Translations under genes and position numbers: made by a program
Part shown: piece after piece, positions 1 to 64,000 of the stretch
How the letters are laid out: each line of letters starts with the position of its first letter
How positions within the stretch are numbered: the first letter of the stretch is position 1
Notes under the pieces: model-generated
Database searches by the model: none
Seen by the model: only the letters and a program-made list of their open reading frames with translations
What the model was told of the DNA's origin: nothing
Assembly (NCBI GenBank): GCA_019637915.1
Contig: JAHBUV010000001.1
Span: 2,326,565-2,390,564, forward strand
Length of the DNA: 64,000 nt
Source of the DNA: Pseudobdellovibrionaceae bacterium
GTDB lineage: Bacteria > Bdellovibrionota > Bdellovibrionia > Bdellovibrionales > Bdellovibrionaceae
Reading direction: 5' to 3'

Positions 1-33
1 ACGATGTCGTGAGCGTCAGAAGGAAGCAGAACA

Positions 34-1074
34 ATGAAGCGAACAAAGTGCTCTGAATTCCGTCAAAGTCTGCTGTCGGGCCTGCTGGCCCTGGCCGTGC
101 TGGTGGCGTGGCTCGCGGCGGAGCCCGTGCAGGCGGCGCGCCTGAAGGACATCGCCAGCATCCGCGGCGTGCGCGAGAACCAGCTCATCGGTTATGGTAT
201 CGTCGTGGGCCTCAAGGGCACGGGCGACGGCAAGAACGAATTCACCGGCAAGAGCGTCGGCCGCATGCTCGACAAACTGGGCGTGAAGCTCGAGAACCAG
301 GACGTCGCCAGCAAAAACGTCGCGGCCGTCATCGTGACGGCGAACCTGCCGGCCTTCGCCAAGGCGGGGAACCCCATCGACATCACCGTGAGCGCCCTCG
401 GCGATTCACAGAGCCTCGAGGGCGGGACCTTGCTGCAGACGCCTCTGCGCGCCGCCAACGAGCAGGTCTACGCCGTCGCGCAGGGCGCGATCTCCCTCGG
501 CAGCGGCGACAAGGACCGCATCACCACGACGGGTCGGATCCCCAACGGCGCCCTCATCGAGAAGGACGTGCAGGCCGACTTCGCCTCGCGCAAGATGTTC
601 CGCCTGAACCTGATCAACCCGGATTTCACCACGGCGGCGCGCACCGTCCTCACCATCAACAAGGAGCTGGGTGGGCAGTACGCCTCCGCCAAGGATGCCG
701 GCACCGTCGACATCGTCACGCCGTTCTCCTATGAGAACCGCGGCGTGGAGCTGCTCGCGACGATCGAGAACATCAACGTCAATCCCGACTCGCGCGCCGT
801 GGTCATCGTCAACGAAAAAACCGGCACCGTGGTGATCGGCGAGCGCGTGAAAATCTCCAAAGTCGCCGTCTCCCACGGCAATCTCTCGGTCAAAGTCGGG
901 GACGGGAAAAAGTCGGGTCCAGAGGAAAAAGTTGCCGTGCTCGACTCGGGCGTCAGCGTGGGAGACCTCGTTCAATCGCTCAATAAGCTCGGCGTCTCGC
1001 CGAAGGACTTGATCACGATCCTGCAAACCATCAAAGCCGCGGGCGCTTTGCAGGGGGAGTTGGAGATCCTATGA
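34..1074 (+). CDS. flgI: Flagellar P-ring protein FlgI
   Basis: FlgI forms the P ring of the flagellar basal body around the rod in the periplasm. The 346-residue length is usual for the family. Residues 1 to about 34 form a Sec signal peptide with cleavage after VQA. The mature start ARLKDIASIRGVRENQL and the GYGIVVGLKGTGDG motif (about residues 53-66) are FlgI hallmarks. AAGGAAG at 20-26 is a well-spaced ribosome-binding site. An in-frame TGA at 10-12 probably ends an upstream flagellar gene cut by the window edge. It opens the flgI-flgJ-flgM-flgN-flgK-flgL run. Confidence 0.97.
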   Translation: MKRTKCSEFRQSLLSGLLALAVLVAWLAAEPVQAARLKDIASIRGVRENQLIGYGIVVGLKGTGDGKNEFTGKSVGRMLDKLGVKLENQDVASKNVAAVIVTANLPAFAKAGNPIDITVSALGDSQSLEGGTLLQTPLRAANEQVYAVAQGAISLGSGDKDRITTTGRIPNGALIEKDVQADFASRKMFRLNLINPDFTTAARTVLTINKELGGQYASAKDAGTVDIVTPFSYENRGVELLATIENINVNPDSRAVVIVNEKTGTVVIGERVKISKVAVSHGNLSVKVGDGKKSGPEEKVAVLDSGVSVGDLVQSLNKLGVSPKDLITILQTIKAAGALQGELEIL

Positions 1075-1356
1075 CAAATCTGTTTCGGAACGAAGCGGCT
1101 TTGTTTAAAATGAATTTGTGCTTTGAAGTTTTTGTCACTTGCTCATGGATGAACGAGTGGCTCGGGGAGGGTGAGGAAGAGATCGGGAACCATGGACGGT
1201 CAACAGCCAAAAGTTTCTCGCAGGAAACAGAGGCCATTGGTCAGCGAAGCAAACCCAGGACGGGAACGTTTCGGCCGACGCTCAACGAAATTCAGCGCAG
1301 GACGCGCTCTGAATCTCTGACTCATCTCCCCATTTTTTATTTTCAACGGAGTTCCC
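1075..1356. other. Intergenic region between flgI and flgJ
   Basis: This 282-base stretch has a lower GC content than its neighbours. A 97-codon frame starts at the ATG overlapping the flgI stop (1071), but its composition is unlike the adjacent genes and it has no recognisable motif, so I do not call it a gene. The last 30 bases are T-rich and lead into the flgJ ribosome-binding site (CGGAG, 1347-1351). I see no clear promoter or terminator. Confidence 0.4.
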
Positions 1357-2052
1357 ATGTCTGACGGCGGGGGCTCATCCATCAGACCCAACGCGGGAAG
1401 ACCCGTCCCGGTGATGAAACCGGTGGAGGAAAAACTCCGCGACGCTTCGAAGATGTACGAGAAGCTGTTCATGCGCGAGATGATGAAGTCCATGCGCTCG
1501 ACGGTGCAGGAAAGCGGCTTCATCAAAACCAACGCCGCCGAGAAAATGTTCCGCGAGGAACTCGACAGCGAGTACGTCAACTCGTGGAGCGACCGCGGCG
1601 GCGTCGGCTTCGCCGATCTGATCTACGACAATCTCATGGAGAAGTTCGGCGTGCAGCTCGGCCTGAAGGACGCCGTGACGAAACCGAAGGGTCCTTTGCC
1701 CCTGGACGCGAAAAGCGAATTCACCGGTTTGAACCGCGTGCCTTCGCGCGAGGGGAAAAACGAAATCACTTACCGCTTCGACCGCAAAGCCGCGGCGGAC
1801 GGGCCTTTGGCGCCGGTGCACGCGCCCTGGTCGGGGCTGCTCACCGGGAAGACGGAACTGCCCGACGGCAGCCACGTCCTTGATTTCCGTCACGACAATG
1901 GTCTGAAAGGGCAGCTGGTTTTCCGCGGATCCGCGGATCGTCTCGTTTTGGGACAGCCGGTGCAAGAGGGCGAAAGGATTGGCCTCTTGAGCCCCGAGGC
2001 GAAGTCGTTCTTCTGGACTCTGGGGGCCGAACCCCAGACCGTCTCGGAATGA
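1357..2052 (+). CDS. flgJ: FlgJ-like rod-binding protein with a degenerate M23-like C-terminal domain
   Basis: Residues about 20-110 match the FlgJ N-terminal rod-binding domain (DASKMYEKLFMREMMKSM, then SDRGGVGFADLI), which caps the growing flagellar rod. In enterobacteria the C-terminal half is a glucosaminidase. Here residues about 150-231 instead resemble the M23/LytM peptidase fold: HAPWSGLLTG, then RHDNGLKGQLVF, then a GQPVQEGERIGLLS step. The expected catalytic HxH near the end is replaced by SFFWTLG, and the first zinc-ligand pair is not visible. It therefore looks like a structural rather than a hydrolytic domain. The M23 assignment is an inference from motif spacing. Confidence 0.85.
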   Translation: MSDGGGSSIRPNAGRPVPVMKPVEEKLRDASKMYEKLFMREMMKSMRSTVQESGFIKTNAAEKMFREELDSEYVNSWSDRGGVGFADLIYDNLMEKFGVQLGLKDAVTKPKGPLPLDAKSEFTGLNRVPSREGKNEITYRFDRKAAADGPLAPVHAPWSGLLTGKTELPDGSHVLDFRHDNGLKGQLVFRGSADRLVLGQPVQEGERIGLLSPEAKSFFWTLGAEPQTVSE

Positions 2053-2109
2053 TTTTGTGGGAATGTCCCGCCATGATACAATGATTCAAGACGAGCCATG
2101 GAGGCTGGA

Positions 2110-2466
2110 ATGAAGATCACGCACAACAAAGTCGGACAGAACCTGAATCTGGTTGACGGCGCGCGCGCCGACAAAGCCGACGGCATGAAGTCCGCGAAAG
2201 ACGCCAAACTCGGCAAGTTGAGTGATCAGAACGCCATCCCGCTGAACGGTCGCGCCGACGCCGCCACGGTCGACGTCTCCGACCGCGCCCAGGAAGCGAA
2301 GCGCATCAAGGAGCTCGCCAACGCGCGCCCCGACGTGGACATGGAGAAGGTCGCGAAGTTCCGCAATCTCATCGAATCCGGGCAATACAAAGTCGACGCC
2401 CGCGCCGTCGCCGACCGCATGGTGGACGAGGCGATTTCCGAGAACCGCATGGAAGCGAAGAACTGA
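2110..2466 (+). CDS. flgM: Anti-sigma-28 factor FlgM
   Basis: FlgM binds the flagellar sigma factor FliA and is exported once the hook is complete, which releases late gene expression. The C-terminal segment EKVAKFRNLIESGQYKVDA, followed by VADRMVDEAI, is the usual sigma-binding region, and the N-terminus is polar and probably disordered. The start is set at 2110 (MKITHNK), not the in-frame ATG at 2098, because GGAGG at 2101-2105 lies at normal ribosome-binding distance from 2110. The product is 118 residues. It lies between flgJ and flgN, as in many flagellar operons. Confidence 0.88.
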   Translation: MKITHNKVGQNLNLVDGARADKADGMKSAKDAKLGKLSDQNAIPLNGRADAATVDVSDRAQEAKRIKELANARPDVDMEKVAKFRNLIESGQYKVDARAVADRMVDEAISENRMEAKN

Positions 2467-2494
2467 ATCTTTTTTGACTTGAACGAGGACGAGC

Positions 2495-3007
2495 ATGGAT
2501 GCCGCCCGTGAACGATCGCTGCAAAGACTGGTGACGAGCCTGGAGGAGCTGACGAAGCTCTACCGGCAGTTGCACGACCTGGTGGCGGCGGAACGGGAAC
2601 TTCTTCTGGGCGCCCGGCTCGAGGAGCTCGCCCTCAGCAACGAAACGAAAGACGGGCTCCTCCTGAAGATCCGCCTGGCCGACGCCGCCCGTTTGAAGGC
2701 CGCCGAAGAGATGGCGGCGCACGTCGGCGCCGACGCGGCGAACCCGCGTCTGCTCGCCATCGCCGAACTCCTGGGAACGGAGGGCAACCGCCTGCGCGGT
2801 CTGCACGCGACGCTCGAAACCTTGCTGACGCGCGTTTCGGAGATGAACAAAGGCAACGAGGAACACGCCCGCACGGCGCTGCGGACCCTGAACGGCGCCA
2901 TGAACGACATCAAGGAGACTTTGTCGGGGAAGAAGACTTACGAACGCAAAGGGCACTACAAGCTGGGGCCCGAGACCACGGGGAACTTCGTTCGCAAAGA
3001 GGCCTGA
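2495..3007 (+). CDS. flgN: Flagellar chaperone FlgN
   Basis: A 170-residue, almost wholly helical protein with two long amphipathic stretches (about 5-75 and 85-140), matching the FlgN family that chaperones the hook-junction proteins FlgK and FlgL in the cytoplasm. The early LTKLYRQLHDLVAAERELLL pattern and the position directly before flgK and flgL support the call. Sequence identity in this family is always low, so genomic context carries much of the assignment. Confidence 0.8.
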   Translation: MDAARERSLQRLVTSLEELTKLYRQLHDLVAAERELLLGARLEELALSNETKDGLLLKIRLADAARLKAAEEMAAHVGADAANPRLLAIAELLGTEGNRLRGLHATLETLLTRVSEMNKGNEEHARTALRTLNGAMNDIKETLSGKKTYERKGHYKLGPETTGNFVRKEA

Positions 3008-3053
3008 AGGGCCGTAGCAGCTTCCGACAGGACGTCGGAACGAGAGGGACAGG

Positions 3054-4466
3054 ATGTCGAAAATCTCGGCGATGCTGGACATCGGGAAACGGTCGCTGTC
3101 GAACAGCGGCACCGGACTCCAAGTGGTGGGCCACAACATCGCGAACAAATCGACCGAAGGTTTCAGCCGGCAACGGGTCGAGCTGCAATCCGCCGTTCCG
3201 ATCACCGAGGGGAACATCCAGATCGGCATGGGCGCGCGCACCGGCCAGGTCACGCGCACCAACAACCCCTGGCTGGAAAAGCAGATCCAGCGCGAGACCA
3301 CCAACATGGGGAACATGGAGTCGCGCTCGGACGCCCTCCAGCGCGTCGAGCAGGTCTACAACGAGCAGATCAACAAGGGTTTGAACCAGTACCTGACGGA
3401 TTTCTTCAATTCCTTCCGCGAGCTGTCCAACAACCCGGAGAGCCTCGCCTCGCGCACCATGGTGCGGGAAGCGGCCGTGGCCCTGGGCAACGACTTCAAG
3501 CGCGTCAACCAGCAGCTGCGCGACATCCAGCACGACCTCGACAACCAGGTGCGCACCAACGTCGAGGAGATCAACCAGATGTCGAAAGAGATCTCGACGC
3601 TGAACGAGAAGATCCAGCTCGTCGAGAACCAGGGCGCCCACGCCAACGACGAACGCGACCGCCGCGACGTGCTGCTGAAGCAGCTCGGCGAGCGCATCGA
3701 CATCACCTGGGGCGAGGGCACGGACGGCATGGTGTCCGTCACCGCCGGCCGCACGGCGATCCTGGTTTCCGGCAACACCTACAGCCAGCTGCGCGCCGCC
3801 GAGAGCGACACGCATGACCGCGTGGAGGTGTATTTCAAGGGCAACGAGAACGGCACCCTCCACAACGTCACCGAGCAGATCAGCGGCGGCCGCATCGGCG
3901 GGGCGCTGACGGTGCGCGACCAGACCATCGAGGAGATGAAATCCTCCATGGACAAGATGGCCTACAAGATCGCCGAAGAGGTCAACCGCGCCCACATCGA
4001 GGGCCACGACCGCTACGGCAAGCCGGGCGTCCTGTTCTTCGACATGCCCTCCGCCGTCGAAGGCGCTTCCGACGAGCTGAAGCTGAACATGACGATCTTC
4101 AACGACGTCGGCCGCATCGCCGCGGCCTCGCGTCCGGACGCGCCCGGCGACAACATCGTCGCCAACCTGATCTCGTCCCTGCAGTACCGCAAGGTCATGG
4201 ACGACGGCGCCGCCAGCTTCGATGATTTCTACAACACCCAGGTCGGACAGATCGGCACGATCGCGCAGCGGGCGGTGAAGACCCACGAGGCGCAGAAGAA
4301 CATCATGTCGCAGCTGAACAACATCCGCGAGAGCATCTCGGGCGTGTCGATCGACGAAGAGACAACCAAAATGATTGAGTTCCAGCGCGCCTACGAGGCG
4401 TCGGCGCGTCTCATCCGCACGGCGGACGAGATGCTGGAAACCGTCATCAACCTGAAGCGGCTGTGA
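3054..4466 (+). CDS. flgK: Flagellar hook-associated protein FlgK (HAP1)
   Basis: FlgK forms the first junction ring between hook and filament. The N-terminus LDIGKRSLSNSGTGLQVVGH, with NIANKSTEGFSRQRV just after, is the shared flagellar rod/hook signature. The C-terminus GVSIDEETTKMIEFQRAYEA, then ADEMLETVINL, is the matching coiled D0 strand. At 470 residues it is shorter than the enterobacterial protein (about 550), so the central surface domains are reduced. It starts 46 bases after flgN and is followed after 11 bases by flgL. Confidence 0.97.
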   Translation: MSKISAMLDIGKRSLSNSGTGLQVVGHNIANKSTEGFSRQRVELQSAVPITEGNIQIGMGARTGQVTRTNNPWLEKQIQRETTNMGNMESRSDALQRVEQVYNEQINKGLNQYLTDFFNSFRELSNNPESLASRTMVREAAVALGNDFKRVNQQLRDIQHDLDNQVRTNVEEINQMSKEISTLNEKIQLVENQGAHANDERDRRDVLLKQLGERIDITWGEGTDGMVSVTAGRTAILVSGNTYSQLRAAESDTHDRVEVYFKGNENGTLHNVTEQISGGRIGGALTVRDQTIEEMKSSMDKMAYKIAEEVNRAHIEGHDRYGKPGVLFFDMPSAVEGASDELKLNMTIFNDVGRIAAASRPDAPGDNIVANLISSLQYRKVMDDGAASFDDFYNTQVGQIGTIAQRAVKTHEAQKNIMSQLNNIRESISGVSIDEETTKMIEFQRAYEASARLIRTADEMLETVINLKRL

Positions 4467-4477
4467 GGTGAAAGACC

Positions 4478-5560
4478 ATGCGGATCGCTGACAAGATGCA
4501 ATTCACCCAGGTGCAGGGAAACATCCAGAAGAACCGCCGCGAGATGTCGGATCTGCAGAACCAGGCGGCGACGCAGAAACGCATCACCAAGCCGTCGGAC
4601 GACCCTTTGGCGGCGGCCCGCGTGCTGGGCAACCGCACGGAAGAGCGCGGCAACGCCCAGTTCGTGAAGAACATCAATCAGCTGAAAAGCTTCCTCGAGT
4701 TCACCGACCAGTCCCTGGGCGAGCTGGGCGAGATCTTCATGCGCGCCAAGGAGCTGGCCGTGGGCCAGGCCTCGGACGCCGGCGCTTCGGCGCAGACCCG
4801 TTTGATCACGGCCTCCGAGGTGGAGCAGATCTACAACCAGGCCGTGCAGATCGGGAACCGCAAGCTCGGCGAGCGTTTCATTTTCTCCGGTTACAAGACC
4901 CAGACCCAGCCCTTCAGCCAAAACGGCGAGTACTTCGGCGACGACGGCGACATGAGGATCCAGACGCACAAGGAATCCTTCGTCGCCATGAACATCCCCG
5001 GTTCGAAGGTGTTCCTGGGGCGCGGCCTCAGCGCGGACGGTATCACCCGTCCGTCCATCGATGCCCCCCGGAACGTGGACGAGCTGAATGAACTGCGCGA
5101 TCAAGAGCAGTTGATGGAGGAGCAGCAGCAGGAGAAGGATTACAACTCCCTGCACACCCGCGGGCCGGCGGCCCTGGGGCGTCCGGCGAGCATCGGGGAT
5201 CGCGATCCCGTCGACCAGGATGGCGGCATCAATATCTTAAAAGTTCTTAAGGGCGTCGAGATCGCCATGCGGACCAACGACAAGGCGGCGATCCAGGACA
5301 GCCTGGACACCTTGGATCAGGCCTTGAACCAGGTGATTCTGGCGCGCGCCGAGGTGGGTTCCCGCATCATGGCCGTGAACAACACGACGGACACGCTTCA
5401 GAAGGCGATTGTGGACAATAAGACGTCCGCTTCGCAGCTGGAGGATGCTGACGTGTTCCAAGTGGTCAGTGATATCAACAAAACCGATGCAACCCTGCGG
5501 GCCACGCTGGAGACGTCGGGAAAGTTGATCGGGCCCACTCTTCTGGACTTCCTGAAGTAA
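4478..5560 (+). CDS. flgL: Flagellar hook-associated protein FlgL (HAP3)
   Basis: FlgL forms the second junction ring, next to the flagellin filament. The 360-residue protein begins MRIADKMQFTQVQGNIQKN and carries the flagellin-like N-terminal helix (NQAATQKRITKPSDDPLAAA, about 28-47) and a C-terminal helix with FQVVSDINKTDATLRATL. Residues about 200-250 form a Gln/Glu-rich insertion (EQLMEEQQQEK) that looks disordered. It is the last gene before a probable sigma-28-dependent csrA. Confidence 0.95.
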   Translation: MRIADKMQFTQVQGNIQKNRREMSDLQNQAATQKRITKPSDDPLAAARVLGNRTEERGNAQFVKNINQLKSFLEFTDQSLGELGEIFMRAKELAVGQASDAGASAQTRLITASEVEQIYNQAVQIGNRKLGERFIFSGYKTQTQPFSQNGEYFGDDGDMRIQTHKESFVAMNIPGSKVFLGRGLSADGITRPSIDAPRNVDELNELRDQEQLMEEQQQEKDYNSLHTRGPAALGRPASIGDRDPVDQDGGINILKVLKGVEIAMRTNDKAAIQDSLDTLDQALNQVILARAEVGSRIMAVNNTTDTLQKAIVDNKTSASQLEDADVFQVVSDINKTDATLRATLETSGKLIGPTLLDFLK

Positions 5561-5598
5561 ATCTGCATTCCTTGACTTTCTTTCTGGGGTCGAATACC

Positions 5599-5626
5599 TA
5601 CAGTTCCGCTTAAAAAGCTCCGATAG
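5599..5626 (+). promoter_or_regulatory. Candidate sigma-28 (FliA) promoter for csrA
   Basis: TACAGTTC (5599-5606), 12 bases, then TCCGATAG (5619-5626) resembles the FliA consensus TAAAGTTT-N11-GCCGATAA. The element before the first flagellin has the same TACAGTT box and 12-base spacer. It lies 46 bases before the csrA start. A TTGACT at 5572-5577 could be a housekeeping -35, but its -10 partner is weak. Confidence 0.5.
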
Positions 5627-5672
5627 GATGTGCAACGAGCGTTTTTAAGCTGGAAGTGAAGGAGTACGGTCC

Positions 5673-5903
5673 ATGCTGGTTCTGACAAGGAAGTTGGGTG
5701 AAAGCATCGCCATCGACGACCATATCAAGATTCGGGTCGTTCAAATCAAAGGCAAACAGGTCCGTCTCGGGATTGAAGCCCCGAAAGACACGAAGATCCA
5801 CCGCGAAGAGGTTTACATGGCCATTCAGGACCAGAACCAGCAGTCGGTGAGTGTGAGCTCTGAAAAGACTCGCTCTGTGTCAAAACTGTTGAAGCCGGAA
5901 TAA
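5673..5903 (+). CDS. csrA: Carbon storage regulator CsrA
   Basis: CsrA is a dimeric RNA-binding repressor that recognises GGA in hairpin loops of target leaders. All the usual residues are present: the MLVLTRK start with Leu4 and Arg6, the IRLGI-type strand (VRLGIEAP), and HREEVY with Arg44. The product is 76 residues, and the last 20 or so form a polar tail. It is preceded by GAAGGAG. Adjacency to fliW suggests the known partner switch in which flagellin binds FliW and FliW otherwise blocks CsrA. Confidence 0.97.
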   Translation: MLVLTRKLGESIAIDDHIKIRVVQIKGKQVRLGIEAPKDTKIHREEVYMAIQDQNQQSVSVSSEKTRSVSKLLKPE

Positions 5904-5933
5904 GCGCCTCACCTCAAAATTGATTGATCCCCA

Positions 5934-5957
5934 AAGCCGGTCATCCCCCGGCTTTTC
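5934..5957 (+). terminator. Intrinsic terminator after csrA
   Basis: AAAGCCGG (5934-5941) pairs with CCGGCTTT (5949-5956) over a seven-base loop and runs into TTTTCGTG. It lies 31 bases after the csrA stop. Confidence 0.7.
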
Positions 5958-5988
5958 GTGTTTGCGCAAAGGCCGCGCCTTCCCGCCC

Positions 5989-6057
5989 CCCGAAACAGGA
6001 GCTGGCACCATTTGGAGACGCCGCGCATCTCCAATGGGTGCCAGCTCCTGTTTCGGG
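5989..6057. repeat. Palindromic repeat, GGTGCCAG family, inverted layout
   Basis: The outer arm CCCGAAACAGGAGCTGGCACC (5989-6009) is exactly mirrored by the sequence ending at 6057. Inside it TTGGAGA and TCTCCAA also pair, around the loop CGCCGCGCA. It shares GGTGCCAG(N)TCCTGTTT and TTTGGAGA blocks with the palindromes at 10036, 17409 and 19764, but with the motif order turned inside out and no flanking A/T runs. It occupies the csrA-fliW gap. The remaining 140 bases to fliW show nothing I can name. Confidence 0.85.
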
Positions 6058-6200
6058 ACACGGTGCGAAAGGAGGCGAGGAAGGACCTGGATTTAAGTCT
6101 AGATTTGTTGGAGGATTTAGCCTTGAGTGGACCTGGGGGGTCTAAAATAAGGGCTGAAAGTCATTGAGGCCTGATTTTAGACAAGGTTCTTGGAGGGTTT

Positions 6201-6731
6201 GTGATCATCGAAACTTCGAGATTCGGGCGAGTGTCTTTGAATGCCGAAGATCTTCTGACTTTTCCGGAAGGCTTGTTGGGCTTTGCGGACCTGCGCAGCT
6301 TCGTTTTGCTGGATGATCCGAGTGATGAGATTTTCGCCTGGCTGCAAAGCTGCGAATCGCCCGCCATCGCTTTCCCGGTTCTGGAGCCGGAACTTTTCAA
6401 CGAGAATTATCGATTGAACCTCACGAAGAGCGATCTTGAGGCACTTCGCCTCGCTTCGATGAAAGAAGCCCGCGCTTTCTCGATCATCACGGTGCCCGAG
6501 GATCCGACCCTGATGACGGCCAATCTGAAAGCGCCCATCGTCATCAACGTCAAAGAGAAAACGGCCCGTCAGTGCGTGCTTCAGGACAACAACCTGGCGA
6601 TCCGCGAGCCGATTTTCTCGAAGCTGCAACAACGGGTCGTTTCCAATCCGACGGTGTCCATCAAAGGACAGAGCGCCGGCATGGACGTGGCGACGCCCTT
6701 GCGCGCGGCCGACTCCGGCCAAGGCGTTTAA
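6201..6731 (+). CDS. fliW: Flagellar assembly factor FliW
   Basis: FliW is a flagellin-binding protein that antagonises CsrA. The 176-residue sequence has the family pattern: TSRFGRVSLNAEDLLTFPEG near the start, then GLLGFADLRSFVLLDD, WLQSCESPAIAFPV and PTLMTANLKAPIVINVKEK. The start is GTG at 6201, with TTGGAGG at 6190-6196 as ribosome-binding site. About 30 C-terminal residues extend beyond the compact domain. With csrA just upstream, the pair is likely to tie flagellin translation to secretion. Confidence 0.95.
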   Translation: MIIETSRFGRVSLNAEDLLTFPEGLLGFADLRSFVLLDDPSDEIFAWLQSCESPAIAFPVLEPELFNENYRLNLTKSDLEALRLASMKEARAFSIITVPEDPTLMTANLKAPIVINVKEKTARQCVLQDNNLAIREPIFSKLQQRVVSNPTVSIKGQSAGMDVATPLRAADSGQGV

Positions 6732-6780
6732 GTCATTCTTTTCTTGAGGACGCTTCTTCCCTCGTGAGACAAAAGCCTTC

Positions 6781-7662
6781 ATGGCTCTCACTCAAGAAGT
6801 TCTTCTCGCTTTCCGCCCGAAAACCCTCACCGCCGCCCTGGTTCCCTGTGTGGCGGCCACCGCGCTGGCCTGGGCGACGGGACAAAACGTCGATGGTCAG
6901 GCCCTGGTCTTCGCCCTGATGGCGGCCTTCCTCATTCAGATCGGCACCAATCTCGTCAACGACGCCGTGGATTTCAAGAAGGGCGCGGACACCCCGGAGC
7001 GCATCGGTCCCCGCCGCATCACCGCCGCCGGCGTGCTGAGCGCGCGTCGGGTGATGGCGCTGGGGACGCTCTGCTTCGTCCTCGCCGTGGCTTTCGGGAT
7101 CCCCCTGGTGTTGAAGGGCGGTTGGCCGATCATCGCCATCGGCCTCGTTTCGGTGCTGATGGGCTATGCTTACACGGCGGGCCCCTTCCCGCTGGCCTAC
7201 CTGGGACTGGGCGATCTGTTCGTCATTTTGTTTTTCGGTTTGCTGGCGGTGGGCGGGCTTTATTTCATCCACACCGGTCAGGTGGATGAGCGCGCCCTGT
7301 GGCTGGGGCTGCAGATCGGCTTCCACGCCACGGTTCTGATCGCGATCAACAATCTGCGGGACCGCGCGGGCGACGCCAAGGTCGGCAAAAAAACCATGGC
7401 CGTGCGCTTCGGCGAGTCGTTCTCGAAAGCCGAAATCATCATCCTGACGATCGCGCCTTTCGTGATGAATCTTTTCTGGTGGGAGCAGGGTTGGCGATGG
7501 GCGGCGCTCCTGCCCCTGCTGGCTTTGCCGCTGGCCCTGAAGCTTCTGCGCGGCATTCTGCGCGAGGCCCCGGGACAAGTGTACAATCGCTTTCTCGGCA
7601 TGGCGGCCGGCGTGCATTTGCTCTTCGGGCTGTTGCTTTCGCTGGGGTTGTGGCTGTCATGA
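6781..7662 (+). CDS. menA: 1,4-dihydroxy-2-naphthoate polyprenyltransferase MenA
   Basis: MenA joins a polyprenyl chain to 1,4-dihydroxy-2-naphthoate to give demethylmenaquinone in the inner membrane. The first Asp-rich motif NDAVDFKKGADTPER (about 60-74) and the second, NNLRDRAGDAKVGKKT (about 188-203), are typical of MenA within the UbiA superfamily. Eight or nine hydrophobic segments are visible in the 293 residues. Its stop overlaps the menC start (ATGA), so menA-menC-menE are translationally coupled. Confidence 0.95.
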   Translation: MALTQEVLLAFRPKTLTAALVPCVAATALAWATGQNVDGQALVFALMAAFLIQIGTNLVNDAVDFKKGADTPERIGPRRITAAGVLSARRVMALGTLCFVLAVAFGIPLVLKGGWPIIAIGLVSVLMGYAYTAGPFPLAYLGLGDLFVILFFGLLAVGGLYFIHTGQVDERALWLGLQIGFHATVLIAINNLRDRAGDAKVGKKTMAVRFGESFSKAEIIILTIAPFVMNLFWWEQGWRWAALLPLLALPLALKLLRGILREAPGQVYNRFLGMAAGVHLLFGLLLSLGLWLS

Positions 7663-8642
7663 AAATCTTCTTTTCGCCCTATCAGTTGAAACTCGCGCAA
7701 AGCCCGAACGCCCGGAGCGAAAATGCCATGCGTTTGGGCGCCCTGCTCAAAGTGGAAAGCGGGTCGGGAACGGGCTACGCCGATCTGTGCCCTTTTCCGG
7801 AGCTCGGTGACGCGTACCTGCGCCCGGAGCTGAAGGCGCTGAAAGAGGGCCGTCCTTCAGTGCTGGGACGGCAATCGCTGTGGCTGGCGGACCGGGACGC
7901 GCGTGCCCGGGCGGAAGGACGAAACCTCGTGCGCCGTGAACCGGCCTTGCGCAATAATTTTTTGATCGAGGATCCGAAGTCCTTCGGACCCCAGCACCTG
8001 GAAAACGTCCGCGAGATGGGCTTTCACACCGCGAAAGTGAAAATGGGCCGCGATCTCGCGCACGAGATCGAATGGTTGAACGCCAGCGTGCTGTCGGGTC
8101 TGCGCCTGCGCCTGGATTTCAATTCCTCGCTCACGGCAGCGCAATTCGCCGCCTTTCAAAAGGCCGTGAGCCCCGCGGTCGACGCCTCCATCGACTACGT
8201 CGAGGATCCTTGCGCTTACGCGCCCGAAAGCTGGGCCGAGTTCCGCCGCCGCTGGCCCCTGGCTTTGGATCGGGAAATGGACGCCCTGGCTGCATCGGCC
8301 GAAAAGCCCCAGGCCGATGTGCTGATCATCAAGCCCGCCCGGCAGGACGTCGATCTCCTGGGAGAGCGCGCCCGGGAGTGGAACCTGAAAGTCACCGTGA
8401 CCTCGATGATGGACCATCCGGTCGGCGGATTGCACGCTTTCGCTTGCGCTCAGGAGTTGCGCGAGCGTGGGGGAAATCCCGTCGGCGACGCCGGCTGTCT
8501 GACCCTGCGCCTTGATCCCGCCAATGATTTTTCCAAGGCCGTCCGCGTGGAAGGCCCCTTCATTCTTCCCACGGCCGGACGGGGCATTGGTTTCGATGAA
8601 CTTCTGGAGCGTCAGAACTGGCTGCCCTTGGACAAGGCATGA
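7659..8642 (+). CDS. menC: o-Succinylbenzoate synthase MenC
   Basis: MenC dehydrates SHCHC to o-succinylbenzoate. This enolase-superfamily protein of 327 residues shows the barrel catalytic set in order: the KVK pair (about 125-127), LDFNSS (about 152), the metal ligands YVEDP (about 181) and ALDREMD (about 203), and LIIKPAR (about 223). The start ATG overlaps the menA stop. The family is divergent, and dipeptide epimerases share the scaffold, but the flanking menA and menE make MenC the clear choice. Confidence 0.9.
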   Translation: MKIFFSPYQLKLAQSPNARSENAMRLGALLKVESGSGTGYADLCPFPELGDAYLRPELKALKEGRPSVLGRQSLWLADRDARARAEGRNLVRREPALRNNFLIEDPKSFGPQHLENVREMGFHTAKVKMGRDLAHEIEWLNASVLSGLRLRLDFNSSLTAAQFAAFQKAVSPAVDASIDYVEDPCAYAPESWAEFRRRWPLALDREMDALAASAEKPQADVLIIKPARQDVDLLGERAREWNLKVTVTSMMDHPVGGLHAFACAQELRERGGNPVGDAGCLTLRLDPANDFSKAVRVEGPFILPTAGRGIGFDELLERQNWLPLDKA

Positions 8643-9736
8643 ACTGGTTTTCCGAGGACAACGAGATTCTGCTGAACCCCCGTTGGCCCTCGTCGGACCG
8701 CGAGCTCCTGCGGGCCGCCGCGCGGGATGTTCTGGACGAACAATCCCTGCGCGGGCACCTGGTCCTGAGCAGTTCGGGCACGACGGCTGAAAGCTGGCGC
8801 TCGGTGAAGCTGATTTTTCTCTCCAAAAAGGCCGTGCTGACGGCGGCGGAATCCGTGGTGAAGCGCTTCGCCTTCAACTCCCGGGATGTTTTCGCGCGCA
8901 GTCTGCCGGATTTCCACGTCTCGGGACTGGGCACTTCGGCCCGGGCGTTCATCGCGGGCGGCCGTCTGGCGGATGAGAAGGATCCCGGCGTCACGGTGCT
9001 CTCCATGGTGCCCACGCAGTTGCATGATGCCGTGACCGAAAAACGCCGCCCTCCGGGATCTTTGCGTCGCGTGTTCATCGGTGGCGGGATTCTGGCGCCG
9101 GAGCTCGAGCGGGAGGCACGGCAACGAGGTTGGCCCCTCGTCGTCACGTACGGCATGACCGAGACCGCGGCGATGATCGCCGTGCGCGAGGAGGCCGATG
9201 CCTCTTTGGGTTTCGAGATCTTGCCGCACCTGCAGGCGGACGTGTCGGCGGACAATCATCTGCGCTTGCGGGGAGGCTCGCTGGCGACGGGCCTGGCGGC
9301 GCTCTCTGAAAGCGGGGAGGCGCGGTGGCGCCCGCTGTTGGATGAAACGGCCTGGTTCCGGACGGAGGATCTGGCCTCGCTCAGAAACGGGCGTCTTTTG
9401 ATCGCCGGCCGCGGTCGCGACTTCGTCAAGATCGGCGGGGAGTCGGTGAACGTGAACCGGCTGCGCGAGATTTTTTCGCAGGTTCTACGGAATCATCAAC
9501 TGCCTTCAATTGGCTTTCATTTATGGGCCCGCCCCTCGGCGCGCCTGGGGCATGAAATCATTTTGGTTTCCGAAGGGAGCGCCGCCGCGGACCTCGCGGA
9601 GGATTACAATCGGCGCGTGCTGCCTTTTGAGCGCATCCGTGAGATGATCGCCGTGACAGCCATTCCACGGACGGAGCTGGGGAAAGTCCGCGAAGAGGAA
9701 TTGAAGAAGATGACGACGCGGCTGACGAAGGAGTGA
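8639..9736 (+). CDS. menE: o-Succinylbenzoate-CoA ligase MenE
   Basis: An adenylate-forming enzyme that activates o-succinylbenzoate with CoA. The P-loop SSSGTTAESWR lies near residue 43, VTYGMTETAAM near 169, the hinge region WFRTEDL...IAGRGRDFVKIGGE near 240-270, and the C-terminal catalytic lysine in TELGKVREEEL. At 365 residues it is about 80 shorter than typical MenE, and the missing part is N-terminal. Start and stop overlap menC and the next gene, which gives a menA-C-E operon. Confidence 0.9.
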   Translation: MNWFSEDNEILLNPRWPSSDRELLRAAARDVLDEQSLRGHLVLSSSGTTAESWRSVKLIFLSKKAVLTAAESVVKRFAFNSRDVFARSLPDFHVSGLGTSARAFIAGGRLADEKDPGVTVLSMVPTQLHDAVTEKRRPPGSLRRVFIGGGILAPELEREARQRGWPLVVTYGMTETAAMIAVREEADASLGFEILPHLQADVSADNHLRLRGGSLATGLAALSESGEARWRPLLDETAWFRTEDLASLRNGRLLIAGRGRDFVKIGGESVNVNRLREIFSQVLRNHQLPSIGFHLWARPSARLGHEIILVSEGSAAADLAEDYNRRVLPFERIREMIAVTAIPRTELGKVREEELKKMTTRLTKE

Positions 9737-9738
9737 GC

Positions 9739-10032
9739 ATGGAGATGTCAAAGAGCCCCTGGGAAAAAGGCGCCCTGTTCATCTGCGAAAAATGCGGTCG
9801 CCGCGTCGGGAGCGACGATTACGCCGAGAACACCAAAAAAGAATTCAAATCCCGCCTGAAGGACGACGGTTTCGGGAAAAGCATTCGTGTCATGACCTCG
9901 AGCTGCCTGAGCCTGTGCCCGAAGAACCAACAGGTCGTCGCCTGGTGCCCGGCCAACGGCCCGATGCAAATGATGGTCTACAATCCCGACAAGGAAACCG
10001 AAGACATCTACAAGTGGTTGAAAAAACGCTGA
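9739..10032 (+). CDS. Thioredoxin-fold [2Fe-2S] ferredoxin-like protein
   Basis: A 97-residue protein with four cysteines in the thioredoxin-like [2Fe-2S] ferredoxin pattern: FICEKCGRRV near the start, then TSSCLSLCPKNQQVV (about 55-69). A fifth cysteine follows in AWCP. The start ATG at 9739 is chosen because AAGGAG (9728-9733) is five bases upstream; a GTG at 9733 is also in frame. It is the last gene of the men operon and may carry electrons in quinone-linked chemistry, but the substrate is unknown. Confidence 0.8.
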   Translation: MEMSKSPWEKGALFICEKCGRRVGSDDYAENTKKEFKSRLKDDGFGKSIRVMTSSCLSLCPKNQQVVAWCPANGPMQMMVYNPDKETEDIYKWLKKR

Positions 10033-10035
10033 CGA

Positions 10036-10096
10036 AAAAGGTGCCAGGCTCTGTTTCGGGCCGCGCAGCGGCCCGAAACAGAGCCTGGCACCTTTT
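10036..10096. repeat. 61-bp palindromic repeat between convergent genes
   Basis: It reads AAAAGGTGCCAGGCTCTG inward and has a 29-bp perfect arm on each side of the three-base centre GCA. It starts four bases after the ferredoxin stop and touches the last base of the opposing ykgJ stop. A-run, GC-rich stem and T-run make it a plausible bidirectional terminator. Same length and outer sequence as the copies at 17409 and 19764. Confidence 0.95.
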
Positions 10097-10572
10097 CAGG
10101 TGCCGAGTTCGCGGTCCCATTTGATTTGGGCGCGCAGGGCGGTTTCGATTTCCTCGCGGCTCCAGGTGCGGCCTTTGCCGACGCCGGGGCAGAAGCTCAC
10201 GACGTCTTTCGCCCAGCTTTTGGGGTTCATCACTTCGGGCCAGAAGGGCCAGGTGCGGCACTGCATGGGGCGCACTTCGTAGACGCTGCAGCGTTTGCCG
10301 TCGAGGAAAAGGCAATCGGGATTTTCCTTGCGCTCTTTGAGGTGCCAGACGCCGTCGGTGCGCTCGCAGTATTGGCGCGTGAAGGCTTGCGTGGTCAGTC
10401 CCAGGTGCTTCGCGAATTGCTGACGGTCATGCAGGGTCAGGTAGACGAAGCCGTATTCCCCATGGGAGGTGCAGCATTTGCCCGAACCCTGGCACTGAAA
10501 GCGCACGCCCTGGCTCCACCACTGTTTGTCGTCCAAGCGCAGCTTGATGGTCTTCACGTTCCCGTCACTCAT
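10096..10572 (-). CDS. YkgJ-family cysteine-cluster protein
   Basis: A 158-residue cytoplasmic protein with the cysteine pattern of the YkgJ family, thought to bind zinc or iron: FQCQGSGKCC (about 26-35), then DCLFLDGKRCSVYEVRPMQC (about 86-105) and a final FCPG. Its physiological role is not established. The start overlaps the stop of the upstream thioesterase gene (ATGA), so the two form a minus-strand pair. The stop lies at the edge of the 61-bp palindrome. Confidence 0.85.
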   Translation of the reverse strand: MSDGNVKTIKLRLDDKQWWSQGVRFQCQGSGKCCTSHGEYGFVYLTLHDRQQFAKHLGLTTQAFTRQYCERTDGVWHLKERKENPDCLFLDGKRCSVYEVRPMQCRTWPFWPEVMNPKSWAKDVVSFCPGVGKGRTWSREEIETALRAQIKWDRELGT

Positions 10573-10988
10573 GCCGACGCCTCCACATAGGGGGTCAGGC
10601 GATCGCGCAGCTCCCGGGGCACCGGGGTTTTTTGCATCGTCGCCGAATCCAGAACGGCGTGCACCATGGTGACGACGCCGTGACGGCGGCCTTCTTTCGA
10701 AAACACGTACTTCATCTGAAAGGACGTGTCGCGGATCTGCGCCACCGTCACCGACACGTCGTAGGTTTCACCGGGTCGGAAGGGGGAGAGGAAATCCGAT
10801 TCCGCATGGCGGATGGGGATCATGTAATCGCCTTTGCGAAACCATTCCTTCCAGGCGTAACCCGCCGCGACGATGAACTCTTCGAAGCAATCGTGGGCGA
10901 AACTGAAGAGATTCCCGAAGTACATGATCTGCGCCGGATCGGCGTCGCGGAACTTGATGGTGATCTGGGTTTCGAAGACTCGTGACAT
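10569..10988 (-). CDS. Hotdog-fold acyl-CoA thioesterase, candidate DHNA-CoA hydrolase
   Basis: A 139-residue 4HBT/YbgC-like hotdog protein. The active-site helix region reads FRDADPAQIMYFGNLFSFAH with EEFI just after, the pattern D-x-D-P...Y-F-x-N typical of these hydrolases. The closest pattern I know is the DHNA-CoA thioesterase type that feeds MenA. Location between the men operon and a polyprenyl synthase supports that reading, but the substrate is inferred. It runs opposite to men and is coupled to ykgJ. The ATG at 10988 begins MSRVFETQ. Confidence 0.78.
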   Translation of the reverse strand: MSRVFETQITIKFRDADPAQIMYFGNLFSFAHDCFEEFIVAAGYAWKEWFRKGDYMIPIRHAESDFLSPFRPGETYDVSVTVAQIRDTSFQMKYVFSKEGRRHGVVTMVHAVLDSATMQKTPVPRELRDRLTPYVEASA

Positions 10989-11069
10989 CCCCCTTTTGTA
11001 CGATGAGACACGCCTTGACATCAAGCGTAGAACTGCGGAAATTGGGCGAAATTCTCGGAAGGGCCTCTT

Positions 11070-12026
11070 TTGCAGCAGCGTTCGATCGACCTCAAAATCT
11101 ACGATGCCCGGGATTTCCCGGCCTACCTCCCGAAGTTGAATCATCTCTATGATGATCTTTTCTCGGGCGGCAAAGGCTTCCGCGCCAAACTCATCCGCAT
11201 GGTGAACAAACACCTGCAGCTGCCGGCGAAAACCGAGCAGTTGCTGTCGCAAACCATCGAGTTCATCCACAACGCCTCGCTTTTGCACGACGATCTCATC
11301 GATCGCTCGCATTTGCGCCGGGGCAAACCGGCCGCGTGGCACAAATACACCCCGGAGTACGCCGTGCTGGCGGGGGATTACCTGCTGGCGCGCGTGATGG
11401 TGAATCTGTCGGGCCACGGCAACATCCGCTTGGTGCAATACACGGCGGAAGTGATCTCGGACCTCCTGGAGGGCGAATGGCTGCAGGACTCCGTCGTCGG
11501 CGATTATTTCGTGACGCTCGAGCAGCTCGATCGCATCCACAACTTGAAAACCGCCTCGCTTTTCAAGTGGTGCCTGCGCGCGCCCTTCATCGCCCTCGAG
11601 CGCCAGGATCAGCCGCTCCATGATTCCCTCGAGGAGATGGGAACGATCCTCGGCCAGCTGTTCCAGCGCGGCGACGATTTGCTTGATTACGACGTCCGCA
11701 ACGACGAGGGCAAGGCGGTGCTGGGCGATTTGAAATCCGGCTACCTGAATTCCTTCGGGGCGTTCGTCGCCCGCGGCCGTTCGCGGGCCGAGATCGATCT
11801 TCTGGTGAAAAGCCAGGACCTGAACGATTTCAAGAACGCCCTGGGCGGCGCCGCGGTCTTCGATCAGCGGGTGAAGGATTTCGACGCCGTCAACGAGGGT
11901 TTGATCCGGCTGTACCGGCACCATCTGGAGCGCGTCGGCCAGATGCTCCCCGAATCTCAACGGGGTTTGTTGAAGGATCTGAACCCGCTCACTGAAATCC
12001 TCTATTGGCGCAGGAAACCTTCGTGA
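11070..12026 (+). CDS. Polyprenyl diphosphate synthase
   Basis: A trans-isoprenyl chain elongase that would supply the side chain for menaquinone. It shows GGKGFRAKL (about 33-41), the first Asp-rich motif LLHDDLIDRSHLRRGKP (about 72-88) and the second GDDLLDYD (about 205-212). The only start after the upstream in-frame stop is TTG at 11070, with GGAAGG at 11057-11062 before it. A TTGACA at 11015-11020 may be a -35 box, but its -10 is poor. The length of 318 residues fits octaprenyl-type synthases. Chain length cannot be read from the sequence. Confidence 0.9.
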   Translation: MQQRSIDLKIYDARDFPAYLPKLNHLYDDLFSGGKGFRAKLIRMVNKHLQLPAKTEQLLSQTIEFIHNASLLHDDLIDRSHLRRGKPAAWHKYTPEYAVLAGDYLLARVMVNLSGHGNIRLVQYTAEVISDLLEGEWLQDSVVGDYFVTLEQLDRIHNLKTASLFKWCLRAPFIALERQDQPLHDSLEEMGTILGQLFQRGDDLLDYDVRNDEGKAVLGDLKSGYLNSFGAFVARGRSRAEIDLLVKSQDLNDFKNALGGAAVFDQRVKDFDAVNEGLIRLYRHHLERVGQMLPESQRGLLKDLNPLTEILYWRRKPS

Positions 12027-13084
12027 GAGAACTGCGCACCCTGGACCGCCGGCACCCGGATTTCATGAAACACCTGATGGGCACGTTTTCCCGCCAGCAC
12101 CGGGCTTTGCCGCTGAAGTCCCTGAACCCGCGCACCGAGACGGAAACCGTCACCTTCGAGATCATTCCCGTGAAGGCGGTGGGGCGCCCGCCCTGGCCGG
12201 TGGTGTGGCTGAAGGCGTTGCGGCCGCGCTCCTTCCTGCAGGTTCTCGTGCCGATGGCTTTGATTCTGCTCGCAAGTCCCCGGGGAAGCCTGGATCCCGA
12301 TCTGTCGTGGCTCGCGACCCTGGGCGTTTTGTTCCTGCAGGCGGCGGTGCTTCTGCGCAACGACGTCGAAGACCACGTGAGCGGCCTTGATCGTTTGCGT
12401 TCGGACCGCGGCAGCCGCGCCATTCAAAAAGGCTGGCTCACCGCCGACCATCTCAAGGGCGTCTCTTTCTGGTTGCTCGTGTTCTCCGTGCTGTGCGCCC
12501 TGCCCATCATGTGGGCGCGCCCGGCGATTCTGGGGATTCTGCTGGTGACGGCTTTGCTCGGGGGCGTGGCTTTTTTCCGTTCCGGCCGGGGCTACAAGGA
12601 CCTGCCCGGCGGTTCCTGGTTGCTGTTCCTGCTCGGCGGTCCCTTGCTGGTGGTGGGTTACGGCATCGCCGTTCATGGAACGGTCACCCTGGAGAACCTT
12701 TTGATGGGGATTCTGTGGGGCTGGTTCCTGCTGTTCCCCGTGCATTTGCGTGATCTCGAGCATCTGATCGCCGAAGGACAATCGGGCCGGGGCTCCCTGG
12801 TGGGGCGTCTGGGCTTCGATCGCGGCGTGAAGCTCATCGGTTGGTGGTGGATTTGCGGCGTCGCGGCCTTCGCCTTCTATCAGGAACGGGTCGGGGCGCC
12901 TTTGGTGTTCTGGATCCTGCTGTTCCTGGTGGTGCTGGGATCGAGTTTTTTCATGCGCGATCTGCGGCGTCTGCGGTCGCCGGCCGGTTCGGCGGTGGCG
13001 GATCTGCGCCGGCAGGGGGAGCTCTCCTCTTACGCTCTGGTGCTTCTGTGGATCTTGGAAGAGCTGTGGCGCCATCCTCTGTGA
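12023..13084 (+). CDS. UbiA-superfamily prenyltransferase (second in the window)
   Basis: An integral membrane protein of 353 residues with the UbiA signatures NDVEDHVSGLD (about 112-122) and a second Asp motif HLRDLEHLIAEGQSGRGS (about 242-259), separated by several hydrophobic segments. It differs from MenA at 6781 in having an N-terminal soluble extension of about 60 residues. The GTG start at 12023 overlaps the polyprenyl synthase stop, so the lipid donor and this transferase are co-expressed. The aromatic acceptor is unknown. Confidence 0.82.
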   Translation: MRELRTLDRRHPDFMKHLMGTFSRQHRALPLKSLNPRTETETVTFEIIPVKAVGRPPWPVVWLKALRPRSFLQVLVPMALILLASPRGSLDPDLSWLATLGVLFLQAAVLLRNDVEDHVSGLDRLRSDRGSRAIQKGWLTADHLKGVSFWLLVFSVLCALPIMWARPAILGILLVTALLGGVAFFRSGRGYKDLPGGSWLLFLLGGPLLVVGYGIAVHGTVTLENLLMGILWGWFLLFPVHLRDLEHLIAEGQSGRGSLVGRLGFDRGVKLIGWWWICGVAAFAFYQERVGAPLVFWILLFLVVLGSSFFMRDLRRLRSPAGSAVADLRRQGELSSYALVLLWILEELWRHPL

Positions 13085-13662
13085 AACCGGATCTGGAGAT
13101 CGATTTCGACCGGCCGGGGCCCGATTACCATCGCAAGGCCGTGAAGGGCCGCCGCGAGCTCCTGGCCCGCGCCGTGGGTGCCCAGCAAGGGGCGCGGAAA
13201 ATCCTCGATCTGTCGGCGGGGCTCGCCCAGGACGCGGTTTTCCTCTGTCAAATGGGATTCACCGTGACGGCGGTCGAGCGCCATCCCGTGATCGCGGGCC
13301 TTCTGACATCGGCCTTGCAGCGCACGCGGCGTCCCGAATTGCGCGAGCGCCTGACGATCCGCGAAGGCGATGCCCGCGACGTCCTGCGGGAGCCGGACTG
13401 CGCGCGGGATTTCGACGCGGCCTACTTCGATCCCATGTACCCCTTGAAGAAAAAATCCGCCCTGCCACGCAAAGAGATGTTGCTGTTCCGCGAACTCGTG
13501 GGAGATGACGCGGACGCGGCCGAGGTGGTGCGTCTGGCTTTGCGGCTGGGGCCGCCGCGCCTGGCGGTGAAACGCCCCCTGAAGGCGCCGCCCCTGTTGG
13601 AGGGCGTGAAGCATTCCTTTGAAGGCACGACGGTTCGTTACGACATTTACGTGAGGTCCTGA
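13081..13662 (+). CDS. rsmJ: 16S rRNA (guanine1516-N2)-methyltransferase RsmJ-like
   Basis: A SAM-dependent methyltransferase of 193 residues. The order matches RsmJ: RKAVKGRRELLARAVG near the start, the SAM motif ILDLSAGLAQDAVFL (about 41-55), VTAVERHPVIAGLL, then the hallmark FDPMYPLKKKSALPRKEM (about 118-135) with LVGDDADA following, and VKRPLKAPPL. GTG at 13081 overlaps the previous stop. It sits inside a prenyl-lipid operon with no functional link I can see. Confidence 0.9.
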   Translation: MKPDLEIDFDRPGPDYHRKAVKGRRELLARAVGAQQGARKILDLSAGLAQDAVFLCQMGFTVTAVERHPVIAGLLTSALQRTRRPELRERLTIREGDARDVLREPDCARDFDAAYFDPMYPLKKKSALPRKEMLLFRELVGDDADAAEVVRLALRLGPPRLAVKRPLKAPPLLEGVKHSFEGTTVRYDIYVRS

Positions 13663-14876
13663 TGACGGAATTTCTGGTGTTCGGTTTGATCGTTTTGATG
13701 ACGTGGTCCCTGCAAAGATTCACCGGGGCTTTGGCGTTGTTGCTGCAAAAAGCGCGACGGGCCTCGTTGAGCCGGCCCGCTTCGACCTCGTCGAACCTGC
13801 TGGTGGTGAACGCGGCGGCGGCTTTGATGGAGCCCTCGATGTGGGCGAACCGCGTCCAAGCGGCGATGCTGCAGAACTTCCGCCTGCGTTCCTGGCGCGC
13901 CAACCTGCTGCTGGCCTGCCTGTCTTTTTTGGGGCTGTGGGCGGCCTTTCTGGCGGCCAATTTGTTTTTGAACATCAGCGGCCTCTTTCTGCTGTCGGTG
14001 GGCGGGGTGATCCTGATTCTTTCAACGGTGCTGTGGCCCTCGGCGCGGGCGGCGGCGCAAGGGTTTTTCTTCCTCGGGCTTTTCCTGTGGGCCGGGGAAA
14101 GCAGCCTGCGTTTCACCACGACCTGGGCGGCGGGCGCCACGACGGACTGGTCGATGCTGCTGGCGGACGGTCGTTTCGTCGGCAGTCTCTGTTTGTTCGG
14201 GATCGGTCTGCTGAGCGGCGCTTTGCTGCGCCTGGAATTTTTGATGTTGAGCGCGGCCCTGGTCGGACTCTCGGCGGGAGTCCTTTCCGTCAACGGCGCG
14301 GTGGCCCTGTGGCTGGGGGAGCGGGCCGGTCTGATGCTGGCGCTGGCGTTTTCCGTCCGCCATCTGACGAAGAGCACCCGGCTGTTGGTCTGGAAGACGA
14401 CGGCGGTGACCGTGGCGGCGTCTTTCATCGCCTTGCTGCTTCTGGGTTACGCGCGCGATGTCCTGGGTCCTGTTTCAACGCTTGGATCGGAAGGGGTGCT
14501 CGAGCGCCTTTCCTTGTTCCTGATGTTGTCGGCCGTCATGGAGGCGCCGGTGGCCCTGTCCTTGCTGATCTGGGGGCACCGGGAGGGCTCGCGCACGCCG
14601 GAGGATCTTTTCGAGGTCAAATACGCCGGTGAAAAAATCTGGCGCGCGGGCGGACTGCGCCGCCCGATGCTGATCTGGATGCGCGACGGCCTGGTGCGCC
14701 GCCGCGCCGACATCGGCCGTTTCCGCGGGGAATTCAACGAAACGGATTGGCAAAAAGTCCCGCCCGCGGTCCGCAACGCCTCGACGCGGGAATCGGAGGC
14801 TCTTGAAAGCCTGTTGCAAACGCTGGATTCCCACCTTTTGTCGAGATCGGATTTTTTCGATGATCATCGCGGGTGA
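13662..14876 (+). CDS. Polytopic inner-membrane protein of unknown function
   Basis: A 404-residue protein with about nine hydrophobic segments between residues 1 and 310 and a polar, charged C-terminal tail of about 90 residues. I do not recognise a family with confidence. The glycine-rich segments and soluble tail recall Na/phosphate cotransporter-like proteins, but no diagnostic motif is present. The start overlaps the rsmJ stop by one base (TGATG), so it belongs to the same operon. An in-frame alternative start is not obvious. Confidence 0.75.
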   Translation: MTEFLVFGLIVLMTWSLQRFTGALALLLQKARRASLSRPASTSSNLLVVNAAAALMEPSMWANRVQAAMLQNFRLRSWRANLLLACLSFLGLWAAFLAANLFLNISGLFLLSVGGVILILSTVLWPSARAAAQGFFFLGLFLWAGESSLRFTTTWAAGATTDWSMLLADGRFVGSLCLFGIGLLSGALLRLEFLMLSAALVGLSAGVLSVNGAVALWLGERAGLMLALAFSVRHLTKSTRLLVWKTTAVTVAASFIALLLLGYARDVLGPVSTLGSEGVLERLSLFLMLSAVMEAPVALSLLIWGHREGSRTPEDLFEVKYAGEKIWRAGGLRRPMLIWMRDGLVRRRADIGRFRGEFNETDWQKVPPAVRNASTRESEALESLLQTLDSHLLSRSDFFDDHRG

Positions 14877-14897
14877 TCGGGGTCACAATAGGAAGGC

Positions 14898-15791
14898 ATG
14901 TCGGACAAGCAAGATCAGCTGAAAGAGAAAATCCGTGAGCTCGAGGGCGAACTCGCCGCGAAAGAGGCCGAACTCGCCCAGATGAGGCTGCGTTTGAGCG
15001 CCACCAACGTGCGCCTGGAATCCGTCATCGACCGCATCGGTCACGAGATCAAACTCGCCTCGAAACTGCAGCGCCTGTTGTCGCCGGTGGAGATGCCGAA
15101 CATCGCCGGCTTCGAGTTCAGCACGAAGTTCGTGCCGGGCACCAGATCGGGCGGCGACTACTTCGACATCTTCGAGCACGAGGACCGTTTGCGTTTTGGC
15201 ATCGTCCTGTCGTCGAGCTCCGGTTACACGATGTCGGCTCTTTTCCTGTCCGTGCTGATGAAGATCTCCTCGAAGATGGAGGCGCGTCGGGGCCTTGAGC
15301 CCCATGAGATGATCGCCACCATCCAGCGCGAGATGGGCCCCGAGATGAAGAACGACGATCGCGCCAGTCTGTTTTACGCCGTCGTCGACCGCCGCAATTT
15401 CGAAATGAATTACTGCTCGTGGGGCGACACCTCGGCGTATCTGCAGTTGCACGGCGAGGACGCGTTGACGCGTTTGGAAGCGCAGGCGCCCGCGCTCAAT
15501 AAGCTTTCTTCCGTTGAAGCCCGGACGATGAAGGTTCTGCTCAATCCCCGCGACCGCCTGATTTTGTGTTCTGACGGTGTCGCGAAAACGGCAAACATCG
15601 AGGGAAAAGCCTGGGGCGAAAGCGGTCTGCGCGACGCCATCCGTTCGGCTCCGCGCCAGGGCGTCCACGAATTGCGCAATGAAATCCTCTACCGGAACGA
15701 GAATTTTTCCGGAAAACACGAGCCGGACCGCGATCAAACGGTTCTGGTCCTCGAAGTTAAAGACAAAGTCATCAAATTGGCAAAAAACTAA
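14898..15791 (+). CDS. SpoIIE/RsbU-type PPM phosphatase with an altered metal site
   Basis: Residues 1-45 form a coiled coil (KEKIRELEGELAAKEAEL), followed by a PP2C-like SpoIIE domain. The first metal motif SGGDYFD (about 83-89) is intact, as are ILCSDGV (about 221) and PDRDQT (about 276). The second motif, usually DVSGHG, reads SSSSGYT (about 103-109), so its aspartate is lost. Activity may be reduced or altered. Such proteins usually act on anti-anti-sigma partners; none is in this window. A 13-base gap from upstream GATCGG places it after the membrane-protein gene. Confidence 0.85.
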   Translation: MSDKQDQLKEKIRELEGELAAKEAELAQMRLRLSATNVRLESVIDRIGHEIKLASKLQRLLSPVEMPNIAGFEFSTKFVPGTRSGGDYFDIFEHEDRLRFGIVLSSSSGYTMSALFLSVLMKISSKMEARRGLEPHEMIATIQREMGPEMKNDDRASLFYAVVDRRNFEMNYCSWGDTSAYLQLHGEDALTRLEAQAPALNKLSSVEARTMKVLLNPRDRLILCSDGVAKTANIEGKAWGESGLRDAIRSAPRQGVHELRNEILYRNENFSGKHEPDRDQTVLVLEVKDKVIKLAKN

Positions 15792-15850
15792 AATAATTGC
15801 GGCGTCAAAGTCGATCTGATAGTAAATTTCTTGAGTAGGAAGGATGGAAA

Positions 15851-16987
15851 ATGGCCGAAGTTCAAATTTATGAGGGTGCGGTTGATAAGGGTCTCGAGGG
15901 CGTCGTCGCGTGCACGACCGCCGTGTCGTCGATCGTCGGTGACACCCTGAATTTCCGTGGTTACACGATCGAGGATCTCGCGGAAAATTCGAATTTCGAG
16001 GAAGTGACCTTCCTGTTGTGGAACGACCGCCTTCCGAACAAAAACGAACTGCAGGCTTTCCGTTCCGAGCTCAGCCGCGAGATGAGCCTCCCGGCCGACT
16101 ATCTGAAAGTCCTGAAAACCCTTCCGACCAACGTTCATCCGATGGCCTGGTTGCGCACGGCCGTTTCCCTGCTTTCGCATTGGGACACGGACGCCAACGA
16201 CAATTCCCCGGAGGCCAACCGCCGCAAGGCCCTGCGCCTGACGGCCAAAATGGGCACGATCGTTTGCGCCTATGAGGCGATCCGCAACAAGCGCGAACCT
16301 GTCGCCCCGCAGGCCGACAAGAGCGTCGCCTGGAACTTCATGCATATGTTGACCGGCAAAGAACCGGAAAGCGATCTCGTGAAGGTCTTCGACACCTGTT
16401 TGATCCTGCACGCCGATCACGAGCTCAACTGCTCGGCCTTCGCGACCCGCGTGACGGCCTCGTCCTTGTCGGACCTGCACTCGGCCGTGGTGTCCGCCAT
16501 CGGCGCCCTGAAAGGCCCGCTCCACGGCGGCGCCAACGAGCAGGTGATCCTGATGCTCAAGAACATCGGCAACATCGAGAAGGCCCAGCAGTTCGTGAAG
16601 GACGCCCTGGCGGCCAAAGAGAAAGTCATGGGCATCGGTCACCGTGTTTACAAAAACGGCGATCCGCGCGCCCGCATCCTGCGCGGCATCTCCGAGAAGC
16701 TGACCAAGAAAATCGGCGAGCCGCAGTGGTACGAGATGTCCACCCTCATCGACGACACCATGAACAAGGAAAAGGGCCTGATGCCGAACGTGGATTTCTA
16801 CTCGGCGACGGTCTATTACAGCATGCGCATCCCGACGGATCTGTTCACGCCGATCTTCGCCGTCAGCCGCATCACCGGCTGGTGCGCCCATGCGATGGAG
16901 CAATACGCGAACAACCGCATCTACCGTCCCCGCGGTCGCTGGACCGGCAAGGACGGTTTGAAGTGGGTTCCTGTGGAGAAACGTTAA
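15851..16987 (+). CDS. gltA: Citrate synthase
   Basis: It condenses oxaloacetate and acetyl-CoA to citrate at the entry to the TCA cycle. Active-site landmarks are HADHELNCSAFATR (about 184-197), GPLHGGANEQV (about 220-230), GIGHRVYKNGDPRARIL (about 260-276, oxaloacetate-binding His and Arg) and VDFYSATVYY (about 314-323, catalytic Asp). At 378 residues it is the short form without the N-terminal domain of the E. coli type. AGGAAGG before the ATG at 15851 supports the start. It appears monocistronic or paired with the following small regulator. Confidence 0.97.
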   Translation: MAEVQIYEGAVDKGLEGVVACTTAVSSIVGDTLNFRGYTIEDLAENSNFEEVTFLLWNDRLPNKNELQAFRSELSREMSLPADYLKVLKTLPTNVHPMAWLRTAVSLLSHWDTDANDNSPEANRRKALRLTAKMGTIVCAYEAIRNKREPVAPQADKSVAWNFMHMLTGKEPESDLVKVFDTCLILHADHELNCSAFATRVTASSLSDLHSAVVSAIGALKGPLHGGANEQVILMLKNIGNIEKAQQFVKDALAAKEKVMGIGHRVYKNGDPRARILRGISEKLTKKIGEPQWYEMSTLIDDTMNKEKGLMPNVDFYSATVYYSMRIPTDLFTPIFAVSRITGWCAHAMEQYANNRIYRPRGRWTGKDGLKWVPVEKR

Positions 16988-17020
16988 GGACGGCATTGAC
17001 CCGCAGAAAGGGAGGTTCAA

Positions 17021-17296
17021 ATGGCAACCGCTACCGCAAAAGAAGATCTGTTCCGCAGTTTGGGTTCCTACTTGCGCGACAAGCGCGAGAAAAAAGGCAT
17101 GACCCAGACGGACGTGGCTTCTTCCTTGAAAGTGCGTCCGCAGTTCGTCTCGAACTGGGAGCGCGGTCTGAGCTCTCCGCCCTGGCGCCTCATGCGCCAA
17201 CTGGTGCGGGTGTACAACATTCCGAAGAACGAAATCGTCAAAGTCCTGGTGAAGGAGCATGAGAGCTTCATCCGCCAGAACCTCGGCGTGAAGTAG
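17021..17296 (+). CDS. Small XRE-family helix-turn-helix regulator
   Basis: A 91-residue protein that is nearly all one HTH_3 domain: LGSYLRDKREKKGMTQTDVA (about 10-29), with SNWERGLSSPPWRLM forming the recognition helix and turn. A short helical tail follows. It starts 33 bases after citrate synthase, with AAAGGGAGG before the ATG, and ends at a strong terminator, so it may be co-transcribed with gltA. No separate promoter is evident and its target is unknown. Confidence 0.88.
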   Translation: MATATAKEDLFRSLGSYLRDKREKKGMTQTDVASSLKVRPQFVSNWERGLSSPPWRLMRQLVRVYNIPKNEIVKVLVKEHESFIRQNLGVK

Positions 17297-17321
17297 ATCC
17301 GCGAGGATCCGCGAAAAAAAC

Positions 17322-17357
17322 AAAAAGCCGCCTCCATCGGGGCGGCTTTTTGTTTTT
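17322..17357 (+). terminator. Intrinsic terminator after the XRE gene
   Basis: GCCGCC (17327-17332) pairs with GGCGGC (17341-17346), extended by an A-run on the left and TTTTTGTTTTTT on the right. It ends the gltA-XRE unit 50 bases before the 61-bp palindrome. Confidence 0.88.
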
Positions 17358-17408
17358 TGGAAAGCGGAAAAAACGTCAGCGAAACCACCCAAGCCGGCTG
17401 CCATTCCC

Positions 17409-17469
17409 AAAAGGTGCCAGGTCCTGATTGTGGGAGCGGCGCTCCCACAATCAGGACCTGGCACCTTTT
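17409..17469. repeat. 61-bp perfect palindromic repeat
   Basis: Two 30-bp arms, AAAAGGTGCCAGGTCCTGAT and on to GGGAGCG, are exact inverted copies around a single central G at 17439. It lies between the convergent XRE gene and the minus-strand secreted-protein gene. Outer 18 bases are identical to the copy at 19764; the inner arm (TGTGGGAGCG) differs. Confidence 0.97.
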
Positions 17470-17506
17470 CGGGTGACGCAGTGCTTGTCCGCTGCGGACT
17501 TTATGA

Positions 17507-18196
17507 TCAGCGCCGGCGTTCGCACTCCACGAAGATGTCTCTCTGCAGAAAATCCGAATCCTGGCGAGGTTGGGGTTTGCTCACAAAAGCCGTCGCACGC
17601 ACCGACATGGAAGAGGTATCCGAGATCAGAAGGGGACTGTCCGACTTGATCTTGTCCAGAGCATAGCCGTTGTCCAGGGGCAAACGGGTGTGAGCGGAGA
17701 GCGTGACTTGGTCCTGTTCGGTGGTTTCGCCGCGGTGGAAATAAATGCTGACCCAATTTCCTTCGAGGGAAAAAGCCTCGCGGGGTTTCCGCGCCAGGAC
17801 GCGCTCATTGTTATCCGAGTCTTCCGCTTCCAATCTTCGCAGCCAGGTCCAAGACAGATTTTCCGCACGGACAATTCTTTTGCTATTGGTCAGATTGAAT
17901 TTCGCCACGGCGTACAGTTTGTAGGACCCCATGGTCGAAGAGCGCAGCATATGATCCGTTACCTCCGCGTGGCATTCATACTCCACGGGGGTCGTGGGAT
18001 CATAGGGGGGGACTGGCGCGCCGCCGGAACTGTGCCAATCGCCGCGCAGGATTTTGGCTTCGGCAGGGTTGACGGCCATGGTCACCGCCAGGAGAAAAAA
18101 GGTGGCAAGGGGTCTTCTGGCTGCTTTGGCGGATTGGACCACGACGTTTGTCCATAACATGGACAGGAGGCCTGGAATGGTCAGCGGCGATTTCAT
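17507..18196 (-). CDS. Secreted protein of unknown function
   Basis: A 229-residue protein with a long N-terminal hydrophobic export region ending near MAVNPAEA (about residues 37-44), probably the cleavage site. The mature part is polar and has only two cysteines, in YECHAE and near the end in FVECERRR. I recognise no domain. The start ATG at 18196 is chosen because AAGGAG precedes it at good distance; longer readings upstream lack one. GC content is lower than in neighbours. It may pair with the similar-sized secreted protein behind it. Confidence 0.72.
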   Translation of the reverse strand: MKSPLTIPGLLSMLWTNVVVQSAKAARRPLATFFLLAVTMAVNPAEAKILRGDWHSSGGAPVPPYDPTTPVEYECHAEVTDHMLRSSTMGSYKLYAVAKFNLTNSKRIVRAENLSWTWLRRLEAEDSDNNERVLARKPREAFSLEGNWVSIYFHRGETTEQDQVTLSAHTRLPLDNGYALDKIKSDSPLLISDTSSMSVRATAFVSKPQPRQDSDFLQRDIFVECERRR

Positions 18197-18294
18197 GGAA
18201 GCTCCTTCAATCAATCTGAGGGATCGAGCAGGGAAAAGAGCAGGACTGTGCCACGGGTCCTGCAACAGGGTCAACGAGGGCTGGCCGTGAGAAC

Positions 18295-18735
18295 TTACTT
18301 TTTTCTGCAGGTCCAGAGGCTGCTGATGACGGTCTCGCAAAGCATCAGTGTTTCGATCGTTTTACGATCCTGGCTGATGCCAGCGATGCGATAATCAAAA
18401 GCTGAGCCGTCTTTTTTGGTGATGACGACTTGCTCGAGGGTCACTGTTTTTTTCATCATCGAGCCCATATTCTGGCGACAGCTGCTGTTACTGGTTTCGG
18501 ACAGGGTGTGGGAGCTTTTCACTTCCGCCTCAAAAACACCTTCCTCATCGCGGATTTGTTGAGTGGGGGAGCCGAGTTCATCGGGCTTCAGGCGCAGGGT
18601 CAACTCGATGAAATTCTCGAGGGTGCTGTTTGCTTTTCTCACGGTGCCTTCCGCATTGCTGCAATAAGTCTGAATGGAAGAGGCGTGGACTTGGGGCATC
18701 AGCATCACGATAGAGGTCATCAAAAGCGTTTTCAT
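18295..18735 (-). CDS. Small secreted protein of unknown function
   Basis: A 146-residue protein with signal peptide MKTLLMTSIVMLMPQVHA and a mature domain containing four cysteines (TYCSN, SSCRQ, MLCET, WTCRK), which may form two disulfides in the periplasm or outside. I recognise no family. The start at 18735 is six bases from AAGGAG. Base composition is clearly AT-richer than the core genes, and it lies beside an AT-rich island, so recent acquisition or weak selection is possible. Confidence 0.72.
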   Translation of the reverse strand: MKTLLMTSIVMLMPQVHASSIQTYCSNAEGTVRKANSTLENFIELTLRLKPDELGSPTQQIRDEEGVFEAEVKSSHTLSETSNSSCRQNMGSMMKKTVTLEQVVITKKDGSAFDYRIAGISQDRKTIETLMLCETVISSLWTCRKK

Positions 18736-18769
18736 GCACATCTCCTTGGAGATTGTTGGTTTCTTTCTT

Positions 18770-18860
18770 GGAGTGATTTTTAAGTCCTTTGACGCTCTTT
18801 TTCCATAATAAATTAATATATTTATAATATAATTCTTCAAAATTATTAATTATCTAGCAG
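18770..18860. other. AT-rich divergent promoter region
   Basis: Between the minus-strand secreted-protein gene and the TIGR02147 gene the sequence becomes extremely AT-rich, for example AATTAATATATTTATAATAT near 18812-18832, in an otherwise GC-rich genome. It probably holds the minus-strand promoter (ATAT/TATAAT-like boxes) and may bind a nucleoid protein. I cannot fix the exact -35 and -10 boxes. Confidence 0.5.
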
Positions 18861-18911
18861 CGAAACCCACAGGAATGCCTTATAAAGACTCCATAAAAAC
18901 GGAAGGTTCCT

Positions 18912-19751
18912 ATGTTGAACGTTTATGATTACCAGGAATACCGCAAGCTCTTGCGCGACGAGGCCGCTCGCCGCAAAAAAGAACGTCCCGGATGGACTTT
19001 GCAAAGGATCGCTGAGAAGGCGGAGGTGCAGGCCCCCTATCTCACCAACGTGCTGAAAGAACGCGCCCATTTGCAATCGGACCAGCTCTACGCCCTGGCC
19101 CAGATCTTCGAGTGGGACGAAGAGCAAACGGATTACGCCCAGATGCTGCTTGAGCAGGAACGCAGCGGCAATCTGCAGCGACGCAAGCACCTTCTGGAAA
19201 AACTGAACCGCATCCGTCGCGAGAAAATGAGGACCAAGGCGCACTTGAAAGCCGAGCTCGTCGAGGAGGGGGCGCCGGAGAACATGCGCTTGTTCCTGAA
19301 CCCTTTCGCTTTCGTCGTGTACTCGCTGTTGAGCGTGCCGCGGTTCAATCAGGACCCGCGCCGGATCACGCGCTGCCTGCCGGTGGATTTCACGCAGGTG
19401 CAAAGCTGGTTGAAGGATCTGGTGCGCGCCGGTTTCCTGAAGGCCACCGCCAAGGGCTACGAAAAGCAGAAAAAACAATTCCACGTGCCGGCGGATTCGC
19501 CTCTTTGCGAGCCTCATCAAACTTTATTGAGGCAGCTCATGCAGCAGCAGATCCAAAGCCTGCCGGACGGGGAAAAGTACGCCTTCAAGGTGAATTTCAG
19601 CGCCGATCCGGAAACCCGGGATCAGATTCAAAAGGAATTCCTGAAATTTCTGAAAGCGGTGGAGCCTCTGGTGCAAACGGCGCCTTCCGAAGAGGTCTAC
19701 GGACTGAGCTTCGAGCTTTTCCGTTGGTCCTACGAAAAAAACGGCGATTAG
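18912..19751 (+). CDS. TIGR02147-family regulator
   Basis: A 279-residue cytoplasmic protein that starts LNVYDYQEYRKLLRDEAARR, the usual opening of the TIGR02147 family. An HTH-like segment follows (TLQRIAEKAEVQAPYLTNVL, about 28-47), and later the family region FNPFAF-like LFLNPFAFVVYSLL with a winged-helix part (VQSWLKDLVRAGFLKATAKG). The family is known mainly from Fibrobacter and Bdellovibrio, with undefined targets. GGAAGG precedes the ATG. Divergence from the two secreted-protein genes makes them possible targets. Confidence 0.85.
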   Translation: MLNVYDYQEYRKLLRDEAARRKKERPGWTLQRIAEKAEVQAPYLTNVLKERAHLQSDQLYALAQIFEWDEEQTDYAQMLLEQERSGNLQRRKHLLEKLNRIRREKMRTKAHLKAELVEEGAPENMRLFLNPFAFVVYSLLSVPRFNQDPRRITRCLPVDFTQVQSWLKDLVRAGFLKATAKGYEKQKKQFHVPADSPLCEPHQTLLRQLMQQQIQSLPDGEKYAFKVNFSADPETRDQIQKEFLKFLKAVEPLVQTAPSEEVYGLSFELFRWSYEKNGD

Positions 19752-19763
19752 TCCGCCGTTCCG

Positions 19764-19824
19764 AAAAGGTGCCAGGTCCTGTTTGGAGAAGCGCCGCTTC
19801 TCCAAACAGGACCTGGCACCTTTT
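19764..19824. repeat. 61-bp perfect palindromic repeat
   Basis: Two 30-bp arms, AAAAGGTGCCAGGTCCTGTT and on to TGGAGAAGCG, mirror exactly around a single central C at 19794. It lies 12 bases after the TIGR02147 stop and 47 bases before the stop of the opposing phosphoesterase gene. It can terminate transcription from both sides. Confidence 0.97.
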
Positions 19825-19850
19825 GGTGCTAGCGGATAGGCGGTGCGTTA

Positions 19851-19870
19851 CCAAACAGGACCTGGCACCT
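19851..19870. repeat. Half-copy of the GGTGCCAG palindrome
   Basis: This 20-base stretch repeats the right arm of the 61-bp element (TTGG/CCAAACAGGACCTGGCACC) without a left arm. It ends one base before the phosphoesterase stop codon on the minus strand. It looks like a remnant of, or seed for, a second element. Confidence 0.85.
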
Positions 19871-19871
19871 G

Positions 19872-21005
19872 TCAGAGGCGGATTTCGAAGCTGGTGATTT
19901 CGCTGGTGGCACCCAGGCGCAGGGGCGGGCCCCAGAAGCCGGTGCCGAGGTTCACGTAGATCCAGGCGCGGCCGTGGCGGTAGAGGCCCTTCACGTACAC
20001 GTTGAACCATCCCACCACCAGGGTGAAGGGGAAGTACTGGCCGCCGTGGGTGTGGCCCGACAGGACCAGATGGGCGCCCGCCGGTTCCGCGGTGAGCACG
20101 GACTTCGGCTGATGGGCGAGCAGGATGTTGAACGAACCCACCGGCGCGCCCATCAGGGCAAGCACGGGGTCATGATGATGATCCGGCCGGATGGCGCGCG
20201 CGCTGATGTCCGGAACGCCCGCGATCCAGATCGGGCGCCCCGGCCCCGGCAGAAGTTCGCCGCTGTTGAAGAGCACCTTCATCCCCAGGCACTTCACGGC
20301 GTGCAGCCACAGATCGACGTTCCAGTAGTACTCATGATTGCCGGTGACGTAGTAGATCCCCAGCGGCGCCTCGAGGCGCTCGAGGGGATCCATGTCCTCC
20401 TCGAGAAACTCCGGCTTGCCGTCGGCGATGTCGCCCGTCACGGCGATGACATCGGGCTTTTCGGCGTTCACCAGGCGCACGATATTTTCGACGTAACTTT
20501 TTTTGATGATGGGTCCCACGTGCAGGTCGCTGATCTGCACGAGCTTCAGCACCCGCGTCGGCGCGCGCCCTTCGGTCGCGTCCAAAACGACGCGACGGAC
20601 TTCCGGTCCCTCATAGGCGTTCTGCGCGCCCCACAGGCTCGCGCCCAGGCAGCTGAAGAAGACGCCGTAGCTGACCCAGGAATTCACCCAGGCCTGATGC
20701 ACTTCGAAATTCTGCGGGAACCACCACCACCAGATCTGGTAGAGAAAATCCTTGAAGAGGGTGGCGAGGAAAAGATGGCTCAAAAGGCCGAAGGAAAAAT
20801 ACGCCGGCCCGATCAGCCACGAAAGATCGCCCTTGATGCGGAAGAGCAGCCAGCGCGCCGCCTGCAGGCCGTAAGCGATGACGAAAAATCCCAGTACCGC
20901 TTGACGCAACGGTTCCGCGAGAGTGGCGGTCTCGATGAGGCGCTCCCACACGTAGAACCACGCCAGGGACAGACTGAGGCAGACGATCAGCGAATAGATC
21001 AGCAT
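19872..21005 (-). CDS. Membrane-anchored metallophosphoesterase
   Basis: A 377-residue protein with about four N-terminal membrane segments (residues 1-150), then a calcineurin-like phosphoesterase domain. All metal motifs are present: ISDLHVGP (about 168), VTGDIADG (about 200), VTGNHEYYW (about 229), LAHQP (about 290) and SGHTHGGQ (about 307). The layout resembles the YkuE/YaeI group, which act on membrane lipids or headgroups; the substrate here is not known. The start is ATG at 21005, and the stop adjoins the half-palindrome. Confidence 0.9.
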   Translation of the reverse strand: MLIYSLIVCLSLSLAWFYVWERLIETATLAEPLRQAVLGFFVIAYGLQAARWLLFRIKGDLSWLIGPAYFSFGLLSHLFLATLFKDFLYQIWWWWFPQNFEVHQAWVNSWVSYGVFFSCLGASLWGAQNAYEGPEVRRVVLDATEGRAPTRVLKLVQISDLHVGPIIKKSYVENIVRLVNAEKPDVIAVTGDIADGKPEFLEEDMDPLERLEAPLGIYYVTGNHEYYWNVDLWLHAVKCLGMKVLFNSGELLPGPGRPIWIAGVPDISARAIRPDHHHDPVLALMGAPVGSFNILLAHQPKSVLTAEPAGAHLVLSGHTHGGQYFPFTLVVGWFNVYVKGLYRHGRAWIYVNLGTGFWGPPLRLGATSEITSFEIRL

Positions 21006-21074
21006 AAGCGAGAATTCATTTGAGTTTCGCCCCGGTTCCTTTGTCAAATGATCAAATTCAGGAGGTTCCAAGTC

Positions 21075-21464
21075 ATGGCATCCGTGTTCACGCGCATCAT
21101 TCAAGGGGAGCTGCCCTGCTACAAAATCCACGAGGATGAAGAGACCTTTTCGTTTTTGGCCCTGGATCAGGTGAATCCGGGCCACACCCTGGTGATCCCC
21201 AAGGAGGAGCACAACAGCTGGATGGACGTGCCCGAAGACCTCTACGCGAAAATCCACCTGCAATCGCAGCGCATCGGCCGCGCCCTGATGAAGGCGACGG
21301 GTTGCCCCCGCGTGGGACAGATCGTGGCGGGATTCGAAGTGCCCCATTATCATTTGCATCTCATCCCGGCGTGGAGCATCCCCGATCTGGATTTCAAACG
21401 CGCCCGTCGTTTGAACGACGGGGAGATGAAGAAGATTCAAGAAAATATCTTGAAGCACCTCTGA
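21075..21464 (+). CDS. HIT-family nucleotide hydrolase
   Basis: A 129-residue histidine-triad protein with the catalytic HxHxH motif in VPHYHLHLIPAW (about 93-104) and the typical opening FTRIIQGELPCYKIHEDE. HIT proteins of this Hint branch cleave adenosine phosphoramidates and similar nucleotides. ATG at 21075 is chosen over 21048, since GGAGG at 21061-21065 precedes it. It is divergent from the phosphoesterase gene, with about 70 bases between them. Confidence 0.93.
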   Translation: MASVFTRIIQGELPCYKIHEDEETFSFLALDQVNPGHTLVIPKEEHNSWMDVPEDLYAKIHLQSQRIGRALMKATGCPRVGQIVAGFEVPHYHLHLIPAWSIPDLDFKRARRLNDGEMKKIQENILKHL

Positions 21465-21518
21465 GCGGCTGGACCATTTTCCCCTTTCCCCGCGAAGCCG
21501 GCGGCGATAAACTGAGTT

Positions 21519-21672
21519 CAAACCATTCTGATGGTTGGGAAGGAGGTGGTGCTTATGGCATGTTCCAGTAGTCACATAAGCAAAATGGAGGTGGCGGCCT
21601 CATAAGTCGCTCTTCAGAATTTGTGACTGGGCGGCCCGTGGAGGCACCACCTTCAAGTGCCGCCCCCTTTAT
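21519..21672 (+). ncRNA. Candidate structured RNA or regulated leader with a 16-codon ORF
   Basis: Several pairings can be drawn: AACCAT/ATGGTT (21521-21526 with 21531-21536), a closing stem AGGTGGTGC/GCACCACCT (21544-21552 with 21644-21652), GCTTATG/CATAAGC (21551-21557 with 21575-21581) and AGTCGC/GTGACT (21605-21610 with 21623-21628). A rival stem GGGCGGC/GCCGCCC (21629-21635 with 21659-21665) followed by CCTTTAT cannot form together with the closing stem. I do not recognise a known riboswitch, SRP, 6S or tmRNA motif. This is a structural inference only. Confidence 0.4.
21555..21605 (+). CDS. Putative 16-residue peptide MACSSSHISKMEVAAS
   Basis: The ORF is preceded by AAGGAGGTGGTG, one of the best Shine-Dalgarno matches in the window. 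The peptide has one Cys next to three Ser and a His, no membrane segment and no signal. Its ATG is inside a possible hairpin (GCTTATG with CATAAGC), so translation could be gated by structure. It could be a leader peptide, a small functional peptide or chance. Confidence 0.4.
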   Translation: MACSSSHISKMEVAAS

Positions 21673-21740
21673 CCTTCCTGATTCCACCCGTCCCTTGAAT
21701 TCCCCTTGTCTGATCCCTGAAATTGCGAGATGCCTCAGCC

Positions 21741-23111
21741 ATGAAGCCGGCTGAAATCACGTCCTGGATTGGTTCCGAACAACGCTCCTCCACGCAAACG
21801 CGCCAGGTGCCTTCACCCTTCGACGGCTCGTCGATCGGCGTGGTGCATGAAGCCAATCCCTTGGATTTCGTGCAGGCCCTGCCGCTGGCGAAAAAAGCCC
21901 AGGAGTCTTTCGCGAAACTGCCGCCGGCGGAACGCGCCCCGGTGCTTTTGCGGGTCGCCGATCAAGTGCGCCAGGCGGAATCCGACCTGGCTTTCGCCTG
22001 CGCCCTCTTTGAAGGCTGGTCACAAGCCTACGCTTTGGACAAAATCATCCGCCCGGTGGAGCGTTTGTTCCGCGCCCTCGCGCAGGAGCTCGCGCTGAAG
22101 CCCGAGGACGAAGAGGGCCGTGACGCCAGCGGTTTGCTGTCGATCATCGCCCCGGCGCCGATGGCTTTCCGCGTGATCGGCGAGCGCCTGGCGCCGGCGT
22201 TGGCGGCGGGCAACGCCGTTTTGGTGAAAGTGCCTTCGCATTCGCCGATCACGGCGAATCTGTGGGGAGAAGTCCTGCGCGGGGCCTCCGTTCCCGCGGG
22301 CCTGGTGAGCCTGCTCGTCGGTCGCGGCGCCGACATCGGTCCCTTGTTCGCGAGCCATCCTTCGGTGCGGGCCCTGTCTTTCGCCGGCCGGCCGGCCACC
22401 GCCGCGGCCCTGGCGCGCGCCGCGGGCGAAGGGCACAAAAAATCGCAGATCAGCGGCGGCGTGAAAAACTCGCTGTTGATTCTGCCGGAAACGGACCTCG
22501 ATTCCCTGCCGCAAATCCTGGAGGGCGTTCTCACCGGTCTGGGGAGATCGGCCTTTTCTCTGTCGCGGATCTTCGTCACCGAAACCATGGCGGAGGAATT
22601 CTTCAGCCGTTTGAAAACTTATTTGGCCACTCTCGAACCCTTGCATTCGCCGGGGGGCCGTTCGCCCTGGACGCCGTTCGCGGACTCGCGCGGCCTGCAG
22701 GCCTGGGAGAAGGACCGCGCCACCGTCGGCGCGGATCGCGGCAAACTGATCATGGCGGAAAAAGAGCCGGGCTCTTTTCATCTGCCGCCGGTCTTCGCGC
22801 GCGACCTCACCAATTGCTCGACCCTGCAGCTGGAAGAGACGTCTTCGCCCCTGGTGATCGTCGACACCGTCAAGTACACCCACGAGATGGCGAAGTGGAC
22901 GAACACCGGCGACTTCGGCTTCGCGGCCTCCATCTGGGGTCCTGAGGACAAAGCCCGCCGGCTGGGCGCGAAGCTTCAGGTCGGTCAGGTCTGGATCAAC
23001 GGCTGGTTGAAAGGGGATCAGGCCTTCGCGGGCTGGAAGAAATCCTTCTTCGGCAATCCGGATTCCCGCTGGCAGGGTTCGTTTTATTCGGACGTCAAAA
23101 CTTTGACCTGA
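21741..23111 (+). CDS. Aldehyde-dehydrogenase-fold protein lacking catalytic residues
   Basis: The 456-residue sequence follows the ALDH fold end to end: LAPALAAGNAVLVKVPSHSP corresponds to the NAD-binding region and TGDFGFAASIWG to the C-terminal part. The catalytic cysteine position (normally GQ-x-C) reads LGRSAFSLSRIF (about 265), the general base of LELGGK is replaced in SQISGGVKN (about 234), and the PWN asparagine is replaced in APAPMAF. All three key residues are thus absent. It is probably a pseudoenzyme or has other chemistry. ATG at 21741 is preferred over TTG at 21723. Confidence 0.85.
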   Translation: MKPAEITSWIGSEQRSSTQTRQVPSPFDGSSIGVVHEANPLDFVQALPLAKKAQESFAKLPPAERAPVLLRVADQVRQAESDLAFACALFEGWSQAYALDKIIRPVERLFRALAQELALKPEDEEGRDASGLLSIIAPAPMAFRVIGERLAPALAAGNAVLVKVPSHSPITANLWGEVLRGASVPAGLVSLLVGRGADIGPLFASHPSVRALSFAGRPATAAALARAAGEGHKKSQISGGVKNSLLILPETDLDSLPQILEGVLTGLGRSAFSLSRIFVTETMAEEFFSRLKTYLATLEPLHSPGGRSPWTPFADSRGLQAWEKDRATVGADRGKLIMAEKEPGSFHLPPVFARDLTNCSTLQLEETSSPLVIVDTVKYTHEMAKWTNTGDFGFAASIWGPEDKARRLGAKLQVGQVWINGWLKGDQAFAGWKKSFFGNPDSRWQGSFYSDVKTLT

Positions 23112-23117
23112 AGGGAA

Positions 23118-23153
23118 GAACGTCGGAGATCCGACGTTCCCCCTCCGTCTTTT
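23118..23153. terminator. Terminator between convergent genes
   Basis: GAACGTCGG (23118-23126) pairs with CCGACGTTC (23131-23139) over the loop AGAT, followed by a C-rich stretch and TCTTTT. It lies between the ALDH-like gene and the minus-strand zinc-ribbon gene. Confidence 0.65.
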
Positions 23154-23162
23154 GACACGGGA

Positions 23163-23369
23163 TCAGTTCAAAGTGTGGATTTTGGCACGGGTGCGGACTT
23201 CGCACTCCGGGCAACGCGCTTCTTCCTTGATCTCACAGGTCTGATGATCCACCACGTGTTGCAGCTCCAGCACCGTGCCGCACAGGGCGCAGTGGCTGTG
23301 CAATTCGATGAAGTCGCGGTGGTGCTCGCTGTCAGTTCTTTCGAAATAATTGATCTTTCCCGATTCCAT
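23163..23369 (-). CDS. Small zinc-ribbon-like protein
   Basis: A 68-residue cytoplasmic protein with two CxxC knuckles, HCALCGTV (about 27-34) and RCPECEV (about 52-58), spaced as in a zinc ribbon. It begins MESGKINYFERTDSEHHRDF; GGAGGG lies just upstream of the ATG at 23369. A longer frame reading upstream has no ribosome-binding site. Function is unknown. The 163 bases separating it from the collagen-like gene presumably hold divergent promoters, which I cannot define. Confidence 0.75.
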   Translation of the reverse strand: MESGKINYFERTDSEHHRDFIELHSHCALCGTVLELQHVVDHQTCEIKEEARCPECEVRTRAKIHTLN

Positions 23370-23532
23370 GGGGTCCCTCCGCCGTCCTTGGCGAGTTGAT
23401 TCGTAGCAAGATCCATTCACAGGCGAAGGGCCGGTCCGGGGCATTCGGCCCCCGGACGCGCGCCTGCGCCTTCAGAGGGGAAGCCCACGGAGCATTTTTT
23501 GCCAAGAGACAGTCTTTACGAAGGAGACAGTC

Positions 23533-24795
23533 ATGAAAATCCACCGTTTTATCCACATGTTTGCCGTTCTCGGCGCGGCTTTTGTTTTTCCAGCCTGCAT
23601 GGACATCCGGGCCGTCGACAAAAATCGACAAGAGGAAGAGGCCGTTCAACAAGCCCCGGCGGAACGGGAGCCGGGATGGGAGTCGTCGCCGACCCCCGAA
23701 CAGGACATCGGCGAACCGATAGTGCGTGCGATGCCGGAGCTGCATCGCTACCGGGTGATCATCCCGGCCAAAGGCGGCTTCACGGGCCTGGCGATTCAAA
23801 AAAAGCGTTTGGACCGGAAAAATCAGGAAATGGTGCTGGTGAATCTGCCGGTGCGGGAGGAACAAGCCATTGATGACAACGTCGAGGCCGGCGCGACCTA
23901 CGTCTATTCCTGGGGGCAATGGCGGGACCAGGCTTTTCAGATCGAAGGGGAAAAGACCCTGAGCATCCCCATCGACGTGGAGATCCGCGGCGCCAACAAA
24001 GCCGACGGCGAAACCGCCGGGACTCTTCTGGGCGAGGCCGCCGCCAAGCACAAATTCGGACGCGTGCTTTTTCACCGCGACGCCGTCCTTCAAACCGACG
24101 GCAAGGATCTCATCCTGCGGGCGGATGAAATCATCGCCGATCAGTCGGTGATCCGCACTTTTCCGAAGGACGCCACCGCCAGGAGGGGGGAGAACGGGCG
24201 CCACGGCGGCCGTCTCCTTCTCGAGGCGGGCAAAGCCCGGGGGACGCTGAGCGTGGAATTGCGCGGGGAAAACGGCGGTGAGGGGTTTCCCATCACGCAC
24301 GCGGATCCGGCGCTCAACGGCGCCCGCGGCGCGAACGGCCGGGACGGGAATCTGGTTTTGGTCTCGCAGGATTGCCGGGGATCTTATTACTGTGAAGAAA
24401 AAAGAGCCTGCTCCTCGCAGCCCACCAGCGGGGCGGACGGATCCCCCGGGAAAAACGGTCATTCCGGTCTCCGGGGATTCCGGGGAGGGAATGCCGCGAG
24501 CCTGGAAGTCAGAATCCAGGACGACAGCGAGTTCACTCTCAGACCTTTGAGCGAACCCGGATTGGGCGGCCGCGGTGGCCCGGGCGGTCCGGGCGGCGAG
24601 GGGGGAGAAGGAGGGGAGCAGGGCGCCGTGAAAGGACGCACCTTCAACACCGTGCAGGTGTCCGGCTGCCAGAGCGTGCAGAAGGGTCAAAAAGGTCCCG
24701 CCGGCTCCCCGGGGCCGCAGGGTCCCTTGGGCCCCGACGGCCTGCGCGCGCCGATCTGTTTTTGGAAGGGCGATCAAAAGGACTGCGGCTCCTAA
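23533..24795 (+). CDS. Lipoprotein with collagen-like glycine repeats
   Basis: A 420-residue protein with a lipoprotein signal (FVFPAC, Cys at about 22). The middle is a probable beta-rich region of unknown type. Gly-x-y runs occur at about 315-330 (GSPGKNGHSGLRGFRGGN), 350-375 (GLGGRGGPGGPGGEGGEGG) and 390-410 (GPAGSPGPQGPLGPDG). These are collagen-like and may form a stalk on the cell surface. Six cysteines lie between and after them. AAGGAG precedes the ATG. The stop overlaps that of elbB (CTAA) on the other strand. Confidence 0.85.
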   Translation: MKIHRFIHMFAVLGAAFVFPACMDIRAVDKNRQEEEAVQQAPAEREPGWESSPTPEQDIGEPIVRAMPELHRYRVIIPAKGGFTGLAIQKKRLDRKNQEMVLVNLPVREEQAIDDNVEAGATYVYSWGQWRDQAFQIEGEKTLSIPIDVEIRGANKADGETAGTLLGEAAAKHKFGRVLFHRDAVLQTDGKDLILRADEIIADQSVIRTFPKDATARRGENGRHGGRLLLEAGKARGTLSVELRGENGGEGFPITHADPALNGARGANGRDGNLVLVSQDCRGSYYCEEKRACSSQPTSGADGSPGKNGHSGLRGFRGGNAASLEVRIQDDSEFTLRPLSEPGLGGRGGPGGPGGEGGEGGEQGAVKGRTFNTVQVSGCQSVQKGQKGPAGSPGPQGPLGPDGLRAPICFWKGDQKDCGS

Positions 24796-25445
24796 GCCAT
24801 CTCGACGAGCTCTTTGACGAGGCCCGAGATCCCCTGGAAGACTTCGTGGGGTTTCGCTTCGTACATGTAGGCCGGCGTCGTGATCACTTTGTTTTCCCGG
24901 TCGGTGACGTAGTCGTCGACCGGGCAATCTTCGTGATGGGCGCCGGTCTTTTTGATTTCACCGGCGGTGGCGGCATCGTCGCCGATGGTGAGAGCGACGC
25001 GTTTTTTGCCGAGCACCTTGGCGAGCAGCACGGGCGCGATGCAAGCGGCGCCGATCGGTTTGCTGGCGCCGTGAAACTCCCGGATCACGCGTTCGATTTC
25101 AGGATGAACGGAGGATTGCGCGCCTTTTTGCGCCCAATCGCAGAGGTTTTTGGCGGCGCCGAAGCCGCCGGGGAAAACCACGGCGTCGAAATCGGCGGCG
25201 CGCAGTTCGCGCAATTCGGAGATTTCACTGCGGGCGATGCGGGCGGCTTCGCGCAGGACGTTGCGGGTTTCGCCCGCGAGCGGTTTTTTGGCGACGTGGT
25301 CCACGGCCGGCGCATCCATGTCCGGCGCGAAGCAGCGGACTTGCGCCCCGGCCTGGCCGAGGGCGATCAGAAAACTCACGGCTTCGGTGATTTCGGTTCC
25401 GTCCAGGTATCCGCTTCCCGACAAGACGACGGCGATTTTCTTCAT
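24792..25445 (-). CDS. elbB: ElbB-type DJ-1/PfpI-family glyoxalase
   Basis: A 217-residue DJ-1/PfpI superfamily protein. KKIAVVLSGSGYLDGTEITE at the start, FPGGFGAAKNLCDWA (about 92-106) and the nucleophile elbow GAACIAPVLLAKVL (about 133-146) match ElbB, which was linked to isoprenoid synthesis and shown to have weak glyoxalase activity. The gene is third in a minus-strand run (acetyltransferase, lipoprotein, elbB) with ATGA overlaps. Confidence 0.9.
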   Translation of the reverse strand: MKKIAVVLSGSGYLDGTEITEAVSFLIALGQAGAQVRCFAPDMDAPAVDHVAKKPLAGETRNVLREAARIARSEISELRELRAADFDAVVFPGGFGAAKNLCDWAQKGAQSSVHPEIERVIREFHGASKPIGAACIAPVLLAKVLGKKRVALTIGDDAATAGEIKKTGAHHEDCPVDDYVTDRENKVITTPAYMYEAKPHEVFQGISGLVKELVEMA

Positions 25446-26257
25446 TCACTTCCTCCGCGACGGAAATTACGAATGGATTCGCAAATCGTCACGGGAATTT
25501 TTTGGTTGCCGACGGCGGTCAGGCCCCGGATGCAGAAATCCGTCAAACGCGACAGATAGGGGGCATCGGGACTGACCTTGGCGGTGTAAATGATTTTGCT
25601 GCGCACGGTGGTCTGCGAGTCGGGATCGACGAATTCCACGACGCGCGTGAAGGAGAAGGCGCGCTTTTTCCAGCGGCAGTTGGTCAGGCCCTCGCAGCCG
25701 GGGCGGGCGGCGACTTGCGGCGGGGCCTCTTCGTCCTCGACCCAGGTTTTCAGGTCGTAGCATTGGGATTTCCACTTGCCGTCCTCCGAGGAGCGGCAAG
25801 CGCCGACCAGGCTCGCCATGGTGAAATAACCGATGGGGATGCCGGGGCGATCTTCGGCGGCGTGGATCAGGCCGTCGTTCGAGAGCGCCAGGCTCTTGCC
25901 GATCTCGAGCGGGTACTCGCTGGTGGATTGTTTGCCCTCGTTGTTGTTGTCGATCTCGGTGACCTGCTGGGCGATGATGTAGGTGCGCTTTTCCGGCGTG
26001 TCGGTCACGGACTGCACGGTTTTCCCGTCCTGCATGGCGACCCGCAGGGGCAGGCTCGAGATCTCCAGGGTTTTTTCCGTGTAAGCGAACTCGTTGCGCT
26101 GGATGCTCATGGGGCTGGCGGAACCCCAGGTGTCGACGACGGTTTCCTCGAAGTCCTCGATCGCGACCGGGGCGCCGTCGTCCTGGCTGAGATCCGGCTT
26201 TTTCATGCATGAAGTGGTCACGGCCAAAAGAGCCGCGACGAGAAAAACGCGCGTCAT
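25442..26257 (-). CDS. Lipoprotein of unknown function
   Basis: A 271-residue protein with a lipoprotein signal MTRVFLVAALLAVTTSC (Cys17). The mature domain has five further cysteines, including ACRSSEDGKWKSQCYD and GCEGLTNCRWKK, suggesting disulfides. No domain is recognised. ATG at 26257 overlaps the acetyltransferase stop and its own stop overlaps the elbB start, so it is coupled to both. A longer in-frame ORF upstream lies antisense-shifted inside the acetyltransferase gene and is rejected. Confidence 0.82.
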   Translation of the reverse strand: MTRVFLVAALLAVTTSCMKKPDLSQDDGAPVAIEDFEETVVDTWGSASPMSIQRNEFAYTEKTLEISSLPLRVAMQDGKTVQSVTDTPEKRTYIIAQQVTEIDNNNEGKQSTSEYPLEIGKSLALSNDGLIHAAEDRPGIPIGYFTMASLVGACRSSEDGKWKSQCYDLKTWVEDEEAPPQVAARPGCEGLTNCRWKKRAFSFTRVVEFVDPDSQTTVRSKIIYTAKVSPDAPYLSRLTDFCIRGLTAVGNQKIPVTICESIRNFRRGGSE

Positions 26258-27345
26258 ACCGAGTCCCAGCCCCAGAGCCACAGCGGCAGCGGCAGCACCT
26301 TCGCCAGACGGGCGCGGGCGGCTTCGCTGAACATGTCGAGCTCCTGAATGTCGAGGGGGCCGAAGATCAGGCGGCAGACGTCGCCCTCTTCCTGCAAGGT
26401 GAACAGCTCGGAGCCGACGCCGAACAGGACGCCGCCGGCGGTGCGCTCGAAAACGATGTCGGCGACGCCTTCGGCGCGGAAGGCGCGCTTGAGCTTGGCG
26501 GTCAGCTGGTCGAAGTTCAGGATTTTGATCATGCCGAGGAAACCCTCGTTGACCATGGCGCCCTTGCCCGTCAGTTGCGTGACCATGTTGCGGCAGTGGC
26601 GGGGCGAGATCAGGGTCAAAGGGCCCTGGCGGCGCGACTGGATCCATGACAGCAGGGCCAGGACCTTGGAGGTGCCGCCGGCCCATTCGTGGATGTAGCC
26701 GCCGAGGTCGGCGCCCTTGCCTTCGATGGCGTAGGCGGCCAGGCTGCCGTCTTTTTCCCACGCGGTGTAAACGAGGGTCTTGGGGATGCCCATGAACTTG
26801 CGGATGTCCTCGGCGCCGCGCACGGAGCCCACGGTGTGGGTCGAGTACAGGCGGTGGATGGCTTCGGGGGAGACGCGGTTCTCGTCCGAGAAACGCAGGT
26901 CCCCGGCGGGCACGTTGAGCGGGGCTTCGAAGGTGAAGCTCATCTCGGTGCCGGCCAGCTCGAAACCGAGGCGGCGGTAAAAGTCATAGAGGTTCGTCCA
27001 CAGAACGGCGACGTCGCACTGCTGCTGGGCCGCCTCTTTCAGGCAGGAATTCAGGATGGTGGTCGATAAGCCCTGATTGCGGTGGCTGGGGTCGGTGACG
27101 ACGGAACCGATGGCGCCCACCTTGAAGATCACGTGGGGGCTTTTGACGATCAAAGGCTTCAGCACGGCGTGGGAGACGATTCTTTCCTCGTCCGTGATGA
27201 TGCGGATGTTGTGGATGTTGTTGGATGTCAGGGCGGTCGGGTATTCATTCGAAATCGACCACTCCGCGCCTTCCCGCAGGCTGGAATTGAGGAAATTGAT
27301 AACCTGCGGAAATTCGGATTCCGCCGGCGAACGGGGACCTTCCAT
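26254..27345 (-). CDS. GNAT acetyltransferase, Eis-like architecture
   Basis: A 363-residue protein with an N-terminal GNAT domain: IGSVVTDPSHRNQGLSTTIL (about 80-99) carries the acetyl-CoA loop. A second divergent acetyltransferase-like stretch follows. The last 100 residues (KLKRAFRAEGVADIVFER, then GSELFTLQEEGDVCRLIFG) resemble the sterol-carrier-like C-terminal domain of Eis proteins. Substrate unknown. The start at 27345 follows GAGGAGG. It is first of the minus-strand trio. Confidence 0.82.
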   Translation of the reverse strand: MEGPRSPAESEFPQVINFLNSSLREGAEWSISNEYPTALTSNNIHNIRIITDEERIVSHAVLKPLIVKSPHVIFKVGAIGSVVTDPSHRNQGLSTTILNSCLKEAAQQQCDVAVLWTNLYDFYRRLGFELAGTEMSFTFEAPLNVPAGDLRFSDENRVSPEAIHRLYSTHTVGSVRGAEDIRKFMGIPKTLVYTAWEKDGSLAAYAIEGKGADLGGYIHEWAGGTSKVLALLSWIQSRRQGPLTLISPRHCRNMVTQLTGKGAMVNEGFLGMIKILNFDQLTAKLKRAFRAEGVADIVFERTAGGVLFGVGSELFTLQEEGDVCRLIFGPLDIQELDMFSEAARARLAKVLPLPLWLWGWDSV

Positions 27346-27506
27346 GATGCCTCCTCGAGTCTTCTTCCCCATTTTAAGGAGAAAGGGCCCTCCCGCCCAT
27401 CGGACCCGGTCCACAAAACCGTGAAATGGAGACGTAAGTCGGGTCCAGAGGGTTGACTTAAGACCCGATTTCCCCGAGATTGGCCTGGCTTTCTTTCGAG
27501 GTGACC

Positions 27507-27746
27507 ATGGCCGAAATTGACCAAAAGTGGAAAGAGAACGCCCCCGGCAAAATGTTTGTCGATCAGTCGTGCATCGCTTGCGACGCCTGCGTTCTGTCCG
27601 CTCCCAACAATTTCGCCATGCACGAGGAAGACGGCCATGCCTTCGTTAAAAAACAGCCCGCGTCCGCTGAGGAAGAAGCCGCCTGCAAAGAAGCCATGGA
27701 CGGATGCCCCGTCGAGGCCATCGGCGACTTCGGTGAAAAAGCCTGA
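27507..27746 (+). CDS. Ferredoxin with a single [4Fe-4S] cluster
   Basis: A 79-residue protein with CIACDACVLSAP (about 24-35) and GCPVEAIGDF (about 68-77), giving the CxxCxxC plus distant CP ligands of a single-cluster ferredoxin. The second cluster set is absent. ATG at 27507 is preferred to 27480, because the family begins shortly before the first strand. Its last 14 bases overlap the nth start. Confidence 0.9.
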   Translation: MAEIDQKWKENAPGKMFVDQSCIACDACVLSAPNNFAMHEEDGHAFVKKQPASAEEEAACKEAMDGCPVEAIGDFGEKA

Positions 27747-28395
27747 TCCCCGGAAAAAACTGAAAAAAGCCCCCGTGGAGGAGGTGCTCCGGCGCCTGCG
27801 CCGCGAGTACCCCGATGCCCATTGCGAATTGGACCATCAGTCCGCTTTTCAGCTGCTGGTGGCGACGGTGCTGTCCGCGCAGTGCACGGACGTCATGGTC
27901 AACCGCGTGACGCCGGTCCTGTTCAAGTACGCGCCGACCCCCGAGGCGCTGGCGGAACTGCCCCTGGAGAAGATCGAGAACATGATCCGCTCCATCGGTC
28001 TTTACAAAAACAAAGCCAAAAACATCCGCTCCCTCGCCCGCGATCTGGTGGACAAGCACCACGGTGAAGTGCCGTCGAACCTGCCGGACCTGGTGGAGCT
28101 GGCCGGGGTCGGGCGCAAGACCGCCAACGTCGTCCTGGGCAACGCCTTCGGCATCGCTTCGGGGATCGTCGTCGACACCCACATCGGGCGCTTGAGCCGG
28201 CGCTTCGGTTGGACCCGGTCCGAGGACGCCGTGCAGATCGAAAAGGAATTGCAGAAACTGATCCCCGAGGAGCGGTGGGTGCAGTTTTCCCACGAACTGA
28301 TCTTCCTGGGCCGCCGCATCTGCAAGGCCAGGAATCCGGACTGCCCCTCTTGTTTTTTGAAAGACATCTGCCCGAAAATCGGCGTCGCCTCCTGA
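27733..28395 (+). CDS. nth: Endonuclease III
   Basis: A base-excision-repair glycosylase/AP lyase of 220 residues. The helix-hairpin-helix ELAGVGRKTANVVL (about 117-130) carries the catalytic lysine, and VVDTHIGRLSRRFG (about 139-152) the catalytic aspartate. Four cysteines of the iron-sulfur loop are spaced C-x6-C-x2-C-x5-C near the end (CKARNPDCPSCFLKDIC). GTG at 27733 within the ferredoxin gene is the likely start, so the two genes are coupled. Confidence 0.93.
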   Translation: MKKPDPRKKLKKAPVEEVLRRLRREYPDAHCELDHQSAFQLLVATVLSAQCTDVMVNRVTPVLFKYAPTPEALAELPLEKIENMIRSIGLYKNKAKNIRSLARDLVDKHHGEVPSNLPDLVELAGVGRKTANVVLGNAFGIASGIVVDTHIGRLSRRFGWTRSEDAVQIEKELQKLIPEERWVQFSHELIFLGRRICKARNPDCPSCFLKDICPKIGVAS

Positions 28396-28481
28396 GGGCG
28401 CTTCGAGCATCCCTCGCAAAGCCGCTCTGGCCTTGATGTCGGGGCCGATCGGGTCCCATCATGGAAAGACAGGGGGATCCG

Positions 28482-29330
28482 ATGAAAAGACTTCCGGCCT
28501 TGGCTTTGGCGGCTTTTGGTTTTTCATCGCCCGGCTTTTTCGCCGATCTCCAGAAGCTCGGTCTCACGGTCGGCGAGCAGCGCACGCTGCCGGCGGATTC
28601 CTTCCTGCCGGGCTTGCGTTACTCCCCTTACGCGAAAGCGCCGTTGCGCCCCCTGGAGTCCTGCCCGGCGGTTTTCTGCCATGACGTGGATCTGCAAAAA
28701 CGCCTGAACGCCGAGGTTCGCCAGGGGCGCCTGGTGCTGATCGCCGAGGCCGGCAAGGGCTTCATCGCCGCCGTGCCTTCGGATTCGGAGAAAACGCGGC
28801 AGCTCAAGCTTCAGGGGGGCGGCGACGTCCTCGTTCGCAAGAGCCTGTTGATCATCACGCCCAAGACCCTGCTGTCCACCGTGGTTCATGAACTCACCCA
28901 CGCCGAGGACAACGAAGGGAAAAAATTGAAACCGCTGTTCGATCGCATCCGGGCCCTCCACGAGGCCGGGCATCTGGCCTCGGCGAGCGGCCGCACCATC
29001 AACCAGTTCCCGGGGGAGGTGCGCGCCTACGACAATGAAATGCGCTTCATCCTGAAACGTTCGCGATCGCGGGAATTCCTGGCCGACGAAGCGCCGTCGG
29101 GCGGCGGCGTGGAGGTGCGCGAGACCTTCAAGATGGATTTCGTCTCGCGCCGGATCCAGGAGATCGACTGGAAAATCCGCCAGGCCTATCTGCCGGAATT
29201 CCTCAAGGCTTTGAATGATGAAAAATTGCCGACGGACGGGCGCGTCGCCCTGCTGGATCAGGTGCGGGACCTGCTGCCCTCCGAGGGGCCCTATTCGTTC
29301 CGGCGCTTGGTGCAACCTCATTTGCCGTGA
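28482..29330 (+). CDS. Secreted protein with an HExxH zinc-protease motif
   Basis: A 282-residue protein with a signal peptide (MKRLPALALAAFGF, cleavage near FFA, residue 21). HELTHAED at about 135-142 is a zinc HExxH motif, and GEVRAYDNE about 40 residues later has the E-x-x-A-x-D pattern that gives the third ligand in gluzincins. The rest does not match a family I know. GGGGG precedes ATG 28482; an earlier ATG at 28461 is also in frame. A periplasmic metalloprotease is plausible but unproven. Confidence 0.72.
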   Translation: MKRLPALALAAFGFSSPGFFADLQKLGLTVGEQRTLPADSFLPGLRYSPYAKAPLRPLESCPAVFCHDVDLQKRLNAEVRQGRLVLIAEAGKGFIAAVPSDSEKTRQLKLQGGGDVLVRKSLLIITPKTLLSTVVHELTHAEDNEGKKLKPLFDRIRALHEAGHLASASGRTINQFPGEVRAYDNEMRFILKRSRSREFLADEAPSGGGVEVRETFKMDFVSRRIQEIDWKIRQAYLPEFLKALNDEKLPTDGRVALLDQVRDLLPSEGPYSFRRLVQPHLP

Positions 29331-29381
29331 GGGGCGCCTTCGGGTTTGACGGCGTTGGCGCCCTCGGGTTGAATAGGGGCC

Positions 29382-29864
29382 ATGCTGGTCGCCTTTCTTG
29401 AGAGCATCAAATACACGGGTCACCTTCTGCCGGTCGTTTTCCTGCGGGTCTTCCTGGGCTATTACTACCTGTTGCAGGCCCTGGCGAAATACAAAGGCGA
29501 TTTCCTGACCCGCCCGCGCATCGCCGAGCAGATCTCCGAATTCCTGCCGGCCAGCCTGGCGCCGAACTGGTACAAGTTTTTCGTCACCACCTGGTTCATC
29601 CCCAACTGGCAGACCCTGGCTTTCATCATCACGGGGCTGGAGTTCGCCATCGCGATCTCCTACCTGCTGGGATTCGTGGTCCGCCCCATGGCTTTGCTGG
29701 CGGCCCTGATGTGCCTGCAGATGCACTACATTTCCTCGCCGGGCGTGGATCAGCTGCAGATCACCTTCGTCGGCATCCACCTGACGCTCGCCTGGATCGG
29801 CGCCGGTCGCTGCGTGGGCATCGATTATTACTACTTCAAACGCCGCCGCGGCATCTGGTGGTAG
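29382..29864 (+). CDS. DoxX-like membrane protein
   Basis: A 160-residue protein with four membrane segments (about 10-35, 75-95, 100-120, 125-145), LLPVVFLRVFLGYYYLLQAL near the start and LEFAIAISYLLGFVVRPMAL in the middle, matching the DoxX/DUF417 superfamily. Function of most members is unclear. It lies three bases before the thiB-like gene and is presumably co-transcribed with the transporter. Confidence 0.8.
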   Translation: MLVAFLESIKYTGHLLPVVFLRVFLGYYYLLQALAKYKGDFLTRPRIAEQISEFLPASLAPNWYKFFVTTWFIPNWQTLAFIITGLEFAIAISYLLGFVVRPMALLAALMCLQMHYISSPGVDQLQITFVGIHLTLAWIGAGRCVGIDYYYFKRRRGIWW

Positions 29865-29867
29865 GGC

Positions 29868-30905
29868 ATGAAGCACTTCGTGCTGTTCCTGGCGACGATT
29901 TTTGTCCTGCTCTTCCTGTTCGCGCTCAATCGCGATGACAACGGCGCCGTCGATTCCAAACCCGTGGTGCGCGTTTTCGGTTACTCCTCTTTCACGGGAC
30001 GCTGGGGCCCGGGCCCGCGGCTGAAGGAGATTTTCGAGCGGAACTGCAATTGCCAGGTCGAGTTCATCGAGGGCAGCGACAGCAGCGTTCTCCTGCAGCG
30101 CCTGAAAATCGAAGGCGAGAGCCTGGGGGCGGATCTGGTCATCGGCTTCGACCAGTTCGACCTGCAGAAAGCCCTGTCCGATCAGTCCTGGCAGAGATTG
30201 AATTTCTCCACCTTGGACCTGGAGCCGGAGATCAAGGGCCTGATCAAGAACGATTACTTCGTCCCTTACGACTGGGGCGTTCTCGCTTTCATGGGCCGTC
30301 AGGGCAAGGTGGAGGAGCCGGGGGGCCTCGATGATCTGCTGGACGCGAAGTACGCCCACCGCATCGCGCTCCAGGACCCGCGCACGAGCTCGCCCGGCTT
30401 TCAGTTCCTGTGGTGGGTGGTGCGGAGCAAGGGCGAGGACGCGGGCTTTCAGTATCTCGCGAAGATGATGAAGCAGGCCCACAGCTTCTCCCCCTCCTGG
30501 TCGTTGTCCCTGGGCCTGTACAATAAAAACCAGGCCGATCTGGTTTTCAGTTACGTGACCTCCCCGCTGTATTATCAAATCGAGGAAAGAAAAGACGAGC
30601 ACGCCGTTTTCGATTTCCGCGAGAACCTGCCGATCCAGATCGAGTTCCTGGCGATCCCGGAATTCTGCCGGCACTGCGAACTGGCGGAAAAATTCGTGAA
30701 CCTGATGCTGTCCCCCGAGGGGCAGAAAATCATCATGGAGAAAAACTATATGTTCCCCGTCCTGCGCGGCGTGAAGGAGGGGACGCCCTTCACGGCGGCC
30801 GGCCGTTTCACGCGCCTGATGAAGTTCGAGATCCCCTCCGACGCGGAAGTCGAGAGATTGCTGAAGCGGTGGACGGAGATCCGTCGCGGTGCCGAAGCGC
30901 CATGA
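29868..30905 (+). CDS. thiB: Thiamine-type ABC transporter substrate-binding protein
   Basis: The 345-residue sequence resembles ThiB/TbpA: RVFGYSSFTGRWGPGPRLKE (about 36-55), ADLVIGFDQFDLQKAL (about 90-105), FVPYDWGVLAFM (about 132-143) and WSLSLGLYNKNQADLVFSYV. A single N-terminal hydrophobic helix has no obvious cleavage site, so it may be membrane anchored. It is followed by the permease and ATPase genes. No TPP riboswitch motif was found upstream, so the ligand is probable rather than certain. Confidence 0.82.
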   Translation: MKHFVLFLATIFVLLFLFALNRDDNGAVDSKPVVRVFGYSSFTGRWGPGPRLKEIFERNCNCQVEFIEGSDSSVLLQRLKIEGESLGADLVIGFDQFDLQKALSDQSWQRLNFSTLDLEPEIKGLIKNDYFVPYDWGVLAFMGRQGKVEEPGGLDDLLDAKYAHRIALQDPRTSSPGFQFLWWVVRSKGEDAGFQYLAKMMKQAHSFSPSWSLSLGLYNKNQADLVFSYVTSPLYYQIEERKDEHAVFDFRENLPIQIEFLAIPEFCRHCELAEKFVNLMLSPEGQKIIMEKNYMFPVLRGVKEGTPFTAAGRFTRLMKFEIPSDAEVERLLKRWTEIRRGAEAP

Positions 30906-32365
30906 TCCGCTCGGGGCTGCGCGCCGGATTGATCGTTTTCCTGCTGTTCCCCTTTTTGTTCCTGATCTGGAATTTCCCCGTCGTCCATGCCCTCGACCGC
31001 GCCGAATTCCTGTGGGCCGCCGGCAACAGCTTCTGGCAGGCGTTCGGTTCGGCGAGTCTGTCCCTGCTCTTCGGCCTGTGGGGGGCCTGCGGGCTGATCC
31101 GCTATTCCTCGCCGGCCCGCCGTTCCTGGCGCAGGGCTTTGGAAGTGATTTTGTTGATCCCGAATTTCCTGCCCCCCCTTTTCGTGCTGCTGGCGGCGTT
31201 GAATCTGGTGGATCCGTTCCCCATGGGGCTGCCGGGCGTGATCTTCATCCACACCCTGATGAACTGGGGCCTGGTGGCGGTCGTGCTGGCCGGCTTGATC
31301 GAAGACAAGGCGGGGGCGACGGCGGAGCTCGCTCTGGTGGAGGGAGCCTCGCGCCGGTTTTTCTGGCGCAAGGCCCTTTTGCCCCTGCTGGCCCGCGACC
31401 TGGGGCTTTTGTGGCTGTTCGTTTTCGCCGTGTGTTTCGGAAGTTTCGCCATCCCCCTGGTGGTCGGCGGCGGCCGCGGCACCACGCTGGAGGTATTGAT
31501 TTATGAAAAGATCCGGCTGTCCACCGATTGGGGGCAGGCGGTTCTGATCGCCTCTTTGCAGTCGTTGTTTCTGTTCGCGCTGTCCTGGATCGTCGCCCGC
31601 GGCCGGCCGGCCTTGCGGTCGCGGCGCGCGCAAATGCGTTTGCTCGAGATGAAAAGCGGCGTGCTGTTGATCCTGCTTTTTTCCGCGTTGTTGCTGTGGG
31701 GGTACCTGCAGGGTTTTCCGGCGGGCTGGGAGCAGGCCGGGATTTTCCGCGAGATGACCGGCGACTTGCGCCGGGCGTTCATGGGTTCCCTGGGCATGGG
31801 GCTGTTCACCGGGTTTTTCTGCTTCGGGTTTCTGCTGCTGACCTCGGCGCTCTTGCCGTCGGCCTGGTTTGAAAAAGTTCTTTCCGGTTACATGGCGCCG
31901 AGTTCCGCCCTGACGAGCTTCGCTTTCCTGCTGCTGACGCCGAACACCGGCTTTTGGCCTTTCGTGAAAATCCCCCTGGCGGTTTCCCTCGTGTCCCTGC
32001 CGGTTTTGTGGCGCCTGGGCTGGCAGGGGGCTCTGGATTCCCTCTCCCGTCAACGGGAGGTCGCGAAAGCCCTGGGGGCGTCGGAGTTTTTGCTGTGGTG
32101 GCGGGTGCTGGTCCCGCAAACCGCGCCCCTGGCCGGGACCCTGGCGGGCCTGGCGGCGGTGTGGGCGTGCGGGGACTTCGCCATGTCGCGGATCCTCGCG
32201 CACCGGGATTTGACCCTGGCGATGATGACTGAGACTTTGATCTCTTCCGGCTATCGGTTGGGATTGGCCACCGTCGTGAGCGGCGGCGTTCTCGCGAGCG
32301 CCCTGATCTGTTTTTTGATCATGAAAGGAGCGGGTCATGTCCTTGGTCGAAAACCTCTTTCATGA
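30902..32365 (+). CDS. thiP: ABC transporter permease, ThiP-type
   Basis: A 487-residue permease with two fused halves of about six membrane segments each, as in ThiP. Two EAA-like loops are visible, ELALVEGASRRFFWRKALLP (about 141-160) and REVAKALGASEFLLWWRVLV (about 384-403). The ATG overlaps the thiB stop (ATGA). Its end overlaps the ATPase gene by 29 bases. Confidence 0.87.
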   Translation: MIRSGLRAGLIVFLLFPFLFLIWNFPVVHALDRAEFLWAAGNSFWQAFGSASLSLLFGLWGACGLIRYSSPARRSWRRALEVILLIPNFLPPLFVLLAALNLVDPFPMGLPGVIFIHTLMNWGLVAVVLAGLIEDKAGATAELALVEGASRRFFWRKALLPLLARDLGLLWLFVFAVCFGSFAIPLVVGGGRGTTLEVLIYEKIRLSTDWGQAVLIASLQSLFLFALSWIVARGRPALRSRRAQMRLLEMKSGVLLILLFSALLLWGYLQGFPAGWEQAGIFREMTGDLRRAFMGSLGMGLFTGFFCFGFLLLTSALLPSAWFEKVLSGYMAPSSALTSFAFLLLTPNTGFWPFVKIPLAVSLVSLPVLWRLGWQGALDSLSRQREVAKALGASEFLLWWRVLVPQTAPLAGTLAGLAAVWACGDFAMSRILAHRDLTLAMMTETLISSGYRLGLATVVSGGVLASALICFLIMKGAGHVLGRKPLS

Positions 32366-32990
32366 TTACGGCGATTTCAAAATCGACGTGCCCCGCTGGG
32401 AGATCCCCGACCGCGGCATCACCACCCTGAGCGGTCCGTCGGGATCGGGAAAGACCTCGATCTTCCGTTTGCTGATCGGCCTTGAAAAAACCACGGCCTT
32501 CACCTGGAGATTCGGCGAGGTGGACCTGGCCCGCTTGCCCGTGCCGCAGCGTCGGCTGGGGGTTGTGTTTCAAAGCCTCGACCTGTTCCCGCACATGACG
32601 GCGAAGCAGAACATCCTGTTCGCCGCCCAGGCGCGCGGCTTGAACGCCGCGGACACGCAAAAGCGTTTGCGGCACTTCGCGGAGGCCTTGCGCATGGAAG
32701 GCTTCCTTGACCGTTCCGCCGCGCTCTTGTCGGGCGGGGAAAAGCAGCGCACGGCCCTGGTGAGGGCCTTGATCGGCCGGCCGCGGTTGCTGCTGCTGGA
32801 TGAGCCATTTTCCGCCTTGGATGAAGAGCTGCGGGACGAGGGCCGGAAACTTTTGAAAAGCCTGATCCTGGAAGAGGGCCTTCCCGCCCTGTTGGTGACC
32901 CATGACCGTCGCGACGTGGAGACCCTGGGGGATCATTTCTTCCGCGTCCAGCAGGGCCGCGTGGAGCCCACTTCGCTTGTTTCAAAATGA
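32337..32990 (+). CDS. thiQ: ABC transporter ATPase, ThiQ-type
   Basis: A 217-residue ATPase with Walker A GPSGSGKTS (about 33-41), Q-loop VVFQSLDLFP (about 75-84), signature LSGGEKQRTALVRAL (about 130-144), Walker B LLLLDEPF (about 150-157) and H-loop LVTHDR (about 184-189). Subunit order binding protein, permease, ATPase matches thiBPQ. It is the last gene of the unit. Confidence 0.9.
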   Translation: MSLVENLFHDYGDFKIDVPRWEIPDRGITTLSGPSGSGKTSIFRLLIGLEKTTAFTWRFGEVDLARLPVPQRRLGVVFQSLDLFPHMTAKQNILFAAQARGLNAADTQKRLRHFAEALRMEGFLDRSAALLSGGEKQRTALVRALIGRPRLLLLDEPFSALDEELRDEGRKLLKSLILEEGLPALLVTHDRRDVETLGDHFFRVQQGRVEPTSLVSK

Positions 32991-33040
32991 AACAAGGGCT
33001 CATATATCAGGAGTCATTCTCAATAGATAATGCATTGCAC

Positions 33041-33068
33041 TACAGTTATTGACGCAATGCGCCGAATA
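33041..33068 (+). promoter_or_regulatory. Candidate sigma-28 promoter for the first flagellin
   Basis: TACAGTTA (33041-33048), 12 bases, GCCGAATA (33061-33068). Compared with TAAAGTTT-N11-GCCGATAA it has six of eight matches in each box. It gives a leader of about 95 bases before the start at 33170. Confidence 0.6.
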
Positions 33069-33169
33069 GCTGGATGGCTGCTGAACGAAGGTCTGGGCAG
33101 ATCTTCTTTGGGGGGACCCGCAAGGTTCCTGTTTCAGGAAATCAAAGTGTGTGGGCGGAAGGATGACTC

Positions 33170-33994
33170 ATGCTGAGAATCTCCACCAACGTCGCATCAC
33201 TGGCGGCCCAACGGGCCTTCCATCAAACCGAAAGACAAACGGATCGGGCCCTGCGTGAGCTCGCCACCGGCACGCGCTTCACGAGTCCGGGAGGGGACCC
33301 GGCGGGCATGGCGATTTCGGAAGGTCTGAATGCCCAGGTTCGCGGCTATCAGGCCGCCTTGAAAAACACGGAAAACGCCTCCAGTTTCGTCGCCATCGCC
33401 GAAGGCGCTCTGGCCGAGCAGAACAACATCATCATCCGCCTGCGGGAGCTGGCCGTGCAGGCGGCGAGCGACACGCTGTCGGACACCGAGCGCGGCTATC
33501 TCAACGTGGAGTTCACCCAGCTCGTGGAGGAATTCGACCGCATCGCCCACTCCACCCGTTACGGCAGTCAGCCCCTCCTGGACGGATCGACCCGGGAGTA
33601 TGAATTCCAGGTGGGCGTGAACAAGGGCGATGAGAACGTCATCACCTACACCAACGACACCGACACCACGGCCCGCAACCTGGATCTGAAGGGCCTGGCG
33701 GTCGACGACAAGGGTGATGCCCGTGACGCGCTGGAGGACATCGACTCGGCTCTGCAGCAGGTGAACGCCGCCCGCGCCAAGCTCGGGGCCGTGCAAAGCC
33801 GCATGGACACGACCGTGAGCCACTTGCAGACGCAGGTGGAAAACATCAGCGGCGCTTACTCGAAGATGTCGGACGTCGACGTGCCGGAAGCGGTGTCGAA
33901 GGTCCGCCGCGGCCAGATTCTGGCCCAGTACCAGGCCGTCGCCCTGCGCGCGGCGAACGATCAGATCGAAAATTCCCTTCGCCTCATCGCCTGA
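33170..33994 (+). CDS. fliC: Divergent short flagellin
   Basis: A 274-residue flagellin with the D0/D1 helices only and no variable surface domain. The N-terminus LRISTNVASLAAQRAFHQTE is typical, but the usual GDDAAGLAIS reads GGDPAGMAIS, and the C-terminus RGQILAQYQAVALRAANDQI departs from the ALAQANQ-type helix of the two later flagellins. It may form a minor or proximal filament part, or a distinct export form. GGAAGG precedes the ATG. Confidence 0.93.
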   Translation: MLRISTNVASLAAQRAFHQTERQTDRALRELATGTRFTSPGGDPAGMAISEGLNAQVRGYQAALKNTENASSFVAIAEGALAEQNNIIIRLRELAVQAASDTLSDTERGYLNVEFTQLVEEFDRIAHSTRYGSQPLLDGSTREYEFQVGVNKGDENVITYTNDTDTTARNLDLKGLAVDDKGDARDALEDIDSALQQVNAARAKLGAVQSRMDTTVSHLQTQVENISGAYSKMSDVDVPEAVSKVRRGQILAQYQAVALRAANDQIENSLRLIA

Positions 33995-34009
33995 CCGGGC
34001 CCCTCTTTT

Positions 34010-34047
34010 CCCGCCCAAGGTCGGGGTTGACCTGGACCTTGGGCGGG
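34010..34047 (+). terminator. Strong hairpin after the first flagellin
   Basis: CCCGCCCAAGGTC (34010-34022) pairs perfectly with GACCTTGGGCGGG (34035-34047) over 12 bases. No T-run follows directly, though an A/T-rich stretch begins 10 bases later. It may act as a terminator or protect the mRNA 3' end. The rest of the 294-base gap holds the next promoter. Confidence 0.6.
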
Positions 34048-34132
34048 CTTCCGCAAAAATATTTTTATTCCATTCTTTGAGTCCTTTCGGGTACAAGACG
34101 CGCTGCACAACAAGTCTAACTGGACGAAAGTC

Positions 34133-34159
34133 TTAAGTTTCCTCGACCAAAGCCGAGAA
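34133..34159 (+). promoter_or_regulatory. Candidate sigma-28 promoter for the second flagellin
   Basis: TTAAGTTT (34133-34140), 11 bases, GCCGAGAA (34152-34159). Seven of eight bases match in both boxes, with the exact consensus spacing. It predicts a leader of about 120 bases. Confidence 0.8.
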
Positions 34160-34288
34160 GTTGTTTGTCAGCGATGAGAGCCTTGAAGGACCTCGTTCAG
34201 CAGCCAAACGAACGACTCCTCCCGGGATCCCATCACAACAAAAACAAAAAGCCGGCGTGGGCGCTGGCGAGTTCCTGAGGAGGGAAGT

Positions 34289-35113
34289 ATGGGCTTACGG
34301 ATCCAGACGAACATGGCGGCGATTTCCGCCCAAAAAGTGTTGAGCAAACAGCAAGGTCGTGCGGAACACGCCGCGCAGGCTCTGGCGAGCGGAACCCGCA
34401 TCGTCAAAGCCGGTGACGACGCCGCCGGTCTCGCGATCTCCGAATCCATCCGCGGTCAGGTCCGCGGGATGCAGATGGCCAGGATGAACTCCTTCAACGC
34501 CATCAGCGCCGTGCAGGTTTCGGAAGGCGGCTTGAATGAAATCAGCAATATCCTGATCCGCTTGCGCGAACTGGGCATCCAGGCCGCCAGCGACAACATC
34601 GGTGACCGGGAGCGCGAGTTCCTGAATCTCGAGGCGAAGAACATCATCGAGGAGTCCGACCGGATCGCCAAGACCACGGTCTTCGGTGACAAGCGGCTTC
34701 TCGACGGCTCGGGCGGGGCTCAGACCTTCCACGTCGGCGCCTTCGGCGGCGAGGAAAACACCATCACTTATGATTTGAGCACGGACGCCCGCGCTGACGA
34801 GCTCGGCATCGATGGACTGGAAATCACCACGAAGTCGGATGCCCGCAGCATGCTGGAAGTGGTCGACAAGGCCATGGCCAAAGTCGGCGCGATGCGCGCC
34901 AACTTCGGCGCCATCCAGAACCGCTTGGAAACGACGACCTCGAACCTGGACAACCAGATCGAGAACCTGTCGGCCGCCAAATCGCGGATCGCGGACACGG
35001 ACATCGCCCGTGAGACCTCGGAGATGGCCAGCGCGCAAGTGCTGCAACAAGCCGCCGTCTCGGTTCTCGCTCAAGCGAACCAGTTCCCGAGCGTGGCCCT
35101 GAAACTGATCTGA
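34289..35113 (+). CDS. fliC: Flagellin, short form
   Basis: A 274-residue flagellin with canonical ends: LRIQTNMAAISAQKVLSKQQ, GDDAAGLAISESIRGQVRGM (about 42-61) and a C-terminal helix QVLQQAAVSVLAQANQFPSV ending ALKLI. It lacks the D2/D3 domains. GAGGAGGGA precedes the ATG. It is about equally close to the flagellin at 37537 by eye, and clearly closer to it than to the one at 33170. Confidence 0.97.
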   Translation: MGLRIQTNMAAISAQKVLSKQQGRAEHAAQALASGTRIVKAGDDAAGLAISESIRGQVRGMQMARMNSFNAISAVQVSEGGLNEISNILIRLRELGIQAASDNIGDREREFLNLEAKNIIEESDRIAKTTVFGDKRLLDGSGGAQTFHVGAFGGEENTITYDLSTDARADELGIDGLEITTKSDARSMLEVVDKAMAKVGAMRANFGAIQNRLETTTSNLDNQIENLSAAKSRIADTDIARETSEMASAQVLQQAAVSVLAQANQFPSVALKLI

Positions 35114-35127
35114 TCGAGCAAAGCAAG

Positions 35128-35160
35128 GACCCTCCGGGCGGGACAACCGTCCGGAGGGTC
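35128..35160 (+). terminator. Hairpin after the second flagellin
   Basis: GACCCTCCGG (35128-35137) pairs with CCGGAGGGTC (35151-35160) over 13 bases, 14 bases after the stop codon. There is no T-run, so it may be a transcript-stabilising hairpin. Confidence 0.6.
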
Positions 35161-35251
35161 GCGACTCCGCTGATCTCTGGGCAGAGCGCTTGGGATGACC
35201 GCTTGAATGGCGCGTCGCAAGCTCTCTTCCGAGAGATTCATCAAGTTCTCC

Positions 35252-35331
35252 GTCGACCGGTTTGCCGCCCACACACGCAAATCGGTCGATCCATAGCCCG
35301 GCCCGGGGAGGGTGACCTCCCCGGGAGATTT
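35252..35331 (+). terminator. Two consecutive hairpins, the second terminator-like
   Basis: TCGACCGGTTTGC (35252-35264) pairs with GCAAATCGGTCGA (35276-35288), with one G-U pair. Right after it CCCGGGGAGG (35301-35310) pairs with CCTCCCCGGG (35315-35324) over a GTGA tetraloop, followed by AGATTTT. The pair probably ends the flagellin transcript before the DOMON gene. Confidence 0.65.
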
Positions 35332-35371
35332 TGGGTTGGTGTGGGCGGGAAATGCCTCTACAATTTCCCGT

Positions 35372-35917
35372 ATGGATTTGCGGGTTTTCCCCGGCACCCC
35401 GGTGCCGGAGGGTCTGACCATTCATTTCGAGGCCGACTGGAGCGGCGGGGTTTTGTCCCTGCGCTACCGTTTGAACGGCCCCGTCGCGAGATTTCGCGGC
35501 GTCGCCGAAAGTTCCGTCATGGGACTTCGCCGGGATGAGCTGTGGAAAACCACCTGCTTCGAGATCTTCGTCCGCCCGGAAGGCTCGCGCGCCTACTGGG
35601 AATTCAATTTTTCCCCGACCGGGGATTGGGCCTTCTACCGTTTCGATTCCTACCGCCAGGGCCAGAGCTCGCCGCCGCTGAAGAACCCGCCGCTCACCGT
35701 TTTCAAAAAACAACAGGGTTGGGAGTTCTCCGTCACCGTCGACCTGTCGGATCAGTTTGATTTCAAGGACCGCGCGCTCGTTTACGCCCCGGCGGTGATC
35801 CTGGAAAACGGTGACGGGGACAAGAGCTATTGGGCCCTGGAACACCATCGTCCGCAGCCGGACTTCCATCATCCCGACAATCTGGTGCGTCTGCTTCTGC
35901 CGAAAGGACCCGCATGA
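35372..35917 (+). CDS. DOMON-like domain protein
   Basis: A 181-residue protein with the DOMON-like pattern ELWKTTCFEIFVRPEGSRAY (about 57-76) and EFNFSPTGDWAFYRFDSYR (about 79-97), a beta-sandwich that in relatives binds carbohydrate or haem. There is no signal peptide, so it is probably cytoplasmic. The start at 35372 (MDLRVFPGT) is chosen because upstream codons lie in the terminator hairpin. It is coupled by ATGA to the NamZ gene. Confidence 0.8.
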   Translation: MDLRVFPGTPVPEGLTIHFEADWSGGVLSLRYRLNGPVARFRGVAESSVMGLRRDELWKTTCFEIFVRPEGSRAYWEFNFSPTGDWAFYRFDSYRQGQSSPPLKNPPLTVFKKQQGWEFSVTVDLSDQFDFKDRALVYAPAVILENGDGDKSYWALEHHRPQPDFHHPDNLVRLLLPKGPA

Positions 35918-37107
35918 AGTTCGGTCTCGATCGTTTGCTCACGGAAGACTCTTTTAAAAAGGAACTCGAAGGGAAGCGCCTGTCCCTGGTCGCCCATCCG
36001 GCTTCGGTGACGTCGGACCTGCGCCATTCGGTCGATGCTTTGTTCGCCGCCGGCTACAATCTGGTGTCGGCCTTCGGCCCCCAGCACGGGCTGCGCGGGG
36101 AAAAGCAGGACAACATGATCGAGACCGACGATTTCGTCGATCCCCAGTACCGCATTCCCGTGTTCAGCCTTTACGGCAAAAGCCGCCGGCCCACGGACGA
36201 GGCGATGGCGACTTTCGACGTCTGCCTTTTCGATCTGCAGGACGTGGGCACGCGCATTTACACTTTCCTCACGACTTTGCGCTACATGATGGAAGCCTGC
36301 GCCCGTCACGGCAAAACCCTGTGGATCCTGGACCGGCCGAATCCCGCCGGCCGTCCCGTCGAAGGCTCGCTCCTGCGTCCCGGCTGGGAGAGCTTCGTGG
36401 GCGCGGGACCCTTTCCCATGCGCCACGGCCTGACTTTGGGGGAGTGCGCCTTGTGGTTCCGCGATCATTTGAAACTGAATCTGGATCTGCGGGTGATCGA
36501 GATGACGGGTTACGCGCCGGAAAAAGGTCCCGGTTACGGCTGGCCCGCGGAGTTGTCCTGGGTGAATCCGAGTCCGAACGCCGCGAGCGTCAACATGGCC
36601 CGCTGTTTTCCCGGCACGGTCATGCTCGAGGGCACGCATTTGTCGGAGGCCCGCGGCACGACGAAGCCCCTCGAGATGGCGGGGGCGTCGGACATCTCCA
36701 TCATGAAAATCCTGAAGCGCATGGAGTCTCTCGCGTCGGAGTGGATGCGCGGCGCTTTGATCCGTCCTTGTTATTTCGAGCCGACCTTTCACAAGCACCA
36801 AAAGCAGCTCTGCGAGGGCTTTCAGATCCACACGGATCATCCGTCCTACCGGCATGAGGAGTTCCGTCCCTACCGTTTGTTCGCCTTGTTCTTCAAGGCC
36901 CTGCGTCTGGAGTCGCCGGATTACCCGATCTGGCGGGATTTTCCCTATGAGTATGAAACCGAGCGTTTGGCCATCGATCTGATCAACGGCGGTCCGCAGC
37001 TGCGCGAGTGGGTGGACGACAGATCCTCCACCGCCGCCGACTTCGAAAAGATCCTCCAGCCCGATGAATCCGCCTGGCGCGAATCCTCCCGCCCCCACCT
37101 CTACTGA
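35914..37107 (+). CDS. namZ: Exo-beta-N-acetylmuramidase NamZ-like (DUF1343)
   Basis: The 397-residue sequence carries the DUF1343 signature: SLVAHPASVTSDLRHSVDAL (about 24-43), SAFGPQHGLRGEKQDNM (about 52-68), VFSLYGKSRRPTDEAM (about 82-97), FDLQDVGTRIYTF (about 107-119), ILDRPNPAGRPVEG (about 140-153) and ELSWVNPSPNAASV. Known members release MurNAc from peptidoglycan fragments. Unlike the secreted Bacillus enzyme, no signal peptide is present, which suggests a role in cytoplasmic muropeptide recycling. Confidence 0.93.
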   Translation: MKFGLDRLLTEDSFKKELEGKRLSLVAHPASVTSDLRHSVDALFAAGYNLVSAFGPQHGLRGEKQDNMIETDDFVDPQYRIPVFSLYGKSRRPTDEAMATFDVCLFDLQDVGTRIYTFLTTLRYMMEACARHGKTLWILDRPNPAGRPVEGSLLRPGWESFVGAGPFPMRHGLTLGECALWFRDHLKLNLDLRVIEMTGYAPEKGPGYGWPAELSWVNPSPNAASVNMARCFPGTVMLEGTHLSEARGTTKPLEMAGASDISIMKILKRMESLASEWMRGALIRPCYFEPTFHKHQKQLCEGFQIHTDHPSYRHEEFRPYRLFALFFKALRLESPDYPIWRDFPYEYETERLAIDLINGGPQLREWVDDRSSTAADFEKILQPDESAWRESSRPHLY

Positions 37108-37112
37108 GACCG

Positions 37113-37257
37113 AAGGTACCGCCTACTTTCTGGTATCCCTCTGCGTTAAGGTCCGCTCTCATCTTGAGTGGAAAAAGGCACGGCTGACTGTCTTGTCTGA
37201 CTGGGCGTTATCTGGCGCTGCTGATGCAGCGTAGTACCAGAAAGTAGGCGGTACCTT
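37113..37257. repeat. Inverted repeat with 23-bp perfect arms and a 99-bp spacer
   Basis: AAGGTACCGCCTACTTTCTG and three more bases (37113-37135) return exactly inverted at 37235-37257. The spacer has no ORF of note. The element starts five bases after the namZ stop. It is a different sequence family from the GGTGCCAG palindromes and may be a small non-autonomous mobile unit. Confidence 0.9.
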
Positions 37258-37411
37258 TGAGTACCTTTGGTCCAGGGCTGGACCGACGCGACTCCGGTCG
37301 CGTCTTGGTTTTTGCTGGACCATGGTCTTGAAAAGCCCTCTCCAAAGGTCCGATTTCCAGGACCATGGTCCTGATTTCATGGGACGAAGGTCCAGTTCTG
37401 CTGGACTCGAC
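37258..37411. other. Cluster of GGACC/GTCC dyads upstream of the third flagellin promoter
   Basis: Within 140 bases there are GGTCCAG-GG-CTGGACC (37269-37284), a terminator-like stem GACGCGAC/GTCGCGTC (37285-37304) with TTGGTTTTTG after it, GGACCATGGTC (37317-37327), the perfect 16-bp palindrome CAGGACCATGGTCCTG (37358-37373) and GTCCAG-TTCTG-CTGGAC (37390-37406). The last dyad ends six bases before the sigma-28 -35 box. They could be operator sites or RNA hairpins of an upstream transcript. Confidence 0.6.
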
Positions 37412-37438
37412 TAAAGCCTTCCCCGACCTCGCCGAAAG
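37412..37438 (+). promoter_or_regulatory. Candidate sigma-28 promoter for the third flagellin
   Basis: TAAAGCCT (37412-37419), 11 bases, GCCGAAAG (37431-37438), with consensus spacing. It predicts a leader of about 90 bases, which contains the palindrome GGTTCCGGAACC with a GGA, a possible CsrA-type site. Confidence 0.8.
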
Positions 37439-37536
37439 GTTTGCTGTGAGCAACGAAAACAACTCGGCTGAGTCTTCGGAGTAGGTTCCGGAACCGGTCG
37501 GCAAACCGCCCGAGAGGGCAAGAACGGGAGAGTTTT

Positions 37537-38370
37537 ATGGGTATGAGAATTTCCACCAACATGTCGGCCATCCAGGCGCAACGTTCGCTGGCCGGAAGCA
37601 CGAAAGAGATCCAGAAGTCGACGGCTCAATTGTCGAGCGGCTCGCGCATCACCAAGTCGGCCGACGACGCCGCTGGTCTGGCGATCTCCGAAAATCTCAA
37701 ATCCCAAATCCGCTCCATGGGACAAGCCACGCGGAACGCGAACGACGGGATCTCGATGATCCAAACGGCCGAAGGCGGTTTGAACGAGATCAGCAACATC
37801 CTCACCCGTCTGCGCGAGCTGGGCATCCAGTCCGCCTCCGACACCATCTCCGACAAAGAGCGCGTGATGCTCGACAAAGAGGTGCAGCAGCTGAAGGCTG
37901 AATCGCAGCGTATCGCCGCCACCACCACGTTCGGCTCGCAAAAGCTGATCGACGGGACCGGCGCGACCTTCGACTTCCAGGTCGGCATCTATAACAATGA
38001 CGATGAAGACCGCATTTCCTACAAAGCCAGCGACGTGAACGCCTCGGCCTCGAACCTGAACATCGAGGGCTTCGACTTCACGACGAAAGAGGGCGCTCAG
38101 GACGCTTTGAGCATGATCGACGCCGCCCAGACGCAGGTGAACGGCTACCGCGCCAATCTCGGCGCCTTGCAGAACCGTCTCGAGAGCACGGTCAGCAACG
38201 GCGGCACGATGTACGAAAACCTGTCGGCCGCGAATTCCCGCATCCGCGACACCGACGTCGCCCAGGCGAGCTCCGAGCTCATGCGCAACAACATCCTGTT
38301 GCAAGCGTCGACCTCGACCCTCGCCCAGGCGAACCAAGTCCCGCAAATGGCCCTCAAGCTGGTCGGCTGA
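37537..38370 (+). CDS. fliC: Flagellin, short form
   Basis: A 277-residue flagellin with canonical ends: MRISTNMSAIQAQRSLAGST, ADDAAGLAISENLKSQIRSM (about 46-65) and NILLQASTSTLAQANQVPQM ending ALKLVG. No D2/D3 domains. It is followed by flaG, fliD and fliS, the usual setting of the major flagellin. The start is supported by AACGGGAGAG upstream, a modest ribosome-binding site. Confidence 0.97.
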   Translation: MGMRISTNMSAIQAQRSLAGSTKEIQKSTAQLSSGSRITKSADDAAGLAISENLKSQIRSMGQATRNANDGISMIQTAEGGLNEISNILTRLRELGIQSASDTISDKERVMLDKEVQQLKAESQRIAATTTFGSQKLIDGTGATFDFQVGIYNNDDEDRISYKASDVNASASNLNIEGFDFTTKEGAQDALSMIDAAQTQVNGYRANLGALQNRLESTVSNGGTMYENLSAANSRIRDTDVAQASSELMRNNILLQASTSTLAQANQVPQMALKLVG

Positions 38371-38378
38371 GGCCGACC
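38361..38378 (+). terminator. Hairpin spanning the third flagellin stop codon
   Basis: GGTCGGC (38361-38367) pairs with GCCGACC (38372-38378), and the loop TGAG contains the stop codon. It could stabilise the abundant flagellin mRNA or influence termination. No T-run follows. Confidence 0.5.
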
Positions 38379-38506
38379 GACGGGATCTTGACTCTTTATC
38401 CAAGCTTTCATGGGCGAGGCGTCTCCGGCCCCGCCCGGTACCAACCTACCCGGGGGGATTGTCTCTCCGGGGTACTTTCCGGGAAAACCGGGAGGTGAGG
38501 GGGGTC

Positions 38507-38534
38507 TCAAGTTGAGAGGGGAATCCGCCGATAA
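38507..38534 (+). promoter_or_regulatory. Candidate sigma-28 promoter at flaG
   Basis: TCAAGTTG (38507-38514), 12 bases, GCCGATAA (38527-38534), an exact match to the -10 consensus. A start about seven bases downstream would fall right at the annotated flaG ATG (38544), giving a near-leaderless mRNA, or favouring the internal ATG at 38577. Confidence 0.6.
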
Positions 38535-38543
38535 AGAAGGTGG

Positions 38544-38918
38544 ATGAACATCAAAGGACTGTTAGGACCTCAGATCATGCCCGCGGTGCGACCAACGGAA
38601 AAGGTCGATCGCACGATCCATTCCGATCGCTCCAATGATCGGGACGCCAACGGGCAGCAGTTGTACGACGAGGGCCGCAAGGAAAAACCTCCGATGTCGG
38701 AGGAGCAGTTGCAGAAAGCCCTGGAACATCTCCGGCACCTGCCGGCGGTGCGCGAGCACAAATGGACGGTGCAGCTCGCGACGGAAGACGACAAGAGATG
38801 CGTTTTGATCAAGGACAATCTCGGGACCTTGATCCGGAAGATTCCCGAGGCCGAGCTCTGGTCCCTGCCCTTGGACGAGCCGACGAGCAAAGGGCACCTC
38901 CTCAAGAAGACGGCCTGA
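38544..38918 (+). CDS. flaG: FlaG-like flagellar protein
   Basis: A 124-residue protein whose second half, HKWTVQLATEDDKRCVLIKD followed by IRKIPEAELW, fits the FlaG pattern of a beta-hairpin with conserved IRxIP. The first half is charged and disordered. FlaG influences filament length in other bacteria. It lies between flagellin and fliD, as usual. The start at 38544 has GAAGGTGG before it, but a promoter at 38507-38534 could instead favour the in-frame ATG at 38577 (MPAVRPTEK). Confidence 0.8.
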   Translation: MNIKGLLGPQIMPAVRPTEKVDRTIHSDRSNDRDANGQQLYDEGRKEKPPMSEEQLQKALEHLRHLPAVREHKWTVQLATEDDKRCVLIKDNLGTLIRKIPEAELWSLPLDEPTSKGHLLKKTA

Positions 38919-39071
38919 GGCCGTTCCCCGGCGTCCCTCCCGGACGCGGCATTTTTTGCCCCATCTCCTCTCTGGTCCTTGGCCCCTGACAAGTGATTGA
39001 CTCACGGTTTTTCCGAAGCGCGTGAGAAACTGATTCCATCAACAGCCATCGCTCTGTCAGGAGGACTGGAA

Positions 39072-40439
39072 GTGGCGGGAATCAGGATTTCCGGAATGGC
39101 CTCAGGTCTGCCGCCCGACATCGTCGAGCAGATCATGAACGCCGAGAAAATTCCGGTGAAAAACCTCGAGGTCAAGAAGGTGAAGCAGGAGGATACCCTC
39201 AAGCTCGTCGGCGACCTTGAGACGAAAATCTCTGACATCACCAAGAACCTCGGCGAGCTGGTCGGCACCCGCGGTTTCTCCGACGCCAAATTCGTTTCCG
39301 GCGATCCCAACATCCTCGAAGGCAGCGTCGACCCCAGCCAGGCCGTCACCGGCGAGTACTCCGTCGAGGTCCTGCAGCTCGCGCAAAAACCCGGCGCCAT
39401 GAGCAACGGCTTCCCGGACAAGGATCAAAGCCAGCTCGGCGTCGGCTACCTGCGCTTCAACACCCCGAACGGCACGAAAGAGGTCTACATCAAGGGATCG
39501 AACAGCACCCTCGAGGGCGTCGCCAAGCAGGTGAACAATTCGGGCCTGGGTCTGCGCGCCACCGTGGTGAACGATCGCAAGGACTCGGAGAACCCTTTCA
39601 AGCTCCTGATCACGGGCCTGGCGACGGGGACCGACGAGAAAGTCGAATTCCCCACCGTGTACATGCTGGACGGCGACCAGGATTTTTACTTCGACCAGTC
39701 CAAGGCCGCCCAGAACGCCAAGATCAAGCTGGACGGTTTTGAAATGGAAGTTCCCGACAACGTCGTCGATTCGCTGATCCCGGGCGTGACCCTGGACCTC
39801 AAGCAGGCGGCGCCGGGCCGGGAAGTCCGCGTCAGCGTCAAGGAGAACCTCGAGGTCATCTCCGGCAAAGTGAAGTCCTTCGTCGACGCCTACAACGCCG
39901 CCCTGGGTTTCATCCAGAACCAGCACAAACTGCAAAAGAGCAACAGCGGCAAGGAGAGCCTGGGCCCCCTGGGCGGCGACTCCCTGGTGCGCAACATCGA
40001 GAACCGTTTGCGCCGGATCATCCAGGCCCCGCAGTACGGCACGGAATCCCCCATCCAGCGCATCATGGAGCTGGGGATCGAGTTCAACCGCAACGGGACG
40101 CTGAACTTCAGCGAAGAAAAATTCAACAAGGCCCTGACCGCGAACCCGAAAGGGGTGGCGGCCTTCCTGCGCGGCGACGGTTTCAACGTCGGGTTCGTGC
40201 CCACCTTGAAGCGGGAGATCGGCTTCATGATGAACGGTCAGTTCGGCGCCATCGCCCAGCGGAAAAAAGGCCTGCAGGACAAGGTCGAGACGCTGAACAA
40301 GCAGATCGACAACAAGGAACGGCAGCTGGAGAAGCGCGAGGATCAGCTGCGCAAGAAATTCGCCGACCTGGAAACCAAGATGTCGAAGATCAACCAGCAG
40401 GGGTCGTCGCTGGCGGCGGCCCAGGCGAAACAAGGATGA
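39072..40439 (+). CDS. fliD: Flagellar filament cap FliD
   Basis: FliD caps the filament and assists flagellin folding. It begins (GTG) AGIRISGMASGLPPDIVEQI, the usual FliD N-terminus, and has D2/D3-like beta regions in the middle and a C-terminal coiled coil (LQDKVETLNKQIDNKERQLE, about 405-424). The start at 39072 is chosen because CAGGAGG (39058-39064) precedes it; a longer frame from 38997 lacks one. The product is 455 residues. Confidence 0.95.
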   Translation: MAGIRISGMASGLPPDIVEQIMNAEKIPVKNLEVKKVKQEDTLKLVGDLETKISDITKNLGELVGTRGFSDAKFVSGDPNILEGSVDPSQAVTGEYSVEVLQLAQKPGAMSNGFPDKDQSQLGVGYLRFNTPNGTKEVYIKGSNSTLEGVAKQVNNSGLGLRATVVNDRKDSENPFKLLITGLATGTDEKVEFPTVYMLDGDQDFYFDQSKAAQNAKIKLDGFEMEVPDNVVDSLIPGVTLDLKQAAPGREVRVSVKENLEVISGKVKSFVDAYNAALGFIQNQHKLQKSNSGKESLGPLGGDSLVRNIENRLRRIIQAPQYGTESPIQRIMELGIEFNRNGTLNFSEEKFNKALTANPKGVAAFLRGDGFNVGFVPTLKREIGFMMNGQFGAIAQRKKGLQDKVETLNKQIDNKERQLEKREDQLRKKFADLETKMSKINQQGSSLAAAQAKQG

Positions 40440-40470
40440 AGATGAACGCTCAAGCAGGATGGGGTAGACG

Positions 40471-40878
40471 ATGACGAATCCGTACCAGAAGTACAAACAG
40501 ACCGCCGTGCAGAGCGCCAGCCGGGAGAAGATCCTGCTGATGCTTTACGAAGGCGCCATCAAGTTCACCAAGCTGGGCATCAAGGCCTGCGAGGAGAAGA
40601 AGATCGCCGACCGGGGTCAGAACATCGGCCGCGCCTACGACATCATCATGGAGCTGAACAACACCCTCGACCATAAGGTCGGCGGCGACATCGCCAAGAA
40701 CCTCGAACAGCTCTACATGTACATCATGGAGGAGTTCACGAAGGCGAACATCTCGGGCAAGCCCGAGCATCTCCACAACGCCCTGAAGATCATGGAGAAC
40801 CTCTATCAGGGGTGGCTGGGCGCGATCGAAAAACTCAAAAAAGAACAAGACTCGCAAGGCAACAAGGGGAGCGTATGA
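40471..40878 (+). CDS. fliS: Flagellin chaperone FliS
   Basis: A 135-residue helical protein that binds the flagellin C-terminus in the cytoplasm. It begins NPYQKYKQTAVQSASREKIL, then LMLYEGAIKFTKLGIKA, and later IMEELNNTLDH-type segment IIMELNNTLDHKVGGDIAKN, all typical of FliS. It overlaps the next gene by four bases (ATGA). Confidence 0.95.
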   Translation: MTNPYQKYKQTAVQSASREKILLMLYEGAIKFTKLGIKACEEKKIADRGQNIGRAYDIIMELNNTLDHKVGGDIAKNLEQLYMYIMEEFTKANISGKPEHLHNALKIMENLYQGWLGAIEKLKKEQDSQGNKGSV

Positions 40879-41303
40879 AAAGGCTGGTCACTCTGATGAA
40901 CGAAAAGAACCACTACCTGGAGAAGTTCTACTCTTTGAACGAGAAAGAGCTGCCGAATTTCCTGACCGGGAATTTCGACAACCTCGAGGGTTTTTACGAG
41001 ACCCGCGAACGCATCCTGGAGGTGATCAAGTACATCGACGCGCAGATCGATGAGACCCACCGCCGCGACCCCGCCGGGGCGTCGGGCGCCGGCGCGGATC
41101 TGCGCCGGGCCGTCCGCGAGGCCCTGACCATCAAGGATGAATACGTCGGCCGCATCTTCGAACAGGATCTGCAGGTCCTGTCGTGCATCGAGGCCGCCAA
41201 GAACGGCATCATCCGCGAGCTGCAGGATCTGAAGAAGGGCAAGCGCGCCGTCTCCGGGTACCGCGCCCCGAATTTCGTGAAACGCCTCGACGAAGAGGCT
41301 TGA
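40875..41303 (+). CDS. FliT/FlgN-like small helical protein
   Basis: A 142-residue helical protein (MKRLVTLMNEKNHYLEKFYS at the start) translationally coupled to fliS. Position and structure match FliT-type chaperones of FliD, but no diagnostic motif exists for this group, so the name is an inference. It ends the fliD-fliS unit and is followed by a terminator. Confidence 0.7.
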   Translation: MKRLVTLMNEKNHYLEKFYSLNEKELPNFLTGNFDNLEGFYETRERILEVIKYIDAQIDETHRRDPAGASGAGADLRRAVREALTIKDEYVGRIFEQDLQVLSCIEAAKNGIIRELQDLKKGKRAVSGYRAPNFVKRLDEEA

Positions 41304-41316
41304 GTCCGTTGATCGG

Positions 41317-41340
41317 AGCCGGGCTCCCTCCCGGCTTTTC
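41317..41340 (+). terminator. Intrinsic terminator after the fliS unit
   Basis: AGCCGGG (41317-41323) pairs with CCCGGCT (41330-41336), followed by TTTC. It lies 14 bases after the stop. The remaining 138 bases to the next gene are AT-richer and probably hold its promoter. Confidence 0.75.
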
Positions 41341-41478
41341 ATCCCCCCTGTTTTTCCATCCGTCCGCCTTTCCATATTTGATGCGCAATGCCTCAAACAT
41401 CTTTCTTCATTGATCTTTGTCCTGGATCTCGTTTTAATTTTTTTCGCGGAACAAGAAACATCCAGGAGGAAATCATCC

Positions 41479-42528
41479 ATGAAAAATATGGCACTTTTGT
41501 TCGTTCTCGCTAGTGTGTTCAGTTTCAACGCTCACGCCACCAAAGCCCGCCGCGCCAGCTTGCTGGGCGCCGCGCACGTGGTCGACAGCCAGTCGATCTT
41601 CCACTACCCCTCGGAAGTGAACCTTCTGGGTCAGTACGTGACGATCGAGTTCGGTCCGACCGCCGATGGCGTGACGGAGCCGAAAGCCGAAGGCGGTTTG
41701 TTCCGCAAGGCCGACGAAGCGACCTGGGGTCTGTACCTCGGTCACCATGACGCGACCCAAACGGGTCTGCGCGCTCTGAACACCTACCAGAACCAAACGA
41801 ACCCGATCCAGCTGTTCTACGGCAAAGGCAACTGGGGCGCCACGGTCGGTCTGTCCAACACGGACAAAAAGACCACCAAAGCCAAAGAAACCACGGTGTA
41901 CGCCGGTTTCGGTCAAAGCCTGGACAGCCTGACCTGGGGCGCGAACGCCCAAGTCATCGCCAGCGCTGAAAAACTCAACGGCACGGACACGGACAAATAC
42001 ACGGGCGCTCCCGTGATCTCCGCTCAAATGCGCACGCACGGCGATGTCTACTATCATGGTGGCATCAACTACGGTGACGTGAAACACGCCCCGGGTGCCG
42101 CTGGCGCCGCGGAAGTGAAAGTGAAAGACATGAACGTCGAGCTCGGCGTCGTGGACCGCACCCTGAAAACGGACGACCGCGATCTTTATTACGGCGTGTC
42201 CCTGGTTTACACGGACCGCGAGAGCGGCGGCAAGCACCTCAAGACCCAGTCGCTGCCCGTCTCCATCGGTTTCGAGCAAACGCTGAACAGCTGGGCCACG
42301 GCCCGCGCTTCCTTGCAGCAGAACTTCCTCCTCGGTTCCGTGAAGGACGAGACGAAGGCCGCTCCCTTGGATGAAGCCGACTCGATCGCCAACAACACGA
42401 CGGTGTCCGCCGGTCTCGGTTTCAAATACGGCGCCCTGACGGTTGATGGTGTCCTGTCCGCCGCCACCACGGGTGACATGAACGGGAACGCCATCCTCGC
42501 CAAAACCGGTCTCGTCTACTCGTTCTAA
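41479..42528 (+). CDS. Outer-membrane beta-barrel protein
   Basis: A 349-residue protein with signal peptide MKNMALLFVLASVFSFNAHA and a mature sequence of alternating amphipathic strands (TWGLYLGHHDAT, NWGATVGLSNTDKK, TTVYAGFGQSLDSLTWGANA) that ends in VYSF, the C-terminal aromatic signal for barrel insertion. GGAGGAAA precedes the ATG. Codon usage is strongly biased, consistent with high expression. I cannot name the family; a general porin is possible. Confidence 0.82.
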   Translation: MKNMALLFVLASVFSFNAHATKARRASLLGAAHVVDSQSIFHYPSEVNLLGQYVTIEFGPTADGVTEPKAEGGLFRKADEATWGLYLGHHDATQTGLRALNTYQNQTNPIQLFYGKGNWGATVGLSNTDKKTTKAKETTVYAGFGQSLDSLTWGANAQVIASAEKLNGTDTDKYTGAPVISAQMRTHGDVYYHGGINYGDVKHAPGAAGAAEVKVKDMNVELGVVDRTLKTDDRDLYYGVSLVYTDRESGGKHLKTQSLPVSIGFEQTLNSWATARASLQQNFLLGSVKDETKAAPLDEADSIANNTTVSAGLGFKYGALTVDGVLSAATTGDMNGNAILAKTGLVYSF

Positions 42529-42558
42529 TCGGCTCCTCACCGAAACAAGGAGATTCCA

Positions 42559-43482
42559 ATGAAACATCTTCTGATCGTGATCGGTGCTCTCTCCGTCGCA
42601 GCCCTGAGCGGCTGCGGCGGCGAAGGAAGCCTGAACGCGAGCGGTGCCGCCGATCTGACCCAGGTTCAGTCGGCGACTTTCAAGCAGCGCATTCAGGAAC
42701 TTGAAGGCCGCATCAAAGTGAAAAACACCGGCGACGCTCCGACCGTCGGTGTGCCGGCGGGAATCGGATCGCTGGTGGTGGATCCTTTCGCCGCCTGCAA
42801 AACGGCCGTGATCAACCAAAGCCAGGACGGGGACTCCGACAGCATCTACGACCACATGAAATGGCAGTACGATTGCTCGGGCCTCGACAATGGCGGTGGC
42901 GGTATCAAAGCGGTGAAGGGCACTTACGAAGTCATCGACTCCGACCCGACGGTGAAGTCGGTGGATGGCGGCGGCTACGTCATGAACTTCAACCTGAATG
43001 AAGTCAGCGAAACGCCTCCGACCCACTACTTTGACACCAGCTGGATCGGGACGATCCGCCGCGCCAATCTCGGTGGAGTCCTGGTCGATGAGGCGGATTT
43101 CAAATATGTGGTGAAAGGGAAGGAACACGGGGTCAAGTTGGACTGGTCGTGGCGCACGCAATCGCGTGGGGAAATCACTCCGGCCGACATGGCTCACCCC
43201 TACAACAAGGGCACGCAATCCTTCAAAGGTTTTTACCAGATGAAGGGTGATGTGGGAACGGATACCAATCTGGTTCAGCTTCCCCCCGTGGACGTGACCT
43301 ACAAAATCGAAGCCGACGGGATCAAGTATGAAGACACCGGCACTTCGGGTTGCGTGGGTTATTACAACGCGGGCTCGTACAAGTTCACCGATGGTCAAGG
43401 CAACGTTCTGTCCATCGATTACGCTTGCACGAATCCGAGCGTGACCTACAAGTACAACGGCGAAGCCATCACGGGTTGGTAA
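42559..43482 (+). CDS. Lipoprotein of unknown function
   Basis: A 307-residue lipoprotein with signal MKHLLIVIGALSVAALSGC (Cys19). The mature part has a coiled segment (FKQRIQELEGRIKVK, about 42-56) followed by a beta-rich domain with cysteines in FAACKTAV, QYDCSGLD, SGCVGYYN and DYACTNP. It starts 30 bases after the barrel gene and shares a terminator with it, so the two are probably co-expressed and may interact. Confidence 0.82.
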   Translation: MKHLLIVIGALSVAALSGCGGEGSLNASGAADLTQVQSATFKQRIQELEGRIKVKNTGDAPTVGVPAGIGSLVVDPFAACKTAVINQSQDGDSDSIYDHMKWQYDCSGLDNGGGGIKAVKGTYEVIDSDPTVKSVDGGGYVMNFNLNEVSETPPTHYFDTSWIGTIRRANLGGVLVDEADFKYVVKGKEHGVKLDWSWRTQSRGEITPADMAHPYNKGTQSFKGFYQMKGDVGTDTNLVQLPPVDVTYKIEADGIKYEDTGTSGCVGYYNAGSYKFTDGQGNVLSIDYACTNPSVTYKYNGEAITGW

Positions 43483-43511
43483 GACCCGGGCTTGAAAAAG
43501 TTCGAACAACG

Positions 43512-43545
43512 AAAACCCGGTTCCGAAAGGACCGGGTTTTTGCTT
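43512..43545 (+). terminator. Intrinsic terminator after the barrel-lipoprotein pair
   Basis: AAAACCCGGT (43512-43521) pairs with ACCGGGTTTT (43531-43540), followed by TGCTTTT. It lies 30 bases after the lipoprotein stop. Confidence 0.9.
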
Positions 43546-43608
43546 TTCCGGCGAAGAAGGTTTTCAGCCCGAGTCCCTCTTGACTACAATCGAAGCAGGG
43601 GGACATCG

Positions 43609-45762
43609 ATGCGTTGGTGGTGGCTGCTCGGCACGCTGTTGTTGGTTCATTGCGCCGGTTGGAAGAAAACGGAAGAGGCGAACCGCCTGCCGGCCGGCAA
43701 GGTTCTCGATTCCAGCGGCTATCTCTATGATCCCAACGACCGCTCCTGCGACGGATTTCCGCGCCTGATGGTGGACACCATGCCCGGCACCTGCCTGGGG
43801 CTGGTGATGCCGCGTGATCGCGCCCTGGACCCCGCCAGCAAAAAGGGCTTCATCAAGCCCCGCACCATCCTGTCCTTGAAGGGCACGGACGATTTCCTGG
43901 TCGTCGACATGGGCGGTTGGGCGCCGAAGAACGGCCGTCTTTTCTGGATGCGCCGAGCGCCGAACGGCGGTTACGACTTGAAGCTCGTCAAGGACGCCCT
44001 GGACAACCCCCATGGCCTGTCCTACGGGCCCGACGGTTTGATTTACCTCGGGGAAAAGCAGCGCATCGTCCGTTTTCAATTCCACAACGGCCGCCTGCTG
44101 AAAGAGCAGGCCGTGATCACGGACCTGGCCGCCTTCGAGGGGCATATGCACCCCCTGGCGCAGTTCGTGTTCGATCCGCGCAACGGCGATCTGTACATCA
44201 ATTCCGGCGCGCCCAGTGATCATTGTTTCGTGCGCGAGACCGGCAACTACGCCGTGTGCCCGGAGGAATTTTCCCAGGGCATGGGCAGTATCCTGCGCGT
44301 GCCCTGGGCCCACATCAAAAACCCCCCGGCCGGCGGGGCGCGCTTCCGGGAGGTGGCGGCCTCGGGCCTGCGCAACTCCATGGCGATGGTCATTCATCCG
44401 TCGGGTGTGCTCGTCCAAGGGGAAAACAGCCGCGACTTTCCCGAAGCGGAAGAACCCTACGAGGAGATCAACGTCGTCGACCTCAGCCGGCGCGGTTTTC
44501 ATTACGGCTGGCCCTATTGCTACAACTTCCACGCGACCTCGCCGGAGTGGCTGTTCTCCGAGAACGCCAAAAGCCCCCTGCGCCGGAACTTCACGAAGCC
44601 CATGGACTGCGCGAAGCCGGTGGGCTTCGATCAGGCCGGCGGCTACATGGCGCCCCACGCTTTGATGCCCCCTCATGTCGCGCCCTTGCACATGAATTAT
44701 TATGACGGCGCCATGTTCGCGGATCTGTTCGGCGGGCAGCTCCTGATGTCGTGGCACGGGCACCAGCCCTCCGGCCATCGCTTCGTCGCTTACCGGGTGG
44801 ACGAACGGGGACGCCCGCTCACGGAAAAAGCCCGGGACACCGCCGCGTATCGTTTCAACCGCCGCGGCGCCTGCCCGGCTTCGACGCGTTTTCAGCCCCG
44901 TAGCGGCATGATCCGCCACGCGCCTTACACGGAGGTGATCTCCGGCTGGTGGGCGCTGAAAGGCGCGCGTCCCCGGGGCGCCCCCGTGGGCTTCACGCAA
45001 GGCCGCGACGGTTCGCTGTGGATCGTGGAGGATCGTGAAAACCGCGTGGTCGTGCGTCTGGCCCGCGACAACGGCCATCAGGGTTCAGCTTGCGCCAGCG
45101 GCGCGGGCGAAGCGCCCGATCCGGGCATGGAGCTGCTGGCCTGGCGCCACGCCGTGAAGTCCGATCCGGTCTCGCTGGACGCTTACCAGAAGATCCAGCA
45201 AAAACTGATTCAGCCTTATTGCACCGGCTGCCACGGCGACCTGAAAAACGCCGGCCTCGCCGACGATCGCTTCAGCAATCTGGATTTTCTGGTGAACAAC
45301 GATTGGCTGGAGGCGGGCGTCCCGGAGCGCAGCCGGTTCTACGGCGCCATCGCGCGCCTGGAAGGCTATACCCCCATGCCCCCGCGGGACAAAAAACAGT
45401 TCCATCGGACGCGGGAAGGGGATGAGATCCTTCGCGTCGTGCAGGCTTGGATCCGTGGTCTGCCCGCGGACCTCGACCAACGGCAGAAGAAATCCGTGAT
45501 CTCGGCGCTGCGCAATCTGCGCGCGCGTCCCGGCGATGAGGGCGGCGAGGTCTGCGGGCGCCTGCTCGCGCAGGATCCGGTCTTCGTGGACCCGCGTCCC
45601 TCGTCCCTGATGAGCGCCGGGGGCTTTGACTGGGCCAAAGTCTACCTGCCGCCGGGTCACAGCCGTCTGTTCCCGGGCAAATGCCCCTTGCCGGAGGACG
45701 GCGTTTATTACGTCGCCGTCCGCAAAACGGGCACCGCGGCTTCCGTGATCCCCGTTTTCTGA
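43609..45762 (+). CDS. Exported six-bladed-propeller protein with a cytochrome c domain
   Basis: A 717-residue protein. The N-terminal two thirds resemble PQQ-type sugar dehydrogenases of the sorbosone/glucose family (DNPHGLSYGPDGLIYLGEKQ, GHMHPLAQFVFDPRNGDLYI, then RGFHYGWPYC). A later segment IQPYCTGCHGDLKNAG (about 535-550) has the CxxCH haem motif. The signal MRWWWLLGTLLLVHC has a Cys at 15, but His at -1 is unusual for a lipobox. It could oxidise an alditol or sugar in the periplasm; the substrate is unknown. Confidence 0.8.
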   Translation: MRWWWLLGTLLLVHCAGWKKTEEANRLPAGKVLDSSGYLYDPNDRSCDGFPRLMVDTMPGTCLGLVMPRDRALDPASKKGFIKPRTILSLKGTDDFLVVDMGGWAPKNGRLFWMRRAPNGGYDLKLVKDALDNPHGLSYGPDGLIYLGEKQRIVRFQFHNGRLLKEQAVITDLAAFEGHMHPLAQFVFDPRNGDLYINSGAPSDHCFVRETGNYAVCPEEFSQGMGSILRVPWAHIKNPPAGGARFREVAASGLRNSMAMVIHPSGVLVQGENSRDFPEAEEPYEEINVVDLSRRGFHYGWPYCYNFHATSPEWLFSENAKSPLRRNFTKPMDCAKPVGFDQAGGYMAPHALMPPHVAPLHMNYYDGAMFADLFGGQLLMSWHGHQPSGHRFVAYRVDERGRPLTEKARDTAAYRFNRRGACPASTRFQPRSGMIRHAPYTEVISGWWALKGARPRGAPVGFTQGRDGSLWIVEDRENRVVVRLARDNGHQGSACASGAGEAPDPGMELLAWRHAVKSDPVSLDAYQKIQQKLIQPYCTGCHGDLKNAGLADDRFSNLDFLVNNDWLEAGVPERSRFYGAIARLEGYTPMPPRDKKQFHRTREGDEILRVVQAWIRGLPADLDQRQKKSVISALRNLRARPGDEGGEVCGRLLAQDPVFVDPRPSSLMSAGGFDWAKVYLPPGHSRLFPGKCPLPEDGVYYVAVRKTGTAASVIPVF

Positions 45763-45801
45763 CCTTGATCCGGTCGGAGTCAAAAAACCGTCGTCAAGAA
45801 A

Positions 45802-45822
45802 GGCCGCTTTCGTCAAGCGGCC
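45802..45822. other. Hairpin downstream of the propeller gene
   Basis: GGCCGCTT (45802-45809) pairs with AAGCGGCC (45815-45822) over TCGTC. No T-run follows. It lies between the propeller gene and the sigma-54-like element and may be part of a terminator or an activator site. Confidence 0.45.
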
Positions 45823-45876
45823 GTCGACCCGGACCCTTCAGCTGAAATTGAGGGGCCGCCGGCGTCCGGGCGGCGG

Positions 45877-45892
45877 TGGCATCGCCGTTGCT
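45877..45892 (+). promoter_or_regulatory. Candidate sigma-54 promoter for the glycosylation operon
   Basis: TGGCATC-GCCG-TTGCT closely fits the -24/-12 consensus TGGCACG-N4-TTGCT, with the invariant GG and GC separated by ten bases. It lies 47 bases before the TPR-gene ATG at 45939. Confidence 0.55.
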
Positions 45893-45938
45893 CTATCCCC
45901 TGTCAGGCCTCATGGATCGAGGCCGGGGAGTCCACAGC

Positions 45939-46910
45939 ATGATGCTAGAAAATGAACTCCGACGGACGTCCAGCGTGGACGCTCAGGCGCCCGCGCGTCC
46001 GTCGGCCCCGTCCACCCGGAACACCGACATCGTCACGGGAACTTTGCTCGCCAACGCGCGCGTTTTGCGCCAGCACGGCGAATTGTCCCTGGCCCTCAAC
46101 CTTTTGCGCGAAGCCAGCAACCGCGATTCGAAAAATCCGGCCGTGCTGCTGCCCCTGGCGGAAGTGCTGGAGGAAGCCGGACGCCACGGGGAGGCCCTCA
46201 AGGTCCGCCAGGTGATGGCGCGTCTGAGTTACGGTTTCGAAAACGTTTTCCAATTGGCGCAGGCCCTGTATCGCATGAACCGCGATCAGGAGGCTCTGCA
46301 CTCTTACTACGAGGCCCTGTCCCTGCTCACCGAAGACGATCCGTGCCAGTTCGAGATTCACAAGAACATGGGGAACATCTTCGTGCGCGGCGGTGATTTC
46401 GAAGGCGCGGAGGAATCCTACAACCGCGCTTACGGACTGAACGCCACGTCGGACATCCTGATGGTCAACCTCGGGACCCTGGAGGTGCAACGCGCCGACA
46501 AGGGCCGCGCGCTGTCCTGTTTCCGCCAGGCCGTCGAGATCAATCCCCTCAATGAAAAAGCCTGGACGGGATTGGCGATGATCCACAATGAGTTCGGCGA
46601 TCATGACCTGGCCTGGGGCAATCTCGAGCGCGCCCTGGATCTGAACCCCGGCAACCGCACCGCCGTGCATTTGGCGGCCTTGTGGGCCACGCGGGACCAG
46701 AGCCCCCAGCGCGCCATCCCCTGGATGGAAAAATACCTGGCGAGCGTCGAAAGCGACGAGGAAATGTCCCTCGTTCTGGTGAACCTCTTTTGCTCGGCCG
46801 GCCACCTGGATCTGGCCATGATCGAATCGGGACGGGTCCTGTCCTGGAATCCCGGCCGCGAGGACGTCAAAAAACTCCGTGACCGCCTGCACGGCCTGAT
46901 GGGGGAGTGA
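45939..46910 (+). CDS. Tetratricopeptide-repeat protein
   Basis: A 323-residue protein with about seven TPR helices pairs, for example HKNMGNIFVRGGDFEGAEES (about 146-165) and LTGLAMIHNEFGDHDLAWGN-type repeats after it. Such TPR proteins often escort glycosyltransferases. The start at 45939 (MMLENELRR) has GGGGAG eight bases upstream; a GTG at 45876 would overlap the sigma-54-like element. It heads a run of eleven coupled genes to 55719. Confidence 0.82.
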   Translation: MMLENELRRTSSVDAQAPARPSAPSTRNTDIVTGTLLANARVLRQHGELSLALNLLREASNRDSKNPAVLLPLAEVLEEAGRHGEALKVRQVMARLSYGFENVFQLAQALYRMNRDQEALHSYYEALSLLTEDDPCQFEIHKNMGNIFVRGGDFEGAEESYNRAYGLNATSDILMVNLGTLEVQRADKGRALSCFRQAVEINPLNEKAWTGLAMIHNEFGDHDLAWGNLERALDLNPGNRTAVHLAALWATRDQSPQRAIPWMEKYLASVESDEEMSLVLVNLFCSAGHLDLAMIESGRVLSWNPGREDVKKLRDRLHGLMGE

Positions 46911-47437
46911 TGCAGTTCGAAAGAGATTGGGTGCGCCGTCAGAACGTCTCTTCCCCCGACGTGGTGATCCTGGGCCTGGGCGCCGGTCATCACGTGAAGG
47001 CCTGGTTGGACCTGCACCCGCAGGCCCGCGTCGTCGTCATCGACACCAAGTCCTACCAGCACGATTTTTTCCGGATGGCTTATCCCGAGATCCAGGACCG
47101 GGTGGAGATTCACGCCATCGGTTGCCTGGACGAACTGCGCGAGCACGCCGTCATGAACAAAATGATCCGCGACCTGCCGTCGGTTCTGCTGTTTGAGCCC
47201 GCGGTCGGCGCGCACCGGGAGATCTTCGACGAGTATTTCAGGCTGCTAACCGGCCGCAGCCGCGAGGGCCTGGAGTTTTTCCTGCGCCATCTGGGCTTCG
47301 AAATCCGGCAACCCATCGAGGTCTGCGATGCCGGGCGTTTGCTCACCATCAAGGACCTGGGACTGGTGATCGACACCCAGCACGCCGGTCATCCGCGCGC
47401 CGCCGTCGTGCGGGTCCTGCGGGAGCTTCTGGTTTGA
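46910..47437 (+). CDS. Rossmann-type domain resembling the Maf N-terminal region
   Basis: A 175-residue protein with VVILGLGAGHHVKAWLDLHP (about 18-37) followed by ARVVVIDTKSY, a nucleotide-binding-like opening that resembles the N-terminal domain of Maf-type flagellin glycosyltransferases. The catalytic DUF115 region is absent. ATG at 46910 overlaps the TPR stop (TGATG). Role is inferred from context: accessory to the glycosyltransferases that follow. Confidence 0.6.
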   Translation: MQFERDWVRRQNVSSPDVVILGLGAGHHVKAWLDLHPQARVVVIDTKSYQHDFFRMAYPEIQDRVEIHAIGCLDELREHAVMNKMIRDLPSVLLFEPAVGAHREIFDEYFRLLTGRSREGLEFFLRHLGFEIRQPIEVCDAGRLLTIKDLGLVIDTQHAGHPRAAVVRVLRELLV

Positions 47438-49038
47438 AAATCCTGGTGCTCTCCCTTTTGCGAGTGGGCGATCTGGTGCAGCAGCGGCCGCTTTTGCAGG
47501 CGCTGCGCCTCGCCCATCCCGCCGCGGAGATCCACCTGCTCACGAACAAATCCGTGGGCTCGATCCGTCCTTTGTTCTGGGAAGTGGACCTGTGGCACGT
47601 GTTCGACCGCGATCATTTGCAGCAATCCGTCGGCACGGCCTCGATCCCGCTGACGCGTCCGGTGCGCGACCTGGAAGACATGCTGGGGGAACTGGCGGGC
47701 GAGCACTACGATCTGCTGCTGAATTTCACCCACAACCGCCTGAGCGCCCATCTGGCCTCGCTCATCCCGGCCACCCTCAAAAAGGGCCTGCTGGCGGAAG
47801 GCCTGGCGTTTCGTTCTTTCGAAAACAATTGGTTGCGCCATTTCAACGAGCGCTTTGGCGCCCGTGAGGCGAGCCCCTTTCATTACGTGGACATGCTGGC
47901 GGGTTCCTTCAACCTGCCGGCGGTCCGCCCGCAGGTGCCGCGGGCGCGCGGCCCTCTCGTGCTTTTGCAGCCTCTGACCAGCGACTTAAAAAAGGAATGG
48001 GGCCTGGCCAACTGGCGCCGCCTGCTGGACGAGGCCCGGCAGGAATTCCCCGAACTGGATTTCCGCGTTCTGTGCGCGCCCTTCGAGGCGGACCGGCTCG
48101 GCCAGTTTTTCGATCGCGAGGAACTGGAGATCGCCGACTGGACGCAATTGCAGATGCTGTTGCGGCAAAGCGCGCTCATGATTTCCGGGGACACCTCGGT
48201 CAAGCATTTGGCGGCGCTCAGCGGCGTGCCGGTTTTGGAAATCGCCCTGGGAAGTTCCGATGCGGTGAAAACGGGCGCTTTCATGCAGAACGCCTGGATC
48301 GTGCAATCGCGGGTCGATTGCGCGCCTTGCCCGCCGTCAAGCCCCTGCCGGCGCCTGTCGCATCTCTGCGGGGAGACCCTGCCGGTGCGCGACGTCCTCT
48401 CCTGGACCCGCGATTTGCTGCGCGGGAAAAAACCGGCCGCCGCCGGCTCGGGCCCGGCGTTTCGTTTGTTTGAGAGTCTCTGGTCGCCCCTCCTTGGATG
48501 GAAGCTTCGTCCCGTGGGCGGTGACCAAAAAGAGTTCCTCTGCGACGCCGCCGACCAGATCCTTTGGAAGATGTTCCTGGACGGCGAAGAGCGCCCCCCG
48601 GTGGGATCCGCGGCGCAAGAGTTGAAAAGTTTGAACGCGCAGCCCTCCGTGATGGAAGCCGCTCTGGAAAACCTGCTGGGAGAGCGCCGGGAATTGCTGA
48701 ATCTGTTCGAACAAACGGAAAAGCGCCTGACCACCTTGTCGCGCCTGTGTTTCGCGGACGGATTCGATCCCGTGCTGCTGCAGGCCGAGCGCCGCAGCTT
48801 GGGCGCGCAGATCCCCCTGAACAAACGCGTGCGACGGCACTGGCAAGAGATCGTCGAGGCGGGAACGCAGCCCTTCTCGTCGCCCCTGCACTTTTTCGGA
48901 GCGGTCCGCCGCAAGCTCGACGATGTCCGCCGCCGCCTGGAAATTCAAAATCAATTGATCCAACAACTCCGGGAAGGAGGCAAACCCCATGGACAAGCAA
49001 CTCGAGAATCACCTGTCGGAGGCCTTGAAACGCCTTGA
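47434..49038 (+). CDS. Glycosyltransferase family 9 protein with helical C-terminal extension
   Basis: A 534-residue protein. Residues 1-340 have the GT9 (heptosyltransferase) pattern: KILVLSLLRVGDLVQQRPLL at the start, LVLLQPLTSDLKKEWGLANW (about 172-191) and SGDTSVKHLAALSGVPVLEI (about 250-269). Residues about 380-520 are helical (LGERRELLNLFEQTEKRLTT), with a counterpart in the GT9 at 49134. The start is TTG at 47434, overlapping the previous stop, with GGGAGC upstream. It probably transfers a sugar in flagellin or envelope glycosylation. Confidence 0.85.
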   Translation: MKILVLSLLRVGDLVQQRPLLQALRLAHPAAEIHLLTNKSVGSIRPLFWEVDLWHVFDRDHLQQSVGTASIPLTRPVRDLEDMLGELAGEHYDLLLNFTHNRLSAHLASLIPATLKKGLLAEGLAFRSFENNWLRHFNERFGAREASPFHYVDMLAGSFNLPAVRPQVPRARGPLVLLQPLTSDLKKEWGLANWRRLLDEARQEFPELDFRVLCAPFEADRLGQFFDREELEIADWTQLQMLLRQSALMISGDTSVKHLAALSGVPVLEIALGSSDAVKTGAFMQNAWIVQSRVDCAPCPPSSPCRRLSHLCGETLPVRDVLSWTRDLLRGKKPAAAGSGPAFRLFESLWSPLLGWKLRPVGGDQKEFLCDAADQILWKMFLDGEERPPVGSAAQELKSLNAQPSVMEAALENLLGERRELLNLFEQTEKRLTTLSRLCFADGFDPVLLQAERRSLGAQIPLNKRVRRHWQEIVEAGTQPFSSPLHFFGAVRRKLDDVRRRLEIQNQLIQQLREGGKPHGQATRESPVGGLETP

Positions 49039-49171
49039 GACGGCCTATCGGGAGATTCTGAAGAGCGGTGATCTCAGCCGCGAAGGCGAAGCCGTGAAAG
49101 TTCTGGCCGAACTCATTCAGGAGCAGGTGCAAAATGAAGATCCTCGTTCTTCAGCTCGCCCGGTTGGGTGA
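48989..49171 (+). CDS. Small helical protein between two GT9 genes
   Basis: A 60-residue, highly charged helical protein (QLENHLSEALKRLETAYREI). A strong ribosome-binding site, GGAAGGAGG at 48972-48980, lies inside the end of the preceding GT9 gene. It overlaps that gene by 50 bases and the next GT9 gene by 38. Such double overlap plus the strong site argues that it is a real gene. It could bind one of the glycosyltransferases. Confidence 0.65.
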   Translation: MDKQLENHLSEALKRLETAYREILKSGDLSREGEAVKVLAELIQEQVQNEDPRSSARPVG

Positions 49172-50585
49172 CATCTACATGTCCTGGCCCGCGTTGCGGG
49201 CCCTGCGCCGCACCCACCCCGGGGCGGAGATCCATCTGCTGGTGCGCCCGCGTTTCGAAGCCGCGACCCGCGGTTTGAACGCCGTCGATCAGGTGCGCGA
49301 GCTGCCCACGGCGGAACTTCTGGAGCCCCTCTCCGGCGCCGCCGACCGCGACGCGGAAGCGCTGGGACGGGTGTCTTTTTACCTCGAGACTTTGCGTCGC
49401 GAGAACTACGACCGCGTCATCAACCTGTCCTTTTCGCCCCTCTCCAGCTGGATCGTGAAATCCGTCGCCGCCGAAACGGCGGAGGTGAGCGGGTACACGC
49501 GGCACACGGACGGGTATCTGAAGATCGCCGACCACGTGAGTTCCTTCTTTTACGCGCAGGTCGGCGTCAACAGACCGAACCGCGTGCACCTGACGGACCT
49601 GTTCGCCACGATGATCAATGTCGACCTCAATGAAAACGATTGGGGTCCGCCGGATCTGCCGGTGAAGGATTTCGGGTTGCCGGATCGTTACGCGGTCCTG
49701 CACGTCGGCGCCAGCGAGAGCGGCAAAAGGGTCGCGCCTTTCCAGTGGGCGCGCGCCTTGCGCCGTTTCCACGAGGACGTGCCGGATTGTCCCGTGGTGC
49801 TGATCGGCGGCCCCGGGGAAAAGGCCCTGGCCAATGAAATCCGCGCCAACGTCAACACCGTGTCTTTGATCGACCTGACGGGCGAGACGGCGGTGGAGGA
49901 TCTCTTCGGCGTGATCGCCAAATCCCTGTTCCTGATCGGCGCGGACAGCGCCCCGATGCACATGGCGGCCCTGACGGGCACCCCGACCTTGAACGTCAGC
50001 TGCGGCGACGTGAATTTCTGGGAGACGGGCCCGAAAGCCCCGGCGGCCTGGATCCGTCGCTTCAAGACGGCGGCGGATTTTTCCTCCGAGCAGGTCGGCG
50101 GCGCCATGGCGGAACTGGTCCTGCGGGGCCGGGTCAGCGGTTGGATCCAGCATCTGGGCGGCGTCCCCGCTTATCGGACGGAGGAAAAAAACCGCGATGA
50201 TTTCGCCTGGAATTTGATCCAGGCCCTGTACCTGGGCGCCGATTTCCCGGTGGCGGAAGAGATGATCTTCATCCAGGCCGTGGAGAAACTGACGGAGATG
50301 AACGCCGTGGTGCTCGAGCAGCTGCGCAACCCGCAGGTGAAAGTCGCGGCGCTGGCCCCCTTGCTGGATCGCGCCGACGAGGTGCTGACGGCGATCGCGG
50401 ACCTCTGTCCCGAGAGCGGCGTTCTGGTGCGGTGGGTGCAGACGGAAAAAACGCGCATCCCTCCGGGTTCGCCGGAAGCCGTCCGCCAGGCGATGACGGA
50501 TCTTCACGCGCGCTTCGGTCAGGTCCTGAATCTCTATGAGCTGACGGAAACGGCGGAAGAAGGCTCCGGTCATGGAAAAGTTTAA
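49134..50585 (+). CDS. Glycosyltransferase family 9 protein, second copy
   Basis: A 483-residue GT9 protein: KILVLQLARLGDIYMSWPAL at the start, YAVLHVGASESGKRVAPFQW (about 186-205), VVLIGGPGEKALANEIR (about 222-238) and IGADSAPMHMAALTGTPTLN (about 268-287). The final 140 residues are helical and share the pattern LC-x-E...Q-x-E-K/R with the extension in the GT9 at 47434. It is coupled at both ends (overlap of 38 bases upstream, 14 downstream). Confidence 0.87.
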   Translation: MKILVLQLARLGDIYMSWPALRALRRTHPGAEIHLLVRPRFEAATRGLNAVDQVRELPTAELLEPLSGAADRDAEALGRVSFYLETLRRENYDRVINLSFSPLSSWIVKSVAAETAEVSGYTRHTDGYLKIADHVSSFFYAQVGVNRPNRVHLTDLFATMINVDLNENDWGPPDLPVKDFGLPDRYAVLHVGASESGKRVAPFQWARALRRFHEDVPDCPVVLIGGPGEKALANEIRANVNTVSLIDLTGETAVEDLFGVIAKSLFLIGADSAPMHMAALTGTPTLNVSCGDVNFWETGPKAPAAWIRRFKTAADFSSEQVGGAMAELVLRGRVSGWIQHLGGVPAYRTEEKNRDDFAWNLIQALYLGADFPVAEEMIFIQAVEKLTEMNAVVLEQLRNPQVKVAALAPLLDRADEVLTAIADLCPESGVLVRWVQTEKTRIPPGSPEAVRQAMTDLHARFGQVLNLYELTETAEEGSGHGKV

Positions 50586-51237
50586 GGTCCTCGGCGAGGA
50601 GCTGCGGGGGCACTACCAACCCGGGGCCCTGCTGCAGGACGTTTTCAGCGACATCGAGGAGGAGTTGCGCCGCGAAGAGCTCGTGGTGTGCCAATACATC
50701 GTCAACGGCATGGCCTTGGCCGAAAAGGAGGAGGCGCGTTTCGCGTCCCTGCCTTTGAGCGAGATCGAGAGCCTCGAATACGTCGCGGAGAAGTCGCAAA
50801 CCCTGTTGAACGACGTCGTGAACGGCTGGCTGCTGGCTTTGCCGGAACTGATGAAGGGCGCCGAAACCTTGTCGGAGCGTTTGAGGGGCGGTCAGGTCAA
50901 GGGCTTGATCAAAGCCGTTTATGATCTCGCGGAAAACTGCGAGTTCCTGATTTCGAGCCTGGCTTCCGTCCGCCAATTGATCGGTGACGAAAAGGCGGTG
51001 GCGGCCCTGGAGGGATTCGATCGTTTGGAGATCATGACCCGTCGAAGCCTGGAGGAGGCCGTGCGGCGTCTGGAGGCTCAGGATTTGTTTCATCTCTCCG
51101 AAGTCCTCGAGTATGATCTCAACCATTGCCTGGAGGAATGGCGGCGCGTGCTGCTCCAGTTCCGGGAGATGGGGGCCGGCGGTGGCGGAAACGCCTCAAA
51201 CACGCATTCTGTGGGTCGGGGGAATTCCCCCCACTGA
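50572..51237 (+). CDS. Helical protein of unknown function
   Basis: A 221-residue protein made of long helices (LQDVFSDIEEELRREELVVC, about 21-40) with no recognisable domain. The last 20 residues are low-complexity Gly/Asn, in the zone where it overlaps the histidine-kinase gene by 56 bases. It sits between the glycosyltransferases and the kinase and is likely part of the same system, for example an export chaperone or kinase partner. Confidence 0.7.
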   Translation: MEKFKVLGEELRGHYQPGALLQDVFSDIEEELRREELVVCQYIVNGMALAEKEEARFASLPLSEIESLEYVAEKSQTLLNDVVNGWLLALPELMKGAETLSERLRGGQVKGLIKAVYDLAENCEFLISSLASVRQLIGDEKAVAALEGFDRLEIMTRRSLEEAVRRLEAQDLFHLSEVLEYDLNHCLEEWRRVLLQFREMGAGGGGNASNTHSVGRGNSPH

Positions 51238-53143
51238 GATCCCGCCGGATCTCCAGGTCCTTTCTTTGCCTGAAAACGGAGTTCCCCCTCCGGCGCGCTG
51301 GCCGGAGGCCGACCTCACGGTGATCCGCTGGGGTCTGGCGGAGTCGCGCCGCTGGGCGGAGGAGTGGCGCCGGCATTTTCCGGAAGCCCCGTTGGCCCTG
51401 TCGGCCGCGCAATTTTCCGCCGACGACCTGCGCGTCGGCATCAATCAACTCTGGTCGCTGGGTTTCATGACCGACGCGCGGCTGGCGAGCGAGCTGCCCG
51501 CGGCCGCCGAAAAAGCGGCTGAGCGCCGCCGGCAGCGCGGGGCCCGCGACCGCACGCTGCAGAATTTCGGGCGCCGCAACCGCGAGCTCGAGCGCCTGAC
51601 GGAGATCCTCGAGAAAACCGTCGTCGAGCGCACGAGCAACCTCGAGGCCTCCACCCGCGAGGAAAAGGAAAAACTCGCCCGCGAGCGCCAGCTGATCCGT
51701 TTTTTGAACGAGATCTCGCTGCAAAGGTCGACGGGCGATATCTTGCGCGTGGTGCGAAGGGAACTGCGCCGCTTCCACAAGATCCAGAACCTCGTCGTGG
51801 CTTTGCGGGACACCGACCAACGCACCGAATTCATGAGTTTCCGCGGCGATCAGATTTTGCGCCACGAGGGTTCCGACAAATGGCCCGGTAAGGAGGCCGA
51901 CGACCGCGAGCGCCAGCAGCTGTTCGCCAACCATTTCGGCCGTCCCTTCCACCGCACCTTGTTTTTCCCGTTGGATCTCCACTCCGCCGGGGAGGGGCTG
52001 CTGGCGGTGGAGTACTCCCTGATGGGGGAGGAGGAGATCGGCCTCATCACGGATCTCCTGAACGAACGGCTGCGCCCGGTGGGCATGGCGGTGGAGCGGC
52101 TTTTCCTCGAGGACCGCTTGCGCCGTTTCGCCGGCCGCTGGGAGAGGACCTTCGACGGGTTCCGCGATCCCATCGCGGTCATCGATTCGCGGATGAAGGT
52201 CCTGCGCGGCAACCGCGCTTTCGGCGCGGGGCCCGGGCGCCGCAGCTGCCACGAGCTTTTCGCCGGCAGCGACAAGCCCTGCGAGGCCTGTCCCGTCAGC
52301 GTCCAGCCCGAATCCGCGCAGACCCTGCAGGGCACGGTGCGCATCGATCGCCGCGTTTACCGCCTGAGTTCGTGGCCCGTGCAGGAGCCACGCGCCGTCC
52401 GCATCAGCGGCCGCGTCACCCATTACACCGACATCACCGAGTCGCGCGAGCTGTACCTGCGCATGCTCCAGAGCGAGAAGATGAGCGCCATCGGCTCCCT
52501 GGCCGGCAACATTGCCCACGAGCTGAACAATCCGTTGACCGGCATCCGCTCCCTCGCGCAGGTGCTCGAGGCCGAGGCGACGGACGAGGGGACCTTGAAG
52601 GAGGACCTCCATCAGATCGAAAACGCCGCTCGCCGCTGTCAGACGATCATCCGGCACCTGCTCGACTTCACCCGCGGCGGCGAGGGACCCATCGTGCCGG
52701 TGAGCCTGGATGAAGTGGTGGAGAGCACCCTGCCTTTGCTGAAGACCGTCCTGCGGCCGCACCGCCTGGAGCTGCTGCTCACGGCCCGCAACGCGAAGAT
52801 CATGGCGGAGCCGCACCTGCTGCAGCAGGCGGTGTTCAACCTGATCAACAACGCCTGCCAGGCGATGAAGGACACCGGTCGCATCGGCGTCGCCTCCAAA
52901 GTGACGACGGACAACGAAGTCGAATTGCGCATCATCGACACGGGGCCCGGCATCCCGGAGGAAATCCGCGGCCGTCTGTTCGAGCCTTTTTTCACGACGA
53001 AAAAAGAAGGCGACGGCACGGGCCTGGGCCTGAGCACGTCGCGCGCCATCGTGGAAAAATACGGCGGGCGCATCGAGTTCAACAGCGTGCTGGGCCAGGG
53101 CACCGAGTTCATTTTGAGATTCCCGCGCCGGGAGGGCCCGTGA
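51182..53143 (+). CDS. Histidine kinase with degenerate receiver, GAF-like and PAS domains
   Basis: A 653-residue soluble kinase. Residues 1-110 look like a degenerate receiver (RILWVGGIPPTEIPPD), followed by a coiled coil (RNRELERLTEILEKTVVERT), a GAF-like part, a PAS domain with CHELFAGSDKPCEACPV (about 357-373, cysteines that could bind metal or sense redox), the H-box GNIAHELNNPLTGI (about 442-455) and ATP-binding NLINNACQAM, DTGPGIP and GTGLGLS. GTG at 51182 is chosen for the GGGAGATGGGGG upstream. The receiver gene follows. Confidence 0.88.
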   Translation: MAETPQTRILWVGGIPPTEIPPDLQVLSLPENGVPPPARWPEADLTVIRWGLAESRRWAEEWRRHFPEAPLALSAAQFSADDLRVGINQLWSLGFMTDARLASELPAAAEKAAERRRQRGARDRTLQNFGRRNRELERLTEILEKTVVERTSNLEASTREEKEKLARERQLIRFLNEISLQRSTGDILRVVRRELRRFHKIQNLVVALRDTDQRTEFMSFRGDQILRHEGSDKWPGKEADDRERQQLFANHFGRPFHRTLFFPLDLHSAGEGLLAVEYSLMGEEEIGLITDLLNERLRPVGMAVERLFLEDRLRRFAGRWERTFDGFRDPIAVIDSRMKVLRGNRAFGAGPGRRSCHELFAGSDKPCEACPVSVQPESAQTLQGTVRIDRRVYRLSSWPVQEPRAVRISGRVTHYTDITESRELYLRMLQSEKMSAIGSLAGNIAHELNNPLTGIRSLAQVLEAEATDEGTLKEDLHQIENAARRCQTIIRHLLDFTRGGEGPIVPVSLDEVVESTLPLLKTVLRPHRLELLLTARNAKIMAEPHLLQQAVFNLINNACQAMKDTGRIGVASKVTTDNEVELRIIDTGPGIPEEIRGRLFEPFFTTKKEGDGTGLGLSTSRAIVEKYGGRIEFNSVLGQGTEFILRFPRREGP

Positions 53144-53493
53144 AAATTCTGATCGTGGACGACGAGGTGCTGGTGCGCCGCTCGCTGGAGCGGGTGGTGA
53201 GAAAACAGGGCCACGAGGTGTGGGAGGCCGCCGACGGGGTGGACGGGCTTTCCAAGTGGCGCGAGCACGATCCCGATCTGGTCTTTCTGGACGTGCTGAT
53301 GCCGGGGTTGACAGGACCGCAGGTTCTGGAGGAAATCGGTCCATCCCGGCGCGCCAAGGTCATTCTGATGTCCGCGTACCTGGGGCAGGAAAAAATCTCC
53401 GAAGGATCCGTGCTGGCCGTCGACATGTTTTTGCCGAAACCCTTCGAGGATGTTTTTGAAATCGTGCGACGCGCGGAGGAGTTGTTGTCATGA
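53140..53493 (+). CDS. Single-domain response regulator
   Basis: A 117-residue CheY-like receiver with acidic pocket IVDDEVLVRRSL, phosphorylated Asp in LVFLDVLMPGLTG (about 45-57), Ser/Thr in ILMSAYLG (about 73-80) and the lysine in MFLPKPFEDV (about 95-104). There is no output domain. GTG start overlaps the kinase stop, so the two are a cognate pair. The output must be by protein contact. Confidence 0.93.
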   Translation: MKILIVDDEVLVRRSLERVVRKQGHEVWEAADGVDGLSKWREHDPDLVFLDVLMPGLTGPQVLEEIGPSRRAKVILMSAYLGQEKISEGSVLAVDMFLPKPFEDVFEIVRRAEELLS

Positions 53494-54053
53494 GAATCAT
53501 CGCCGGCCGCTGGAAGGGCCACCCCCTGGTCTCTTTCCAGGCCGATCACATCCGTCCCACCACGGACCGCGTGAAGGAAACCATGTTCAACATGATCCAA
53601 TTTTATTTGGAAAACGCCCGCGTGCTGGATCTTTTCTGCGGCACGGGAAATCTGGGTCTCGAGGCTTTGAGCCGCGGCGCCGGCCACGTCCTGTTCGTGG
53701 AAAAACATCCGAAGTCACTGCAGATCACCCGCGACAACCTGCAAAAGCTCAAGGCCGGTCGCGACGAGTACGAGCTGCAGTCCCAGGACGTTTTGCGTTT
53801 CCTGAAAACGTACACGGGCGAGCCTTTCGATCTGATTTTCGCCGATCCGCCTTTCACGGAAGCGATGGCCCACGAAGTCATGGAGCACGCGTCCGCCAGC
53901 GCCGCCTTTGGAGCAGAAACTCTGATGATGATCGAGTCGGCGCGGCGCGAACGCATCGATGACGAGTATGAAACCCTGCGCAGGGTGGACTCCCGGGAAT
54001 TCGGGGACAAAATCCTTTCTTTCTACCGGAAAAAAGACCATAAAGGGTCATGA
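53490..54053 (+). CDS. rsmD: 16S rRNA (guanine966-N2)-methyltransferase RsmD
   Basis: A 187-residue methyltransferase: MRIIAGRWKGHPL at the start, RPTTDRVKETMFNMI (about 27-41), SAM motif VLDLFCGTGNLGLEALSRGA (about 46-65) and the catalytic FADPPF (about 114-119, DPPF). It is followed by coaD, the usual order in many bacteria. Start overlaps the response regulator stop. Confidence 0.95.
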   Translation: MRIIAGRWKGHPLVSFQADHIRPTTDRVKETMFNMIQFYLENARVLDLFCGTGNLGLEALSRGAGHVLFVEKHPKSLQITRDNLQKLKAGRDEYELQSQDVLRFLKTYTGEPFDLIFADPPFTEAMAHEVMEHASASAAFGAETLMMIESARRERIDDEYETLRRVDSREFGDKILSFYRKKDHKGS

Positions 54054-54532
54054 GCCGAATCGCTGTTTACCCCGGGAGTTTCGATCCCATCACCGTGGGC
54101 CACGTCGACATCATCACGCGCATCGCGGGCCTCTTCGACGAGGTCATCGTCCTGGTGTCGCAGTCTTCCCAGAAGAAGGCTTTGTTCACGGCGGAAGAGC
54201 GCAAAGCCCTGATCGAAAAAACGCTGAAGCACATCCCCAACATGAAGGTCGATATCTTCGAGGGACTGACGACGGATTACGTGCGCCAGAAAAAAGCGCA
54301 GGTGATCGTGCGCGGCCTGCGCGCCGTCGTCGACTTCGAGTACGAGATGACCATGTCGAGCATCAACCAGAAACTGGCCCCGGAAATCGAGACCATGCTG
54401 GTGTTCGCCCGTCCGGAATTTTATTACATCAGCTCCCGGGGCGTGAAGGAAGTCGCCATGAACGGCGGCGCCTTGGAAGGACTCGTTCCCCCGACCGTCG
54501 TGCAACCTCTCTTGGAAAAGACCCGCAAATGA
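54050..54532 (+). CDS. coaD: Phosphopantetheine adenylyltransferase CoaD
   Basis: It adenylates 4'-phosphopantetheine in CoA synthesis. The 160-residue sequence has YPGSFDPITVGHVDIITRIA (about 6-25) with the TxGH nucleotide motif, RGLRAVVDFEYEM (about 88-100) and YYISSRGVKEVAMNGG (about 124-139), the ISSTxVRE counterpart. The start overlaps rsmD. Confidence 0.97.
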   Translation: MSRIAVYPGSFDPITVGHVDIITRIAGLFDEVIVLVSQSSQKKALFTAEERKALIEKTLKHIPNMKVDIFEGLTTDYVRQKKAQVIVRGLRAVVDFEYEMTMSSINQKLAPEIETMLVFARPEFYYISSRGVKEVAMNGGALEGLVPPTVVQPLLEKTRK

Positions 54533-55719
54533 TGCTGTCCAAACGCGCCGCGAATCTGAAAGCTTCCCCGACCCTGGCTTTGGTGGCGAAAGCCAAGGAG
54601 CTGCAGGCCCAGGGGCATGACGTGATCTCCCTCACGGTGGGCGAGCCGGATTGGCCGACCTTGCCGGTGGCGGCGGAGGCGGGGATCGAAGCCATCCGCC
54701 AGGGTTTCACCAAGTACACGGCGGCGTCCGGCACGGTGGAATTGCGTCAGGCCCTGGCCGCCAAATACAAAAGCGAGCTCGGTCAGGACTATTCCCCCGC
54801 GGAGATCATGGTCGGCCCCGGCGCCAAGTTCGTGATCTTCTCGGCCCTGCAGGTGCTGTGCGATCCGGGCGATGAGGTCATTCTCCACACGCCTTACTGG
54901 GTGAGCTATCCCACCATGATCGAACTCGCCGGTGGCGTCCCGAAGATCGTCGAGTGCGGCGCGAAGGAGAACTACAAAATCGGCGCCGAGGCGCTGGAAG
55001 CGGCCATCACGCCGCGCACGAAGGCGTTTTTGTTCTGTTCGCCGAGCAATCCCACGGGCGTCATGTACTCGCGCGAGGAGCTCGCGGCCCTGGCCGAAGT
55101 GTTCCGCCGCCATCCGCGGGTGGCGATCTTGTCCGACGACATTTACAACCGCCTGGTTTTCGAGGGCGCGAAAGTGGCCCCGCACCTGCTGCATGTCGCC
55201 CCTGATCTGAAAGACCGTTTGATCGCCATCAACGGCGGGTCGAAAGCTTTCTCGATGACGGGTTGGCGCATCGGCTGGGCGGCGGGCCCGGGCCGGCTGA
55301 TCAAGGCCATGGGCGATTACCAAAGCCAGGCCACGGGGGCGCCGTCCTCCATCGCGCAGGCGGCGGCCCTGGCGGCGGTGAAAAACAGCGAAAAAGAGGT
55401 GGCCGAGGCCGTGAGCCTGCTGAAAAAACGCTGCGAGGCGGGACTCAAGGTCATCGGCTCCGTGCCGGGCTTTGAAGTGGCCCGCCCTGACGGGGCTTTT
55501 TATTTCTGGGTGAATCTGCGCCAAGTCCTCGGTCGCCGCCACAAAGACCGCGTGATCGAGAACGACTCGGTCTTTTGCGACATCCTCCTCAACGAGTATT
55601 TCGTCGCCACGGTGCCGGGGGCCGAGTGCGGCAGCCCGGGCTACATGCGCCTGAGCTTCGCCTGCTCCGAGTCCGACGTCGCCCGCGCCGCCGACCGCAT
55701 GAAAGAAATGCTGAGGTAA
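54529..55719 (+). CDS. Class I aminotransferase, aspartate-type
   Basis: A PLP-dependent aminotransferase of 396 residues. Landmarks are LTVGEPDWPTLPVAAEAG (about 35-52), TKYTAASGTVELRQAL (about 62-77), SPSNPTGVMYSREEL (about 174-188), LSDDIYNRL (about 202-210) and the PLP lysine in NGGSKAFSMTGWRIGW (about 230-245). The pattern fits the Ib subgroup of aspartate aminotransferases. It overlaps coaD by four bases and is directly followed by a palindrome. Confidence 0.93.
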   Translation: MMLSKRAANLKASPTLALVAKAKELQAQGHDVISLTVGEPDWPTLPVAAEAGIEAIRQGFTKYTAASGTVELRQALAAKYKSELGQDYSPAEIMVGPGAKFVIFSALQVLCDPGDEVILHTPYWVSYPTMIELAGGVPKIVECGAKENYKIGAEALEAAITPRTKAFLFCSPSNPTGVMYSREELAALAEVFRRHPRVAILSDDIYNRLVFEGAKVAPHLLHVAPDLKDRLIAINGGSKAFSMTGWRIGWAAGPGRLIKAMGDYQSQATGAPSSIAQAAALAAVKNSEKEVAEAVSLLKKRCEAGLKVIGSVPGFEVARPDGAFYFWVNLRQVLGRRHKDRVIENDSVFCDILLNEYFVATVPGAECGSPGYMRLSFACSESDVARAADRMKEMLR

Positions 55720-55763
55720 CAGTTCCCTTTTTGTCGCGCGATGCGCGACAAAAAGGGAACTGT
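55719..55763. repeat. 45-bp palindrome abutting the aminotransferase stop
   Basis: Two perfect 21-bp arms, ACAGTTCCCTTTTTGTCGCG plus one base (55719-55739) and its inverse (55743-55763), surround the loop GAT. The first base is the last base of the stop codon TAA. It belongs to a different sequence family than the GGTGCCAG palindromes but has the same layout. Confidence 0.92.
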
Positions 55764-55884
55764 GGCCGACCTTGGTCCAGGGCCGCCCTGTTCGGAAGGC
55801 CTGCCCCTTGTGGGCTTCCTCCTTCTGAAATTACACTGAAGAGGGTGCCGGAGAGCACCGGGCTCTGAAGGCAGGGAGGCTGGC

Positions 55885-56733
55885 GTGAGTTTTTGGGTGT
55901 TGATCCAAGTTCTGGTGAATCTCATTTTGTTCGCCGCGGCGGGAGTGATGTGGGTCCGCCTGAGCCGTCCCGCCAAAGATGACCCGCGTTTGTCGAAGGG
56001 GCTGCAGCTCCTGCAGAGCAAGATCGCCGTTCTGGAGGATCTCTCCGACCGCACGGAGATCCAGGTGTCGCAGCTGACGGCCTTGCTGGAAACCAAGTGC
56101 CGCGAACTGCAGGAAAAAATCGTCGCCGCCGACAAGCAGATCGCCAGGATCGACCAGAGCGCGCAAAAGAGCCTCGAAGTGGCGCAGATTTTCCAGGACC
56201 GCATTCCCCATTCGGAAATCCTCGAGCGCCAGAACACCATCAAGTACGTGAAGGCGGCCCGCATGGCCCATCGCGGGGCTTCGGTGGAGGACATCGCCCG
56301 CGAGGTGGATCTGTCCCGCGCCGAAATCGAATTCATCGCCAAGGTGAACCGCGAGCAGCTGCAGTTCTCGGAAGCCGATCTGCCGGCCTGGGCGCAGGAA
56401 GGGCGGGAGACGGCGACGTCCCCGGTCCCGGCGAACGGCGCCGCGCAGGAGGTGCGTTACTCGTTGCCGCGCGAGGAATTTTCCCGCGGCATGGCGGCGG
56501 ACACGGCGGCCGCTCCGGCGCCGGCTTCGAAGCCGACCCCGGCGGCCCCGGCCCCGGTCGTGGAGACCGCGGCCCCCGTCGCCCAACAAAGCTTCGTGGA
56601 GTTCGATCTGAGCGGGCAAGGCCCCGTCAGTGCGGCGGTTCCGACCCCGCCGACGATGAAGGCGCAGACGACGTCGGGAAAGACGGTCGAGGTGCGGCCG
56701 GTGAATTTTCCGCGGATTGAAACGAACCGCTGA
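55885..56733 (+). CDS. DUF2802-domain membrane-anchored protein
   Basis: A 282-residue protein with one N-terminal membrane helix (VLIQVLVNLILFAAAGVMWV), a coiled coil (about 45-95), and the DUF2802 segment KYVKAARMAHRGASVEDIAR (about 113-132). A Pro/Ala-rich tail (about 185-240) follows. DUF2802 proteins are often found near flagellar or chemotaxis genes. GTG at 55885 is the start. Stop adjoins that of the convergent minus-strand gene with no gap. Confidence 0.82.
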   Translation: MSFWVLIQVLVNLILFAAAGVMWVRLSRPAKDDPRLSKGLQLLQSKIAVLEDLSDRTEIQVSQLTALLETKCRELQEKIVAADKQIARIDQSAQKSLEVAQIFQDRIPHSEILERQNTIKYVKAARMAHRGASVEDIAREVDLSRAEIEFIAKVNREQLQFSEADLPAWAQEGRETATSPVPANGAAQEVRYSLPREEFSRGMAADTAAAPAPASKPTPAAPAPVVETAAPVAQQSFVEFDLSGQGPVSAAVPTPPTMKAQTTSGKTVEVRPVNFPRIETNR

Positions 56734-57240
56734 TTATTTCGCGCTTTCGCGCAGGAACAGCGTCATGTAGTGGCGGACCATGTACTCGAATTTGATCGGC
56801 TGGCCCTGGAAGGTCCAGATCACTTCGCCGAAAGGTCCCCACTTCGCTTCCACCAATTGCTCTTCCATCAACTGGTTGCCGGCCTGGGTTTCGTTGCCCG
56901 GGGCGGGGATGTAGTTGGTGCCGATGAAGTTGAAGCGCACGCCGATCTGGCCCGGGGCCTTCAGCGTGAAGATCATTTTGAAGCCGTTGCGGAACAGCAT
57001 GAAGTCGGCGTGGGTCTTGGCGATGCCGTAGACTTTCACGCGGCCCAGCGGCGAGGGCTTCAGTTCGTTGAAGGCGCTCGCCGAATCGACGAACTCCGTT
57101 TTCAACTGAAGCAAGAACTGCAGAGTCTCCTGCGCCAACACACGGTTGGCGTCGTAGCCGTACGACATGTCGATCAGGCCCGACTCTTCCATTTGTTGTT
57201 CCGACTTAACGAGGTCCTTGATCCAGGTGATTTTTTCCAT
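56734..57240 (-). CDS. Conserved-looking protein of unknown function
   Basis: A 168-residue protein with an N-terminal helical part (KITWIKDLVKSEQQMEESGL) and a beta-rich C-terminal part (FKMIFTLKAPGQIGVRFNFI). No signal peptide or family match. The start at 57240 (MEKITW) has GAGGAC upstream; the longer frame from 57279 would run through the promoter-like dyad. It is preceded by an operator-like dyad overlapping a TTGACA. Confidence 0.7.
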   Translation of the reverse strand: MEKITWIKDLVKSEQQMEESGLIDMSYGYDANRVLAQETLQFLLQLKTEFVDSASAFNELKPSPLGRVKVYGIAKTHADFMLFRNGFKMIFTLKAPGQIGVRFNFIGTNYIPAPGNETQAGNQLMEEQLVEAKWGPFGEVIWTFQGQPIKFEYMVRHYMTLFLRESAK

Positions 57241-57250
57241 AGCTGTCCTC

Positions 57251-57289
57251 AGTTTTTGGTCCCGCTGTGAACTTGTCAACAGTGGGACC
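57251..57289 (-). promoter_or_regulatory. Promoter with overlapping dyad for the 168-residue protein
   Basis: On the minus strand TTGACA (57279-57274) and, after 17 bases, AAAACT (57256-57251) make a promoter with a good -35 and poor -10. The -35 is embedded in an 11-bp dyad, GGTCCCGCTGT (57258-57268) with ACAGTGGGACC (57279-57289), one mismatch. This suggests regulation by a dimeric protein. Confidence 0.5.
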
Positions 57290-57357
57290 GTGCGGCAAGA
57301 GGCGAAATCAACCGGGAAAGTCCAAACTCCGCCATTTTTGCCGAGAAAAAGGGCTGC

Positions 57358-60273
57358 TCAGAACAAAGCGCCCATCTGCAAGGCCATGATCAAGGAGGCC
57401 CCGTCCGAGTGCGCGGCGGAGGAGGGCAGGGCGGCGCCCAGGATGAAATTCATCGGCAGGAAGTAGCCGATGGTCGTTTCCAGCCGCGCTTCGAAGCCGG
57501 TGCTGGCGAAAAAGCGGTTGCTGCGCACGGCTTCGAAGATCTCTTCGCGGGGGCGGTAGGCGAAGCCATCGAGGCTCACCACGTCGGCGAACAAGGCCCC
57601 GGTCAGCCGGGTCAGGTAAAAGGGATCCGTGCCGCTGCCTCTTTGGATCTCCTGCAAAGGCAAACGGTACTCGAAGTTGGCGTTGGTCACCGTCTTGCCG
57701 AAGAAATGTCCGACGCGGTAGCCGCGCATGACGTAAAGGGGGACCGCCGGGTCCGGCTGGAAAAAATAATTCGTCGTGGAGGCGCCGTAAATGGCGCCGA
57801 TGCGCTCCTGCGTGTACACCGAGTTCAGCCGCGCCATCAGGGCGTGGCGTTTGGGGAGCCACTTCGACCAGTAGCCGGCGCCGCTCAACAAATATTGTGT
57901 GTAATGGATGTGGTCCCGGGCCGGAACATAATGATTGGCGCCGCCCAGGAGGTAGCCGCCCTCTTCCGGGGAGATCTGCAGGCCCGAACGGCCGTAGTCG
58001 GCGTACATGGCGAGGAGCGCGGGACCGCTGCGCCGGGCCTCGGAGTCATGGTAAGAGGTCTTGCGCCAGTTCCATCCGAGGCTCGCGGACAGATAGCGGT
58101 TCACCTTGAACAGGTCCGGTTGGAAGGACAGGGACTGCACCTCGTTGAAGACCGGATCGTTCGTCGACACCAGGTAGGTGGCGTTGCGCGCCGCCGACGC
58201 CTGCGCCGACACCGGCCACACGTTGTTTTGGTAAGCGGCCGCGTAGGAGGCCTCCTTCAGGCCCGAGTCCCAGGAGCCCGCCAGGGAGTAGACGTGTTTT
58301 TTCAGCGGGTCGAAAGCGGAGGTGGAGGCGTCGATGACGAGGGAGTTGTTCACCGCCGACAGGCTGATGAAGGGGATCCAGTAGCGCGGCATCAGGTACG
58401 AGGCCGGGCGGTAGGCGGATTTCTCCACGGCGACGTCGGGATCGGGCGGATCCTGCGGGGGCACGGGGTAGCGGTCGGCGAACAGCGGCTGCACCTTCGG
58501 CAAACTCTCGGGCAGGACCGCCGCGCCCGCCGGCAAGCGGTGCACGCGCTGGCCCTGGGCGGTGAGCAGGGTCGTGTAGAGGTCGCCCGTGCGCGGGTCG
58601 AAGCCCGTCGAAAATGCCGAGCCCGCCACGTGGCTCAAGGGCTTCGCCGTCAGGAAATCGTCGCTGGCGAGATACAGGTTGTGCACGCCGTTCAACGAGC
58701 TCGTGAAGACGAGGCCGCGGGAGGTGGGCAGGGCGAATCGCGCGTTGGGGAAATCATCGAGAATGACTTCGGCGTGGGTCTCGCCGGGGCGCAGGCGCCT
58801 CAGGCCCTCCCAGGCGTCCGGCGAACGCACGGAGAACACCACGCTGCCGTCGGCGAGCTCCACGGGGAAAGAGGCGCGCTCCTGCCAGTCGCCCCGCCAG
58901 ACCGTCGTGGCTTTTTGGGCGGCGATGTCCCAGCGCGAGACGTGGGTGCGGGCGCCCTCGAGCCCGACGAAAAGAACGCTTTTGCCGTCGCGGCTGACGA
59001 AGGGCTCGCGGGCCCGGAGGCCGCGCGTGAGGCGGCTCGATTTCTCCGTGTCGAGATCGAAGAGCCAGAGGTCCGAGTAGGATTCGTAGCGGCTGACGAG
59101 ATCGACTTTGTCGAAGACCAGCTTGCGCCCGTCGGGGAACCAGCTGACGCGGGAGATGGAGCCGCTCGGCGGGGCGTCCTTGGTGGCGGGCTGCACGCTG
59201 TCCTCGCGGCGGTTGACGAAACGCTCCTCCTCGATCCCGTCAACAAAAGAAGATGAGGGCGTGCGGCGGCGGAAGATGCGGATGGAGCGGCGGTCGGTTT
59301 CATCGACGCTGATGAACGCCAGGCGCTCGCCGTCGGGGCTGACCTGCGGGCCTTGCGAGTACTGCGCCTGACCGCGCAGGCTTTCGCCTTCGGCGAAAGG
59401 GACGCGTTGCAACTGATCGAGCTGGGCCCGGGCGCGGCGTTCGGCTTCCGCCATGGCCGTCGCGTAGAAGCTTTCGTAATTGGCGCCGAGCAGGTCCCGC
59501 GCCGGGGCTTCGACGAAATAGGGAACGCGGCCGCCGTGGCGCTGGTGAAGTTGATCGAGAACCGCTTTGCCTTTTTGCGCCACGGCCTCGCTCCAAAAGA
59601 TCGAGCCGAACAGGTAGGCGCTCATGCCTTCCGGCCAATGCGGCAGAGGTTCGTTGATGCGGGCCAGGTCAAAACGCCCCAGCTCCCGGTTCTGGACGAA
59701 GGTCCTGATCGCGCCGTCCTGGTAAGCGGAACGCAGGCGGCCGCCTTTGGACACCATGCTCTCCACCTGCACGGCGGCGCCCTCTTTCCACCAGCGCGGC
59801 AGCAGCAGGTTGGGGGAAAGGATGGTGCCGAAGACGGACTGCAAAGGCTCCATCGTTCCCGACACGGCCTCGAAGGTCAGGACATGGGTGAATTCGTGGG
59901 CGACCAACTCCAGAATCCAATCGCCGCCTTCGCCGAGGCTGTCCTGCGGGCCCGGCAGCACGGGATAGATGAACAGATGATTGTAGGGCAGACGGGTGGC
60001 GTAGCCGTTGGTGAGATCGGTTTTGTCTGCCAGGACGACGATGGTTCGTTCGGGCACGTCGGTGAAAAGGGGCGCGACGCTTTGATAGGCTTTCTCGAGT
60101 TTGCGGGCGTAGAGGAGACCCATCTCTTGCTGCTCGGCATTAACGATGACTTCGAAGTGGGGTGTTCGCAAAGTGACGAATCGCCAATCGCTCGGGAATT
60201 CCTGGGCCAGCGAAGGCGGGGCGAAAAAAAGCAGACCCAACAAAGCTGATCGAGCGAGCGCGTGAAGTTTCAT
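57358..60273 (-). CDS. Outer-membrane zinc metalloprotease-like protein with propeller and barrel domains
   Basis: A 971-residue exported protein (signal near MKLHALARSALLGLLFFAPP, cleavage after SLA). Residues 35-260 are peptidase-MA-like: HEFTH at 126-130, and the third ligand in WWKEGAAVQ (Glu164), so the zinc site looks intact. Residues about 300-650 hold PD40/TolB-like blades (GPQVSPDGERLAFISVD, SRVSWFPDGRKLVFDKVD). Residues about 680-971 look like a beta barrel that ends in MGALF, a C-terminal Phe. ATG at 60273 is the likeliest of several nearby starts. Confidence 0.82.
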   Translation of the reverse strand: MKLHALARSALLGLLFFAPPSLAQEFPSDWRFVTLRTPHFEVIVNAEQQEMGLLYARKLEKAYQSVAPLFTDVPERTIVVLADKTDLTNGYATRLPYNHLFIYPVLPGPQDSLGEGGDWILELVAHEFTHVLTFEAVSGTMEPLQSVFGTILSPNLLLPRWWKEGAAVQVESMVSKGGRLRSAYQDGAIRTFVQNRELGRFDLARINEPLPHWPEGMSAYLFGSIFWSEAVAQKGKAVLDQLHQRHGGRVPYFVEAPARDLLGANYESFYATAMAEAERRARAQLDQLQRVPFAEGESLRGQAQYSQGPQVSPDGERLAFISVDETDRRSIRIFRRRTPSSSFVDGIEEERFVNRREDSVQPATKDAPPSGSISRVSWFPDGRKLVFDKVDLVSRYESYSDLWLFDLDTEKSSRLTRGLRAREPFVSRDGKSVLFVGLEGARTHVSRWDIAAQKATTVWRGDWQERASFPVELADGSVVFSVRSPDAWEGLRRLRPGETHAEVILDDFPNARFALPTSRGLVFTSSLNGVHNLYLASDDFLTAKPLSHVAGSAFSTGFDPRTGDLYTTLLTAQGQRVHRLPAGAAVLPESLPKVQPLFADRYPVPPQDPPDPDVAVEKSAYRPASYLMPRYWIPFISLSAVNNSLVIDASTSAFDPLKKHVYSLAGSWDSGLKEASYAAAYQNNVWPVSAQASAARNATYLVSTNDPVFNEVQSLSFQPDLFKVNRYLSASLGWNWRKTSYHDSEARRSGPALLAMYADYGRSGLQISPEEGGYLLGGANHYVPARDHIHYTQYLLSGAGYWSKWLPKRHALMARLNSVYTQERIGAIYGASTTNYFFQPDPAVPLYVMRGYRVGHFFGKTVTNANFEYRLPLQEIQRGSGTDPFYLTRLTGALFADVVSLDGFAYRPREEIFEAVRSNRFFASTGFEARLETTIGYFLPMNFILGAALPSSAAHSDGASLIMALQMGALF

Positions 60274-60315
60274 GCTCCACATGATCCCGGTAAAGCGATG
60301 CAACATCAATCGGGT

Positions 60316-60343
60316 TTGACAACCGGCCGCTGTGCACTAAAGT
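60316..60343 (+). promoter_or_regulatory. Promoter of the pal operon
   Basis: TTGACA (60316-60321), 16 bases, TAAAGT (60338-60343) makes a good sigma-70 promoter 32 bases before the pal start. AAAGGAGGAAA before the ATG is a strong ribosome-binding site. Confidence 0.65.
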
Positions 60344-60374
60344 TATGAACTGACTCATTAAAGGAGGAAATTTC

Positions 60375-60899
60375 ATGAGCATCGCTCCCACGCAAAACAA
60401 CTGGATGAAACAAGTGACACTCGCCGTGGCCGCTCTGGCCCTCGTTGCCGGTTGCAAAGGCAAACAGACCAAGACGGATGACAGTGTTCCCATGGCCGGT
60501 GGCGGTGACACGGTGGAGTCCGCTCCGCTGAGCTTCAACCCGCAAGGTTCGGACTCCGGTGAGATCGCCGGCTTGTCCACGGTCAATTTCGATCTGGATA
60601 AATCCGCCCTCGGCAACGCCGCGAAAGAAAAACTGCGTGGCAACGCCGCCTGGATGAAACAAAACGGCAACGTCAAACTGCAAATCGAAGGTCACTGCGA
60701 CGCCCGCGGTTCCGTCGAGTACAACATCGCCCTGGGCGAGCGTCGCGCCAACGCCGTGAAAGCCTACATGGTGAGCCAAGGCATCGCCGGCGACCGTTTG
60801 AGCGTCATCTCCTACGGCAAGGAAAAACCCCTCGACAACGGTGACACGGAATCCGCCTACGCGAAAAACCGCCGCGCGAATTTCGTGCCCCTGCAGTAA
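60375..60899 (+). CDS. pal: Peptidoglycan-associated lipoprotein Pal
   Basis: A 174-residue lipoprotein (LALVAGC, Cys27) with a C-terminal OmpA-like domain: VNFDLDKSALGNAAKEKLRG (about 69-88), IEGHCDARGSVEYNIALGER (about 104-123) and KNRRANFVPLQ. The Asp and Arg that grip diaminopimelate in peptidoglycan are present. Pal links the outer membrane to the wall and the Tol complex; tol genes are not in this window. First gene of a block leading to tsaD. Confidence 0.95.
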   Translation: MSIAPTQNNWMKQVTLAVAALALVAGCKGKQTKTDDSVPMAGGGDTVESAPLSFNPQGSDSGEIAGLSTVNFDLDKSALGNAAKEKLRGNAAWMKQNGNVKLQIEGHCDARGSVEYNIALGERRANAVKAYMVSQGIAGDRLSVISYGKEKPLDNGDTESAYAKNRRANFVPLQ

Positions 60900-60912
60900 G
60901 ATGGAGTGAACG

Positions 60913-61233
60913 GTGAGAGTGTCGTCCATGATGATCCGGCTCGCCGTTTTGACCGCGTTCGTGATCCTGGCCGGTTGTCAGTCGACCCCGGCCCCTCTGG
61001 AAGAATACGTCCTGGCCCGTTCCGCCATCGAAGCGGGCAAGGCGGTCCAAGCCGCCCGGCATTCGCCGGGTTACTGGCACCAGGCCGAAGAGGCCTACCG
61101 CAAAGCCCGTTTGTATTACAATGACCGCGATTGGGAGAATGCCCGCGTGGAGTTCATCCGTGCCCGTCAGGCCGCGGAAAAAGCCGAAAACTCCGCCCGC
61201 CTGATCCGTCAAAAAACCGGAGATATTTTATGA
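60913..61233 (+). CDS. DUF4398-type lipoprotein
   Basis: A 106-residue lipoprotein (VILAGC, Cys about 22). The rest is a helical hairpin rich in Ala and aromatic residues (ARSAIEAGKAVQAARHSPGY, then HQAEEAYRKARLYYNDRDWE), matching DUF4398. GTG at 60913 has GGAG upstream; ATG at 60928 is also possible. It overlaps the next gene (ATGA). Likely an accessory of the Pal-CpoB system. Confidence 0.8.
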   Translation: MRVSSMMIRLAVLTAFVILAGCQSTPAPLEEYVLARSAIEAGKAVQAARHSPGYWHQAEEAYRKARLYYNDRDWENARVEFIRARQAAEKAENSARLIRQKTGDIL

Positions 61234-61940
61234 CGAGATTCCGACGTCCTGGATTCGCCGCGCTGTTGGCCGCCTCCCTGCCCCTGACGATGACGGCTTG
61301 TTTGAAAACCCGCTCCGACGTCAGGGACACCGAGCAAAGAACGGTGATGCAGCAGCAGGTGACGAGTCTGCAGCGGGACACGGCGGACGCCGGCGGCCGC
61401 TTCGCGGAAATGAACGAACAGATGCGCGAACTGCGCGGCCGCATCGAGGTGGTGGAAAGCCGTCAGTCGTCGGGAAATTCCGACGCGGAAAAAATCCGCC
61501 AGGCGAGCAAAGAGCAGAATGACGAAACCGCCCGGCGACTGGGCCTGATGCAGGAAACCGTGCTGCGCCTGGAGACCCAGGTGCAGGCCTTGAACGCCGA
61601 GATGACGGCGCTGAAGGCGGAGGCGGCGGCGCACTCGGCGCAGGCCGCGGTGTCTTCGGCGACGTCGGCGAAAAAAGACAGCTTCGACAGCGCCATGGTT
61701 TTCTTCGATGAGAAGGACTGGAAAAAAGCCATCCTCGGTTTCCAGAAATACCGCGACACCAACCCCAAAGGGAAAAAACTCGCCGAAGCCACCTACCTGA
61801 TGGGCGTGTCCTTCCAGGAGCTCGGCATGAAGGACGAAGCCAAGACCTTCTACGACGAGGTCATCTCGAAATTCGGGAATTCCAACGAAGCCAAAAAAGC
61901 CAAAACGCGGTTGAAGAGCCTGAAGAGCGCGAAGAAGTGA
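61230..61940 (+). CDS. CpoB/YbgF-like TPR protein (lipoprotein form)
   Basis: A 236-residue protein with lipoprotein-like signal (LPLTMTAC, Cys24), coiled-coil region (about 40-135) and two or three C-terminal TPRs (SAMVFFDEKDWKKAILGFQK, then LMGVSFQELGMKDEAKTFYD), the architecture of CpoB, which coordinates wall synthesis with outer-membrane constriction. E. coli CpoB is periplasmic rather than lipidated. It overlaps the tsaD start by four bases. Confidence 0.85.
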   Translation: MTRFRRPGFAALLAASLPLTMTACLKTRSDVRDTEQRTVMQQQVTSLQRDTADAGGRFAEMNEQMRELRGRIEVVESRQSSGNSDAEKIRQASKEQNDETARRLGLMQETVLRLETQVQALNAEMTALKAEAAAHSAQAAVSSATSAKKDSFDSAMVFFDEKDWKKAILGFQKYRDTNPKGKKLAEATYLMGVSFQELGMKDEAKTFYDEVISKFGNSNEAKKAKTRLKSLKSAKK

Positions 61941-62986
61941 TCGAACAAGTCCTGGCCATCGAGACAAGCTGTGACGACACCTCCGTCGCGGTCGTTCGCC
62001 GCGACGGTTTTGTTTTGAGCCTCGTTTCCGCGAGCCAGGACCTCGCCCACGAGCCGTTCGGCGGCATCGTGCCCGAGATCGCCTGCCGCAATCATTCGAT
62101 CGCTTTGCTCCCGTTGGTGGAAGAGGCTTTGAAAAAAGCCGCTGTCGCCTGGACGGACCTGGGAGGCATGGTCGTCACCAACCGCCCGGGATTGATCGGC
62201 TCTTTGATCGTCGGCGTGATCACGGCGAAAAGCCTCGCGCAGGCCCGGCATCTGCCCCTGATCGGGGTCAACCACCTCGAAGGGCATCTGCTGGCCCCTT
62301 TCCTGCGCGATGACGGCTTCGCGCCGCCGCCGGATTTCGCCGCGCCCTACGTGGGCCTCGCCATCAGCGGCGGGCACACCAGCCTGTACCGCATCAACGG
62401 GCTGGGCGACTACGAGGTCCTGGGCGCCACCAAGGACGACGCCGCCGGAGAGGCCTTCGACAAGTTCGCCAAGATGATCGGCCTCGGTTTCCCGGGCGGC
62501 GTGAAGGTCGACCGCCTGGCGAGGAACGGCGATCCCAAGGCCTTCAACCTTCCCCGCAGCCTCCTCCACGAGGACACTTTCGACATGAGTTTTTCGGGGC
62601 TGAAGTCCTCGGCCCAGCGTCTGGTCGATCAATTGGGGCCGGAGGAAACCGCGCGCCGCCAGGCTGATCTGTGCGCCTCTTTTCAGGAGGCGGCCGTGGA
62701 CGTGCTGGTCGCGAAACTCGACAAGGCCGTGCGCCGCACGGGTTTGCGCCGGGCCATCCTGACGGGCGGGGTGAGCGCGAATTCGCGTCTGCGCGAAAGA
62801 ACCCAGGCCTGGGCCGACAGGGAGAACATCCAGCTCGTCATCCCGCCGATCCGCTACTGCACTGATAATGCCGCGATGATCGGTTACGCCGGCATCCTGC
62901 GTTTGAATCGCGGCGAGCGCCACGGCCTGGATCTGTCGCCGTCCCCGCAAAGCGCGGCCGGCGATTTCCGCGAGGGGCGCGCGTGA
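61937..62986 (+). CDS. tsaD: tRNA N6-adenosine threonylcarbamoyltransferase TsaD
   Basis: TsaD makes the t6A modification at position 37 of ANN-decoding tRNAs. The 349-residue sequence has VLAIETSCDDTSVAVV at the start, GGIVPEIACRNHSI (about 42-55), NHLEGHLLAPF (about 111-121, metal-binding His), AISGGHTSLYRI (about 138-149) and ILTGGVSANSRLRE (about 274-287). GTG at 61937 overlaps the previous stop. Confidence 0.97.
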   Translation: MIEQVLAIETSCDDTSVAVVRRDGFVLSLVSASQDLAHEPFGGIVPEIACRNHSIALLPLVEEALKKAAVAWTDLGGMVVTNRPGLIGSLIVGVITAKSLAQARHLPLIGVNHLEGHLLAPFLRDDGFAPPPDFAAPYVGLAISGGHTSLYRINGLGDYEVLGATKDDAAGEAFDKFAKMIGLGFPGGVKVDRLARNGDPKAFNLPRSLLHEDTFDMSFSGLKSSAQRLVDQLGPEETARRQADLCASFQEAAVDVLVAKLDKAVRRTGLRRAILTGGVSANSRLRERTQAWADRENIQLVIPPIRYCTDNAAMIGYAGILRLNRGERHGLDLSPSPQSAAGDFREGRA

Positions 62987-63807
62987 CGGCCCGCCAGCGC
63001 CTGGAAGAGGTCTTGCGGGAAACCGGCCTGATCGCCAAAAAATCCCTCGGCCAGAACTTCCTGGTCAGCGACAACGTCATCGCGAAAATCCTCGGGGAGG
63101 CCGCGAAGTTCGACGCCCGTCATTTGCTGGAAATCGGTCCCGGTCCCGGGGCGCTGACGCAGGACTTGCGCCGGCGCGGCTTGCCTTACACCGTCATCGA
63201 GCTGGATCGCACCATGGCCGATTACTGGCGCGCCCAGGGCCTGAACGTGATCGAAGAGGACGCCCTGCGGATCGATTGGAAATCCCTGATCGGGGAAAAA
63301 ACCCTGCTGGTGAGTAACCTGCCTTACCAGATCTCCTCCTCCCTGGTGATCGACCGCAGCCTGGATGAAAAGCCGTTGATGGGCATGGTGCTGATGTTCC
63401 AGAAAGAGGTCGCCCAGCGCATCCGCGCCGCCGCCTCGAGCGAGCATTACGGGTTGTTGTCGGTGATCGCGCAGAACTTCTGGCGCACCTGGCTGGTGTC
63501 CGAGGCGGGGCCCAAGGACTTCTGGCCGCCCCCGAAAGTGGCCAGCCGGGTCCTGGGGTTCGAGCCCCTGGACGTGGCGGGTTTGAACCGCCAGGGCTTT
63601 CTCAATTTCGTCAAAGCGGCTTTTGCCCAGCGCCGCAAGCTCCTGAAATCGAATCTGTCGGTCTGGCTGTCCTCGCGGCGGATCCCTCCTGAGAAACTCC
63701 TTGCCAAGATCGATGCCTTCGGGCTCAAAGAGACTGTGCGCGCGGAGGAATTGACGCCGGCGCGATTCCGGGAATTGTATGAGCATTTTGATCATTCAAG
63801 AGAATAA
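62983..63807 (+). CDS. rsmA: 16S rRNA dimethyladenosine transferase RsmA (KsgA)
   Basis: A 274-residue enzyme that dimethylates two adjacent adenosines near the 3' end of 16S rRNA. KKSLGQNFLVSDNVIAKIL (about 23-41), SAM motif LEIGPGPGALTQDL (about 49-62) and catalytic VSNLPYQISSSLV (about 110-122, NLPY) are clear. GTG at 62983 overlaps tsaD. The last 29 bases overlap smpB. Confidence 0.97.
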   Translation: MTARQRLEEVLRETGLIAKKSLGQNFLVSDNVIAKILGEAAKFDARHLLEIGPGPGALTQDLRRRGLPYTVIELDRTMADYWRAQGLNVIEEDALRIDWKSLIGEKTLLVSNLPYQISSSLVIDRSLDEKPLMGMVLMFQKEVAQRIRAAASSEHYGLLSVIAQNFWRTWLVSEAGPKDFWPPPKVASRVLGFEPLDVAGLNRQGFLNFVKAAFAQRRKLLKSNLSVWLSSRRIPPEKLLAKIDAFGLKETVRAEELTPARFRELYEHFDHSRE

Positions 63808-64000
63808 AAAGGCCCGCTTCGACTACAGCATCGTCGACACCTTCGAGGCCGGTCTGGAGTTGATGGGCAGCGAGGTGAAATCGCTGCGCGACAAGGCCAT
63901 TCAATTCAAGGATTCCTACATCAGCTTCCGCGGCTCGGAAGCCTTCTGGCAAAACGCCCACATCGCCGAGTACAAGGCCAGCAGCTACAACAATCACGCG
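63779..64000 (+). CDS. smpB: SsrA-binding protein SmpB (5' part, cut by the window end)
   Basis: Seventy-four codons are visible: LIIQENKKARFDYSIVDTFE, then GLELMGSEVKSLRDKAIQFK, and DSYISFRGSEAFWQNAHIAE, all typical of SmpB, which binds tmRNA for ribosome rescue. ATG at 63779 lies inside the rsmA end. The C-terminal half with the tail helix is beyond the window. Confidence 0.95.
   Translation, partial: MSILIIQENKKARFDYSIVDTFEAGLELMGSEVKSLRDKAIQFKDSYISFRGSEAFWQNAHIAEYKASSYNNHA

Follow-up and report, generated by a model that had tools for sequence, protein, structure and literature searches.

Three 61-bp palindromes in the window (the whole stretch of 64,000 nucleotides analysed, G000:C1:2326565-2390564, from a Bdellovibrionales-like genome of 3.32 Mb) are best explained, with a probability of roughly 0.86, as non-autonomous miniature transposable elements in which the two terminal inverted repeats (TIRs) of a TIRYT/RAYT stand head to head with no gene. 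As such they are the gene-less TIR dimers belonging to a REP-associated transposase of the TIRYT type, arranged on a REPIN-like plan, and not canonical GTAG REPs. A RAYT encoded elsewhere in the genome probably spreads them. An earlier note on this DNA had proposed a REP/RAYT-type or other domesticated palindromic element, a reading that stands for a RAYT-like palindromic family and falls for canonical GTAG REPs.

The window palindromes belong to a family with a fixed core

The window holds the following members and relatives of the family:

10036..10096, no strand assigned: full palindrome 1, a TIR dimer with inner arm GCTCTGTTTCGGGCCGC; set between two convergent stop codons; empty in congener G001
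17409..17469, no strand assigned: full palindrome 2, a TIR dimer with inner arm GTCCTGATTGTGGGAGC; in a convergent gap
19764..19824, no strand assigned: full palindrome 3, a TIR dimer with inner arm GTCCTGTTTGGAGAAGC; in a convergent gap
about 19840..19869, minus strand: single arm GGTGCCAGGTCCTGTTTGGTAACGCACCGC; begins 2 nt past the TGA of the minus-strand gene ending at 19872
5989..6057, no strand assigned: inside-out copy, two outward-pointing GGTGCCAGCTCCTGTTTCGGG arms around an inner TTTGGAGA palindrome
17473..17499, plus strand: candidate decayed single arm GTGACGCAGTGCTTGTCCGCTGCGGAC, after palindrome 2; a weak match, read by eye

Exactly as first described, the three full palindromes have perfectly complementary arms of 29, 30 and 30 nt around centres of 3, 1 and 1 nt (10036, 17409 and 19764 copies, respectively); in the 17409 copy the arms extend to 33 nt at 97%. 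Folded as RNA from either strand, they reach -62 to -68 kcal/mol (z -10 to -13), and 0 of 200 shuffles were equally stable. The inside-out and half copies that had also been reported are both real. The inside-out copy has 33-nt arms (91%) around a 3-nt centre. It resembles a pair of abutting transposon ends and may have arisen as a circle-junction-like product or by nested insertion. The candidate arm at 17473-17499 resembles, weakly and by eye, the right half of a degenerate copy at C1:3179136.

A count of copies across the genome, which the earlier note had suggested, places the family well above chance: the pattern GGTGCCAG-N(24-50)-CTGGCACC occurs at 19 places in the palindromes' own genome, vs 0 for a reversed-pattern control. 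The gap was 37 nt in all 19 matches, defining a fixed 53-bp GGTGCCAG...CTGGCACC core. These palindromes number at least 19 full copies in the genome and are accompanied by single-arm copies; a 17-mer search allowing up to 3 mismatches returned 62 arm matches in the same genome vs 18 for the control. Some single arms are isolated; others keep a constant distance of 40 bp to a full palindrome, as at 627680, 803083, 2817413, 2845985 and 2847623.

A REP-type transposase lies between inverted repeats of the same arms

The earlier note had seen no transposase here and advised looking for a REP-associated one. Such a gene is present outside the window: a Y1/HUH REP-type tyrosine transposase (RAYT) of 212 aa is encoded at G000:C1:670750-671385, 1.66 Mb from the window palindromes, between 56-bp inverted repeats (TAGGTGCCAGCTCCTCTTTCGGGCCGCACCGCATCCCCCCAAGGTGCCAGGTCCTG, 55/56 identical) that are built from palindrome-family arms. 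The outer arm of these TIRs is the same as the single arms seen 40 bp beside some palindromes, and the inner arm begins like the palindrome arms. The inner arms (TTTACGGACAC) come no nearer to the palindromes of this genome than do some foreign TIRs (0.68 vs 0.71). At this locus (L032 1253-2083, G000:C1:670619-671449), the transposase sits inside nested inverted repeats (outer arm, 40 bp, inner arm), and the 40-bp step is found again beside several gene-less palindromes.

The protein is closest to REP-associated transposases. It matches PF01797 above the cut-off, NF047646 with E 1.4e-15, which is under the curated cut-off, and PDB 4er8 by sequence with E 0.004. For a close homologue, the confidently predicted model (mean pLDDT 90) has TnpAREP 4er8 as its top match (E 3.7e-8), followed by IS608 and ISDra2, and carries helices beyond the core at 159-188. 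The motifs NHFH and Y120-N-Y-R-N-P (Y120xxxNP) are conserved, NHFH and Y120 being invariant in 18 homologues, and the sequence is near subclass 2.1 of PMC6006769, which contains most TIRYTs and typically has an HTH-like extension at the C-terminus. Named homologues come mostly from Bdellovibrionales/Bdellovibrionaceae MAGs (42-68% identity), the ground on which this genome probably belongs to that order; plasmid matches are distant (at most 32% identity over at most 67% of the query), and viral contigs held no exact match to one arm pattern. A second Y1, RAYT-type gene (C1:2222738-2223337, L031) has a different TIR, AGGTACCGCCTACTTTCTGG / GGTACCGCCTACTTTCTGG, and lies just upstream of a flagellin-like gene.

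Related genomes pair palindromes with transposon ends

Among 40 genomes searched, palindromes of the same plan were found in 10 (own genome counted) and a transposase homologue in 25, and within the order GGTRCC-type TIRs flank the majority of RAYT homologues. A genome's palindrome arms tend to match its own RAYT TIRs, only 3 of 5040 label permutations being as good when genomes were treated as unrelated: G021 has GCTACTTTTCGGAACGC in both, G030 has GCGTATTTTTCGGA in both, and G028 and G032 behave likewise. This comparison used only the pairing of the two ends and not their left/right labels, which are unreliable for minus-strand RAYT matches because those loci were not turned. The G013 palindromes have two unlike inner arms, TTTCTTGYTGC and TTTCCGGACTC, as found at the two differing ends of the G013 transposon, which fits a dimer of two transposon ends brought together.

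The congener G001, which has 5 palindromes, provides an empty site. Between the same two stops, the 10036 gap measures 63 bp here vs 6 bp (AAGGGA) in G001, where the flanking genes are orthologous and convergent and their C-terminal ends align without truncation. The difference of 57 bp corresponds to the 53-bp core plus 4, and no clear target duplication is apparent at this one site. No clean empty site was found at 2847623, 627680 or 1503007, where neighbours differ or fail to align, and G001 lacks about 2 kb around sites 17409 and 19764, which makes the comparison impossible there. The clean empty sites thus number just one, and no excision product was seen; nor was a RAYT homologue found in the G001 assembly (92% complete). 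In G013, the convergent gap orthologous to that at 803083 holds an ordinary hairpin-T7 terminator. Near this position (L039 about 1596-1632, G000:C1 about 803180), a stop codon and the outer element end are both covered by a 16-bp tandem duplication, GGCACCTGTTAGGTGT; the neighbouring gene encodes a product that falls about 22 residues short of its homologue in G013.

Copies abut stop codons and prefer convergent gaps

The palindromes had been described as lying between convergent genes, with a proposal to compare this preference with expectation. In the window, full palindromes occupy 3 of 6 convergent gaps vs 0 of 61 other gaps (Fisher p 4e-4), so that all three copies there are placed as described. 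Of the 18 copies classified across the genome, 10 lie in convergent gaps, compared with 6 convergent gaps among 67 in the window (binomial p 7e-7, with codon-usage-based gene calls and a background drawn from one window and the loci around copies). The preference is supported, but we dropped the idea that every copy is convergent since the remaining 8 of 18 are otherwise placed (7 co-directional and 1 divergent).

The nearness to stops claimed earlier was borne out. The left stop ends at 10032 for the 10036 copy, in which the right gene's stop codon overlaps the last base of the palindrome, and at 19751 for the 19764 copy. The 17409 copy is less tight, its left stop being 112 bp away with a separate hairpin (17315-17358) in between; the latter is an ordinary A-stem-T hairpin in the same convergent gap, with 18-nt perfect arms and an 8-nt loop. 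When a gene points at an element end, single arms counted as ends, its stop usually lies 0-7 nt from GGTGCC and most often 2 nt. Element-adjacent stops are TAA or TAG in 18/24 cases vs 34/102 elsewhere (p 4e-4) and CTAA in 11/24 vs 8/102 (p 4e-5), CTAA being rare in the window (12 occurrences over both strands, of which called stops account for 3). The stop codon may owe part of its sequence to the element end, as is common for GTAG REPs (PMC3733652); the other possibility is that the element favours CTAA as a target. A target consisting of CTAA only was rejected because 6 of the 24 abutting stops are TGA.

All three window copies have T4 on both sides, and several other copies are without T4 on one side. 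A simple terminator scan flagged the 10036 copy on the minus strand only, the 19764 copy on the plus strand only and the 17409 copy on neither. The description of these palindromes as ideal two-way terminators was overstated, because the T run is only four bases long and pairs with the A run, and because some copies adjoin a second hairpin. Stem and placement make it plausible that the palindromes end transcription in both directions or protect RNA 3' ends, and they may still act as terminators.

Arms change together and the centre varies

Within one copy, the arms differ at 0.24 of 17 positions vs 4.2 between copies, a contrast matched in 0 of 5000 shuffles (own genome, one degenerate copy left out). 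Of 15 variable pairs, 14 had changed on both sides and none among standard pairs on one side only, which upholds the compensatory arm change that the earlier note had claimed. Where the arms are alike across copies, the centre triplet changes much faster than they do: in G030 it shows 0.457 differences per site vs 0.047 for the arms. Nine copies in G030 have the same arms and, counted strand-neutrally, five different centre triplets; per site, the centre changes about ten times faster than the arms. A transition-only bias among arm mismatches was discarded, being untrue with all genomes pooled.

Compensatory change is also a property of REPINs (PMC3116915), and template switching between the arms of imperfect inverted repeats equalises arms (PMC8604942). 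We propose a mechanism in which two TIRs stand head to head with three bases between them (GC-NNN-GC), and in which the HUH transposase would nick single-stranded DNA at the ends and move the hairpin. Copies would survive, or be aimed, just past stop codons, where no gene is broken. The highly stable, A/T-ended stem could act as a two-way transcription end or shield RNA from 3' decay. Near-perfection of the arms would result from arm-to-arm copying (by template switching, or with one arm as the template for its partner at transposition), from selection on the hairpin or from both, all of these routes being possible. A doubtful extension of this mechanism would have transposition itself perfect the palindromes, with fold-back synthesis on a single-stranded intermediate copying one arm into the other as the three central bases are rewritten, and would have the transposase aim at CTAA-like stops, inserting a ready-made gene end.

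Alternative explanations

The copies might instead be immobile, strong bidirectional intrinsic terminators that are selected at convergent gene ends and kept alike through gene conversion. Enrichment in convergent gaps, very stable hairpins with A4/T4 ends and the ordinary hairpin-T7 terminator in the G013 gap would all follow from such a role, but the same arms flank a transposase gene, the 10036 gap has no element in the congener, 8 of 18 copies are not convergent, and a fixed 53-bp length with 25-bp arms exceeds what a terminator needs. We consider this explanation quite improbable.

Mobility through another kind of element fares worse. Canonical GTAG-type REP/REPIN elements served by a canonical RAYT would share the enzyme family, the inverted doublets, the compensatory changes and the gene-end placement (PMC3116915, PMC3733652), and are nonetheless very unlikely here: the arms begin AAAAGGTGCCAG or NNGGTGCCAG, with no GTAG or CGTC tetranucleotide at the palindrome foot, no separate hairpin lies within each arm, and long TIRs flank the transposase. 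That the palindromes are MITEs of a DDE-transposase insertion sequence is scarcely credible. Terminal inverted repeats and a short, gene-less length are typical of MITEs generally, but the gene between the matching long inverted repeats is of the Y1/HUH type both here and in relatives, the one empty site has no apparent target duplication, and no DDE transposase gene was seen between GGTGCCAG ends in the flanks read.

Relation to known systems

Read as gene-less TIR dimers, the palindromes represent a kind of element that is already known, the TIRYT/TIRtron architecture, of which this family is a new branch. In TIRtrons (Di Nocera et al. 2013, PMC3733652), long TIRs that have no relation to GTAG REPs enclose a RAYT-like Y1 gene (TIRYT), and these TIRs form moderately abundant families, often as dimers and sometimes self-complementary (PMC3733652). 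Here, likewise, a Y1 transposase with an HUH motif and a catalytic tyrosine lies between near-identical 56-bp TIRs (55/56) unrelated to GTAG REPs, and the TIRs are repeated in the genome as 19 dimers plus single arms. The family differs in that GGTGCCAG agrees with the GGGGWSAS motif at 6 of 8 positions, a motif that does not strictly define TIRYTs since it is given for some TIRs only (PMC3733652), in that its dimers form near-perfect hairpins of 53 bp around a 3-nt centre, and in its host, the Bdellovibrionales being unmentioned in PMC3733652.

REPINs are inverted doublets that form long, fixed-length hairpins, show compensatory changes and have a linked tyrosine transposase (Bertels and Rainey 2011, PMC3116915). 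Here too, two inverted units make up one fixed-length hairpin with compensatory changes, but the units are not GTAG REPs, the centre is about 3 nt instead of a long spacer, and copies number about 20 vs hundreds. The predicted model suggests that the Y1 HUH transposase fold is shared with IS200/IS605 elements (IS608, ISDra2). IS200/IS605 elements have subterminal hairpins, not long terminal inverted repeats.

No description of such elements in Bdellovibrio was found in the literature searched, and our results extend TIR-flanked REP-type transposases and their hairpin dimers to the Bdellovibrionales, with gene-bearing and gene-less forms pairing up in several genera. The combination of near-perfect arms and a variable three-base centre makes it testable how REP-like hairpins stay symmetric, and the 0-7-nt stop spacing does the same for target choice vs selection behind gene-end placement.

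A second palindrome in the window

A different perfect palindrome lies at 55719-55763 of the window, with arms ACAGTTCCCTTTTTGTCGCGC and a 3-nt centre, starting at the TAA of the ORF that ends at 55719. A further copy is present at L168 about 5419-5462 (C1 about 3182319). In G021, a RAYT (L211) has GGTACCAGTTCCCTTTT TIRs that are similar to the arm. On sequence grounds, the ACAGTTCCCTTTTTGTCGCGC palindromes are a putative second TIR-dimer family.

Follow-up and report, generated by a model that had tools for sequence, protein, structure and literature searches.

A family of small structured RNAs with a mini-ORF between two Shine-Dalgarno sequences in Bdellovibrionota and Chloroflexota

We describe a family of small RNA genes in which two Shine-Dalgarno (SD) sequences bracket a mini-ORF and the second lies at a constant distance before the stop codon. 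The copy from which we started is located in the window, i.e. the whole stretch of 64,000 nucleotides of Pseudobdellovibrionaceae DNA that was analysed, and it is orthologous to the attack-phase RNA APsRNA2 from Bdellovibrio bacteriovorus HD100, whose published transcript lies at the matching place. The ORF and the spacing between the second SD (SD2) and the stop are conserved, selection on SD2 acts at the level of the RNA, a hairpin upstream of the first SD (SD1) covaries, and in HD100 the transcript is free-standing and expressed in the attack phase. The best explanation, which we put forward tentatively and at a little short of even confidence, is a mini-mRNA whose strong SD1 recruits ribosomes and whose SD2 holds the terminating ribosome. 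The transcript was published in 2013; the family, the ORF and the two-SD architecture are new with respect to the literature searched.

Position and parts of the element

The element is preceded by a HIT-domain gene and followed by an aldehyde-dehydrogenase-like (ALDH-like) gene (Pfam HIT 6e-14, Aldedh 2.6e-67). Its features are as follows, with the evidence for each:

21508..21513, + strand: weak -10-like hexamer TAAACT (sequence); may be part of a promoter
21521..21536, + strand: P1, 6-bp hairpin AACCAT-TCTG-ATGGTT (covariation); predicted transcript start
21540..21551, + strand: SD1, AAGGAGGTGGTG, a very strong Shine-Dalgarno (complementarity to the anti-SD)
21551-21557/21575-21581, + strand: P2, hairpin GCTTATG/CATAAGC that encloses the start codon (swap test)
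21555..21605, + strand: mini-ORF MACSSSHISKMEVAAS, 16 codons, ATG to TAA (ORF conserved in relatives)
21570-21576 with 21622-21628, + strand: P4 candidate, AGTCACA in the P2 loop with TGTGACT (by eye; weak for the window itself)
21587..21591, + strand: SD2, GGAGG within the mini-ORF, stop 11 nt downstream (constant spacing in relatives)
21586-21594 with 21647-21655, + strand: P3, TGGAGGTGG with CCACCTTCA, covering SD2 (minimum-energy fold; swap test)
21629..21672, + strand: terminator-like hairpin GGGCGGC/GCCGCCC (21629-21635/21659-21665) with tail CCTTTAT (sequence)

The SD, the 16-codon ORF and the hairpins had been placed at these positions by the original prediction, which was made from the window alone, and all of them are confirmed in the sequence. 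It did not contain the covarying P1, the SD2 located 11 nt before the stop or the family as a whole. The 16S rRNA 3' end GGCTGGATCACCTCCTT is present in the window genome. In relatives the -10-like position is occupied by TATTCT, TATGAT or ACAATA. A consensus promoter and terminator scan of the window returned no site for the element; the T tail of the terminator-like hairpin is short and the hairpin was missed by this rather strict scan. Folding of positions 21510-21690 gives -67.9 kcal/mol compared to -56.2 for dinucleotide shuffles (z -2.4), and 3 of 200 shuffles fold as well, i.e. the region folds better than the other 197.

The ALDH-like protein (21735-23108, + strand) matches Pfam Aldedh across its whole length. 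By eye it shows neither the catalytic Cys (GLGRSAFSLSR) nor the usual Glu motif, and the Cys is apparently also absent, again by eye, from the homologs beside the element at loci L003, L008 and L009. Judging from these sequences, the neighbour appears to be a conserved non-catalytic ALDH-like protein.

A search of the window against the 4227 families of Rfam gave no match at the gathering score, and at E<=10 the region of the element gave a single chance-level match on the other strand. For 17 further loci we obtained three matches (RNase P, c-di-GMP-I and tRNA), all of them away from the element. The earlier statement that the element matches no known riboswitch class thus agrees with the absence of any Rfam match on it. 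A tmRNA was ruled out, as ARAGORN finds none in the window.

Distribution of the family

A DNA-level search of 59 genomes returned nine with a match, including the window genome, and the matches were centred on SD1 and the ORF. We then used a covariance model, R1, which was built from a 12-copy alignment (A2) reaching from the P1 hairpin to the stop, with P1 as the sole structure. At the family level R1 matched 49 of 66 genomes at E<1e-9 and 57 of 66 at E<=1. At the order level 97 of 140 genomes were matched at E<=0.1, at the class level 89 of 143 at E<=0.01 and at the phylum level 93 of 368 at E<=0.001; as its consensus contains SD1, SD2 and the first part of the stop codon, R1 favours copies having these. 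Strong matches occur once per genome as a rule. The element is not universal, because 17 of the 66 family genomes have no match at E<1e-9; a strong match is lacking throughout genus g5 (six genomes) and in several individual family genomes (G059, G027, G010), which may be due to loss or to divergence. We also found the element in B. bacteriovorus strain kdesi (L116).

We also scanned genome contigs with a pattern consisting of SD1, 24-54 nt, GGAGGTG, 9 nt and TAA or TAG. The scan yielded 110 stretches. Among the 80 listed were Bdellovibrionota, Oligoflexales and many Chloroflexota (Dehalococcoidia, Tepidiforma); the analysis covered these 80, of which 13 were discarded as chance matches on visual inspection. 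The short ORFs of the Oligoflexales and Chloroflexota copies include, e.g., MDHHSRSYDRTFALEVTSS. Directly upstream of several of these copies there is a sigma-70-like promoter sequence (by eye), and terminators are seen too. A sequence-only model built from the Chloroflexota copies (R2) found one copy in Tepidiforma flava and, at E<=1e-4, gave matches in 43 of the 301 Chloroflexota genomes searched. We inspected 30 of the 43 positive genomes and found SD1 and a mini-ORF in these. Together with locus L259 they form the second Chloroflexota set (repeats dropped; n=23 for codon counts, n=22 for P4).

The data sets differ in how far they can speak to the spacing between SD2 and the stop. The 72 nonredundant Bdellovibrionia copies were found by the covariance model and not by this spacing. 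For the Oligoflexia and the first Chloroflexota set the search pattern itself fixed SD1, the 11-nt spacing and TAA or TAG, so that the spacing is circular there and these features are no evidence in those sets. The second Chloroflexota set was found with a model built from the first and is semi-independent at most. In a table of 28 Chloroflexota copies, which includes some repeats of earlier loci, the stop follows a G-rich SD2 after 11 nt in 17 copies and after 8 nt in four. ORFs were called at a length of at least 10 codons near SD1. Of the 60 loci retrieved with R1, three without SD1 (L098, L106, L110) were excluded. Locus L180 was excluded from the group counts, and of the weak R1 matches at the family and order level (E about 0.01 to 1) the analysis of copies covers those with a retrieved locus. 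The copies in Bdellovibrionota and Chloroflexota may go back to shared descent, transfer or convergence.

The element in HD100 is the transcript APsRNA2

Genome G036, which we take to be B. bacteriovorus HD100, has its R1 match at 535,182-535,271 (+) on a chromosome of 3,782,950 bp. APsRNA2 is listed for HD100 at 535,188-535,321 (+), with a length of 134 nt (Karunker et al. 2013, PMC3627812, Table 2). The first base of P1 in HD100 is base 535,188 and coincides with the mapped start of APsRNA2; the listed end falls inside the stem of a terminator-like hairpin in the HD100 sequence. The mini-ORF of HD100 has 15 codons. The RPKM values reported for APsRNA2 are 8,869 in the attack phase, in which the cells do not replicate, and 204 in the growth phase (PMC3627812).

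In the sections of PMC3627812 available to us APsRNA2 is an AP-specific small non-coding RNA without significant homology outside B. bacteriovorus, and it is presented there without an ORF, a second SD, a structure family or a wider distribution. Searches of the open-licence literature of PubMed Central turned up neither the family nor its ORF or architecture, and PMC3627812 was the one relevant paper among the results. PMC3818213 was considered as a further source and rejected, as the part available describes a different sRNA.

A free-standing gene rather than a leader

The element had been read as either a regulated leader of the ALDH-like gene or a dual-function small RNA. In the window itself a cis-acting leader, i.e. 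an attenuator or an unrecognised riboswitch, is consistent with the ALDH-like gene following about 120 nt downstream of the mini-ORF on the same strand and with the mutually exclusive stems that can be drawn there. Across the family, however, the neighbours vary: upstream we found HIT or AspS (AspS by eye), downstream ALDH-like, CheA/HPt-like or methyltransferase-like genes (the latter two by eye), and members of the genus of HD100 have a different downstream gene from that in the window (CheA/HPt-like by eye; L005, L007). The next ORF downstream is encoded on the opposite strand in 21/72 Bdellovibrionia, 5/11 Oligoflexia and 9/22 Chloroflexota copies. Terminator-like hairpins follow the element in 36/72 Bdellovibrionia copies (shuffled mean 3.8), in 4/11 Oligoflexia and in 11/22 Chloroflexota copies, and the HD100 transcript is discrete. 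Given the variable neighbours, the opposite strands and the terminators, the element is not a leader; control of the ALDH-like gene in cis is largely refuted and we consider it very improbable. A leader peptide acting in cis by ribosome-mediated attenuation was ruled out on the same grounds, as there is no fixed downstream gene and the strands differ. What stands of the earlier reading is the dual-function sRNA, which fits both the HD100 transcript with its own start and the conserved ORF. Like such RNAs, the element is a free-standing small transcript.

Selection on the mini-ORF, SD1 and SD2

Each of the 72 Bdellovibrionia copies contains an ORF, 13-21 codons in length (sd 1.3); reading in the other two frames is stopped after a median of 6 and 3 codons. 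In Chloroflexota the mini-ORFs have up to 29 codons. SD1 is exceptional in strength: at least 9 contiguous bases match the anti-SD complement in 50/72 Bdellovibrionia copies compared to 1/74 flanking long ORFs, and 33/72 copies reach at least 11 bases, whereas the flanking ORFs have 9 at most.

In 55/72 Bdellovibrionia copies exactly 11 nt separate SD2 (GG[AG]GG) from the stop. In 11 copies SD2 lies at 7, 8, 10 or 14 nt and in six it is absent. Among 118 flanking long ORFs we found no GG[AG]GG at 11 nt from the stop. The distance between SD1 and SD2 varies from 30 to 49 nt in Bdellovibrionia, so the fixed quantity is the distance from SD2 to the stop. In the 55 copies with 11-nt spacing the codon spanning SD2 is GAG in 52 and GGG in three cases and never GAA; the preceding codon has G in its third position in 55/55 copies while encoding nine different amino acids. 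These two observations together indicate that selection acts on the RNA and not on the peptide.

The codon content is also biased. We observed 41 AGT codons in Bdellovibrionia (6.6 expected), 12 in Oligoflexia (1.1 expected) and 34 and 36 in the two Chloroflexota sets (0.9 and 1.1 expected). In every one of the four sets the three most enriched codons include Ser AGT and Cys TGT; ATA tops the enrichment in Bdellovibrionia only (45 observed, 4.0 expected). The inner codons are enriched in AGT and TGT without a fixed run of codons for one amino acid, and AGT is present in just 36/72 Bdellovibrionia mini-ORFs. In 40/72 copies the mini-ORF has a Ser codon (TCN) directly before its stop.

Two further observations concern stop codons. 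The 72 Bdellovibrionia mini-ORFs end in TAG (39), TAA (29) or TGA (4), and the 118 flanking ORFs, a background that includes spurious ORFs, in TAG (32), TAA (51) or TGA (35); relative to the latter the mini-ORFs favour the stops that release factor 1 recognises. Out-of-frame stops in Bdellovibrionia are in excess in one frame (118 vs 79.7) and in deficit in the other (122 vs 136.2).

RNA structure

P1 is the stem with direct covariation evidence. In the 12 sequences of alignment A2, 97.2% of the cells are paired compared to 74.8% after shuffling, with 0 of 500 shuffles as good, and all six pairs show changes on both sides. Sliding the columns by 1-3 reduces the pairing to 19-44%. P1 is clear in Bdellovibrionia (65/72, expected 23.5) and Oligoflexia (11/11, expected 2.3) and not clear in Chloroflexota (9/22, expected 5.5).

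For the remaining stems we compared the pairing of each segment with its own partner to the mean over swapped partners; as related copies share ancestry, the resulting counts are non-independent trials. For P2, the predicted GCTTATG/CATAAGC hairpin with the start codon inside, the own partner was better in 91/99 copies (Bdellovibrionia 63/66). The signal for P3 is weaker (72/99; Bdellovibrionia 48/66); P3 is part of the minimum-energy fold and invariant within the genus Bdellovibrio. A pairing of the P4 type, between the early ORF and the segment before the terminator, was supported in the second Chloroflexota set (16/22 copies, median rank 0.07); the counts are 14/22 in the first set, 6/11 in Oligoflexia and 55/72 in Bdellovibrionia, for which this test and P3 overlap. 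With ten Chloroflexota copies RNAalifold returned the terminator and a 3-bp stem and nothing else, and with fifteen Bdellovibrio copies, some with rows short at the 5' end, no pair changed on both sides. As the Chloroflexota copies are too divergent and the Bdellovibrio copies near-invariant, the evidence for P2, P3 and P4 is that of the swap tests.

A nine-bp stem that closes the region and uses part of SD1 can indeed be drawn (GGAGGTGGTGC with GCACCACCTTC, 21645-21655). The minimum-energy fold, however, pairs the downstream segment with SD2, and SD1 paired with the downstream segment no better than with swapped partners (42/99). The stem is therefore not conserved; we rejected it and used it as an internal control. 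The GC-rich hairpin before CCTTTAT is present in the window. It crosses P3, so that the two cannot both form as simple nested stems and are mutually exclusive there, as had been proposed, but this form of the switch is absent from a sister species of the same genus (L019).

We also noted motifs near the terminator. In L235, L242, L246, L248, L251 and other Chloroflexota loci GGCAAC, GACAAC or GTAAC recurs before the terminator and could pair, with matching changes, with GTTGTC or GTTAC in the ORF (by eye). In the Oligoflexia loci L128, L146, L149 and L171 ACCTCCTTT stretches copy the 16S rRNA anti-SD beside the terminator.

Proposed mechanism and alternatives

We propose that the element is an independent gene and encodes a small, structured mRNA about 130-190 nt long, whose transcription would start at the P1 hairpin and end at the terminator. 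The exceptionally strong SD1 would load ribosomes on the short, AGU/UGU-enriched ORF. With a ribosome at the stop and the last sense codon in its P site, SD2 would be spaced to pair with the anti-SD of that ribosome. SD2 then lies 8 nt upstream of the P-site codon, which is within the usual range at initiation, so the terminating ribosome would be held; while held, it would keep P2 and P3 open. Strong loading, slow codons and an SD at the stop together would result in slow transit and ribosome holding. From the sequences we infer that the mini-ORF is translated and that SD2 holds the terminating ribosome. Pausing of ribosomes at internal SDs has been reported, and AGU is the sole codon with considerable pausing when Caulobacter grows in minimal medium (PMC4117421). 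Two findings argue against holding: SD2 is base-paired in the predicted folds, a pairing that a translating ribosome would have to melt, and SD2 is missing or differently spaced in the 17 Bdellovibrionia copies given above as six and 11.

As to its purpose, parking or metering ribosomes in poorly translating cells is presumably the simplest, ahead of a peptide product or of freeing the 3' part for pairing in trans; the main rivals are sRNA gating and Ser/Cys sensing. In the former, translation of the mini-ORF would gate a trans-acting sRNA, with the ribosome at the stop opening P3 (and P4) and so exposing a C-rich 3' segment, similar to an anti-SD, for pairing with target mRNAs. The free-standing transcript in HD100, the downstream segments complementary to SD2 and the CACCTCCTTTC-like sequence beside the terminator in several Oligoflexia copies are all consistent with this, whereas Bdellovibrio has an imperfect form of the anti-SD-like segment (ACCTTCGCC) and the sister of the window genome (L019) lacks it, and on balance we regard gating as unlikely, though a serious competitor. 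A starvation sensor, in which the AGU and UGU codons tie the progress of the ribosome to charged tRNA-Ser(GCU) and tRNA-Cys, would account for the codon enrichment in all four sets and is in line with the disappearance of AGU pausing in Caulobacter in rich medium (PMC4117421). Since no fixed gene follows the element, which itself speaks against a sensor, the outcome would have to be in trans. Moreover, half of the Bdellovibrionia ORFs are without AGT, ATA is more enriched there, and AGU/UGU may be an RNA motif instead of codons; such a sensor seems to us rather improbable. Still more doubtful is a micropeptide as the product, with a Ser/Cys-rich start, EV near the end and often a final Ser. 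The ORF is retained in all copies and a C-terminal Ser is found in many, but the choice of codons at SD2 and before it follows the RNA, the body of the peptide is hypervariable and in-frame length changes are common.

Discussion

Short ORFs with an SD, alternative stems and enriched codons are known from attenuator leader peptides of the trp and ilv type, and the element shares all three with them. It differs in that it has no cis-regulated gene, and a fixed distance between SD2 and the stop is foreign to leaders. The frameshift site of RF2 (prfB) resembles the element in having an in-ORF SD shortly before a stop, and in prfB this SD acts on the ribosome at the stop. Its distance to the P-site codon is about 3 nt and the shift leads into a long gene; in the element 8 nt lie between SD2 and the P-site codon, and there is no fixed downstream gene. 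A prfB-like programmed frameshift was rejected on the basis of this spacing, which is found in 55/72 copies. Dual-function sRNAs such as RNAIII, SgrS and SR1, which act by pairing and/or through a peptide, are likewise free-standing small transcripts with a small ORF; we know of none with two SDs and a constant distance from the second to the stop. The parts are thus known singly (leader ORFs, dual-function sRNAs, SD-induced pausing) and it is the bracket of two SDs that sets the family apart. To our knowledge no kind of RNA has been defined by two SDs around a mini-ORF with the second at a constant distance from the stop, and no other family is known to us in which RNA-level selection keeps an SD at such a distance. 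If the reading as a ribosome-holding RNA fails, the family would be a variant of dual-function sRNA.

We know of no predators among the Chloroflexota, which disfavours a role specific to predation. It is possible, although we hold this with considerable reservation, that the elements of Bdellovibrionota and Chloroflexota form a new class in which SD1 loads ribosomes, AGU/UGU codons slow them and SD2 pins them at the stop, as a ribosome reserve or a report on translation in non-growing cells. The constant position of SD2 makes SD-mediated control of termination testable on a tiny, natural transcript from a single-copy gene. For the model predator, a published and unexplained attack-phase RNA gains an interpretive frame and is not confined to B. 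bacteriovorus; if the ribosome-holding class is real, such RNAs would keep ribosomes in reserve, or report on translation, while cells are not growing.

Follow-up and report, generated by a model that had tools for sequence, protein, structure and literature searches.

Two GT9-family glycosyltransferases in a conserved late-flagellar gene module of the Bdellovibrionota point to flagellar protein glycosylation

Flagellin O-glycosylation, as known so far, mostly involves nonulosonic acids or other sugars, which are attached by Maf, FlmG or similar enzymes. True Mafs bind flagellin ahead of its hand-over to the chaperone, as reported for Maf1 of Aeromonas caviae (PMC4065374). FlmG of Caulobacter crescentus is a cytoplasmic flagellin O-glycosyltransferase whose TPR part binds flagellin (PMC7591256). 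A precedent for protein heptosylation is provided by the GT9-type enzyme TibC (PMC4358343). Here, a gene cluster in a 3.3 Mb genome of the Bdellovibrionaceae was compared with these systems and with WaaC and WaaF. The gene set is considered a variant of known flagellar protein glycosylation, in a combination that is to our knowledge previously undescribed; no description of it was found in the openly licensed literature, nor were experimental flagellin glycans in Bdellovibrio.

The window, the whole stretch of DNA analysed, comprises 64,000 nucleotides (Table 1). Eleven same-strand genes occupy positions 45939-55719 in the order TPR, Maf-like, GT9A, small, GT9B, hel, HK, RR, rsmD, coaD and aminotransferase. 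Each begins within or at the end of the preceding one, chiefly through 4-base stop/start overlaps, and the ORF coordinates bear out the first-pass annotation, which had described eleven overlapping or abutting genes. The genes are taken to be real and not chance ORFs because relatives across the order share the arrangement. The true start of HK is probably a GTG at 51182, not the first ATG of the ORF. The last three genes are housekeeping neighbours outside the module that are probably co-transcribed with it. Upstream, the names FlaG, FliD, FliS and FliT were assigned from the character of the sequences, their order and the conservation of their positions. Literature searches by locus tag found only fliS, which is Bd0612 in B. 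bacteriovorus HD100 (PMC9140294). The three flagellins, none of which has a long variable domain, are the presumed substrate of the module; flagellin homologues lie 5' of fliD in many relatives' loci. Relatives usually carry the TPR gene close behind fliT. Some 4.3 kb separate the two in the window (41410-45762), encoding a porin-like, a lipoprotein-like and a sugar-dehydrogenase-like protein (the last with a possible haem-binding end), and none of these three genes was found in the relatives' loci examined. Two minus-strand genes at 56734-60309, encoding proteins of 181 aa (without a family) and 983 aa, recur beside the DUF2802 gene in several relatives.

Table 1. Features of the window discussed in the text, with the observation that supports each.
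Feature	Position	Strand	Supporting observation
Three flagellin genes	33170-33994, 34289-35113, 37537-38370	+	Flagellin N- and C-terminal D0/D1 sequence in the translations
flaG	38544-38918	+	Orthologues immediately upstream of the module in order and phylum
fliD	38997-40439	+	Orthologues immediately upstream of the module in order and phylum
fliS	40471-40878	+	Orthologues immediately upstream of the module in order and phylum
fliT	40812-41303	+	Orthologues immediately upstream of the module in order and phylum
TPR protein, 323 aa	45939-46910	+	Several TPR families matched
Maf-like protein (maf), 176 aa, stand-alone Maf N-terminal-like domain	46907-47437	+	11/26 orthologues match PF20157
GT9A glycosyltransferase, 534 aa, variable C-terminal extension, four-cysteine finger	47434-49038	+	PF01075, E 6.5e-9
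Small protein, 60 aa, nested between the two GT9 genes	48989-49171	+	39 orthologues in the same place
GT9B glycosyltransferase, 483 aa, conserved helical C-terminal extension (~318-470)	49134-50585	+	PF01075, E 3.5e-13
hel, 221 aa, N-terminal alpha/beta part and helical bundle	50572-51237	+	AlphaFold pLDDT 90
HK, soluble histidine kinase	51113-53143	+	HisKA and HATPase_c matches
RR, single-domain response regulator, 117 aa	53140-53493	+	Response_reg, E 7.6e-22
rsmD, coaD, aminotransferase (aat)	53490-55719	+	RsmD and CoaD clear equivalogs

The locus resembles FlmG in combining a TPR part with a GT-B enzyme, here putatively tied to flagellin before chaperone-guided export. FlmG, however, is a single polypeptide, whereas the TPR protein (45939-46910) and the GT9 enzymes (47434-50585) are encoded here by separate genes. 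FlmG also uses pseudaminic acid, whereas GT9 enzymes stand here in a genome without a full-length NeuB, the best match being partial and weak (E 7.4e-10, positions 53-236). With the Mafs, the module shares its flagellar location and, in part of the orthologues, a match to the N-terminal domain PF20157 (Maf_flag10_N). This domain was matched by 11 of 26 orthologues of the Maf-like protein (best E 2.8e-5) and not by the window's own copy; the earlier call of a Maf-like domain stands for the family. Unlike the Mafs, the module has an N-terminal-like domain only, with GT9 partners in place of the catalytic domain PF01973, which gave no match in the 176-aa protein or its orthologues. Of 22 genomes, 20 had no PF01973 protein, and in the other two such proteins lay away from the module locus. 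Of the nonulosonic acid donor pathway of the Mafs, only the partial NeuB match was found in the window genome.

Both GT9 proteins match PF01075 (Glyco_transf_9) above the cut-off of 22 bits, GT9A with 35.9 and GT9B with 49.9. The AlphaFold model of GT9B (pLDDT 92) was compared with the PDB over residues 1-346 and has the WaaC/WaaF fold (1psw, 2h1h and 3tov; Z 26-27, rmsd 2.7-3.4 over ~300 residues); the heptosyltransferase fold of GT9A is supported by its profile. In orthologue alignments, Asp13, a Lys and a D-S/T motif are kept in nearly all copies of both proteins (D13, K187 and D253-T254 in GT9A). By position, the Asp and Lys would correspond to two residues described in TibC and WaaC, the catalytic Asp and the Lys that binds phosphate (PMC4358343). 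The likeness to TibC/AAH consists in these residues and a GT9-related fold, and membership in that group (BAHT) was considered and rejected on two points. GT9B has no N-terminal beta-barrel, its model starting at the first Rossmann strand whereas TibC aligns from residue 97, and the finger of GT9A is spaced C-x2-C-x5-C-x6-C whereas the BAHT iron finger is spaced C339/C342/C358/C370. The module also lacks an autotransporter neighbour, and GT9B matches TibC/AAH with a Z of 15 against 27 for WaaC/WaaF. The pair resembles WaaC/WaaF in fold and active-site motifs and differs from them in its C-terminal extensions, in its place in a flagellar operon and in scores far under the cut-offs of the LPS heptosyltransferase equivalogs.

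The extensions of the two enzymes behave differently. That of GT9B is kept in every full-length copy, and profile comparison shows it to be homologous to the extensions of GT9 proteins that other classes have at this position (probabilities of 91.5% and 70%). That of GT9A is dispensable: about a dozen loci have ORFs of 365-430 aa, in which it is greatly shortened or absent. The two extensions had been called homologous-looking; direct profile comparison gave a probability of 0.5%. An indirect link runs through a degenerate GT9 from another family (91% to the GT9A extension, 73% to that of GT9B), and homology is at best weakly suggested. The finger of GT9A has no conserved counterpart in GT9B, and in the GT9A of one genome of a Bdellovibrio-like genus, g6, it is gone as a clean deletion (L049:8696-10201). 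The finger was discarded as a marker of protein glycosylation, since other GT9 proteins of the window genome carry a similar four-cysteine motif. For hel, no reliable Pfam or PDB match and no significant Foldseek match was found; the VIA matches (Z up to 15) were to generic helical bundles, some of them designed proteins, and were rejected as a known fold. Its AlphaFold model has an N-terminal alpha/beta part besides the bundle, so that the protein is not purely helical.

Flagellar glycosylation, as the first-pass annotation had proposed, is pointed to by the co-occurrence of the genes, their linkage to flagellin-chaperone genes across classes, the intact catalytic motifs and the Maf-related domain. 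With moderate confidence, we favor the reading that this late-flagellar operon module O-glycosylates an exported flagellar protein in the cytoplasm, most likely flagellin and possibly FliD, before FliS-guided export. The TPR protein, the Maf-like domain or both would keep the substrate in place. Two pairs would then act on it: GT9A with the Maf-like protein, and GT9B with the small protein, the helical extension of GT9B serving as a docking domain. The sugar that they transfer would be ADP-activated and is probably ADP-heptose. One GT9 may initiate and the other extend, or each may have its own sites. The analogy with Maf and FlmG makes the cytoplasm the most likely place of modification, and export guided by FliS would follow.

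Which sugar might be used? The characterized GT9 enzymes known to us use ADP-heptose. The ADP-heptose gene hldE was present in all 22 genomes tested (22/22), a result that does not discriminate because hldE also serves LPS. With a full-length NeuB absent from the window genome, ADP-heptose is the likeliest donor. A broader proposal, which we find plausible but hold only tentatively, is a phylum-wide system for the heptosylation of flagellin, or of the cap, in which two divergent GT9s work with a TPR adaptor, a Maf N-terminal domain that stands alone and two family-less proteins. Such a system would belong to sheathed predatory bacteria and would have been cleanly lost in one genus. If true, it would be, as far as we know, without precedent as a GT9-based system of flagellin glycosylation.

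The same enzymes could instead modify a glycolipid, an LPS species bound for the flagellar sheath, with their place in a flagellar operon serving the timing of expression. GT9 is classically an LPS-core family, and the finger of GT9A recurs, as noted above, in GT9 proteins elsewhere in the genome. Moreover, the flagella of Bdellovibrio are sheathed, and the LPS of the sheath is reported to be unlike that of the outer membrane (PMC7175336). We nevertheless regard this explanation as unlikely, in view of the low LPS equivalog scores and of the tight linkage to the cytoplasmic chaperones FliS and FliT, the TPR protein and the Maf-type domain, which follows the logic of a protein substrate.

In one genus, represented by twelve genomes in the class search and read at five loci, the flagellar genes are present and maf, GT9A, small, GT9B and hel are all missing, while TPR-HK-RR is kept, with TPR and HK at most 18 bases apart or overlapping. 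The absence of the block represents a loss because outgroups have it, and the block is not essential to flagellation in this genus since flagellar genes persist there. The flagellins of the block-less genus had lost no Ser/Thr column and had no lower Ser/Thr content, although phylogenetic confounding makes this a weak test. These points weigh against the favored reading, as do the flagellins' lack of a long variable domain and the failure to find experimental flagellin glycans reported for Bdellovibrio. TPR-GT9 is retained, in most cases with hel, by some families outside the class that have no HK-RR pair at the locus. The signaling and glycosylation halves are thus separable, each being found at loci without the other, and the idea of a single system uniting the kinase and receiver with the GT9 enzymes was not upheld. 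HK and RR appear from this distribution to be a neighboring flagellar signaling pair and no fixed part of the enzyme system. The N-terminal region of HK is weakly receiver-like (42% probability in profile comparison). Within the enzyme block, maf accompanies the two GT9 genes in each of the 33 loci that have both, and it is kept in the single genome retaining GT9A alone. It is missing where GT9B alone remains, and the small protein stays with GT9B there. These few independent events suggest the putative pairings maf-GT9A and small-GT9B.

Several loci depart from the usual arrangement. In one genus, a protein of ~450-453 aa replaces the GT9 genes between TPR and hel (L116:10787-12145, L117:7613-8977); it was considered as a degenerate GT9 and rejected, with no profile support and no GT9 similarity detected. 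At two loci (L111:4104-5609, L114:8256-9701), a lone GT9 with a degraded active-site motif either follows TPR or stands between it and HK, and is a possible retained non-catalytic remnant. In another g6 locus, adjacent truncated GT9A and GT9B genes look as if their middle had been removed by an internal deletion, which may be real or an assembly error (L132:9736-11221).

It has to be asked whether the GT9-derived proteins act chiefly as scaffolds or chaperones while flagellin is handled or exported, having lost catalysis or keeping it as a secondary function. In one family, two genomes have a degenerate GT9 without the catalytic motif at the locus, and such a copy is found in the maf-adjacent position at 2/6 loci of another class, and the unrelated 453-aa protein substitutes for the GT9s in a genus that keeps hel. 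Catalytic residues, however, are needless for a scaffold and are kept in nearly all copies of GT9A and GT9B, so this role seems to us more unlikely still than a glycolipid substrate.

The gene set extends well beyond the window genome. GT9B was used to search 59 relatives, and 20-kb neighborhoods were annotated with profiles from the window's proteins. The order flaG-fliD-fliS-fliT-TPR-maf-GT9A-small-GT9B-hel-HK-RR-rsmD-coaD-aat-DUF2802 recurs in many families of the order. Among 46 loci spanning fliT to HK, TPR is present in 45, maf with two GT9 genes in 33 and the complete set in 27, counts that are approximate because some loci are rearranged or split (e.g. G018, G042). RR comes after HK in almost every locus of the order. 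Across the class, GT9B was detected in 84 of 119 genomes; no plasmid copies of it were found. Conserved co-occurrence, which the first-pass annotation had made a check on its reading, was thus found across the order. The 60-residue protein that it had described as nested between the two enzymes proved real, with conservation in 39 orthologues, and hel also has 39 orthologues in the first set of relatives. At the loci inspected in other classes of the phylum, the genes run fliD-fliS-(fliT)-maf-GT9-GT9-hel-HK-RR or fliD-fliS-fliT-TPR-GT9, with hel usual, and rsmD/coaD/aat do not adjoin the module. The gene set is ancient within the phylum. That unrelated genes were merely co-inherited in a frozen order, without a functional tie between the GT9 genes and flagella, is improbable and the least credible alternative: within the order, synteny is just as strong for rsmD, coaD and the aminotransferase, but in other classes these neighbors are gone from the module's side and fliD-fliS-fliT-(TPR)-(maf)-GT9-hel is kept, one genus lost the maf-GT9A-small-GT9B-hel block in one piece, and maf tracks GT9A through losses.

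A GT9-based, Maf-N-assisted module conserved across the Bdellovibrionota would bring protein heptosylation to flagella. Why would a sugar be placed on a filament that is hidden within a sheath? The module offers a tractable handle on flagellar assembly in predatory bacteria, with two deletable genes, easily purified flagella and a laboratory predator, and the genus without the block provides a natural control.
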